From a virus, in the IMG/VR virus record IMGVR_UViG_3300023210_000107, positions 1-35,738 of that record: a DNA stretch of 35,738 nucleotides; one strand, written 5' to 3'. Positions within the stretch are counted from its first letter, which is position 1. Every line of letters starts with the position of its first letter. Positions 1-35,738 of this stretch are shown in pieces. Both the position numbers and the translations under genes were made by a program. Below the pieces are notes generated by a model, which worked only from the letters and a program-made list of their open reading frames with translations, was not told the DNA's origin and made no database searches.

Positions 1-3000
1 TAAATTTGTAGAACCTTCGCTAAAACCTCCTTCAAGGTTAGGCATTGTGTATAGCACATTACTTTTAGTACGTGCTAACGTGTCATCAAAATCAAATACT
101 CGTATTTTTTTAGGCGATTGAGACCATTTAATACTTCTAGCGTTATTAATAGCCTTTTGCTGAGTCTCAATGTTTTTAACCTCTTTAAAATCAATAGCTT
201 TGCTAAATTTTATTTGATTTTTTATAGCTTCAGATCTTGCGTCTACTAATTCTTTCGCAGGCCTTAAGTCATAAGCATATACAAAAGACTGGTCCGCTTC
301 AGGAAGTAAGTATATCCTTAAATCTTTGTAAGGATTATTTTTTCCAAAAACATCAACAAGATCTAACGTTTCTCTATTTTCTAGCCATTGGTCATGGAAT
401 TCTAAAATCTCATCCACTTTAAAAGCTAGTTCTTTGTCTGTGTTATTTTCAAACCCAAGTTCTGCAATTTCGAACATGCTAGTACCATTGTCAGCTAAGT
501 GCTCGCCTTTCATGTTTCCTTGAGGACCATCTTTAAAGGTTATGTACTTTAGACCCGTTAAAGATCTAAGTCCAGCTGTTGCATTAGTCTGAGCCTGCAG
601 TATACTTATAAAAGACTGAGGAGAAATACTGCCGTCTTTAACAAGATTTACTAGATTCGTTATTATGTAATTAGCTAGTATTTTGTTTTGAACATTAGCA
701 GCTTCGATCTCTGGTATTAATTTTTTGTATTCCTCTATCTTATTATCTGCAGTTATATCTTTATTTAAAATTCTACTTATTTTACCCATAACTCCAGTTT
801 TAGAATTCATAGGTGAAATATCTTCTAATCTTAAATCAAGTGGAAGGTTTTTACTTTTAGGTTGGTCTTCTTTTAGCTTAACTAAAAAATCATAAAAATC
901 GCCAGTAGCGCCAGGTATAACCTCTCCAGTCTCTTTATCCTTCTTTGAAGCCGCAGAATCAAGTAATCTATTGAAGAAACCAAGTCCATCATAACCTATG
1001 ATATTAGTTACATCTGAACCTAAAGTGTTCGCTACAACTTTCATGTCTTTAGCTAAAGCTTTCCTAACACTTATGTCACTCTTCTTAGTGATAGCTCTTT
1101 TAACTAAGTCTTTAACGCTCTGAGGTATAACTTCTGAAGCTTGTATAGACTGCAAGAATCTAAGCTCTTTACCATCAGGAACTAATCCTTGGTCAAAAGC
1201 GCTTCTAACAACTTTACCAACTCCGTCAAATTCACTGCTCTTGTATATTTCGTCACTAAGTAATATTGTACCGTCAGCGTCTACAACTTCTTCAAAACCT
1301 ATGTCTAAGCTTTTTCTTAACAACTTACTCGCTGCTTGTCTAAATTTAGGGGAAGAAATAGAAAACTTAACAGTGCCTCTTTCAGATTGTCTAGCTACGT
1401 CTTCTACAAATGCGTCGGCTAAAACTACGCCTAAAGCTGCTTGATTGTTTTCAAAAGCTTTACTTACTTCACTGTTTTCGTCTTGTAACTCTTTGTTGAA
1501 TATCTCTAATGATATTTCTTCAGCTATAGCTTTAGCCATAGACTCTTTCTTACCTCGTATAGGAGCTCCTGAGGTCATCTTGCCATCAGCATCTATACTT
1601 ACATCCTGTAATACAGATCCAACGAAGTCAGCGTCGCTTAAAGCAGTAGCTATATTAGGTAGTCTTCTAACTATATCTCCTCCAGCAGTTTTTCCTAACT
1701 TGTTTGTCGATGTCTTCTCTCTATCTATAGTCTTACCTTGCCAATCACTTGTAAAGTTTGGTACAAATACAAAGTCTCCATAAGAATCTTTAACTCTTGT
1801 TCCATTAGAATCCACTTTATACGTACCTCCCACAGATTTTTGAATAGCCTTAGGAATCGCACCCATTAACCAAGTGGTTGTCATGTTCTCTAGTATTGCC
1901 TTCTTATTCTTTAACAACCATTTTTGTAGTTGTGCATCGGCTTTTCCACCCATAGCCTTTTTAAGATCAATATCAGCTTGCTTACCCATTGCTTTCTTTA
2001 TCTCAGCGATTAAAGGTGAAACCGATTTGTTTATAGAAACTTTAGCATCAAGCTTAGATTTTAATACTTTTAAAACTTTAGTTAATTTACCGCCAATTTC
2101 TTTAATAGTAAAACCGGGTAAAACGCTACTGTCAATTAGTTTCCTAAATTTAGGTCTATCTTTTTTAACAGCATCATCTTCAGCAATTTTACTCTGTGCT
2201 TCTTTAGTATCTAAGTCTGTAGTTTTCTTAGCGGCTTCACTTTCTTTAAATAAAGCTTTTTTAGCATCTAACTTAATGAAATTTGTGTTAGCGAATATAA
2301 ACTCGCCAAAAGTAATGGGCTCTTTGTTTCCAGCTTTCTTTCTTTCTGCCGCTGGATCATAGTTAACTAATCGATCTTGTATTCCCGCTATAGCTTTTTC
2401 TCCAACTTCTTTACTAGGTGATTTTGACTTTATGTAATTGCTAATAACACCGTTTGGTAAGGTAGCATTGTATATAGGATTAAAAACTTTAGGTGAAAAA
2501 TAGTCTGCTTGAGTTTTAACACTAGGTGGAACTAAATTGTTAATTTCGTTCAAAACAGATTTAGGTCCTTCTTTGGAGTATTTTTCAGTAACAGCAGTTT
2601 CCCCAATACCTGAAACCGTTTTACCTATAGTATCGTCTAATGTAATACCGGAATTATTATCATAATTTAACACGGTGTTATATATACTGTTGGGGTTATT
2701 TTTACCAATTAAAGCGTATTCAACAGCGTTTGCTTTTTCAGCGGTACCAAAAACGTCGTTAGAAGATTTGTTTATTAGTTCTTGTACTCGTGACCTGTAG
2801 GCCATAGCTATTTTTAAAGCTTTTTTAGGTAATTCTAGTTTAGAACTATTGTATTCATTTTGTATGTTTGCTTCAAAATTTGCGTTATATAAAAACGCAC
2901 TAGTGCTTCCAAGTTTTTTACCAACTTTTGCTCCTTCTTTAGCTGCTTTAGTTAATCCTTTACCTAATCCTTTTCCTTCAATTACACTTTTATTAAAATC

Positions 3001-6000
3001 TTTTATAAAATTAAATACGTCTCTACCTGAATTAAAAGTAACATTCATACCAGCTCTTTGTAACCCTTGGCGAATAAAATCACCTATTTTGGTAAAAGCG
3101 TTTTCTTCAAACGATATAAATCCTTGGGTTAATCCTTCTGAAAATATAGTAAGTAATTCCTCAGCTTTTACGCTAGACGGAGAATCCTTATAAGCTTCGA
3201 GTCTACCTTGAATATAAGCATTGTTAAAACTAATGTCATTAGGTAACATTTTATCAATTTCAGATCTAAGAGCATTGCCCATTTGTACTATTGCTCCAGG
3301 ATTGTCTGTAATGGTTTTAAGCAACACTCCATGTAGTAATTCATGCTGAGCTGTGGTTACTGCTTTATTTGTACCTGCAACGTCTTCATTAACCGCTATG
3401 GTTTGAGTGCCATCCGCATTTTGTATAATAAATCCGTTTTGAGCCAAAGCCTCATTCACATTTATTAAATCTTCTTTATTAGCTTTGCTTTTTCCTTTGT
3501 TTCTTTCTTCTCTAGCTGCATTTTCTTGAGCTATTAGTTCACTAATTTTTGCCTTGTTACCTTTTTCAAAAGTAATACCTAAAGCGTCTGCTATTTTTTT
3601 AGTACCAGCTTCTGTTCTTTCTTCTATAATTGAAGATTGTTGCTTAACTTGAGAAGCTTCTATTTTAGCATCAATAGCTTCAATTTCTGCATCAATCCCC
3701 TTTGTGTATCTTTTATCTGCTTTTGCTTTTCTCTCTAGTAATTGATTTTTTTGTATAAGCAAATCTATTTGCTCGTCATTCATTACATCAGGAGCAACAT
3801 TAATAGCTTTTATAATATCGCCTCCATAGTCTATAGCCGAATTTATTTCGTCTAATTGGCGTTGAGCAGCGTCTTTACTTTGTTGAGTTCTAGCTCTTTT
3901 TAATTTAGTCTCTACAACTTTTTTGCTTTCTTGTAAAGTTTTTATTATATCAGCACCTTGAGTTCTGTATTGATTATATATTTTATTTTTAAAATTACTA
4001 AATTGAGTAGGAGCCATTACCGTAGAAGTACCACCTGCTAAAAGGATTGTTCCTCCTATGGTTTCAAATTGAGTGTCAAAATCAGTAAATTTGGTTTCAT
4101 TACTTAAGCCTACAGTTATTTTAGCTATATCTTGAAGTAATAATTCAGCCTCTTCCTCACCAATCTCTCCTAAAAGACTATTAACAAACTGCTTTCCTAC
4201 CGCTTTTCTAGCTTCTTTTGTAGTTGCTTTCTTTAAGTTTTCTACAACGGTATTTAACATAGATTTACCTATGTTGGTTTTAAAGAAATTTACATCAGGC
4301 ATGATACCCTGCACTACAGCCGTAGCAGTGGATGCCATGCTTGAATAAGCAAGAGCTTGACTGTCATCTAACCCCATTTGCTTACCTTCCATGTAATTAT
4401 CATTAACGGTTGCTCTAAAAGCAAACCCGCCCATTTTTATTTTATTTATGGTGCTAGCACTTGCCCCCATTCCTTTTAATAAAGAGTAAGCGTTTTTTAG
4501 ACCTTTCATATCACCTTTACGGGCAGCTAGCGCTACTCCTATCGTAAAAGGTAACATATTAGCTATAGTTTTGCTACCAGATCTAAAAGATATCCCATCT
4601 TCAGATAAACTCCCGCCTTTAGGACTAATTCCTAGGTAATTAAATGAGTTGTAGTTAGAAAACATGTCGCTTACCATGTCTAATCTAGAATACTCATCTT
4701 CTTCAAAAGTACCCATACCTGTAAAAGCAAGTCTATTTAACCAAATAGCACTACCAACAATGGATTCCCCAATGAGTTTTTGTCCTCCTTGGACAAGGGT
4801 GCCTATAAAATCTGCTGTACCTCCAACAAAACCACCATCGATATGTCTATCTCTCCATTCAATAAAATCTTCAGTCATTTGAAAATTGTTATCAAAAACC
4901 TGCTCTCCTATATTAAAAGCTAGTTTAGTAGATGTTGTTTGTATTTTATCAGCTGCGTTATACAATATAGTTTGAGCAGCGGTAGCGGCTTCAGGGGTTA
5001 CTGAGCTTGCTTCGTCTGCAGCAAATATTATTTCTTGAGCTTTATCGTATTCGTTTAAATACTCTTCGTAAGATTGATTCAGTACTTTACTTTTTGCTTC
5101 GGTAATAAGCATTTCTTTTCCCTCAAGATTAAGATTGCCATCAAGAGTTTTACCTTTTAATTTATTGTCAGAATATAATTTATTTATTATTTCATCTTCG
5201 ACTTTTTGGTCAAATTCAATTTGTTCTTTTTTGTTTTCGCCTAAGTCGCTTGAGCCAAAACTACTATAAGTATCTTTGGTTTTAGCCGTAGATACTTCTT
5301 TTAGCAGTAATGTTTGCTCGTCATATCTATCTTTTTCGAGAGAATTTTGAAATATGTTTGCTCTTTTGTTGGCATAGTTACGCTCTACCGCAGCAAACTC
5401 TTCTGGAGTTATTTCTCCTGCTTGAAGCTTTGCTTGCCCATCATTCCAATAAGCGTCAGTTTCGTTAATTTTTTGAGTAAAGTTATTTCTTGTTCTAGAC
5501 GCAGCGGTTCTATTATTCTCTAATTCGTTTTGCTTGTTATATTCAAGTTGATTAATTTGAGATTGTATATCCGCAGATTCTGTGGACATTATGGGATAAT
5601 CTTTTTGTTTATTTTTTAAAAATTCAAGTTCATTATCATAAGCGGATAAAGCCGGTTTGTTTTTATTAAACCCAGGATCTTCATATAAGCTTATAATGAA
5701 ATCGTTAGGACTGTAATTAGGATTATCTAGTTTAGGCTCTTTTTTGTTAGCCTCAAATATTTCTTTTTCTTCTTGAAAAGAGTATTGAGATTCTGTAGGT
5801 CCACCTGGTCGATTTATCCATTCAGATAATTCATCAGCCGTTAAGTTTGGATTTTCATCAATGTATCTGTTAGTTTCTTCTTCCCAGGCTTTTATAGTAA
5901 CCGGTTCACCAAATTCATCCAATTGCACTTCAGCATCACCTAACCTCGATACCGAAAAATCTTCTGCCGAAGTTGATCCCGTATTTTCTGACTCCACATT

Positions 6001-6165
6001 CGGATCCGCAGTTGTAGAGTCTGTCTTCTTTCCCGGCACTAAAACAGCGCCACGCTTAGCCAGGTATTCTTCAAAAGTTACTCCGTTCTGCTCTGCTGCT
6101 ATCTTTAGAGTAGACGCAGGTACTTCTCTGTTGTTTATTTTATATATCGGGTCTGTTGATGCCAT
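1..6165 (-). CDS. Giant virion/ejection protein with HELLH and HAD motifs, partial
   Basis: The frame stays open from an ATG at 6165 to the window edge, giving 2055 codons without a stop, so the C-terminus is missing. The N-terminal part is acidic and looks disordered. Weak hydrophobic Gly/Ala-rich stretches lie near residues 440-480, 535-555 and 695-710 and could touch membrane. An HELLH sequence at residues 941-945 fits a zinc metallopeptidase (HExxH). At the edge, IRVFDFDDTLARTKS contains DxDxT (D2025, D2027, T2029), motif I of the HAD phosphatase superfamily, so a HAD domain probably begins here. It is the last and largest of three consecutive genes, matching the place of T7 gp16, and I infer an internal protein ejected with DNA. 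The leader between this gene and the previous stop is made of ATTTW pentamers. No transglycosylase motif was recognised. The coding call is firm; the function is inferred. Confidence 0.85.
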   Translation of the reverse strand, partial: MASTDPIYKINNREVPASTLKIAAEQNGVTFEEYLAKRGAVLVPGKKTDSTTADPNVESENTGSTSAEDFSVSRLGDAEVQLDEFGEPVTIKAWEEETNRYIDENPNLTADELSEWINRPGGPTESQYSFQEEKEIFEANKKEPKLDNPNYSPNDFIISLYEDPGFNKNKPALSAYDNELEFLKNKQKDYPIMSTESADIQSQINQLEYNKQNELENNRTAASRTRNNFTQKINETDAYWNDGQAKLQAGEITPEEFAAVERNYANKRANIFQNSLEKDRYDEQTLLLKEVSTAKTKDTYSSFGSSDLGENKKEQIEFDQKVEDEIINKLYSDNKLKGKTLDGNLNLEGKEMLITEAKSKVLNQSYEEYLNEYDKAQEIIFAADEASSVTPEAATAAQTILYNAADKIQTTSTKLAFNIGEQVFDNNFQMTEDFIEWRDRHIDGGFVGGTADFIGTLVQGGQKLIGESIVGSAIWLNRLAFTGMGTFEEDEYSRLDMVSDMFSNYNSFNYLGISPKGGSLSEDGISFRSGSKTIANMLPFTIGVALAARKGDMKGLKNAYSLLKGMGASASTINKIKMGGFAFRATVNDNYMEGKQMGLDDSQALAYSSMASTATAVVQGIMPDVNFFKTNIGKSMLNTVVENLKKATTKEARKAVGKQFVNSLLGEIGEEEAELLLQDIAKITVGLSNETKFTDFDTQFETIGGTILLAGGTSTVMAPTQFSNFKNKIYNQYRTQGADIIKTLQESKKVVETKLKRARTQQSKDAAQRQLDEINSAIDYGGDIIKAINVAPDVMNDEQIDLLIQKNQLLERKAKADKRYTKGIDAEIEAIDAKIEASQVKQQSSIIEERTEAGTKKIADALGITFEKGNKAKISELIAQENAAREERNKGKSKANKEDLINVNEALAQNGFIIQNADGTQTIAVNEDVAGTNKAVTTAQHELLHGVLLKTITDNPGAIVQMGNALRSEIDKMLPNDISFNNAYIQGRLEAYKDSPSSVKAEELLTIFSEGLTQGFISFEENAFTKIGDFIRQGLQRAGMNVTFNSGRDVFNFIKDFNKSVIEGKGLGKGLTKAAKEGAKVGKKLGSTSAFLYNANFEANIQNEYNSSKLELPKKALKIAMAYRSRVQELINKSSNDVFGTAEKANAVEYALIGKNNPNSIYNTVLNYDNNSGITLDDTIGKTVSGIGETAVTEKYSKEGPKSVLNEINNLVPPSVKTQADYFSPKVFNPIYNATLPNGVISNYIKSKSPSKEVGEKAIAGIQDRLVNYDPAAERKKAGNKEPITFGEFIFANTNFIKLDAKKALFKESEAAKKTTDLDTKEAQSKIAEDDAVKKDRPKFRKLIDSSVLPGFTIKEIGGKLTKVLKVLKSKLDAKVSINKSVSPLIAEIKKAMGKQADIDLKKAMGGKADAQLQKWLLKNKKAILENMTTTWLMGAIPKAIQKSVGGTYKVDSNGTRVKDSYGDFVFVPNFTSDWQGKTIDREKTSTNKLGKTAGGDIVRRLPNIATALSDADFVGSVLQDVSIDADGKMTSGAPIRGKKESMAKAIAEEISLEIFNKELQDENSEVSKAFENNQAALGVVLADAFVEDVARQSERGTVKFSISSPKFRQAASKLLRKSLDIGFEEVVDADGTILLSDEIYKSSEFDGVGKVVRSAFDQGLVPDGKELRFLQSIQASEVIPQSVKDLVKRAITKKSDISVRKALAKDMKVVANTLGSDVTNIIGYDGLGFFNRLLDSAASKKDKETGEVIPGATGDFYDFLVKLKEDQPKSKNLPLDLRLEDISPMNSKTGVMGKISRILNKDITADNKIEEYKKLIPEIEAANVQNKILANYIITNLVNLVKDGSISPQSFISILQAQTNATAGLRSLTGLKYITFKDGPQGNMKGEHLADNGTSMFEIAELGFENNTDKELAFKVDEILEFHDQWLENRETLDLVDVFGKNNPYKDLRIYLLPEADQSFVYAYDLRPAKELVDARSEAIKNQIKFSKAIDFKEVKNIETQQKAINNARSIKWSQSPKKIRVFDFDDTLARTKSNVLYTMPNLEGGFSEGSTNL

Positions 6166-6183
6166 ATTTAATTTTATTTAATT

Positions 6184-7410
6184 TTATAATCCTATTGCGT
6201 TTAAATCTAATCTGTCTATAACCTCGTCTAGAGTAAACTTTAAATCAACATATTCTCCTGGTCTTATTTCTTTATAAAGAGGGTCGCCTGCTGCGTCTGT
6301 TATCTCGTAGTAAGGATTATCACCTTGGTTCACTACCTGAGCAGATAACTTATTGCCTTGAGTTCTAGCTGTGATTTTTTTACCGCTTTCAAGCAGTTTT
6401 AGTTTTCTCTGCACATCGTTTAACCGTAATCGCTGAGCAGGGGTTAGAGCGGCTTGAGTTGCTTTGTTTTGCTTTGCTTTATATTCCCTTGAGCCATCTG
6501 CAAAAGCTTGATTTCTAGCTATAAGTAGTCTGGATTTTACGTTTTCCCTTGCTTGTTCTATAGTTATATTGCCAGCATCTAAGGCGTTTCCTACGTCATC
6601 TAGTTTTACTTCCGACTTAAAGTCGTATATGATAGATCTTAAGGTATCTTCGTTTTGCAAAGCGCTGTCTAATGACTGGTTGTATGAATCTTGCGCATAT
6701 TGATTATCGTTTTTTCCACTAGCTCCTTTGTTGTAAGCGTTTTCACTCACTTTGTTTAAGCTATTTAAAAACTTAGTGTCCTTAACAAATGGTTCAGCCA
6801 TGTCTCTATAATCTATAACATTGCCGTCAACTTTAAAACCGATGTTTCCACCTTCTTGTATTTGAAAAGGAGAGTCATAACGAGAATCACTTCTACCGTC
6901 GCCATCTCCATCGTAAAAGCCATAAGCAATCATAGACTCTCTGGATCTGCTAGGATCATTACCGTTAGAAAACAAACCTTGCTGCATTGCGGAAGCATAG
7001 TCTACTTTTCCTTTTTTGTAAGCACCTAACTGAGAGGCTAAATTGGTAAAACTGTTATTAACACCTTGCATAATATCAACTGCTTCTAAATACTCTGGAG
7101 ATGTAGCATCTGTAAACTGAGCTGCTCTCTTTGCTGCGTCAGCGTACTTTGAACGCTCAGCAAGTAGAAATTCACGCATAGACTTAGTTTCAGCAGGAGT
7201 AAAGCTAGTGAAATCCATGTCGGTTTTCATCTTTGCCATGTATCCGTTAACTTTCTGCTGAATAGATTCGTTTGCTTTTGTTCTAAGAGGGGTTTGAGTT
7301 GCTGAAACAGTAGAGTCTCCCGCTGCAATTCCCGCCCCGATCGCGGCACCCACATCTAAAAATTTCTTGCTTGTTTGAGCAGCCCCTTGTATTAATGCGT
7401 TATTGGCCAT
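6184..7410 (-). CDS. Putative internal virion (ejection) protein, 408 aa
   Basis: This 408-residue protein has no enzyme motif that I recognise. It is largely helical and polar, with many Gln, Asn, Lys and Asp residues. Its N-terminus (residues 3-29) is a small-residue amphipathic stretch, starting NNALIQGAAQTSKKFLDVGA, that is closely matched in the 154-aa protein encoded at 27305-27769. It sits between a Q/A-rich 224-aa protein and the giant protein, the place of gp15 in T7-like phages, so I infer a component of the injected core. The stop of the upstream gene lies 1 nt before its ATG, which suggests translational coupling. Other possible roles are a tail or head protein of unknown class. 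Confidence 0.8.
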   Translation of the reverse strand: MANNALIQGAAQTSKKFLDVGAAIGAGIAAGDSTVSATQTPLRTKANESIQQKVNGYMAKMKTDMDFTSFTPAETKSMREFLLAERSKYADAAKRAAQFTDATSPEYLEAVDIMQGVNNSFTNLASQLGAYKKGKVDYASAMQQGLFSNGNDPSRSRESMIAYGFYDGDGDGRSDSRYDSPFQIQEGGNIGFKVDGNVIDYRDMAEPFVKDTKFLNSLNKVSENAYNKGASGKNDNQYAQDSYNQSLDSALQNEDTLRSIIYDFKSEVKLDDVGNALDAGNITIEQARENVKSRLLIARNQAFADGSREYKAKQNKATQAALTPAQRLRLNDVQRKLKLLESGKKITARTQGNKLSAQVVNQGDNPYYEITDAAGDPLYKEIRPGEYVDLKFTLDEVIDRLDLNAIGL

Positions 7411-7411
7411 A

Positions 7412-8086
7412 TTATGGTTTTTTCGTTAAATCCTGTACTGTTGTTGCGGGTGGCATACCGAACATGCCCTGCCAGAAGTCGCCGCTTTTACCTAAGCCTG
7501 GTATTTGTGGTAAAACCCCTGCCGCCATACTACCAACACCCCCCAGTATAGACTGTGTAGCTTGTTGCTGAGCTTGATTCGCAGCACCTAATCTTTGCTG
7601 GGACATTCCAAGCAGAGTATCTGTTTTGTCTTTTTCAGCAGCTCTAGAAGCATAAGCTCCCTGAAGTTCTTGAGACTGCAGCTGACCAGCCATTTGTCTT
7701 TCCGCCATTTGATTACCGGCTTCTTGCTGTCCAATACTGGCTGAGGCGCTTTGCGCATTTTGCGCTTGCTGGTTGGACATTGATTGTGCTAACGCTGCAA
7801 TACCTGAACCGCCAGCTGCGCCTTGAAGAGCGTCCATAGTATTTGCCATACCGGCTTGCTGCTGTTGATTAACAAAGTCAGCTTGCTGCGTATTAACAGT
7901 TAAGTCTTCGTATACGTTTTCCTGATTAGCAGCCAAATTAGACGTATCCGCACTTTCCATACGAGATTTATTTTTGTCAAATTCAGCTTGAGCCGCTTTT
8001 TGTTCTCGTCTTCTTGCTCCGCCACCTATGAGGCCACCGGCAATGCCTGAAAGACCTTGAACGGCGCTTAATATTCCTATTGGCAT
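7412..8086 (-). CDS. Putative internal virion protein, Q/A-rich, 224 aa
   Basis: The protein opens with a hydrophobic glycine-rich segment (ILSAVQGLSGIAGGLIGGGA, about residues 4-23), then becomes a long Ala/Gln-rich helical region (about 25-175) and ends with a Gly/Pro-rich tail. A glycine-zipper-like start followed by Q/A-rich helix is the usual look of small ejection proteins such as T7 gp14. Its place immediately before the 408-aa and giant proteins supports that reading. It is inferred to be packaged in the capsid and to help form the DNA channel through the host envelope. The intergenic region just upstream (8087-8118) is AT-rich and carries a 12-bp sequence also found upstream of groEL. 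Confidence 0.75.
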   Translation of the reverse strand: MPIGILSAVQGLSGIAGGLIGGGARRREQKAAQAEFDKNKSRMESADTSNLAANQENVYEDLTVNTQQADFVNQQQQAGMANTMDALQGAAGGSGIAALAQSMSNQQAQNAQSASASIGQQEAGNQMAERQMAGQLQSQELQGAYASRAAEKDKTDTLLGMSQQRLGAANQAQQQATQSILGGVGSMAAGVLPQIPGLGKSGDFWQGMFGMPPATTVQDLTKKP

Positions 8087-8104
8087 AATTATATTGTTTT
8101 ATGT

Positions 8105-8116
8105 GTTATTATTACG
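8105..8116 (-). promoter_or_regulatory. Shared 12-bp upstream element, copy 1
   Basis: The plus-strand sequence GTTATTATTACG lies 19-30 nt upstream of the 224-aa gene start. An identical 12-mer occurs upstream of groEL at 31417-31428. A role as a phage promoter element or processing site is only an inference. Confidence 0.2.
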
Positions 8117-8118
8117 TA

Positions 8119-8445
8119 TTATTTGCTACTTATAAATATTTCAGAGCCTACAGAAAACAGCTCTATTTTTCCTGTAGAGTCATTGTTTAAAGTTGTTTCC
8201 ATATAATATCCTTTTAAAGCGCTTGTATTTGCTTTGTTGGTTTTGCTGAATAAAATAAAGGAAGCTGTAGTAGGCCTTACTACATTGTTAGGTATAGTAA
8301 CATCAATCGCTGTATTACCTACTGCTGTAATTTTACCTATTTGCACAATATCAACTCCGTTAGGATCATTTGTGTAATAAGCTGTATCCCCTACCTGTAC
8401 GGAGTCTTGTATATTGTTAGCGAAGTTTATTGTTATAGATCCCAT
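8119..8445 (-). CDS. Small beta-rich structural protein, 108 aa
   Basis: This short protein is rich in Thr, Val, Ile and Asn with alternating hydrophobic residues, so it is probably all-beta. Its C-terminal half (SALKGYYMETTLNNDS, then LFSVGSEIFISSK) resembles, from memory, small proteins next to structural genes in other marine phages, where the function is also unassigned. Its place between the cadherin/Ig-like protein and the ejection proteins fits a minor virion component, for example a head decoration or tail-knob protein. No signal peptide or membrane segment is present. The next gene upstream ends 10 nt before its start. Confidence 0.75.
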   Translation of the reverse strand: MGSITINFANNIQDSVQVGDTAYYTNDPNGVDIVQIGKITAVGNTAIDVTIPNNVVRPTTASFILFSKTNKANTSALKGYYMETTLNNDSTGKIELFSVGSEIFISSK

Positions 8446-8455
8446 TTATTGTTTT

Positions 8456-10024
8456 TTATATGTAGTAAAATACTCCTACCGTTATGTTTATAGCATCTGT
8501 AGATTCTACAGTACCTCCGTCTGCAACTTTTAAAGTGAATAAGTAAGTTATATCTACTGTACCGTCGCCTTGATCAACAACCGTTGTTGGAGGTATGTTA
8601 TAAGCTTTTAGGTTTAATCCAACATTATCAGCGTCTTCTGTTATTATAATGTCATAATCTGACGTAGCTGTACCACCTCCAGGACCATTTACGTTTTTAG
8701 CTATGTTTATAGTAGTACTTCTCCCGAACGGACCACTGGAACCAACATCGACTGTAGCTGGTGAAGGACCTGTAACTAAAGTGCTTCCGTTATATGTTAC
8801 ACCAATAGGTATAGTCGTAACAGCCGCTACTGTGTTAATTGTAACAATTTGAGGTATACTATCTAAAACGCCGTCATTAACTTTAAACTGAAAATTATCG
8901 CTTCCAATACTATTTGCGCTATAAGTAACTTCGTTACTAGGCAATGTAAAAGGAACTGTTGTTATAGTTGTACCAGGAGGACTTTCTAAATTTGATGTAG
9001 GTAGTGAAGTTATTATATAAGTTAAAGCATTACCTTCAGCATCTGACCCAAATAACTGAATTAAAGCATCATGATTGTGTAATGCACTTACTGTTTGAGC
9101 TTCTGCAATAGGGGCAGTATTAGTGTCTGTTTGAATTACAGTCCATGTTGTAGGCAATGGAAACGGGCTTAATAAATCTCCTGTTAAGGTAAACGTATAT
9201 GTAACACCGCTGCCAGCTGGAAAAACAATATCAAAGAAATCTTCACCGCTTGATGGAATGGTACTACTATAATCGTAAATGTCAGATATGCCATTATTAA
9301 CCGTAAGATTCCAATTGGCATTTAAAATACCTAAAGCTGTAAATCTTCTAGTTTCTCCATTAGGATTAATTTCTCTGTTGGATATAGAGTAAGACCTAAC
9401 TTCCTCTGCTGCTACAGAAGGTAATTCAATAGCAGAGCCACTAACAGTTATAATATCACCCGTAACACTTGATGCAGGAAAAGTGTATTCAGTTGTAAAT
9501 GTAATTGAAGTTAATTGATTATTACTATTTAAAGTTTTCACATTCGAAATAGAGTAGTCACTTAACACCCCTGTGCTAATAACACACGTAGGCTCGTTTA
9601 GGAAATAATAACCCGGTGTAGCTTGTATGGTGCTAGTAAACACATTAGATGTTGTTCCATAAAAACCAGCTATATTTATTAAAGACGGCGCTGTACTGGA
9701 CGAAGCGTTTGTTAAATTCGCAGCGTAATTTACAGCTAAGCTTATAGTAACTGTTGTTGAAAATCCAGCCATACATATTGGTATTGACAAACTTGAAGTA
9801 ACTTGATATGCTGCTTCAAATGTTATTGTCATAAGAACGTCGTCTCCATTTTGAGCAAAGCTAATAGAGTCAACTGGAGAAGTTATTGTAGCTGAAAAAT
9901 CAGAAGCTGTTATAACAAACCCCTGTGCAGGCGACAAAGTTAGTACCGTAGTAGGTATCCCGTTCCCGTCAAGTATTTCGTAGTTTGCTTCTGTTACTGT
10001 AAAATTATCTATTACTGTACTCAT
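8456..10024 (-). CDS. Virion surface protein with cadherin/Ig-like domains
   Basis: I place the start at ATG 10024, giving 522 residues. An upstream ATG at 10099 would overlap the preceding gene by 71 nt and add a hydrophobic tail without likely function, whereas ATG 10024 follows that gene's TAA by 4 nt. The N-terminal half is Thr/Ser/Val-rich beta sequence in repeated blocks (for example LTLSPAQGFVITASDF). The second half has a clear cadherin/Ig-like repeat: NTAPIAEAQTVSA, then DAEGNALTYIITSLP, then DNFQFKVNDGVLDSIPQIVTI, the pattern of bacterial and phage adhesion domains. It is probably exposed on the virion and helps attachment to cell-surface glycans. Placement directly after the tail-barrel gene supports a tail or collar location. 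Confidence 0.8.
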   Translation of the reverse strand: MSTVIDNFTVTEANYEILDGNGIPTTVLTLSPAQGFVITASDFSATITSPVDSISFAQNGDDVLMTITFEAAYQVTSSLSIPICMAGFSTTVTISLAVNYAANLTNASSSTAPSLINIAGFYGTTSNVFTSTIQATPGYYFLNEPTCVISTGVLSDYSISNVKTLNSNNQLTSITFTTEYTFPASSVTGDIITVSGSAIELPSVAAEEVRSYSISNREINPNGETRRFTALGILNANWNLTVNNGISDIYDYSSTIPSSGEDFFDIVFPAGSGVTYTFTLTGDLLSPFPLPTTWTVIQTDTNTAPIAEAQTVSALHNHDALIQLFGSDAEGNALTYIITSLPTSNLESPPGTTITTVPFTLPSNEVTYSANSIGSDNFQFKVNDGVLDSIPQIVTINTVAAVTTIPIGVTYNGSTLVTGPSPATVDVGSSGPFGRSTTINIAKNVNGPGGGTATSDYDIIITEDADNVGLNLKAYNIPPTTVVDQGDGTVDITYLFTLKVADGGTVESTDAINITVGVFYYI

Positions 10025-10028
10025 GGCA

Positions 10029-13000
10029 TTAAGGTTGATTATTAGTAAAACATGAAGGATCCGCGAAAATACGTACTTTAAACTGAGTAACGTTAACATC
10101 TCCTGTGATTGTAGTAGGCTTACCTATTCCTTGAACAGAAAATTCAGTTGTGTCTATATTATCTACTGTAGTAGCATCTCCTTTTATGTTGTTGTAGTAT
10201 TTTCCTTCTTTGTTTATAAATTCAGGTATGGTTCCACTTTGTAAGTTGGTTTTTGTGCTACTAACCCACCATCCAGGCGTTGAAATAACACTTGTAGGAT
10301 TTGGCCCACCATTAGATTTGATAGTTTCTATCTCGCTAATTGAATAGTTTATGCCATTATAAACACCACTAGAAATGCTATACACATTACTTTTAGCGGC
10401 AGTGCCTGTATAATTTATTGTTTTAAATCCTTTTACAGAAAGAGGGTTTTCATTAGATATCAGAGTTAAAGTGCTTTGATACTGAACTCCATAAAAGTTG
10501 TTGTACAAATCATTTTTACCATGCTCATAAATCAATCCTCCCTTAAAGGTATAAAATTTTGTATCTATAGATATGCCGTTTTCTGGAATATATGATTTTC
10601 TACTAGACCATCCGTTTATGCTTTCAGAAAAAGACAATGTAGTTTTTAAACCATACTTATCAGACCATTCGTTAGCTAAGCTATTTAGCGTTAAATTATA
10701 TGTACCATTATCGTTATTATAGCAACCTAGTATCTTATTATTTAAAGGAAGATTGTCTTGAAAGAAATCATCTAATCCGTAATTACTGATTGGTGTTACC
10801 CCATCCATAGACAGCCTAAGTACTTTTCCTTTCGCATTATCTGTAAAGTAAACTCTATAGCCATAATTTGCAAAAGATTCCGGGTTTTTACCAATACCAA
10901 ACATTCCGAAGCTTGAAGGTATTATAGCTTGACCCAAAACTCTATTAGCAGCAGTTAACTGAGAATTCCCATCTGCATTGTATATTGCATCCTTATCTGC
11001 TAGTATTTTAACCACCTTATCCTCGCAAAATGCTAACAAATCTGTTTCTCTAGCAAATAATTTCTGAATAGGTCCACTCTGGGGATCTAATGATTTAGTT
11101 ATAGCTTCTGCTTGTATAAATTGATTTAATTCATTTAATCCAGAAATTGAATTAAAAATACCTGAAAATATAAGATTATTTCTTAAATACTCTTCTTCGT
11201 AAGGAGTGTCTAAGACAGCGTTTGCTTTCGTTCCCGCGCTTATATAAGGAGCATTAAAATCATCTCTAATTCTATTTGATTCTACACCATTACCAAAAGA
11301 ATAGCAGTTGAACCAAGGGCTTGTGTGTTGATTATTGTATTGAGCTATCGGCAAAGCGTTTGATATTTCATAATAAATATCTAACTCTGCTTGCTCTGCT
11401 GGTTCTGTTTCGAATATAGCTGGATTAATTGATGATATTTCACCTGAATCTACTTGTTTTAGAATATCTATAGTAACACTAGGCTCACCTATTCCATTAT
11501 AAATTTCAACACCGTCAACAAAAACACTGTTACCTCCAGACGCTTGGTTTATTTGCCAAGGAGAAATCGACGCCTCTAATGGCTTGTCTAGCCTTACATA
11601 AGACCTTACATAGGTTGATCCACTTGTTTGTTCAAATTCGTGTATATATAGAATTTCATAAACGGTTGGGTGAGTCGAAAACCTTATTTTTGCCCCTACA
11701 TTGAAGGCATTACCGAATTCAGCAGAACCAACGCTCGTTAATTTTCTTTCAAAAACAAAATCCCAAGCTTCGCATGAATCGTAAGGTATTTGACAAAGAC
11801 TTCCAAAAGCACCCGTATCATTTGGGTATTGAGTTTGCATTCCTCCGAGATTCCTATTAGTATCTATATATAGCCTAGTATTGCTACCAATCTGAGTACC
11901 TGCGGCATTTTGTAACGGACCACCACCCCCAGAGAAAATTTGATACCTATCAGAGCTAAAGTCCAATCGAACTATAGTAGTCGAAGCAGGAATATATTCT
12001 TGATTAGGAGTAAAATTATTCATTAAATAATTACTCTTTTCTAGCCTTACAAAAAATCTACCTTCGTATTGCCCTTTTCCTAAAGCTTGAAAGTCCTCAG
12101 CTATTTCAATTCTATTCTCAATGCTTACTAATGCAGAGTTTGGTATTGTAGGATCAGTGTATAGGAAATTAATATCTGTTGTAAAAGGAGGTGAGATATT
12201 TACCTTAAGTTCTGTGTGGCTTCCGGTTTGATCCGTTTCTACATTTGTTATTTCGTAAAACTGACTTTGATTAGTTCCGCTAGAAAACCTAACGTATTTA
12301 CTTGTCTGCCAAAAAGCCAACGTTGCATCGCTAACACCACTGTTTCCTGATTCGTTGTTTATTAAAAAAGTGCTATATCCAGGAACTGGTGTTGCTCCAG
12401 GTATTTTCCATTCAGCCTGTGTTCCGCTACCAAATTGTATATCAAAAGAATAGTCTTTGGAAGATTCTACTCTTTTAGTTTTCCTTAATTCTAAAGGGGC
12501 TTCCGGTTTTTTAGTTAATACCTTAAATTTATTTTGAGGGTAGTTTTTAACAGCTAAAGAAGAGTCATTTTGCTTCTTTAGTATTAAAAAATCACCTTCT
12601 TGAACTTTGTTTGTTTCTGCAGAAGGCATAGATATCCATACGCTTTCTCCATCTTCGGATTCATATAACCTGTCCGCTACTACATTATAGTAAAAAGCAG
12701 ATGGGTCCTTTATAAAAAACTTAAATGTTTCAAACATCTCTGTTCCGTCAGGATTCTTTGGGCTGTATGAAGATAATTTTACTTTTATAGAATTAGCTGT
12801 GTCAGACAATTCATTCGTAAGATCTAAAACCCCTGAAGGATCCGTGAATACAGGCGTTTCTCTTCCATATTTGTCTTTAAAAACAACACCTATTTGATAA
12901 GTTCTAATTGATTTTATAGACTTGTAAGGTTCTCCTACGTTTAGTATAGGGTTCGGATCAATTAAAGTGTTTACAGAGTCGAACTTTAAGCTAGAGGATA

Positions 13001-14585
13001 CATTATAATTTTGCAAATAGTTTCCATAAATTATTCTATTAGATATAGCTTCTTGGGATTTTGCTTTCCTAGGCACGTTATCCCAAGGCCTAAGTATCTG
13101 ATTAGAAGGCAGTAGTGAATATATTAATTCACTAATTACTTCAAACACTGTACCAAGCGATGTATTTACTATGTCAACACCTGTTGCTGACGAAGGTGTT
13201 AATGAATTATCTTTAGCTATTATATTTATTGTTTGTGTTGCAAAAACAGTTATTGTCTGGCTTTCATTTTTTGTGTTTAAAAAAGTAAAATTAACAGAGT
13301 TTGCACTATTGTTTGTTATTTTATGATCAATATAGTTTATATTTAGGTCTTCAGGAGATAAGCTTTCTACTTTGTAAATAGCGTTTACCCCATCTTGCTT
13401 GTACAATATGTCTAACTCTTCCACACCTTTAGGCAATGGTGAGTCAAAACCTCCTAGTACAATTCTTTTCACACCGTTGATCATACCCTTATTCCATCCG
13501 TTTTTTGCATTGTATTCAAAAGAGCTCGGCAAAAAGGCTACCTCGGAAAAAGGAGAAAATGGGGAGTATTGATTGTCTGTATATTTGTACCTATATCCAA
13601 ACCTTGGAAATTTTAATTCAAAAAGTATTTTAGAACCTTGTATATCTACTTGATATGTAAAACTACCGCTAACTAATTCCGCTGTACCACTTTGCAACAC
13701 TCCATTTAACACTGTGCCTCCATTGGTTATAGAAACAACACTTATGATGAAGGAATATATATCAGGTTCGCCGTCACTATCTATAGGAGCGTAGCCTTCA
13801 GAGCTATCTAGGTCGCATGTGAACGATAGGATGTCTCCTGCGTTAGCGTTTATAGGAGAACCTAAGTTTATAGCTAAGGATGTTCCTGGTTCAACAGAAG
13901 CACCAATCGCTCCGCTTGTAACATTGTCTGTAAAATTATATACCGCAGAAGTTGTAGTGCTGCCTGTTCCTAAGTTGTCACTAAGGGTCAAACTAGGCGC
14001 CGTGAGTGGCCCTGGCTTTATAACAACAACATCGCTTTCAACAAAATCTCTCCCATATATCTGGGAATGAGTTAAAAAATTAGGAGTTGAGTTTTTCCAG
14101 TTTTTTATGTTTATGCTTTTAGGTTCTTCTTGATTGTCTGTCCAAAATAAAAGATCTTCAATTATATTTATACCTGTTATCAAATAATCTTCTGAAAAGT
14201 TAAGTACACCTTGGGTATCAACAATTATAGGCTTTATAATACTTGTATTTTTGTCGTACTCCGCTACAACACTTGCTGTGTCAGACGCAATAAACCAATA
14301 CACTTTTTCATCGACGTTATCTGCAATCGACCCAATACACACTGGATTCGAAAGTGAATCTATATAGTCACTGCTCCACTGATTATATGTATTAGTAGAA
14401 GCATTGAACGATTTGTTTTTTAACTCGAAATTTCCTTTTATATTTTCTATAGCGCCAGTGTCAGAACCTTCTGATGAGGAAATACTTATGTTAAGAGCAT
14501 CTCTGTACTGTCCGTTGGGTACAAGTCTCTCATCAAGATCTTTGTTCATTTTCCCTCCGGTAAATGTATGTATAAGTTCTGCCAT
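10029..14585 (-). CDS. Giant tail-barrel / stabilization ('muzzle'-type) protein, 1518 aa
   Basis: The N-terminus carries FTGGKMNKDLDERLVPNGQY followed by RDALN, which I recognise as the signature of the tail stabilization protein of crAss-like and related Bacteroidota podoviruses. The rest is long, beta-rich and rich in Asn, Ser, Thr and Tyr, as expected for propeller and barrel domains. In the phage phiCrAss001 structure the comparable large protein forms the muzzle that closes the tail. It follows the ring-protein genes directly (5-nt gap), consistent with a place at the tail tip. The length is within the range I expect for the family. The family call is fairly secure; the exact structural role is inferred from relatives. 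Confidence 0.85.
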   Translation of the reverse strand: MAELIHTFTGGKMNKDLDERLVPNGQYRDALNISISSSEGSDTGAIENIKGNFELKNKSFNASTNTYNQWSSDYIDSLSNPVCIGSIADNVDEKVYWFIASDTASVVAEYDKNTSIIKPIIVDTQGVLNFSEDYLITGINIIEDLLFWTDNQEEPKSINIKNWKNSTPNFLTHSQIYGRDFVESDVVVIKPGPLTAPSLTLSDNLGTGSTTTSAVYNFTDNVTSGAIGASVEPGTSLAINLGSPINANAGDILSFTCDLDSSEGYAPIDSDGEPDIYSFIISVVSITNGGTVLNGVLQSGTAELVSGSFTYQVDIQGSKILFELKFPRFGYRYKYTDNQYSPFSPFSEVAFLPSSFEYNAKNGWNKGMINGVKRIVLGGFDSPLPKGVEELDILYKQDGVNAIYKVESLSPEDLNINYIDHKITNNSANSVNFTFLNTKNESQTITVFATQTINIIAKDNSLTPSSATGVDIVNTSLGTVFEVISELIYSLLPSNQILRPWDNVPRKAKSQEAISNRIIYGNYLQNYNVSSSLKFDSVNTLIDPNPILNVGEPYKSIKSIRTYQIGVVFKDKYGRETPVFTDPSGVLDLTNELSDTANSIKVKLSSYSPKNPDGTEMFETFKFFIKDPSAFYYNVVADRLYESEDGESVWISMPSAETNKVQEGDFLILKKQNDSSLAVKNYPQNKFKVLTKKPEAPLELRKTKRVESSKDYSFDIQFGSGTQAEWKIPGATPVPGYSTFLINNESGNSGVSDATLAFWQTSKYVRFSSGTNQSQFYEITNVETDQTGSHTELKVNISPPFTTDINFLYTDPTIPNSALVSIENRIEIAEDFQALGKGQYEGRFFVRLEKSNYLMNNFTPNQEYIPASTTIVRLDFSSDRYQIFSGGGGPLQNAAGTQIGSNTRLYIDTNRNLGGMQTQYPNDTGAFGSLCQIPYDSCEAWDFVFERKLTSVGSAEFGNAFNVGAKIRFSTHPTVYEILYIHEFEQTSGSTYVRSYVRLDKPLEASISPWQINQASGGNSVFVDGVEIYNGIGEPSVTIDILKQVDSGEISSINPAIFETEPAEQAELDIYYEISNALPIAQYNNQHTSPWFNCYSFGNGVESNRIRDDFNAPYISAGTKANAVLDTPYEEEYLRNNLIFSGIFNSISGLNELNQFIQAEAITKSLDPQSGPIQKLFARETDLLAFCEDKVVKILADKDAIYNADGNSQLTAANRVLGQAIIPSSFGMFGIGKNPESFANYGYRVYFTDNAKGKVLRLSMDGVTPISNYGLDDFFQDNLPLNNKILGCYNNDNGTYNLTLNSLANEWSDKYGLKTTLSFSESINGWSSRKSYIPENGISIDTKFYTFKGGLIYEHGKNDLYNNFYGVQYQSTLTLISNENPLSVKGFKTINYTGTAAKSNVYSISSGVYNGINYSISEIETIKSNGGPNPTSVISTPGWWVSSTKTNLQSGTIPEFINKEGKYYNNIKGDATTVDNIDTTEFSVQGIGKPTTITGDVNVTQFKVRIFADPSCFTNNQP

Positions 14586-14590
14586 TTAAT

Positions 14591-15508
14591 TTAGTGTTTA
14601 ATCCACTTGGATTGGTTTCTCATTACTTGTGCAATCAATTCAGATTTTAATTGAGATAATCTAATTTTAGCGTTTCTTCTCGCTGCTGCTAATTCTCTTT
14701 TATGCCTAGCTACTAAATACTCTTGCGTATTTGCTCTAGTAGAAAGTATAGCGTAAAGTATGTACTTGTATATAGCGTCTACGGCAAACTTGTGAACAAC
14801 CATGTCTTCATCTGAACCTAGACCATCGCTTATGTATTTTAATGTTATTAGCTTTCCTCTAAGATCAGAGCTAAACCTAACTACGCCATTTGCGTTATCT
14901 ATATAAAAAGTACCATTTGCTTGAGCTAATTCCGAATCTAAACCGTATCTTCTACCGTAAGCATAAAGCCCTAGTAGATCTGGATTGTTTATATTGAATG
15001 CACTATTAGCATTAGAAGCTCCACTTGTAGATCTTTCATTCCATCGCTTTAGAGTTTCTGACTTCTCGGCTTTTAAAATGTTACCATTTTGATCGAACGT
15101 GTATTCATAATCTGTATCCTGAAGCGGCGCACTAGGATTACTAGTTATGTTTGTTCTATATATAGGTCTTTCAATACCTTGAGTATCTGTCCATGATAAC
15201 TTAGTGAAGTTAACATAATCTTGTGGCAGCACAAAATATAAACCAGGAGGTACGTCTATTTCGATAGATTTATCTTGAGGGAGCATGTCAAAGCTAAACT
15301 CTTGAATAGCGCGCATAGCATGAAATTGCACATCTGTTCTTTTTACTTTTGAAATATTCTTATTCTCACCAACATAAGCTACCATAAAGGTATTTATGAT
15401 ATCATTAATAGGTACAAATTGATAACTCCCGTAATCTTCATCGTGACTATCCCAAATGCCGTCAGGACCTAAGTAGTATTCTTCCTGTGTTTTATCTATA
15501 AGTCCCAT
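14591..15508 (-). CDS. Tail tubular / ring protein, 305 aa
   Basis: The sequence YYLGPDGIWDSHDEDYGSYQ, then FVPINDIINTFMVAYVGE, then KVKRTDVQFHAMRAIQEFSF matches the conserved start of the crAss-like tail tubular (ring) protein, related in role to P22 gp4-like head-tail adaptors. The C-terminal third is helical and basic (HKRELAAARRNAKIRLSQLK), as expected for a part that packs against the portal or the neighbouring ring. It lies 5 nt upstream of the tail-barrel gene and 3 nt downstream of another adaptor-type gene, forming a compact neck cassette. It is expected to form a twelve-fold ring under the portal. The alternative is a different adaptor in the same neck. Confidence 0.85.
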   Translation of the reverse strand: MGLIDKTQEEYYLGPDGIWDSHDEDYGSYQFVPINDIINTFMVAYVGENKNISKVKRTDVQFHAMRAIQEFSFDMLPQDKSIEIDVPPGLYFVLPQDYVNFTKLSWTDTQGIERPIYRTNITSNPSAPLQDTDYEYTFDQNGNILKAEKSETLKRWNERSTSGASNANSAFNINNPDLLGLYAYGRRYGLDSELAQANGTFYIDNANGVVRFSSDLRGKLITLKYISDGLGSDEDMVVHKFAVDAIYKYILYAILSTRANTQEYLVARHKRELAAARRNAKIRLSQLKSELIAQVMRNQSKWIKH

Positions 15509-15511
15509 ATA

Positions 15512-16261
15512 TTATGATTTTTCTTGTTGGTTATTTTGAGCGCTCATCCCTGCTGCTACTTGATACATTTGAACATCTTGTATGGATAATCCAGCGAATT
15601 CTAATATTTTTGTAACTAGCTCCGTTTCCTCTGATGGATGTAATTCAAAATCAGTTGACGTAGTAGAATCGTATAGCGCTTCCCCAAAGACCATTTGGTA
15701 GCCCCACGACGCTTTAGCTGGTTTTCTAATGTAATTGCACTTAACATCATTTGAAGTCACTTCAGTGGCTCCGTATACCTTGTAACCTGAAGTACTAGCT
15801 ACGAATACGGGTCTTGAGTTTGTTGGTTTTGTCATTCCTGATTGAGCTATGTATAAATATTCATTATAATTTATACGCTCCGCTTCTACAGGAACTTTTG
15901 TTGTAACCACTGTATTTGGTGTTGGGTACAATGATTTTGTAGTAATTGTATTCTCGTAAATTATAGATCCTATTCTATACAGATTAGCAGGTGGGTTCCA
16001 ATGGTTATTAGACCACGCCATGCTTGCGGTAGTTTCAAATATGTTTATTTTTTCGTTAAGGATGTTAAGCATGTCTGAGAATTCAGTATCATTACCTGGG
16101 ATTCTTCCGAACTGGTTAATATCATAAAAGTATTGTTCAAATATATCTAATTGTGCTTGGTTAGCAAATAGATTAAATTCTTGAGGAGTAACATATCCTC
16201 TTTGCTCTTTATTAAGTATCGCTAATACCCTTTGATATACAGTATCTATGCTTACAGCCAT
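15512..16261 (-). CDS. Head-tail connector / ring protein, 249 aa
   Basis: The N-terminus (VYQRVLAILNKEQRGYVTPQ, then EFNLFANQAQLDIFEQYFYD) is helical and resembles a head-tail connector family common in Bacteroidota phages. The middle is beta-rich and the C-terminus returns to helix with a Gln-rich tail. Position between capsid genes and the tail tubular protein supports a role as one of the stacked neck rings. No catalytic motif is seen. The leader contains a hairpin at 16285-16312 followed by A/T-rich sequence up to the start codon. Confidence 0.8.
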   Translation of the reverse strand: MAVSIDTVYQRVLAILNKEQRGYVTPQEFNLFANQAQLDIFEQYFYDINQFGRIPGNDTEFSDMLNILNEKINIFETTASMAWSNNHWNPPANLYRIGSIIYENTITTKSLYPTPNTVVTTKVPVEAERINYNEYLYIAQSGMTKPTNSRPVFVASTSGYKVYGATEVTSNDVKCNYIRKPAKASWGYQMVFGEALYDSTTSTDFELHPSEETELVTKILEFAGLSIQDVQMYQVAAGMSAQNNQQEKS

Positions 16262-16284
16262 AATTTATTTTTTAATTATTATAA

Positions 16285-16312
16285 TAATAGGCCACCTCTC
16301 GATAGCCTATTA
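16285..16312 (-). other. Intergenic hairpin between the 261-aa and 249-aa genes
   Basis: TAATAGGC at 16285-16292 and GCCTATTA at 16305-16312 form a perfect 8-bp inverted repeat with a 12-nt loop. It begins 13 nt after the 261-aa stop codon and is followed on the minus strand by an A/T-rich tract. It could be a weak terminator, an RNA stability or processing element, or a structure separating expression of capsid and neck genes. Confidence 0.45.
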
Positions 16313-16324
16313 CTACAAAGGTGA

Positions 16325-17110
16325 CTATTTAAGTCTCTTTTCTATTGCTTTATATATTTCCATACCTTCATCGGTTTTAAAGAATGCTGCTAATGCAGAG
16401 TATGGGTGTTCGTCAAAAGGCACTGTCATTACTTTTCTACCACTCTCTCCGTATGTAAATGTTCTTTGATCCGGCGATAAAGTCAATATATTAGCTTCTA
16501 CGGCTTTCGCGCCAAAGCTTCTTAATTGCACATTGTCGTCTTGAGCTAAGTCCATAAACAACTGAGGTTGGTTTCTAGCAAAAACTAGTACATCTCTTTT
16601 TAATTCTGTGGATGTTAATTCGTTAACTTTCTCTCCAAGCTCAACTCTTAATATAGCTTCAGCTTCTTCAATAGGAAGATTTTTTGCTAAATTTAAAGCG
16701 GCTAGTTCGTATTCAATCCAATCTGCTTGATTTTGAGCAATTTGTACAGGCTTGTATTCTTCAATAATTCCATCTGCGGTGTATGGGTGATAGATCGATA
16801 ATAGTTTTTGTAAAACAACATCCTCTTTATTTACCCTTAGCATACCATCTCTAAATACAATTCTACCTAAAGTAACCTGCCCTTTCTGTTCGTCTACGAA
16901 ACAACTTTTTTGATTGGTTGCATATCTTAATTCTCTTTGATATCCAGCGTCTTCGTCAAACCACAGTAATGCTTTTTTTGAGCTGTGCGCTGTTGGCACT
17001 GTAAACACTAAAGGCTTTTTACCTCTAGTTAACTCGTATAATCTATCTTTGATGATCCAATCATCTTTCTTTGGAGCTTCGCTCACTTTTGCTTTTGCTT
17101 TTACAGCCAT
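16325..17110 (-). CDS. Capsid-adjacent structural protein, 261 aa
   Basis: The N-terminal 20 residues are Lys/Ala-rich and probably flexible. They are followed by a beta-rich block (KKPLVFTVPTAHSSKKALLW onward) and then a helical, acidic region (WIEYELAALNLAKNLPIEEA). I do not recognise a named family, but proteins of this type sit next to the major capsid gene in related phages. The gene is flanked on both sides by hairpins (16285-16312 and 17147-17173), suggesting its transcript level is set apart from the capsid message. Candidate roles are a capsid auxiliary protein or a head-completion protein. No enzyme motif is visible. Confidence 0.75.
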   Translation of the reverse strand: MAVKAKAKVSEAPKKDDWIIKDRLYELTRGKKPLVFTVPTAHSSKKALLWFDEDAGYQRELRYATNQKSCFVDEQKGQVTLGRIVFRDGMLRVNKEDVVLQKLLSIYHPYTADGIIEEYKPVQIAQNQADWIEYELAALNLAKNLPIEEAEAILRVELGEKVNELTSTELKRDVLVFARNQPQLFMDLAQDDNVQLRSFGAKAVEANILTLSPDQRTFTYGESGRKVMTVPFDEHPYSALAAFFKTDEGMEIYKAIEKRLK

Positions 17111-17146
17111 AATATAATATAATATAAATGTTAATAAGAGTAATAA

Positions 17147-17173
17147 TTACCCCCGTAGTTTCAACGAGGGTAA
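17147..17173 (-). terminator. Hairpin downstream of the major capsid gene
   Basis: TTACCCCCG at 17147-17155 pairs with CGAGGGTAA at 17165-17173, giving a 9-bp stem with one mismatch and a 9-nt loop. It begins 22 nt after the capsid stop codon and is followed on the minus strand by T/A-rich sequence, though not a clean U-run. It could act as a leaky terminator or as a 3' stabiliser of the abundant capsid mRNA. Confidence 0.5.
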
Positions 17174-17194
17174 GAATTACATTAATTTAATCTA

Positions 17195-18640
17195 CTAGGT
17201 TGCTTTGAATAATACAAAGTTGTTAGCAGCTTGAGTACACATTGTTCTTTCTGATAAGAAGTGAACATTCATTGCGTCCTCGTCACTTGTATAGTTTCCT
17301 CCAACTGAACCAGTAACCCAAGATTTCAAACGTCTGTCATCAGCCTCTGAAGCTCTATAACGGATGTGTAAGAAAGGTCTTGAAATATTCTGTCCTAATT
17401 GTTGGTCATAAACTGTAGAAGTTCCAGCTGGTACTAATACACCTTTAACGTCGTCGATTAATCCACGAGTTGTAGAGTCATTTAGATATTTCCAGTCAGT
17501 TTTGTAGAAGTCATAAGCTCCACGTCTAAATCCTGAGAATCCAAGGTTTAAAGCCATATCTTCAGAGTTGTCAAATACGCCGTAAGATGTACCACCAGCT
17601 CCATAAGAATTTTGAGCAGCTAACATATTGTCAATAGATAAAGCTGTGCTTCTGTCCAAGAATAACATGTTCTCCTCAATAGCTCCTTGCTTGTCTAGTT
17701 CTTGTAATACTTCGTCAAACTGAGAAATACCAGTAGGTGCTGCAACTGATCCAAAGTCTGGGTCGTTGTAAACCAATCCTCTTTCTTCAATAGCAGAGAA
17801 TAAACCTTGAGTACCTGTGATAGCTGCTCCTGATGCATCCGTAATAACACTTTGTGCATTAGTTGCTTCAACCATACTCATCTCCAAGTAGTCTTCAAAA
17901 CGAATTCTAGACTCGTGCTCAGATTTTAAATACCACAAGTATCCACCTGTTCCGATTTCAGTAGTAACTTCAACCCATCCAATTTGAGCAACATCTGAAC
18001 CATTTACAGAGTACTTGTCTCTTAAGATGATTGGTTTGTTACTGAAAGTAGTGAAAGAAGCATCAACTGAATTACCAGCTAAGCTAGATCCTTTTCCATA
18101 TTCAGAACCAAATACGAATAAGTTAAGAGGCAATGCTGATGTTGCTCCTTGAAGGGCTGCGTCTAATGCTCCAGTAGCTGTATCGTATGCTTTAATGGTA
18201 TAAGGCTGTAATCCACCAGCAACTGCTCCTGCTGATACAATAAAAGCTTTATTTGTTACGTTACCTTTTGAAATAACAACCGTCATTCCAGGACCTAATA
18301 ATGGAACTTTTCCGTCTGCTCCAGGAGAAGGGATAGATATTTCTGTACCTCCAGCGTTAGATTCTACAGTATCATAAGCGATATGTAATCTTCCTTGTTC
18401 AGACCAAACTACTTGATCGGAAGCCATAGGCATCTCTGCTCCAACCATACGTAAGAAACCAGCGATAGTACGGTTACCGTATCTCTCTACTTCTTTCTCA
18501 TATACTTCTGGTAAAAATTGTTGTGCCCAGTCCATATCCTGTAAAGACAAATAGTTGTCCCCGAATAAACCTTTTACTGGTCTTGGTGTTAAATGCGCTA
18601 AATTAGCTAATGTAGCTGGCGCTTGTGCAAATCCTGCCAT
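17195..18640 (-). CDS. Major capsid protein, 481 aa
   Basis: The length, position after the portal and scaffold genes, and sequence style (N-terminus MAGFAQAPATLANLAHLTPR, then GDNYLSLQDMDWAQQFLPEV, with a mixed alpha/beta body) fit an HK97-fold major capsid protein of the crAss-like type. The segment RIRFEDYLEMSMVEATNAQS could be part of the spine helix. Codon choice here looks smoother and slightly richer in C/G-ending codons than in neighbours, as is common for highly expressed genes. A hairpin follows the stop codon. The call rests on gene order and overall resemblance, not on a catalytic motif. Confidence 0.85.
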   Translation of the reverse strand: MAGFAQAPATLANLAHLTPRPVKGLFGDNYLSLQDMDWAQQFLPEVYEKEVERYGNRTIAGFLRMVGAEMPMASDQVVWSEQGRLHIAYDTVESNAGGTEISIPSPGADGKVPLLGPGMTVVISKGNVTNKAFIVSAGAVAGGLQPYTIKAYDTATGALDAALQGATSALPLNLFVFGSEYGKGSSLAGNSVDASFTTFSNKPIILRDKYSVNGSDVAQIGWVEVTTEIGTGGYLWYLKSEHESRIRFEDYLEMSMVEATNAQSVITDASGAAITGTQGLFSAIEERGLVYNDPDFGSVAAPTGISQFDEVLQELDKQGAIEENMLFLDRSTALSIDNMLAAQNSYGAGGTSYGVFDNSEDMALNLGFSGFRRGAYDFYKTDWKYLNDSTTRGLIDDVKGVLVPAGTSTVYDQQLGQNISRPFLHIRYRASEADDRRLKSWVTGSVGGNYTSDEDAMNVHFLSERTMCTQAANNFVLFKAT

Positions 18641-18646
18641 AATTTT

Positions 18647-19888
18647 TTACTTTAAATGTTTAAATGATTTTATCTTTAGTTTTGAACCATCACCTCCACT
18701 GTCAACTGCTCTTATGCTCCACCCACCATTGTTCGGTTTAACATCTTCGTGAACACCTCTCGCGCCCATTTTAATGTTTTTTGAATTTGATACGCTTGCT
18801 TTCAATGCATCGGCCTTACCCTGCTCATAGAAATGTTGTGCAACAGAATCAGCGTTCATAGCTGTAAACAAACTTTTGTGATAACCCGAAGCATCTGACA
18901 TTTCACCATCTTCATTCAAGAACTTCTTGACAAAATTGTTAATGTCACTTTGAGTATTTTTCACTGTTTCCGCATCTTTTACTTTAAAACGGTATTTTTT
19001 ATCACCAACAGAATAATCAAAACCTTTGAAATCCTTATTAAATAATTTACCTGTTTTATCTAAAAACACATTTGTTTGCTTCTCAGCTGTTTGAGTTGCT
19101 AGTTCGTTTTCTTTTGTATAGCGATTGAAAAAATCCACCGCTTTCTTTTGTTCTGGAGCTAATTTACTACCTCCTTTTATTTCTTCGTAATATTTAGATT
19201 TTAAATTGTCTAAGTATGTTTTAGCTTTTGAGAGTTCTTCTTTCCTAGCTATTTTCTTTTTTATTACATCCCTGTCTTCGTCTATGTCTTCATCATATGC
19301 GAAATTCTCATCTAATAAGAATTCAACTTCATCACTGTTTAAGTGAGGTTTTGATGATTGATAATATTCTTTTAATAATTGATCTTCATCTAATGAACCA
19401 TAATCTACATTTAATTTAACGTAGTCCTCTAAACTTCCTCCTGTGTCATTTATAAAATCAACTACTTTTTGGATGTTCTCCGGTAACTCAACACCTGCAG
19501 CCTGTTCTACTATAGCTTGCTCAACCTGCTCTTCGAGTTCTACTGCTGTCTCTGCAATTTCTTCGTCTGTTACTTCTTGTAAAAATTCATTCTCTAATTC
19601 TTCAGGAACGGATTCTTCAACTTGAACGGAGTCCGGTTGTTGTGGTACTTCTGCTTCCAATTCTTGTACAGGTTCGGCTTGTTGATCTGCAACCACGTCT
19701 GCTGTTTCTTGCTCTGTATTGGCATTTGTTTCCATTGGTTTTGATAAATCAAGCTTTAGAGTTCCGTCTTCTGAGACAGATGCTGGACCTGTTTGCTCTA
19801 CTTGCTCCACTGTAGCTGGTGCTTCAGTAGGTTTTTCGGTAGGTTTTTTTATTTTAAACGTACCTTCTGTGTTTTGTGCTTCCGCCAT
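18647..19888 (-). CDS. Scaffolding protein, 413 aa
   Basis: The protein is very acidic and low in complexity over its first 130 residues (many Glu, Gln, Val, Thr), followed by a charged helical region with a likely coiled coil (about residues 195-250). It ends with a basic tail (SGGDGSKLKIKSFKHLK), a typical capsid-binding end for scaffolds. It lies between portal and capsid genes, where scaffold genes usually are, and stops 6 nt before the capsid start. It is expected to guide procapsid assembly and then leave or be cleaved. No protease motif is seen. The leader just upstream holds an A/T-rich element resembling those before groEL and the 224-aa gene. Confidence 0.75.
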   Translation of the reverse strand: MAEAQNTEGTFKIKKPTEKPTEAPATVEQVEQTGPASVSEDGTLKLDLSKPMETNANTEQETADVVADQQAEPVQELEAEVPQQPDSVQVEESVPEELENEFLQEVTDEEIAETAVELEEQVEQAIVEQAAGVELPENIQKVVDFINDTGGSLEDYVKLNVDYGSLDEDQLLKEYYQSSKPHLNSDEVEFLLDENFAYDEDIDEDRDVIKKKIARKEELSKAKTYLDNLKSKYYEEIKGGSKLAPEQKKAVDFFNRYTKENELATQTAEKQTNVFLDKTGKLFNKDFKGFDYSVGDKKYRFKVKDAETVKNTQSDINNFVKKFLNEDGEMSDASGYHKSLFTAMNADSVAQHFYEQGKADALKASVSNSKNIKMGARGVHEDVKPNNGGWSIRAVDSGGDGSKLKIKSFKHLK

Positions 19889-19920
19889 GATAAAATATTA
19901 TATAATTGTTACTACTATTA

Positions 19921-22353
19921 TTACCTAGGTTCGAAGGAACCTAAGCCAAATCCACCACCCATCACGTCATTTCCCGACGATTCAAAGTCTTTTGGTGGTA
20001 AATCTTGTTGTCTTTGAGCAATCATCTCACTCTGCTGCGTACCCTGCATCTTAGTACGCTTGTCCTTTCGGTCTTCTATGGAATTTTCTTTTGCCTTCAT
20101 AGCTTCAACCTCAACATCTTTAAGTTTCATGTTGTATTGAAATTCCAGCTCCATCAATTCTTTCTTTGCTGCTACTTCAACTTGTATTCTTTGTTGTTCG
20201 ATCTGCCCTTTCAACTGTTCAAGTTGAGATTTTGTAGAGAATAGAGCCTGATCCTTTTGTATTTCAGCTTGAGCTGCTACTTGCTGGGCTTGAGCGTTTG
20301 CTTGTGCTTGTGCTTGTATGTTAGCTTGCTGTTCAGCTTGAATTCTTTCTTGACGCTTTTTTTGCTTAACTTTCAGCAATTGATTAGCTAATTTTATATT
20401 TTTAACTTCGCGAATATCGATAGCATCGGATAAATCTATTAAACCTGCTTGTAAAGCTACTTGTACATTGTTTTCCAAAACCTGTTTTTGTTCATCATCA
20501 GGTCTTAACTCTAAAAATATACCAAAGTCGTGTAAATGCAAGTCACTTAGCTCTTCTAGAGTAGCTACATTAAATCCACCTATCTTTTGAATAAAAGCCT
20601 CTTTAGCTGGATGGTATTCTAATATATCAGATATCCTAAGAGATAAGCACTCCGCTGTTTCTTTTGTTAAGAACAATCCGGCATCTAGTATATGTCTTGT
20701 AGCTGTGTTTGAATTTGCTGCCGCCATTTTTTGAATACCCACTAAAGCTCTTGAATCAGGTGTGCTACCGTCTCTCGCTTCGTTTAATCCAGTTACATCT
20801 CTTATCATTTGTAGATAATAATTGTAAGTCTGAATTAATGTTGCCATTTTTTGACCACCACTACCAGTTTGTATTTCCTGAATTGGAACTTTTCCAGGAT
20901 TCATATCTCCATCTTGGGTGAACGATCTACCAATAACAGATCCTGTTTGGAAGAACATATTAAGCGCTTCTTGAGGGTTGTAGTTAGTTCCGTTACCTAA
21001 ATCAACTTCATTAATACCATCAGCGTCTAAATAAACACCGTCAGGTATCATTCTCTGAAGTACTTGCTGTAGCTTTAAATGAGTTAATTGAATCATATCT
21101 GCAAAACCTGTACATCTACTAACTATAGATTCTATTTTGCCTTGATACATTCTAGGTGCAGTAATAGAGTAATTCATTTTAACTTTAGATGAATCACTTT
21201 TAGGTCGCATCATATTCGGAGCCATTTCCCATCGCAATAATAGGTTAGTACCTAATACCATCACACCTTCGTATAGCACTTCTAAAGATCTAGATAACTT
21301 ACCGTACTCTGCCTCATAAGCTTCTATAGGTGGATCATACTGATCATCTCTTACTATTACCTTAGTTGCACCGGTTGCTGTTTCTTTAACCTTGTAAACC
21401 TCATTCATATAAGTTTTGTAATTAAAGTACAAAAGCTGTATTACGTTGGAGTCTCTGTTGTTATTATAGTCGTTGGTTAAATTATTGTTATATACACCCT
21501 TATTCTGTGTTCCTTGTTGTTGAATTTGCTCTAACTGACTTTGTGTTAAATCAGGGAATTGTTTCTTAAGCTCATTAATAGGCACAAATTTTACTTCACC
21601 TACATAATATATATCTTGAAAGTAAGGATCTTCTGTATAAGAATAAACCATATAAGCTGGATCTACGTACTCAACAGTAACTCCATTAGATTCTGTAAAG
21701 TTGTTCTTAACAGCTCCAATACCTAGTATAGTTAAATCTTCGTTTATTCTTCTTTTTGTTAAATCGTAATTATTGGTAACGAGCATTGTATTAATAGCTT
21801 CTTCTTCTGCTATCTCGATACCCTGCTTGTAGCTAAGTTGCATGTGTATATCTAGCTCCTCTTCAGAGTCAGGTAATTTATCAGGAGCATTCTCAAACAA
21901 ATTAATACCAAATTGCTCTTGGGCAAAGTTGTTTAATTCTTGCGTTTGCATATCTCTGATTATAGATTCCATATAAGCAGTCCTTTTAGAGATACCATAA
22001 GGGTCTTGAGAGTAAGCTGTGATATCAAAGCTTCTATCGGATATACCATTAACTACAATATCTACAAATTTAGATAAAATAGGTACGGGTTTCCAGTCTA
22101 AGTTTAGGTAAGACAAATCTCCGTTTATAGACATTTCGTCTTTATACTTTTGTATAGGTTGCTCTCCTCTTGCATACAGTCTTAAAGCATTGAATGTATT
22201 TTGATTGCTTTTAAATCTAGTTATTCCGGAATTACCATCAAACCATTCATTAGCAATTGCTCTACCAACTTGTAACCCATAATCAAAAGACATTTTCTCT
22301 TGATCACTTACAACTTGACTTGGAAAAAAACTATTTGTTACGCCTCTAGCCAT
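19921..22353 (-). CDS. Portal protein, 810 aa
   Basis: Size and sequence match the large portal proteins of crAss-like phages. The N-terminal two thirds show typical wing and stem features (for example EYVDPAYMVYSYTEDPYFQD and the helical block YYLQMIRDVTGLNEARDGS). From about residue 660 the protein becomes a long Lys/Gln/Ala-rich coiled coil (QQANIQAQAQANAQAQQVAA), the C-terminal helical barrel that protrudes into the capsid in large portals. It ends in a glycine-rich tail. Twelve copies should form the DNA entry and exit channel, binding terminase during packaging and the ring proteins afterwards. The terminase gene is 4 nt upstream. Confidence 0.9.
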   Translation of the reverse strand: MARGVTNSFFPSQVVSDQEKMSFDYGLQVGRAIANEWFDGNSGITRFKSNQNTFNALRLYARGEQPIQKYKDEMSINGDLSYLNLDWKPVPILSKFVDIVVNGISDRSFDITAYSQDPYGISKRTAYMESIIRDMQTQELNNFAQEQFGINLFENAPDKLPDSEEELDIHMQLSYKQGIEIAEEEAINTMLVTNNYDLTKRRINEDLTILGIGAVKNNFTESNGVTVEYVDPAYMVYSYTEDPYFQDIYYVGEVKFVPINELKKQFPDLTQSQLEQIQQQGTQNKGVYNNNLTNDYNNNRDSNVIQLLYFNYKTYMNEVYKVKETATGATKVIVRDDQYDPPIEAYEAEYGKLSRSLEVLYEGVMVLGTNLLLRWEMAPNMMRPKSDSSKVKMNYSITAPRMYQGKIESIVSRCTGFADMIQLTHLKLQQVLQRMIPDGVYLDADGINEVDLGNGTNYNPQEALNMFFQTGSVIGRSFTQDGDMNPGKVPIQEIQTGSGGQKMATLIQTYNYYLQMIRDVTGLNEARDGSTPDSRALVGIQKMAAANSNTATRHILDAGLFLTKETAECLSLRISDILEYHPAKEAFIQKIGGFNVATLEELSDLHLHDFGIFLELRPDDEQKQVLENNVQVALQAGLIDLSDAIDIREVKNIKLANQLLKVKQKKRQERIQAEQQANIQAQAQANAQAQQVAAQAEIQKDQALFSTKSQLEQLKGQIEQQRIQVEVAAKKELMELEFQYNMKLKDVEVEAMKAKENSIEDRKDKRTKMQGTQQSEMIAQRQQDLPPKDFESSGNDVMGGGFGLGSFEPR

Positions 22354-22357
22354 ATTA

Positions 22358-24568
22358 TTATTTTATTATCTCGGATAAATTGCCGTCTTGCCTATATTTT
22401 GCAAATTTAACTTTCATTGTTCTTTTTTGTATTGGAGCACTCGGCCTATATAGATCTTTGTTGCATGCCATTATTGCTAAGCCTGAGCTTATTGCCGCAT
22501 CAAACTTTGTTCTATTATTTATATCAAATTTAGACCAGTCATTTAATGTCTCTGTGAAATACATTGTACCGTAATTTCCATCTGACTTTAAACCTACGTA
22601 ACTATCTATATACATTTCTATAGCAGATGCGTGCGCTTGTTTTATATCTTCACTTGAATTCGGTATTCCACCTATTTCTTTTTCTGTTACCGACAACTTA
22701 TTCCAAAGTTTATCCGGTCGGTTCATTGAGTATCCTCTGTAACCTCTTCTCTTAAAATAATACAAAAGCCTAGGTTTGTTGTTTTCACATAATAAAGGCA
22801 TTCCGTAAAATACACAAGCCATTAACACATCTTCGAAAAACATCTCAGCTGTTTGAGGCCTTGCTACATATTCTAAAAAGAAAGTACTTGGAGGTGCGTC
22901 TTCCATACTAAATTTAGTTAACCCATGTAATGCTCCCTTAGATCCTCTCCCGTCTGTTGTTCCTGATATATCGTAACTGTCGCAACCAAAAGCACCCATG
23001 TGTTCGTTGCCAGGATATCTAGCTCCATTCTTAATTATTTGCTTGTTCTGTATATCGTAAGCAGGTGTCCAGGTTATTAAGAACCTACCTTGTGGATTTG
23101 GACTAAATATAACTTTAGAATCTTTTATACCGTTTTGCCATTGAAAACTACCTCTTGTAACTACATTACTGTTAGCTAAGTCTTCGTTGTAATCTATTTG
23201 TTCGTATATTTTTGCTAAGTTAAATATACTGTTTTTAGTTTCATCTCTAAAAGCGTGTTCCTCTGTTCTAGGGAACTGTCTGTAGTATTCGTTTAGAGCG
23301 TCCTGGTCGCCTTTTAATCCTTCAGCCTCATTATTCCAATGTTCTATGACTCCGACTTCAATAGGGTCGCCATGCGAGTCCTCACAGCCTTCTGATGGGG
23401 TATTGAATACAGGCATCCCATAAGCGTCAATGAATCCTTCGTAATTCCATTCCATAGGAATGAACAAAGAATATAATCCTGAGCGAGTTTGTCCGTTAGC
23501 GTTTCTTTTTGTAACATCTGATGTTGCATATAGCTTTTTAAAATTCTCACCACCTTTATCTAAAGCGTTTGACGTTGATCCCATCATACACTTTCCAATA
23601 ACTCTTGCCCCTAACCTTAACGTTGTTTTCGTAACCCTCCAGTTATTGAGGATGTTGTTCGGCCTTTCCCATTTACCCGATTCATCGTGGACGAGGAGTT
23701 TGAGTTTTTCACCATCGTACGCATTATCACCGGTGTTTTTCCAGTCAATCGTTGTGTCAAGTCCCGCGATGATTTCCGCGGCTTTATTTGAATCGAGTCT
23801 CCTCCTGGTAAATTTGGACGCGGGTACACGGTACGCGAGTTCCGTCTTTGGCCTGTCCATACCGTCTTGTACGGGTTTAAAGAAAAACGGGAAGTTAACA
23901 GAAATGGGTACAACCTTATCCGTGAACATTTTCTTCGCATCGGAACCAGATTTGGACAAAATTCCAAACCGTGAGTCTGATGATATTGTGGCCATATTAA
24001 CGGTCTCCCCAGACGCCATGAATGAAAAGCCTGAACGTCTATTCTTGAGATAGCACATACCATAACTTCTTTTGTCGGCTTTACAAGCTTCCCAGAATAT
24101 GTAGAATAATCTGTTTGATTCCCTAAACTCTGGCTTCCCAACATCAATTTTGGACCACTGCAAGTACATAAAGTGAGTACCAGTAATGTAAGTATCCACG
24201 CCCTTATTATTGAACCAGTGTCCGTTTTCTCTTTTATTAAATTGCTCATCTATATATGTTCCCCATTTAGTTTTAAAATCTTCAGGATAATCCCTCCAGT
24301 CAAATATACTCTTTATAGCATTTAATTCTCTAGGGTACTCCTCGACAGTCCATCTGTCTGTTGTCTTATCTAACTTCCCTGGCGACTTCGGCAAAGCTAT
24401 CCTAAGGTTTTGTATTTCGTATATTTCACCAATTTGACCAGTTTTGCTTATTACTACAATGTTGTGCTCTTTGTTGTATCCATACTCCCACTTCTTGCCT
24501 TTATTAAGTCTAGAAATAGTTGTAAGTTTTACAGGAGTTACTACCTTATATAGATTCTGCTCGTACAT
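22358..24568 (-). CDS. Terminase large subunit, 736 aa
   Basis: This is the DNA-packaging motor. An atypical Walker A, KNRRSGFSF, is at residues 175-183, as in other crAss-like and T4-like terminases that lack a standard P-loop. Walker B is KLLVHDES with D295-E296 at the end of a hydrophobic strand. The coupling motif is MMGSTSN near residue 330. The C-terminal RNase H-like nuclease shows GCDSYD (D530 and D533) as first metal ligands and further acidic residues downstream. DNA for residues about 170-327 has much higher GC than the rest of the gene (see findings), so the ATPase core may have been exchanged by recombination. The stop of the upstream gene overlaps its ATG by one base. Confidence 0.93.
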   Translation of the reverse strand: MYEQNLYKVVTPVKLTTISRLNKGKKWEYGYNKEHNIVVISKTGQIGEIYEIQNLRIALPKSPGKLDKTTDRWTVEEYPRELNAIKSIFDWRDYPEDFKTKWGTYIDEQFNKRENGHWFNNKGVDTYITGTHFMYLQWSKIDVGKPEFRESNRLFYIFWEACKADKRSYGMCYLKNRRSGFSFMASGETVNMATISSDSRFGILSKSGSDAKKMFTDKVVPISVNFPFFFKPVQDGMDRPKTELAYRVPASKFTRRRLDSNKAAEIIAGLDTTIDWKNTGDNAYDGEKLKLLVHDESGKWERPNNILNNWRVTKTTLRLGARVIGKCMMGSTSNALDKGGENFKKLYATSDVTKRNANGQTRSGLYSLFIPMEWNYEGFIDAYGMPVFNTPSEGCEDSHGDPIEVGVIEHWNNEAEGLKGDQDALNEYYRQFPRTEEHAFRDETKNSIFNLAKIYEQIDYNEDLANSNVVTRGSFQWQNGIKDSKVIFSPNPQGRFLITWTPAYDIQNKQIIKNGARYPGNEHMGAFGCDSYDISGTTDGRGSKGALHGLTKFSMEDAPPSTFFLEYVARPQTAEMFFEDVLMACVFYGMPLLCENNKPRLLYYFKRRGYRGYSMNRPDKLWNKLSVTEKEIGGIPNSSEDIKQAHASAIEMYIDSYVGLKSDGNYGTMYFTETLNDWSKFDINNRTKFDAAISSGLAIMACNKDLYRPSAPIQKRTMKVKFAKYRQDGNLSEIIK

Positions 24569-24843
24569 TACTTAGATCTGTTTTCAGCAAAGCCTTTGAA
24601 CTCTATTGTTTCAAGCTCTTTCTTAGGTTTGTTCTCTAATACTCTTTCTTCCTCCTCTATACGTGTTAGTATTTCAAAAGCGTCAAATATAGCTAGTTTT
24701 TTTGTAGCTGCGGCATTTTTAAGTTTATCCGCAGTTAGGTCGTCGTCTGAATCTACAATAGGCTCTTTAGCTACTTTTATTAACTCCTCAACTGCCTTTT
24801 GCCCAGCTAGGATTATATTCCTCTTCGTTTCCTTTGTATTCAT
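24568..24843 (-). CDS. Small helical protein upstream of terminase, 91 aa
   Basis: The protein is short, charged and almost entirely helical (AVEELIKVAKEPIVDSDDDL, then AIFDAFEILTRIEEEERVLE). I recognise no named family. Its position directly before the terminase large subunit, ending in a one-base overlap with that ATG, is where a small terminase subunit would be expected, but no DNA-binding helix-turn-helix is visible, so that role is only a possibility. Its first 56 nt overlap the end of the upstream gene in another frame. No later ATG exists in this ORF to shorten the overlap. Confidence 0.7.
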   Translation of the reverse strand: MNTKETKRNIILAGQKAVEELIKVAKEPIVDSDDDLTADKLKNAAATKKLAIFDAFEILTRIEEEERVLENKPKKELETIEFKGFAENRSK

Positions 24844-25378
24844 ATTTAATTGTGATTGAATTGGCGGGTACTCGGTATAACCTCTGCCCTTCTATTACAA
24901 ACTCATATTCTGAGTTCGGCTTAAAACCTACTAATGACTCGGTTTTTATTTCGTCATTACCTAGTTTTACAATACCTATTAAGGGCTTCTCAAATGCTGC
25001 AGAAAACATCTTGTCTTCTTTTATGGGTTTAATAAAACAAAACCCTTTTAAAGCTCTCCATTCATCATCTCTTTTAAAAGCGTATATTTGATCAGCTTGT
25101 ACGGTATAAACATCTTCAGCTAAATAATTTTTACTGTCCTTCTCATTACCTCTAACGTCTCTAAACCTTCTAAAAACATTATGATGCACAATTACGTCAT
25201 CTCCTTCTTTTAATTCTTCATTACCAACTAGAGGTAAATTAAGTATTGTCCCTACTCTATTCGTGTAGCTGTGATTCTGTAAATCCGTGTTGAGTAATAA
25301 TGTTTGCCCTTCTATTTTTTTAAACCCAACAGTTCTGTCGCCTTTTGGTTTTACTAAATAATTAAAAATGCTTTGCAT
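24788..25378 (-). CDS. Candidate tandem GroES-fold co-chaperonin-like protein, 196 aa
   Basis: Two halves each read like a GroES chain. The first (about residues 5-105) has a start strand YLVKPK, a loop with QTLLL, then RVGTIL, KEGDDVIVHH and VQADQIYAFK, in the order of the GroES core (mobile loop, G-x-V turn, GD-V-V strand, final D-I-L strand). The second (about 110-182) repeats it: GFCFIKPI, PLIGIVKLGN, ESLVGFKPNSEYEF, EGQRLYRVPANSITIKYE. The second half lacks an evident mobile loop. The phage also encodes a GroEL and a classical GroES nearby. If correct, this would be a double-domain co-chaperonin in the manner of chloroplast Cpn20, or a GroES-derived virion or assembly factor. The domain reading is by eye only and could be a different small beta fold. 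The coding call itself is solid. Confidence 0.6.
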   Translation of the reverse strand: MQSIFNYLVKPKGDRTVGFKKIEGQTLLLNTDLQNHSYTNRVGTILNLPLVGNEELKEGDDVIVHHNVFRRFRDVRGNEKDSKNYLAEDVYTVQADQIYAFKRDDEWRALKGFCFIKPIKEDKMFSAAFEKPLIGIVKLGNDEIKTESLVGFKPNSEYEFVIEGQRLYRVPANSITIKYEYKGNEEEYNPSWAKGS

Positions 25379-25379
25379 T

Positions 25380-25598
25380 TTAGTAGTTTAAATCGTACTC
25401 CACAGAAATGGACATGTTTTTATTAAAGTCTTTCCAAGGCATTATTGTATCGCCTTTTGTTATATGTATAGAGTACTTTTCTTCTTCTTCCAATATATGA
25501 GCTATAGTATGACCGCCATACACTTCCTGTCCAACAGCGTAGTGCATAGCGTCATTCTTATAGTCTTTACCGATGCTTATCTTACGAATTAGATGCAT
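25380..25598 (-). CDS. Small conserved-looking protein, 72 aa
   Basis: I choose ATG 25598 over 25640 because the protein from there (MHLIRKISIGKDYKNDAMHY, then AVGQEVYGGHTIAHI) begins like small proteins I recall from other marine Bacteroidota phages near the terminase gene, and it shortens the overlap with the upstream gene to 17 nt. It is a compact alpha/beta sequence with no catalytic motif. Its function is unknown. It is followed 1 nt later by the 196-aa gene, so the two are probably co-translated. Confidence 0.65.
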   Translation of the reverse strand: MHLIRKISIGKDYKNDAMHYAVGQEVYGGHTIAHILEEEEKYSIHITKGDTIMPWKDFNKNMSISVEYDLNY

Positions 25599-25851
25599 CT
25601 GAAATAATTCCTGTTTGTAGGTCAATATTAACCGATCCAAACTCTTTTTGAAGATCAGCTTGTAATCCAGAAAGATCTTTCACTACACCTTGTAATTGGA
25701 TTATTAACTCTGCTTTATGACCCTCAAGTCCACCAATTTGCATTTGAAGTTGATTCTGTTTGCTAACAGCCTCTTGCAAGCCTTTTAATTGGTCTTCTGA
25801 AATTGACTTTACTTCTTTTGCTTCTACTTCAATTGTTTTTACTTTACTCAT
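25582..25851 (-). CDS. Small coiled-coil protein, 89 aa
   Basis: The body is a coiled coil (heptads through EDQLKGLQEAVSKQNQLQMQ, then IGGLEGHKAELIIQLQGVVK) with a short beta end (SVNIDLQTGIIS). Proteins of this shape are frequent in marine phage genomes, without known function. It may dimerise and act as a packaging or assembly adaptor, but that is only a guess from position in front of the terminase module. Its leader contains three tandem ATTTA units (25856-25870) that are also the end of the 29-codon gene. Confidence 0.7.
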   Translation of the reverse strand: MSKVKTIEVEAKEVKSISEDQLKGLQEAVSKQNQLQMQIGGLEGHKAELIIQLQGVVKDLSGLQADLQKEFGSVNIDLQTGIISDASNS

Positions 25852-25857
25852 AATGAT

Positions 25858-25947
25858 TTAATTTAATTTAATTGCTACTGTTTTTGTTTTAATTCCTGTT
25901 GCTTTTGTAATTTTTTCTATTGTATATCCTAACCCTTTTGATGCCAT
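25858..25947 (-). CDS. 29-residue mini-gene, probable remnant
   Basis: An ATG at 25947 shares one base with the preceding stop (TAATG) and opens a 29-codon frame: MASKGLGYTIEKITKATGIK, then TKTVAIKLN, ending in TAA at 25858. The opening resembles, from memory, the N-terminus of small phage proteins with a GLGDTIEKITKATGI pattern that normally continue into a Cys-rich body. Here that body is absent and the last codons are made of the A/T pentamer leader of the next gene. A deletion that fused the start of this gene to the next gene's leader would explain it. The alternative is a genuine micro-protein. Confidence 0.5.
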   Translation of the reverse strand: MASKGLGYTIEKITKATGIKTKTVAIKLN

Positions 25948-26330
25948 TAACAATTCCATTTGTCTAAAGCTAACTTCTTCCTGGTTGGTTCTCCATTAGG
26001 TTTCTTCATAGGCCCTGGCATCCCACTCATTCTTGCGCAAAACGATTTTCTACGCTTAGCAGCTTTACTTCCTTTTTTGAGTTTAGATGGTTTTGTAGTA
26101 ACCGCTGTTTGCAGTTTAGATCCAGGGTTGTCTCTTTTATAAGCATCAACACCTTTTTGATTCAAGCCACCAGTTTCTGATTTACCTTCCTTACGTGTCC
26201 AAGCCGCTGTCTTTTTAGCAGGTGACTTTGCGCAACTTCCTTTTTCCTCTTTCTTTTTACCAGGCACCGGAGAGTACCCTTCCCAACACCTTTTTAGTAT
26301 TGGGGATTTAGGTTCCTGTTTGTACGCCAT
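25947..26330 (-). CDS. Basic low-complexity protein with SPxK motifs, 127 aa
   Basis: The protein is strongly basic. It begins MAYKQEPKSPILKRCW and contains a second motif, CAKSPAKKTAAW. The C-terminal two thirds (WTRKEGKSETGGLNQKGVDA, then KRRKSFCARMSGMPGPMKKP) resemble a domain family I recall from cyanophage and pelagiphage proteins (DUF6321-like), with Cys, Arg and Lys clusters and a terminal Cys. This composition would suit nucleic-acid or capsid-interior binding. The start shares one base with the stop of the 323-aa gene. It belongs to the cluster of neighbouring proteins sharing SPxK(Q) motifs. Confidence 0.75.
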   Translation of the reverse strand: MAYKQEPKSPILKRCWEGYSPVPGKKKEEKGSCAKSPAKKTAAWTRKEGKSETGGLNQKGVDAYKRDNPGSKLQTAVTTKPSKLKKGSKAAKRRKSFCARMSGMPGPMKKPNGEPTRKKLALDKWNC

Positions 26331-27301
26331 TATTTGAAGTATTTCATTTTTAAAGGAGTAGTCTTTTTAAAGAACTTATTACTCTTTTTATTTGTTGATG
26401 TTACTTCGTTTGGATTTTTCTTTGTTACAACATCTTCAGGCGTTGACTGTCTTTGTTCAAAAGCTATTTGCTCCTTTGGGGTTCCTAGTGATTTCTTTGT
26501 AGCTTCTTCTGTTACATTAAATGTACCACCTCTATATCCACTAGCTCCTCGTGAAACTCCTTTGGAATAAACATCATATTGACCTTGAGACGCCTTCATG
26601 TTCCTAGTTGACTCTGCTAAATTTGCTGTTGCATTTCTAAATCTTCTCTCATGACCTTTTAGGGCTTTACCGTCCTTGCCGGTGTGTTTAGCTAGCCTAC
26701 TCTGGTATCTACCGATCTTCTTTTGAGAGTCTGAAATATCATCACTCAGTTTTTTCATTCGTCTAGCTTGAGATCCAGCTTCCCAGCTTTCAACCATACC
26801 TCTTTTGCCTTCAACTTCAAAATCCTTAAGATTTATCTTTTTATCCGGCCCTTGAGTTGTTGTATCTGGCTCACGTTTACCAGTATCGACTTTAGCTCCT
26901 GTCTTTTTACCTTTTTTGCTTCCGTATTTAATGTGGTAATTATCAATACCGCCTAATTTCTCAATTTCGTTAGCTCTCCAATCCAATTGGTCCTGGGTTA
27001 AGCCTTTCAAGCTTTTTCCAGTGTCTCTAACGTCGTCGTAGATTTTCTTCCCTTGTTGAGTTATCAGTTCTCCAGCGCTTTTAATTTCAACTTCAACAGG
27101 CTTGCCATCAATCATTTTCTGTTTGAATGGAGAGCTTTTCATTGCGTATCCCTTTATTTTACTTGGTGATGGAATATCTCTAGTTTGATTATTGCCGTGG
27201 ACGCCGGCTTTCCCTACGTTTAGTAAAGGTTCTGTTACCCCTTTCTTTTTGTTGAATAAGCCAGTGCTTACCCTTGCTGTAATTGGTGTGTTTTTTGACA
27301 T
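26330..27301 (-). CDS. Basic repetitive protein with SPxK motifs, 323 aa
   Basis: This is a Lys-rich, helix-forming and largely disordered protein. Motifs of the block appear as IPSPSKIKGYAMKSSPFKQK near residues 43-62 and TTPLKMKYFK at the very C-terminus. The middle (SWEAGSQARRMKKLSDDISD, then SQKKIGRYQSRLAKHTGKDG) suggests a coiled coil followed by basic loops. I recognise no enzyme domain. It is transcribed just before the 127-aa gene (one-base overlap) and 3 nt after the 154-aa gene. A virion-internal or DNA-binding role is inferred from composition and neighbours. Confidence 0.7.
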   Translation of the reverse strand: MSKNTPITARVSTGLFNKKKGVTEPLLNVGKAGVHGNNQTRDIPSPSKIKGYAMKSSPFKQKMIDGKPVEVEIKSAGELITQQGKKIYDDVRDTGKSLKGLTQDQLDWRANEIEKLGGIDNYHIKYGSKKGKKTGAKVDTGKREPDTTTQGPDKKINLKDFEVEGKRGMVESWEAGSQARRMKKLSDDISDSQKKIGRYQSRLAKHTGKDGKALKGHERRFRNATANLAESTRNMKASQGQYDVYSKGVSRGASGYRGGTFNVTEEATKKSLGTPKEQIAFEQRQSTPEDVVTKKNPNEVTSTNKKSNKFFKKTTPLKMKYFK

Positions 27302-27304
27302 GGT

Positions 27305-27769
27305 TTAGTTTTTTGTAAGTGTTGTTGGAGCTAGCGTAAGATCCATTTCTGAAGTTGATGGGATAATGGCCCCTTTAGCAAACTGAGCATCAACGCCTTT
27401 CACTTCTTTGTGTTTATTTTGATTACCCTCTTTATTATTTGTGCTTTTATTTTTGCTCGTAAGGTCTTGGTGTCCAAGATTTGCAGCAGCAGGTTCTTGC
27501 TTTTGTTCGAAAGCCCTACCTACTTCAGCACCGGCATCAACGAATCTTTTACCTGTTTGGCCAGCTCCAGTAACTAGCGCTTCATTAATTTTTAAAGGAG
27601 ACTTTGATTTCTGAGTTATAGGTGAACACCTTTTTTTAGCAGGGTTATTTTCAAAACCTCCAGCTCCTCTTCTCGGCCCAGGAGCTGATACTTCTTGAAA
27701 TCCATTGCGGTTATTACTAGCTGCAGACTTTTTAAGTTTTGAGGCTTGACCTCTGAATGTAATTGCCAT
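27305..27769 (-). CDS. SPxK-motif protein sharing a segment with an ejection protein, 154 aa
   Basis: The N-terminal 60 residues are basic and disordered, with CSPITQKSKSPLK ending the stretch. Residues 62-88 (NEALVTGAGQTGKRFVDAGA, then EVGRAFE) match residues 3-29 of the 408-aa putative ejection protein at 13 of 27 positions, with mostly conservative changes elsewhere. The rest is polar and low in complexity (KNKSTNNKEGNQNKHKE). The shared helix suggests both proteins bind the same partner or pass through the same channel. No catalytic motif is visible. Confidence 0.7.
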   Translation of the reverse strand: MAITFRGQASKLKKSAASNNRNGFQEVSAPGPRRGAGGFENNPAKKRCSPITQKSKSPLKINEALVTGAGQTGKRFVDAGAEVGRAFEQKQEPAAANLGHQDLTSKNKSTNNKEGNQNKHKEVKGVDAQFAKGAIIPSTSEMDLTLAPTTLTKN

Positions 27770-27771
27770 AA

Positions 27772-28125
27772 TTATGATTGTTTATATGCTTCGTTCTCCC
27801 ATTCGAAATCAGGATGTCCCTCGTTCATAGTAGCTCTCTTGTAAACTCTAGCGGGTGATCTTGTATCCCTTTTCCAAATAACTGAATCTTCAGAGTATTG
27901 TAATCTACCTGAAGCCATTTGATCTAAATGAACTTTTTCGTGCGCAACAGCCTTTTCAACTTCTTTATCAGACAGTTTGGAGTTAACAAAAATAGTGCCG
28001 TCACGGTTAGCCTCAGCCTCAACCCCACTTTCAAGGTCATCTTTTATAATGACAGGAGTGCCGAACTCAGAGGTCTTCTCGTGAATACCGAATACTTCTC
28101 CGTGTGATTTTAGTTTGAATGCCAT
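27772..28125 (-). CDS. Minimal HExxH zinc metallopeptidase-like protein, 117 aa
   Basis: I start at ATG 28125 (MAFKLKSHGEVFG), which lies 10 nt after the upstream stop and has the same MAFK opening as the 220-aa protein. An earlier ATG at 28173 would overlap the upstream gene. The motif AVAHEKVHLDQM gives H62-E63-x-x-H66, preceded by a strand-like IFVNSKLS, and a third glutamate ligand could come from WENEAY (E110 or E112). This is the plan of a compact gluzincin-type peptidase. It could mature virion proteins of the neighbouring block or attack host peptides. It also carries RSPAR, a variant of the block's SP motif. Activity is not proven. Confidence 0.7.
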   Translation of the reverse strand: MAFKLKSHGEVFGIHEKTSEFGTPVIIKDDLESGVEAEANRDGTIFVNSKLSDKEVEKAVAHEKVHLDQMASGRLQYSEDSVIWKRDTRSPARVYKRATMNEGHPDFEWENEAYKQS

Positions 28126-28135
28126 TGTTTTGCTT

Positions 28136-28465
28136 TTATTGTTTTTTTGCAGGTATTTTTTTGCTTTCCCCAAATGGAGTGTATCCTCCTTTTTCCGCTT
28201 TTTTCTTAGCCTCAGGAACTTTTTTGTCCATTTTCTTATTAGTCTCAGCTTTTATTTTAGCTTGTTTCTTTTTGTCACCCTTAGCTCGCTCCATTCTCTC
28301 GTCTGCCAATAACTCTAATCGTTTGCTTTCTTCGAATGCCGCTGTTTCGCCTGCGTCGATACCCATTTGCTTAGTCTGCTTAGTCTGCTTAGTCGGTGAT
28401 ATTACTGATTTTTTACTTCCACCTAAACCGTTTGGTCCAATTCCTTTAAATCCTGAGTATGCCAT
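28136..28465 (-). CDS. Lys/Ala-rich small protein with SPTKQ repeat, 109 aa
   Basis: After a glycine-rich start (MAYSGFKGIGPNGLGGSKKS) comes VISPTKQTKQTKQMG, where one TKQ tripeptide is repeated three times. The rest is a highly charged single helix (ESKRLELLADERMERAKGDK, then KKQAKIKAETNKKMDKKVPE) and a basic tail. The composition suggests a nucleic-acid-associated or capsid-internal protein, though none is recognised. It is packed between the 220-aa gene (2-nt gap) and the metallopeptidase-like gene. Confidence 0.7.
   Translation of the reverse strand: MAYSGFKGIGPNGLGGSKKSVISPTKQTKQTKQMGIDAGETAAFEESKRLELLADERMERAKGDKKKQAKIKAETNKKMDKKVPEAKKKAEKGGYTPFGESKKIPAKKQ
28368..28394 (+). repeat. Three 9-bp tandem repeats encoding (TKQ)3
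   Basis: The unit TGCTTAGTC is present three times in perfect tandem. On the minus strand it encodes Thr-Lys-Gln three times directly after Ser-Pro, so slippage would add or remove KQ motif copies without breaking the frame. Confidence 0.85.
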
Positions 28466-28467
28466 TG

Positions 28468-29130
28468 TTATTTATTTTTTGTTTTAAGATAATTCCTTTG
28501 AAAGTTCTTGAGTTGTTCTTGAGCTACATCACTACCCATTTCATGATGGCCTCCTTTAGGGCCAACAACAAGTCTACCTGACTTGTTTGGATCTTTTACA
28601 GTAATCAATGTAGATTTATAGCCTTTTTTGTCCTTACTATCGTTTCCGGAAACTTTTTGTATTCTTTTATTTGATTTACTTTCTATATTTGTAACCTCGC
28701 TTCTACTGCTTCTTTTAACATTATCTTTATTTCCTTTCGTTGAGGTTTTTGATTTTACAATATGCTTTTGTTCTAAACCTTTTTCGTAGTCCCCTTGCGT
28801 ACTTTGTTTAGCTGGAGATTTTGGTTTATTATGCTTTGCTAACTCTGCGGTGGTAGTCTTGCCTTTTTTGATAGTACCGCTTTTTAGACCTTTCTCTAAA
28901 GGCTTTGTGGTTTTTTGTATTTTACCTGCTGGAACCGCTTTGTCTACTGTGTTTACCTGCTTAGCTGGAGATTTTGCGGCTATAGCTTTAACTATTACTT
29001 CTGGTAAGTTTTTCTTTTGACTAGCTGTTTGTTTAGCAGGCGATGCTGCGGCTTGCTGTATGCCTCGAGGTGCTGCGTACCGTCCAACTGATTTTAAAGT
29101 TGGTGATTTAGGGTTCATTTTAAATGCCAT
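28468..29130 (-). CDS. Basic protein with four SPxK motifs, 220 aa
   Basis: The protein starts MAFKMNPKSPTLKSVGRYAA, then contains ASPAKQTAS, AKSPAKQVNT and PKSPAKQSTQ, spaced by Lys/Thr-rich low-complexity sequence. The C-terminal part (KGYKSTLITVKDPNKSGRLV, then VGPKGGHHEMGSDVAQEQLK) looks folded and ends in a helix. S/T-P-basic motifs are known in histone tails for binding the DNA minor groove; SPAK is only a partial match. It follows the winged-helix-like gene by 2 nt. It is the clearest member of the SPxK block. Function is unknown. Confidence 0.75.
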   Translation of the reverse strand: MAFKMNPKSPTLKSVGRYAAPRGIQQAAASPAKQTASQKKNLPEVIVKAIAAKSPAKQVNTVDKAVPAGKIQKTTKPLEKGLKSGTIKKGKTTTAELAKHNKPKSPAKQSTQGDYEKGLEQKHIVKSKTSTKGNKDNVKRSSRSEVTNIESKSNKRIQKVSGNDSKDKKGYKSTLITVKDPNKSGRLVVGPKGGHHEMGSDVAQEQLKNFQRNYLKTKNK

Positions 29131-29132
29131 AA

Positions 29133-29573
29133 TTATCTTTCTTTGTCTTTTATCATATCATCAATAGCTTTGTTATAAACTTTATCCGTATATGTTTTAT
29201 TCTTGTAAAACGTACTTCTAGCTGACGTTGGTAAATCCTCTTCCCCTAGTAGTATTCTGTAAATTCTGTTTATTAAACTTTTACATTTGTGTGAAGTACT
29301 ATATATATTAGTCTTCATGGTAGTTCTATTTCTTTTTCTCCAGACATCGATCCAACCCCCTCGCCTTAATCTCTCCCATCTTGCTTTATCCCAAGAGTAT
29401 GTGTAAACACCGTCTATGAAATCATTACGTGTAAATTGCTTTTTGCAATCCAAATATATTAATAATTCAATATCAGCGTCTTTAAGGTTGTAAGTTTTAC
29501 AGGCCCATTTTCTAACAAGCCTGTAATACTTAAGTAAATTCATATCTCTTAAATCACTTGAGCCTAGTCTCAT
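29133..29573 (-). CDS. Winged-helix-like small protein, 146 aa
   Basis: The order of helices (LKDADIELLIYLDCKKQFTR), a Trp-rich turn (WDKARWERLRRGGWIDVWRK) and a basic hairpin (RNRTTMKTNIYSTSHKCKSL) fits a MarR-like winged helix-turn-helix, and similar small proteins occur in many marine phages. It may regulate late genes or serve as a DNA-recognition factor in packaging; no second domain helps decide. Its ATG overlaps the groES stop by 4 nt (ATGA), so translation is probably coupled to the chaperonin genes. Family assignment is by pattern only. Confidence 0.65.
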   Translation of the reverse strand: MRLGSSDLRDMNLLKYYRLVRKWACKTYNLKDADIELLIYLDCKKQFTRNDFIDGVYTYSWDKARWERLRRGGWIDVWRKRNRTTMKTNIYSTSHKCKSLINRIYRILLGEEDLPTSARSTFYKNKTYTDKVYNKAIDDMIKDKER

Positions 29574-29827
29574 TCTACTAAAACTACATCACCTATTGTA
29601 ATTACAAAATACAATTTATCATTCCATTCTATTCCGTGCCCTGCGTGTTTGTCATATCTAACAACATCGCCTTCTTTGAGAAAATCTATCTTATCTCCAA
29701 CACTAATTATGTTACCCTTTAAGTACCTAACGTCGTGATTTTGATTTTGTGTTATTTCAAGGCCTCCTACTGTCTTCGGAGCTTCCTTGATTTTGTCGAT
29801 TATAATAAAGTGATTAACTGCGTTCAA
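29570..29827 (-). CDS. groES: GroES co-chaperonin, 85 aa
   Basis: The chain has the GroES plan: N-terminal strand FIIIDKI, a mobile loop region about residues 17-35 with KTVGGLEITQNQN in place of the usual GG-IVL, then LKGNIISVGDKI, LKEGDVVRYDKHAG and a final strand VITIGDVVLVE. At 85 residues it is shorter than the bacterial protein of about 97. It caps GroEL during folding. Its first 14 nt overlap the end of groEL, so it is translated after groEL, opposite to the bacterial groES-groEL order. It should work with the phage GroEL, possibly also with that of the host. Confidence 0.88.
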   Translation of the reverse strand: MNAVNHFIIIDKIKEAPKTVGGLEITQNQNHDVRYLKGNIISVGDKIDFLKEGDVVRYDKHAGHGIEWNDKLYFVITIGDVVLVE

Positions 29828-31379
29828 GGGATCTTACATTTGAGATTATACAATCTGCGGATATAATAGTCTTTACCACACTAACCGCATTCTTTAACGC
29901 TGACTTTGTAACTAATACTGGATCTATAATACCAGCTTTAATCATATTAACCTCTTTACCTGTTTTAACGTCAATACCTCTATTCTTAATTGTTTGCTTT
30001 TTAATTTCAACAATACCAGCATTATCTAATATAGTGTAGAAAGGAGCTTTAATAGAATCTAATAATAACTTATACCCGTCATTCTTAGGCTTGATCTTGT
30101 TGGACGCATTTAATAATGCAATACCACCACCCGCTACTATTCCTTCCATTAAGGCTGCTTTCGTAGCGTGGAGAGCATCATCTACTCGATCTTTCTTTTC
30201 TTTTAGTTCAACTGCTGAATCAGCGCCTACATAAATAACACCAACCTTACCGGTTAACATAGACAATCTCTTCTCTAGTTTCATCTTGATATAAGCGTTG
30301 GTCTCTTTATCGATCTTAGTTTTAACTTCTTCTATTCGTTCCGTTAAATCTAAGGTGGTATCTTTAATTTGCAATATCGTGTTTTTAGCGTCTGTAACAG
30401 ACTTTAAAACTTCGCCTAGTACATTAATATCTAAAAGGTCTAAGTCGTCACCAAGCTCTTCATCTACGACCGTAGCACCTGTTAAGATAGCTAAGTCTTC
30501 TAGTGTATCAGCTTTAGTTGGTCCAAACCCTGGAGGGTCTACAATGTTGACCTTTATGTTACCCTTTACTTTATTAGCTAATAACGTTGCAAAAGGCTGT
30601 TGCTCTAGCGGAGCGATTATTAACAAGCTACGTTTGGTTTTAACCACATGCTCCAATATATTTTGGATTCTACGTATATTAGGTACGGGTGAACTAACTA
30701 TTAAGACCAACGGTTCTTCCAGTACAGCAACTCCTTTATCTTTGTCTGTTAATAAATGTGATGACTTTATACCTGATTCAAACTGGGTTCCTTCAACAAA
30801 CTCAACGTGTGTTTCATTTGTGTCAGAATCCTCCATTAAAACGACTCCAGTCTTTCCAACTCTTTCAAATGCTTCGCCAATTTTGTCTCCAAGCTCAGCG
30901 TCATTGTTACAGCTAATGTAAGCAACTTGCTGTAGCATATCACCCTCAACTTCAATCCTGGTGTTATCAAGATAATTAGTAACTTCTTCAAGACATTCGT
31001 CAACGCTTCTTTTAATATCTCTAATTTGTTCTTCACCTTTGTATTCGTTTATATTAGTTAATAAAGAGTGAGCTATTACAGTGGCTGTTGTAGTACCATC
31101 ACCTGCTTCTCTAACGGTATTACTCGCTGCTTCCTTTATAAGGGTTGCGCCTATATTTTCGACCGGATCCATTAAGACTACGCTTTCTGCAACGGTTACT
31201 CCGTCTTTTGTTATAACCGGTCGGCCCATAGCGTCTTCGTATATTACGCATTTTCCAGAAGCCCCTAAAGTAGACTTTACTGCGCTTGCTAATTTATCGA
31301 CGCCGGACATTATTTTATTTCTACCCTCGTTTCCGAAGCTTAGATCTTTTACAATCTGACTTGGTAAATTGAATTCCAT
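29814..31379 (-). CDS. groEL: GroEL-type chaperonin, 521 aa
   Basis: This is a full-length group I chaperonin. Visible features are KSTLGASGKCVIY (about residues 36-48), VITKDGVTVAE (55-65), the nucleotide-binding AGDGTTTAT at 92-100, the RVDDALHATKAA block with the ATPase aspartate at about D401, and the glycine turn VAGGGIALL. The apical domain includes ESGIKSSHLLTDKD. The chain ends at IISNVRSLERS and lacks the Gly-Gly-Met tail of E. coli GroEL (548 residues), which may alter the cavity. It probably helps fold capsid or other phage proteins. An A/T pentamer repeat leads up to its ATG. Confidence 0.95.
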   Translation of the reverse strand: MEFNLPSQIVKDLSFGNEGRNKIMSGVDKLASAVKSTLGASGKCVIYEDAMGRPVITKDGVTVAESVVLMDPVENIGATLIKEAASNTVREAGDGTTTATVIAHSLLTNINEYKGEEQIRDIKRSVDECLEEVTNYLDNTRIEVEGDMLQQVAYISCNNDAELGDKIGEAFERVGKTGVVLMEDSDTNETHVEFVEGTQFESGIKSSHLLTDKDKGVAVLEEPLVLIVSSPVPNIRRIQNILEHVVKTKRSLLIIAPLEQQPFATLLANKVKGNIKVNIVDPPGFGPTKADTLEDLAILTGATVVDEELGDDLDLLDINVLGEVLKSVTDAKNTILQIKDTTLDLTERIEEVKTKIDKETNAYIKMKLEKRLSMLTGKVGVIYVGADSAVELKEKKDRVDDALHATKAALMEGIVAGGGIALLNASNKIKPKNDGYKLLLDSIKAPFYTILDNAGIVEIKKQTIKNRGIDVKTGKEVNMIKAGIIDPVLVTKSALKNAVSVVKTIISADCIISNVRSLERS

Positions 31380-31407
31380 TTGATTTAATTTAATTTGATT
31401 TAATTTG
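31378..31407 (-). repeat. Six tandem A/T pentamers in the groEL leader
   Basis: Six consecutive ATTTR units (plus strand) run up to and into the groEL start codon, read on the mRNA as CAAAU/UAAAU repeats. Similar units precede the giant gene (6166-6185, four ATTTW) and the 89-aa gene (25856-25870, three ATTTA). Bacteroidota translate from A/T-rich leaders without a Shine-Dalgarno, so this may be an initiation enhancer. Confidence 0.8.
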
Positions 31408-31416
31408 ACTGTTAAG

Positions 31417-31428
31417 GTTATTATTACG
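31417..31428 (-). promoter_or_regulatory. Shared 12-bp upstream element, copy 2
   Basis: GTTATTATTACG (plus strand) lies 38-49 nt upstream of groEL and is identical to 8105-8116. It is a candidate phage promoter element or RNA processing site. No standard Bacteroidota -7/-33 pair is obvious beside it. Confidence 0.2.
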
Positions 31429-31436
31429 TGGTTTAT

Positions 31437-31889
31437 TTACTTTCTTACTATACTCCCCACTTTTTCGACTCCTCTTGATCCAAAATAAGCAACATACACC
31501 GTCATTGTAAGAGTTTTTAGCAAACTTATCCATTCTTCACTTACTGTAAAATCCACGTAGTTATTACTATCAACCCAAATCAAAGCTATAGTCATAACTG
31601 TTAAAAATATTAAGCTTAACGGTCTAGTGTTTTTAGAAAGCCAGGAATCAGACGTCATATCCGCTTGCCACCTCTTGCTAACTTCTTGCATTTCGACCAT
31701 GTCTTGTTCTAATAGCTTAAGTGCAGTTTCTTTATCTACAGGAGATAACTCCTTGTCACTAGTTATAAGGTTCTTCACTAAACCAAGCAATCCTTTATCC
31801 GGCAAAACATTTGCTATAGAATTTACCACCCCTGATTTACCTAGCAAGAACTGTCCTACTTTAGTGTCTTTAAACTTTTTTCTTACCAT
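31437..31889 (-). CDS. Holin-like membrane protein, 150 aa
   Basis: Two clear membrane segments are present: PLSLIFLTVMTIALIWV (about residues 90-106) and ISLLKTLTMTVYVAYFG (about 121-137). The preceding DSWLSKNTRPLS and the amphipathic N-terminus (VGQFLLGKSGVVNSIANVLP) match the layout of three-transmembrane holins (Holin_3TM type) common in marine phages and gene-transfer agents. It would open the inner membrane at the end of infection to release lytic enzymes. No endolysin is recognised in this window, so its partner must be elsewhere or be an unusual protein. The gene begins 2 nt after the preceding stop. Confidence 0.75.
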   Translation of the reverse strand: MVRKKFKDTKVGQFLLGKSGVVNSIANVLPDKGLLGLVKNLITSDKELSPVDKETALKLLEQDMVEMQEVSKRWQADMTSDSWLSKNTRPLSLIFLTVMTIALIWVDSNNYVDFTVSEEWISLLKTLTMTVYVAYFGSRGVEKVGSIVRK

Positions 31890-31891
31890 AC

Positions 31892-32254
31892 TTAATATTC
31901 AATTGCTGGTACTGGCTCACCAATAGTCAAAGTAACAGTTGTAGGCGTGATTAGCGCATCAATCTGAGATTGAATGCTAGCTTCAATAGAAGCAACTTGC
32001 TCTTCACCCATCGCTCCTTTTGTCCAAGCAACAACTTGTTCGTTTGTTAAATCTTCAAACGGGATAAAATCTGTTACTTCGCTAGTGTCTAGTGTTTGTG
32101 TTCCGATACTAGTTGCATTGTAAGCTACACCTTGAGGGTCTAACTCATCTGATATACCAGTAACGATCCAATGCACGTTGTACACTAAATCTTTGTATTC
32201 TCCGTCTTGTGGATAAGCATCCACTGTTTTGCAATTCCAATTGTAAGTAGTCAT
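31892..32254 (-). CDS. Small acidic protein next to the tail fibre, 120 aa
   Basis: The protein starts MTTYNWNCKTVDAYPQ and contains VYNVHWIVTGISDEL, a beta-rich half resembling a small domain I recall from tail-associated phage proteins (DUF7936-like). The second half is acidic and helical (FIPFEDLTNEQVVAWTKGAM, then SIEASIQSQIDALITPTTVT). No catalytic motif is seen. It is placed 2 nt after the fibre gene and 2 nt before the holin, which suggests a fibre-associated or structural role rather than a lytic one. Confidence 0.7.
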   Translation of the reverse strand: MTTYNWNCKTVDAYPQDGEYKDLVYNVHWIVTGISDELDPQGVAYNATSIGTQTLDTSEVTDFIPFEDLTNEQVVAWTKGAMGEEQVASIEASIQSQIDALITPTTVTLTIGEPVPAIEY

Positions 32255-32256
32255 AT

Positions 32257-35200
32257 TTATTTATTTTCTAATGTTTGTATTCTTGTTTCTAATTGTTCTA
32301 TTTTGTCTATAGCTTCTTGTAGTGCTTTTGTAAGTACTGGAATTAATCTAGACACCTCTAATGTCTGAGCGTTTATTGATCCATCTTCTTGTAAAGCATC
32401 TTTTTCACCATGAACAGCCTCGGGAACTACTTTTTGAACTTCATGAGCTATAAAACCATCTACAACTCTGTTTTTATCTGAAGTAAAATTAAACCTACAC
32501 GGCTTAAGTTTTTTAACTCTACTTATACTGTCACTTATTTCTTCAATATTCTCCTTTAGTCTATAGTCTGAAGTAGTAACGAAGCTAGTGCCTGAAGAGC
32601 CACTATAAAAAATACCACCTATTTGACCGCCGTTTTGATCATTGAAACGCGCTATATTACCATAAGTGCTACTACCTGTTCTAGCATGGAGCCAACCAAT
32701 ATCCCAAGTAGGAAAAGCGTTGTCTACTACTGTTTCAATAGCTCCTCTATAAGCTGTTGAAGAAGAGTGTGTAAATCTAGAAATACCAACAACATCCAGC
32801 TCAGAGCCTGGATTAGTGGTTCCTATCCCGACGTTACCGTTTTCAAGAATAATCTCAGAGTCTGTAGAATTAATAGTAATTTTTGTTTCATTTTCAACTC
32901 CTTCTATATCTCCTAACTCTAATGTTTTTGCATAAAATCCCCCAGAGCCAGCATTATCTAATGAAATTAAAAAATTATCTGGGTTGTTTCCATCATTGCT
33001 GTCTACTACATTAAGCGAAATTTCATCTAACCCGTTTCCAGCAGTTAAGCTTCCAGTGCCACTACCTGTAAAGGTTAACGAATCACTTATATTAACTGCT
33101 CCTTGATGGCTATTCCAATTTGGAGTTTCAGTATCAGGGTTTGATGAACGTATTAAAGTACCAGTAGGTGTTCCAGCTGATGGAGATGTAAATATCTCAG
33201 ATGTACCTGGATTTGATATAACTTCAACTACAGGTTGAGCATAATCATCAACGCATAACCATATTTCTACTTGACCATTACTTAATTCATATACCTCTAA
33301 ATAGACGTCATCTGAAGTACTTGTATCTCCATCATATCTAAACACAAAGTTTTTAATTGTATTCCTTCTTTGATATATAGCTTCTTGAACCATTTGGTCA
33401 TTATTACCATAATCAAACGCTCTGTCTATTTTGAATCTTGCGTACCCGTCTGCAGCGCTGGTGTTTTTGTAAATTTTAAACTTTTGAGCGCCTGTGCCTG
33501 ATGAAATACCTATAAAAGCTTTTTGACCCATAAGATCATTAGTACTTAACTGTGTATTGTATTTTACAGTACCTGCTACATCCAGTTTAGCACTTGGACT
33601 ATCCGTTCCAATCCCGACGTTGCCCGCAGAATCAATACGCATTTTTTCACTAGTTCCTATATTAAATCTATGTTCAGCTGCTATTGTTTTTGAAATAGAG
33701 TAAACACTAGCGGCACGATCGTAATGCTGTGTTGTATTTCCATTAGTAAAATTATTAGGAAAAAACTCAATACCTTCCGCTCCGCTGTTTGAAACAGTTA
33801 ACTTACCTCCAGGACTAGTCGTCCCAATACCAACGTTGCCTGAGGAATTTATATATAGTCTTGGAGAACCTGACGTAGCTAATTGAATAGTATCTGTAAG
33901 AAAGTTGATGTAAGTATTAGTATCGCCTTCGTGGTATATCCCGTCCGCTAAAGTTATATTTGACGAGTGTAGTGAGCCATTAACATCTAACTTATATCCA
34001 GGACTTAGCGTCCCAATCCCTACGTTAGCATTATGCACTGTAAGTACATCTCCGCTTATACTATTACCTAATCTTAAATCTGCGTCATTTGTTCCTCCAC
34101 CTCTAGCGTTTGTTGAAATATATACTGTTTCGGTATTTGATAACGATTGTCTTAATCTAATGTTTCCAACTACTTCAAGTTTCTCACCAGGACTAGTCGT
34201 CCCGATACCTACGTTACCTGTAGAAGATATTCTTACTTTTTCAGAAGCAGCTGTATCTTTAAAACTCGCTATAGGTTGACTATTTCCACCTCCTTGCACT
34301 TCTAATCCAGTTGCCTGACTCGAAACAAATCTAGCAGCTTGTTGAGAAGTATTAACGTGTATCCCTGATGTTGGATTAGTCGTCCCGATACCGACGTTGC
34401 CAACCCAATTTATTGTCATTGCTTGAGTTGGATTACCTCCTCCTCCTGTAAAAAACCTAAGTCCTAATCTTCCATAAATACTATCTGCATACGACTCTAT
34501 TTTAGCATTTACCGCACTTCCTTCTGAAGAACTATCACTCGTATAAAAATCAATGGCACCTGTAGTATATCCTGAAGAAACACCTGTAGTAGTATCTCTT
34601 AACCTTATACGAGGTTGCACGCTAGATATTTCTAGCTTAGCCTCTGGACTAGTCGTTCCGATTCCAACGTTGCCGTTAGATAGAATTGATAGTTTTTCTG
34701 TTGAGTTTGTATATATACCAAAACTATTGTCGGAAAAACTACCGATATACCTAGCCCCAACTCGAAGCTGTCTTGCTATATCTGTTCTTTGAATTTTTAT
34801 AGAAGATGCAGAGTCGTTAGAACCGTAAATATGTAATTTATCATCCGGACTAGTCGTTCCGATACCTACGTTGCCCGAGGAGTTAATACGCATTCTCTCC
34901 GTGCCTCCTAAAGTTGTATTATTTGCTGCTGTGTATAAAATAATATTATTCACCGCGTTTGCTGAACTTATGCCGCCGCCTATAGACACAGTACCACCTG
35001 TAGCGCTTGAATTAGAAGTCAGTAGCATTCCTGTTATATTTTCCTCACTATTTGTATAGTGTCTTCCCATAAATGTACCATACTTAGTCGTCGCGTTTGC
35101 TGTTGTGTTGGAAACTCTAAAGGCTCCCGCTAGACTTGACGCTACAATATCAAGCTTAGAACCAGGACTAGTCGTCCCGACACCTACGTTGCCATTAGTG

Positions 35201-35688
35201 CCTTCAATAAACAATGCTTGAGGCGATGTAACCGATCCTAAACTTACATCTCTTGTAGAATCCCCTCTTATATCTAGCGCTCCATTGTGGTTTATTATTG
35301 AACCAATAGCCGTTGTGCCGCTTTGCAATAAAAACGAATCATTACTTCTAATCTGACCGCTAACGTCTAATTTTGTTCCAGGACTAGTCGTTCCGATACC
35401 GACGTTACCGCCGTTGAAATAAGAGTCACCATAAGTTCTAACAAGAGTTGTTACAACTCCTCCGTCCGTTCCTTTTAAAATACCCCCACTACCGTTTGAT
35501 TCAAGACGCATATAGTGGTTTGCATCAAATAGAGAGCTAATAGACCTTGTACCTGTGGCTTGTATATTTCCACTAACCTCAAGCTTTTGACTAGGACTAG
35601 TCGTCCCGATACCGACTCTATCGTTAGTTGTATCTACATATAGAACATCGGTATCTACCGCGACTGTATTTAAAAATTTAATTGCCAT
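32257..35688 (-). CDS. Tail fibre with S74 intramolecular chaperone, 1143 aa
   Basis: The shaft contains eleven repeats of the type GNVGIGTTSPGxKLDVxG, the beta-helical fibre repeat found in many phage and bacterial surface fibres. Between residues about 700 and 960 lies a non-repeat insert (for example VYELSNGQVEIWLCVDDYAQ) that may carry the receptor-binding part. The C-terminus is a peptidase S74 (endosialidase-type) chaperone: SDYRLKENIEE gives the Ser1040/Lys1045 dyad with the expected five-residue spacing, and GFIAHEVQKVVPEAV follows. Cleavage before Ser1040 should release the domain after trimer folding. It ends in a coiled coil. The ATG follows a small hairpin (35689-35713). Confidence 0.93.
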   Translation of the reverse strand: MAIKFLNTVAVDTDVLYVDTTNDRVGIGTTSPSQKLEVSGNIQATGTRSISSLFDANHYMRLESNGSGGILKGTDGGVVTTLVRTYGDSYFNGGNVGIGTTSPGTKLDVSGQIRSNDSFLLQSGTTAIGSIINHNGALDIRGDSTRDVSLGSVTSPQALFIEGTNGNVGVGTTSPGSKLDIVASSLAGAFRVSNTTANATTKYGTFMGRHYTNSEENITGMLLTSNSSATGGTVSIGGGISSANAVNNIILYTAANNTTLGGTERMRINSSGNVGIGTTSPDDKLHIYGSNDSASSIKIQRTDIARQLRVGARYIGSFSDNSFGIYTNSTEKLSILSNGNVGIGTTSPEAKLEISSVQPRIRLRDTTTGVSSGYTTGAIDFYTSDSSSEGSAVNAKIESYADSIYGRLGLRFFTGGGGNPTQAMTINWVGNVGIGTTNPTSGIHVNTSQQAARFVSSQATGLEVQGGGNSQPIASFKDTAASEKVRISSTGNVGIGTTSPGEKLEVVGNIRLRQSLSNTETVYISTNARGGGTNDADLRLGNSISGDVLTVHNANVGIGTLSPGYKLDVNGSLHSSNITLADGIYHEGDTNTYINFLTDTIQLATSGSPRLYINSSGNVGIGTTSPGGKLTVSNSGAEGIEFFPNNFTNGNTTQHYDRAASVYSISKTIAAEHRFNIGTSEKMRIDSAGNVGIGTDSPSAKLDVAGTVKYNTQLSTNDLMGQKAFIGISSGTGAQKFKIYKNTSAADGYARFKIDRAFDYGNNDQMVQEAIYQRRNTIKNFVFRYDGDTSTSDDVYLEVYELSNGQVEIWLCVDDYAQPVVEVISNPGTSEIFTSPSAGTPTGTLIRSSNPDTETPNWNSHQGAVNISDSLTFTGSGTGSLTAGNGLDEISLNVVDSNDGNNPDNFLISLDNAGSGGFYAKTLELGDIEGVENETKITINSTDSEIILENGNVGIGTTNPGSELDVVGISRFTHSSSTAYRGAIETVVDNAFPTWDIGWLHARTGSSTYGNIARFNDQNGGQIGGIFYSGSSGTSFVTTSDYRLKENIEEISDSISRVKKLKPCRFNFTSDKNRVVDGFIAHEVQKVVPEAVHGEKDALQEDGSINAQTLEVSRLIPVLTKALQEAIDKIEQLETRIQTLENK
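33812..35615 (+). repeat. Near-identical DNA repeats in the fibre shaft
   Basis: The 11-mer GGACTAGTCGT occurs at 33812, 34190, 34646, 34847, 35165, 35381 and 35594, each followed by a close match to YCCGATACCNACGTTNCC, with a variant at 34373. Unit spacing is irregular (about 180-450 bp), so these are conserved codons of each GIGTTSPG repeat. They could serve as crossover points for fibre length or domain change. Confidence 0.85.
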
Positions 35689-35713
35689 ATAGTAATCTTT
35701 TTTTTGTTACTAT
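35689..35713 (-). promoter_or_regulatory. Hairpin with A-rich loop before the fibre start codon
   Basis: ATAGTAA at 35689-35695 and TTACTAT at 35707-35713 form a 7-bp perfect inverted repeat whose loop is a run of A residues on the mRNA. It ends exactly at the base before the ATG, so it could present the A-rich tract to the ribosome or hide the start. Confidence 0.4.
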
Positions 35714-35738
35714 CCTATCTTCTGAACTAGTATAGTTA

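Follow-up and report, generated by a model that had tools for sequence, protein, structure and literature searches.

We found that two otherwise unrelated proteins of an uncultured virus share a 27-residue segment that is specific to these two proteins and conserved in the families of both, and that with homologues included the resemblance lies far beyond chance. The window, i.e., the whole stretch of 35,738 nucleotides that we analyzed, is a linear record with its main genes all on the minus strand, and its source is a marine phage with a crAss-type podovirus gene block. Our leading reading, to which we give a probability of roughly 0.45, is that the segment acts in head loading, as a docking helix that takes both proteins to one common binding site.

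A segment shared by proteins A and B

Protein A (154 aa) is encoded at 27305..27769 and protein B (408 aa) at 6184..7410, both on the minus strand and both confirmed as open reading frames. The segment common to them comprises residues 62-88 of A (NEALVTGAGQTGKRFVDAGAEVGRAFE; 27506..27586, minus strand) and residues 3-29 of B (NNALIQGAAQTSKKFLDVGAAIGAGIA; 7324..7404, minus strand). The original prediction had reported 13 identical residues out of 27 between these stretches, including GAxQTxKxFxDxGAxxG, and we reproduced this match on both confirmed frames. The span it gave for the B copy was exact, and for the A copy, which it had placed at 27501-27586, the encoding span is 27506-27586. The A copy is immediately preceded by SPLK(I) and the B copy by MA.

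We assessed the strength of the match within the record and then against homologues. In a search of the record itself, the segment match had an E value of 4.9e-5. For the window alone, the A-B pair gave a Smith-Waterman score of 75 (Gumbel P 1.8e-4) and ranked third among the 325 protein pairs, with P of approximately 0.06 after correction; at this level the match is borderline and at most suggestive. We fetched relatives of A and B from viral contigs, paired A with B through their common record, and judged profile specificity against the 6,063 distinct ORFs that the fetched loci together contain. A profile built from A segments only recovered B (best E 2.9e-12, median 5.2e-9), and a profile built from B segments only recovered 65 of 66 A copies (worst E 0.007), while the best unrelated ORF among the 6,063 reached an E value of 0.61 or 0.31 for the two segment profiles. 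Many of the fetched records are related, so the profile matches are non-independent; the specificity is nevertheless clear. In addition, a full-length profile of A only found B in all nine newly fetched records outside its training set. The original prediction had set two outcomes against itself, profile hits scattered over unrelated proteins and no conservation in homologues; the reciprocal profiles are specific, and neither outcome was found. The segment is absent from the cultured relatives MW202828, Panino, elemo, phi38:1, phi18:3, and Gundel_1; in those genomes, the first 60 residues of the protein at the position of B form no similar pair with another protein, and tblastn detected neither A nor B in cultured phages.

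Helix prediction and constraint on the segment

In the AlphaFold model of B, a helix covers residues 3-29 and is set apart from a better-predicted body (about 70-330); in that of A, a helix covers residues 58-86 of a chain that is otherwise largely unstructured. Both helix regions are predicted with low confidence (pLDDT about 30 for the B helix, mean 54 for A), and the models weakly suggest that the segment is helical in both proteins. The window copies are amphipathic, with a helical moment P of 0.003 in A and 0.03 in B, and a fold search with B gave no usable match. A common helix in two modules had been predicted: both families conserve the segment, constraint falls on the same columns in each, and the helix itself appears in both AlphaFold models at low confidence.

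Essentially all A proteins that we found retain the segment, and every B start retains its core. In an alignment of 26 homologues of A, the unit SPxK-[IM]-N-x-x-L-[VI]-x-G is near-invariant, and in nearly all A copies the core NxxL[VI]xG is followed further on by Fx[DN]. All B starts have LIxG and nearly all have the F and the D/N; they range from MANNALIQGA to divergent versions, for example LIRGEGAMRRAGGFVDAAKAIG, and most of the divergent ones are a few residues longer mid-segment. Per-column conservation is correlated between A and B (r 0.66, permutation P 3e-4, sequences unweighted), a value that excludes column 17, because rows of both proteins were chosen by D/N at that column, and for which A rows were chosen by their SPxK context, so that a few from the SPxK sites of a neighboring protein drop out or add noise. 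Confinement of conservation to one helix face was not significant (P 0.15 in A, P 0.22 in B).

Identical synonymous codons in the A and B segments make up 51% within genomes and 49% between genomes, which argues for constraint at the protein level rather than recent copying; given no within-genome excess of identical codons, we rule out recent gene conversion or duplication. The resemblance is thus old or convergent and maintained at the protein level. An initial test of within-genome matching between A and B, on eight clades, gave P 0.011; with 16 pairs, P was 0.11, and without two insertion lineages of odd length it was 0.60. We do not claim general coevolution of A and B, because the early signal faded (P 0.01 to 0.11) as genomes were added. 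The leftover covariation is anecdotal, consisting of a few central positions and, in one clade (records G011-G013), two additional residues at the same place in both the A and the B segment; record G058 breaks the concordance in segment length.

Genomic setting of the two proteins

Around B, the genes run from the muzzle through two others to that of a 224-aa protein, then B, and then a giant protein, all on the minus strand where located here. The crassvirus-type muzzle protein (1518 aa, 10029..14585) matches Pfam crAss_MUZ (3.9e-12) and crAss_MUZ_C (8.4e-9), and the muzzle C-terminal domain is also present in phi38:1 gp97. Among cultured phages, the group in which this muzzle occurs is closest to podoviruses of Cellulophaga, Flavobacterium, and Maribacter. 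The 224-aa protein (7412..8086) corresponds in position to crAss cargo C1 and phi38:1 gp99, with no significant BLASTP match to the latter, and by its position is a candidate binding partner of the segment. The giant protein (at least 2055 aa, 1..6165) is the next gene after B and runs off the window.

Phage phi40:1 has the same order in gp99, gp100, and gp101, all detected in virions by mass spectrometry (MS), and phi18:3 gp121, which is syntenic with B, was likewise MS-detected in the virion. B has no detectable homology to the syntenic proteins tested in cultured relatives, and we therefore base its status as cargo on position. The earlier description of B as an ejection protein is supported positionally, by its place in the muzzle block and by these virion-detected syntenic proteins, with sequence homology to them undetectable. 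In Pfam, B gave only a weak Spiralin match and a 323-aa protein of the window only a weak ZapG-like match; both were below the cut-off and were ignored.

The portal matches phrog_6547, the capsid candidate phrog_13704, and the large terminase phrog_6681. The closest annotated relatives of the portal are those of podovirus MW202828 (52%), Maribacter phage Panino (45%), and the Flavobacterium elemo phages (42%), and they also include Cellulophaga phages phi38:1 and phi18:3. A GroES-like gene (24788-25378, phrog_13932) stands beside the terminase, and a comparable additional GroES lies upstream of the terminase in elemo, Panino, and phi18:3; GroEL is encoded at 29814-31379, adjoined by a small GroES-like ORF at 29570-29827 that we recognized by eye.

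An accessory block of six small genes, A among them and most of their products basic, separates the GroEL/GroES genes from the terminase region (25947..29130, minus strand). A is separated from its neighbors by 2-3 bp and is on the same strand as the structural genes. It is basic, predicted by AlphaFold to be disordered apart from its helix, and matched by no Pfam or PHROG family; the 26-homologue alignment shows a conserved N-terminal module, MAITFRGQ...GFQ...R.G.GG, and SPxK linkers. Proteins of the block contain nine SPx[KR] motifs in 1,066 aa compared to 0.9 expected from shuffled sequences, a tenfold excess, whereas the rest of the window contains three in 10,742 aa (2.2 expected); the block also has PIT...SPxK strings. 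SPKK-like motifs bind DNA in some histones, so the proteins of the accessory block may be DNA-associated. Sperm histones rich in SPK(K/R) have been described (PMC9903204). We treat a possible association of the block with the virion or with DNA, which is drawn by analogy, as a lead. Two small basic proteins of the phi40:1 accessory region (gp69 and gp80) were MS-detected, and we found no homology between them and A or its neighbors. In record G058, a minimal, 96-aa form of A (L323) lacks the N-terminal module and keeps PITQK...SPNK plus the helix, which suggests that the unit of PIT...SPxK and helix can stand alone. The block of A also encodes a DUF6321 protein (25947-26330), a domain found in PHROGs at the C-terminal end of various long proteins (phrog_727, phrog_3477, phrog_10346). 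Conserved next to A is a small protein (27772-28173) that contains the motif HEKVH and matches metallopeptidases weakly (phrog_87, and DUF6782 below the cut-off).

Readings of the segment and known systems

Under head loading, B would present an exposed N-terminal docking helix ahead of its folded body, and the same helix would form the main helical stretch of A, a disordered basic protein, directly after an SPxK linker. Both helices would bind one site on a component of virion assembly, such as the portal crown, a scaffold, for which the candidate is encoded at 18647-19888, the 224-aa protein, or the giant protein. Binding during head assembly would then bring both the ejection protein B and the basic accessory protein A into the head. 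B would be the original owner of the motif and A would reuse it: all B starts retain the motif core, even in records without a detected A, which makes B the likely source, although this direction is tentative given that many records are fragments. We infer the common partner, the head loading, and the direction of borrowing. Several observations weigh against head loading, namely the putative status of A in the virion, the low helix confidence, the nonsignificant within-genome matching, the lack of detectable homology between B and cultured syntenic proteins, the absence of the segment from cultured phages, and the internal position of the A copy.

The two similar helices might instead associate with each other, in a homotypic or coiled-coil-like manner, with A acting as the assembly chaperone of B or as an adaptor to SPxK proteins or DNA. 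Their amphipathic window copies, the rough three-to-four spacing of conserved residues (L4, A8, F15, V22, F26), and the insertion shared by A and B in G011-G013 agree with such pairing, but the conserved glycines (position 7, often 19) are atypical of a coiled coil, the agreement in length breaks down in G058, and several B-bearing records, though fragments, have no detected A; we consider direct pairing unlikely. It is less likely still that the helices are fixed structural anchors on equivalent sites of an assembled part, e.g., the portal crown or the tail barrel lining, with A a permanent component rather than cargo. Short cargo helices that dock on rings are known, as a helical segment of C1 lines the tail barrel in phiCrAss001 and another part of C1 binds the portal wing (PMC10172136); any tie of the segment to portal or ring proteins is conjectural, however, and A in the virion is putative.

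A resemblance without common function, whether left over from shared ancestry or reached by convergence as a generic helix, would sit comfortably with the borderline significance of the single pair in the window, but the specificity among 6,063 ORFs, the strong conservation in both families, and the constraint on the same columns make it improbable. We give the lowest standing to counter-regulation, in which A, itself unpackaged, would compete for the receptor of the B N terminus and hold B or the giant protein back until assembly has reached the proper step: it would account for a copied helix in a disordered protein whose presence in the virion is putative, yet A is encoded within the same tightly packed gene run as the structural genes.

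We rank head loading above direct pairing and fixed anchoring, and by analogy a function like that of the T4 capsid-targeting sequence (CTS) appears to fit best. A broader version is doubtful and is offered as speculation: marine muzzle-type podoviruses may have a non-cleaved, position-independent loading helix, with the N-terminal docking helix of B reused in a disordered SPxK protein; in this way A, which may bind DNA, would accompany the ejection proteins into the head and perhaps the host as well. Head loading would bear on how podoviruses with a crAss-type tail select their head proteins; several cargo proteins of phiCrAss001 are known, and the part of its description available to us gives no loading signal (PMC10172136). 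A sequence-defined helix found in two proteins across dozens of records is a concrete peptide for binding and packaging tests, and it could flag more cargo proteins in uncultured phages.

The internal proteins of T4 are diverse yet have a capsid-targeting sequence in common (PMC3012670). This sequence, which Alt carries too, is an N-terminal propeptide of 10-20 residues that the prohead protease cuts off (PMC5694885). The segment is like the T4 CTS in that one short sequence occurs in at least two otherwise unrelated proteins, here with a proposed role in head loading. By membership it is not a T4 CTS, because the A copy is internal (residue 62), in contrast to the N-terminal B copy (residue 3). 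No prohead protease was recognized among the window proteins scanned, in a record that is itself a fragment.

The muzzle gene of phiCrAss001, gp44, opens a gene series comparable to that around B. In that phage the muzzle is followed by cargo C1 (gp45), C2 (gp46), and large RNA-polymerase-related proteins, and B is in the position of C2, between muzzle/C1 and the giant cargo proteins (PMC10172136). Searches of B by Pfam and by fold gave no sequence match and no meaningful fold match with which to relate it to the phiCrAss001 cargo. In phiCrAss001, 12 copies of a C1 helical segment line the tail barrel and another part of C1 binds the portal wing; C1 thus has portal- and barrel-binding segments of its own, and no accessory protein with a common segment is described in the portion available (PMC10172136). 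Among the Cellulophaga phages, phi38:1 gp100, which we tested, differs from B in having no detectable homology to it, and phi38:1 and phi18:3 lack the segment. Like B, phi40:1 gp100 and phi18:3 gp121 are encoded between a small protein and a giant protein, and both were detected in virions by MS.
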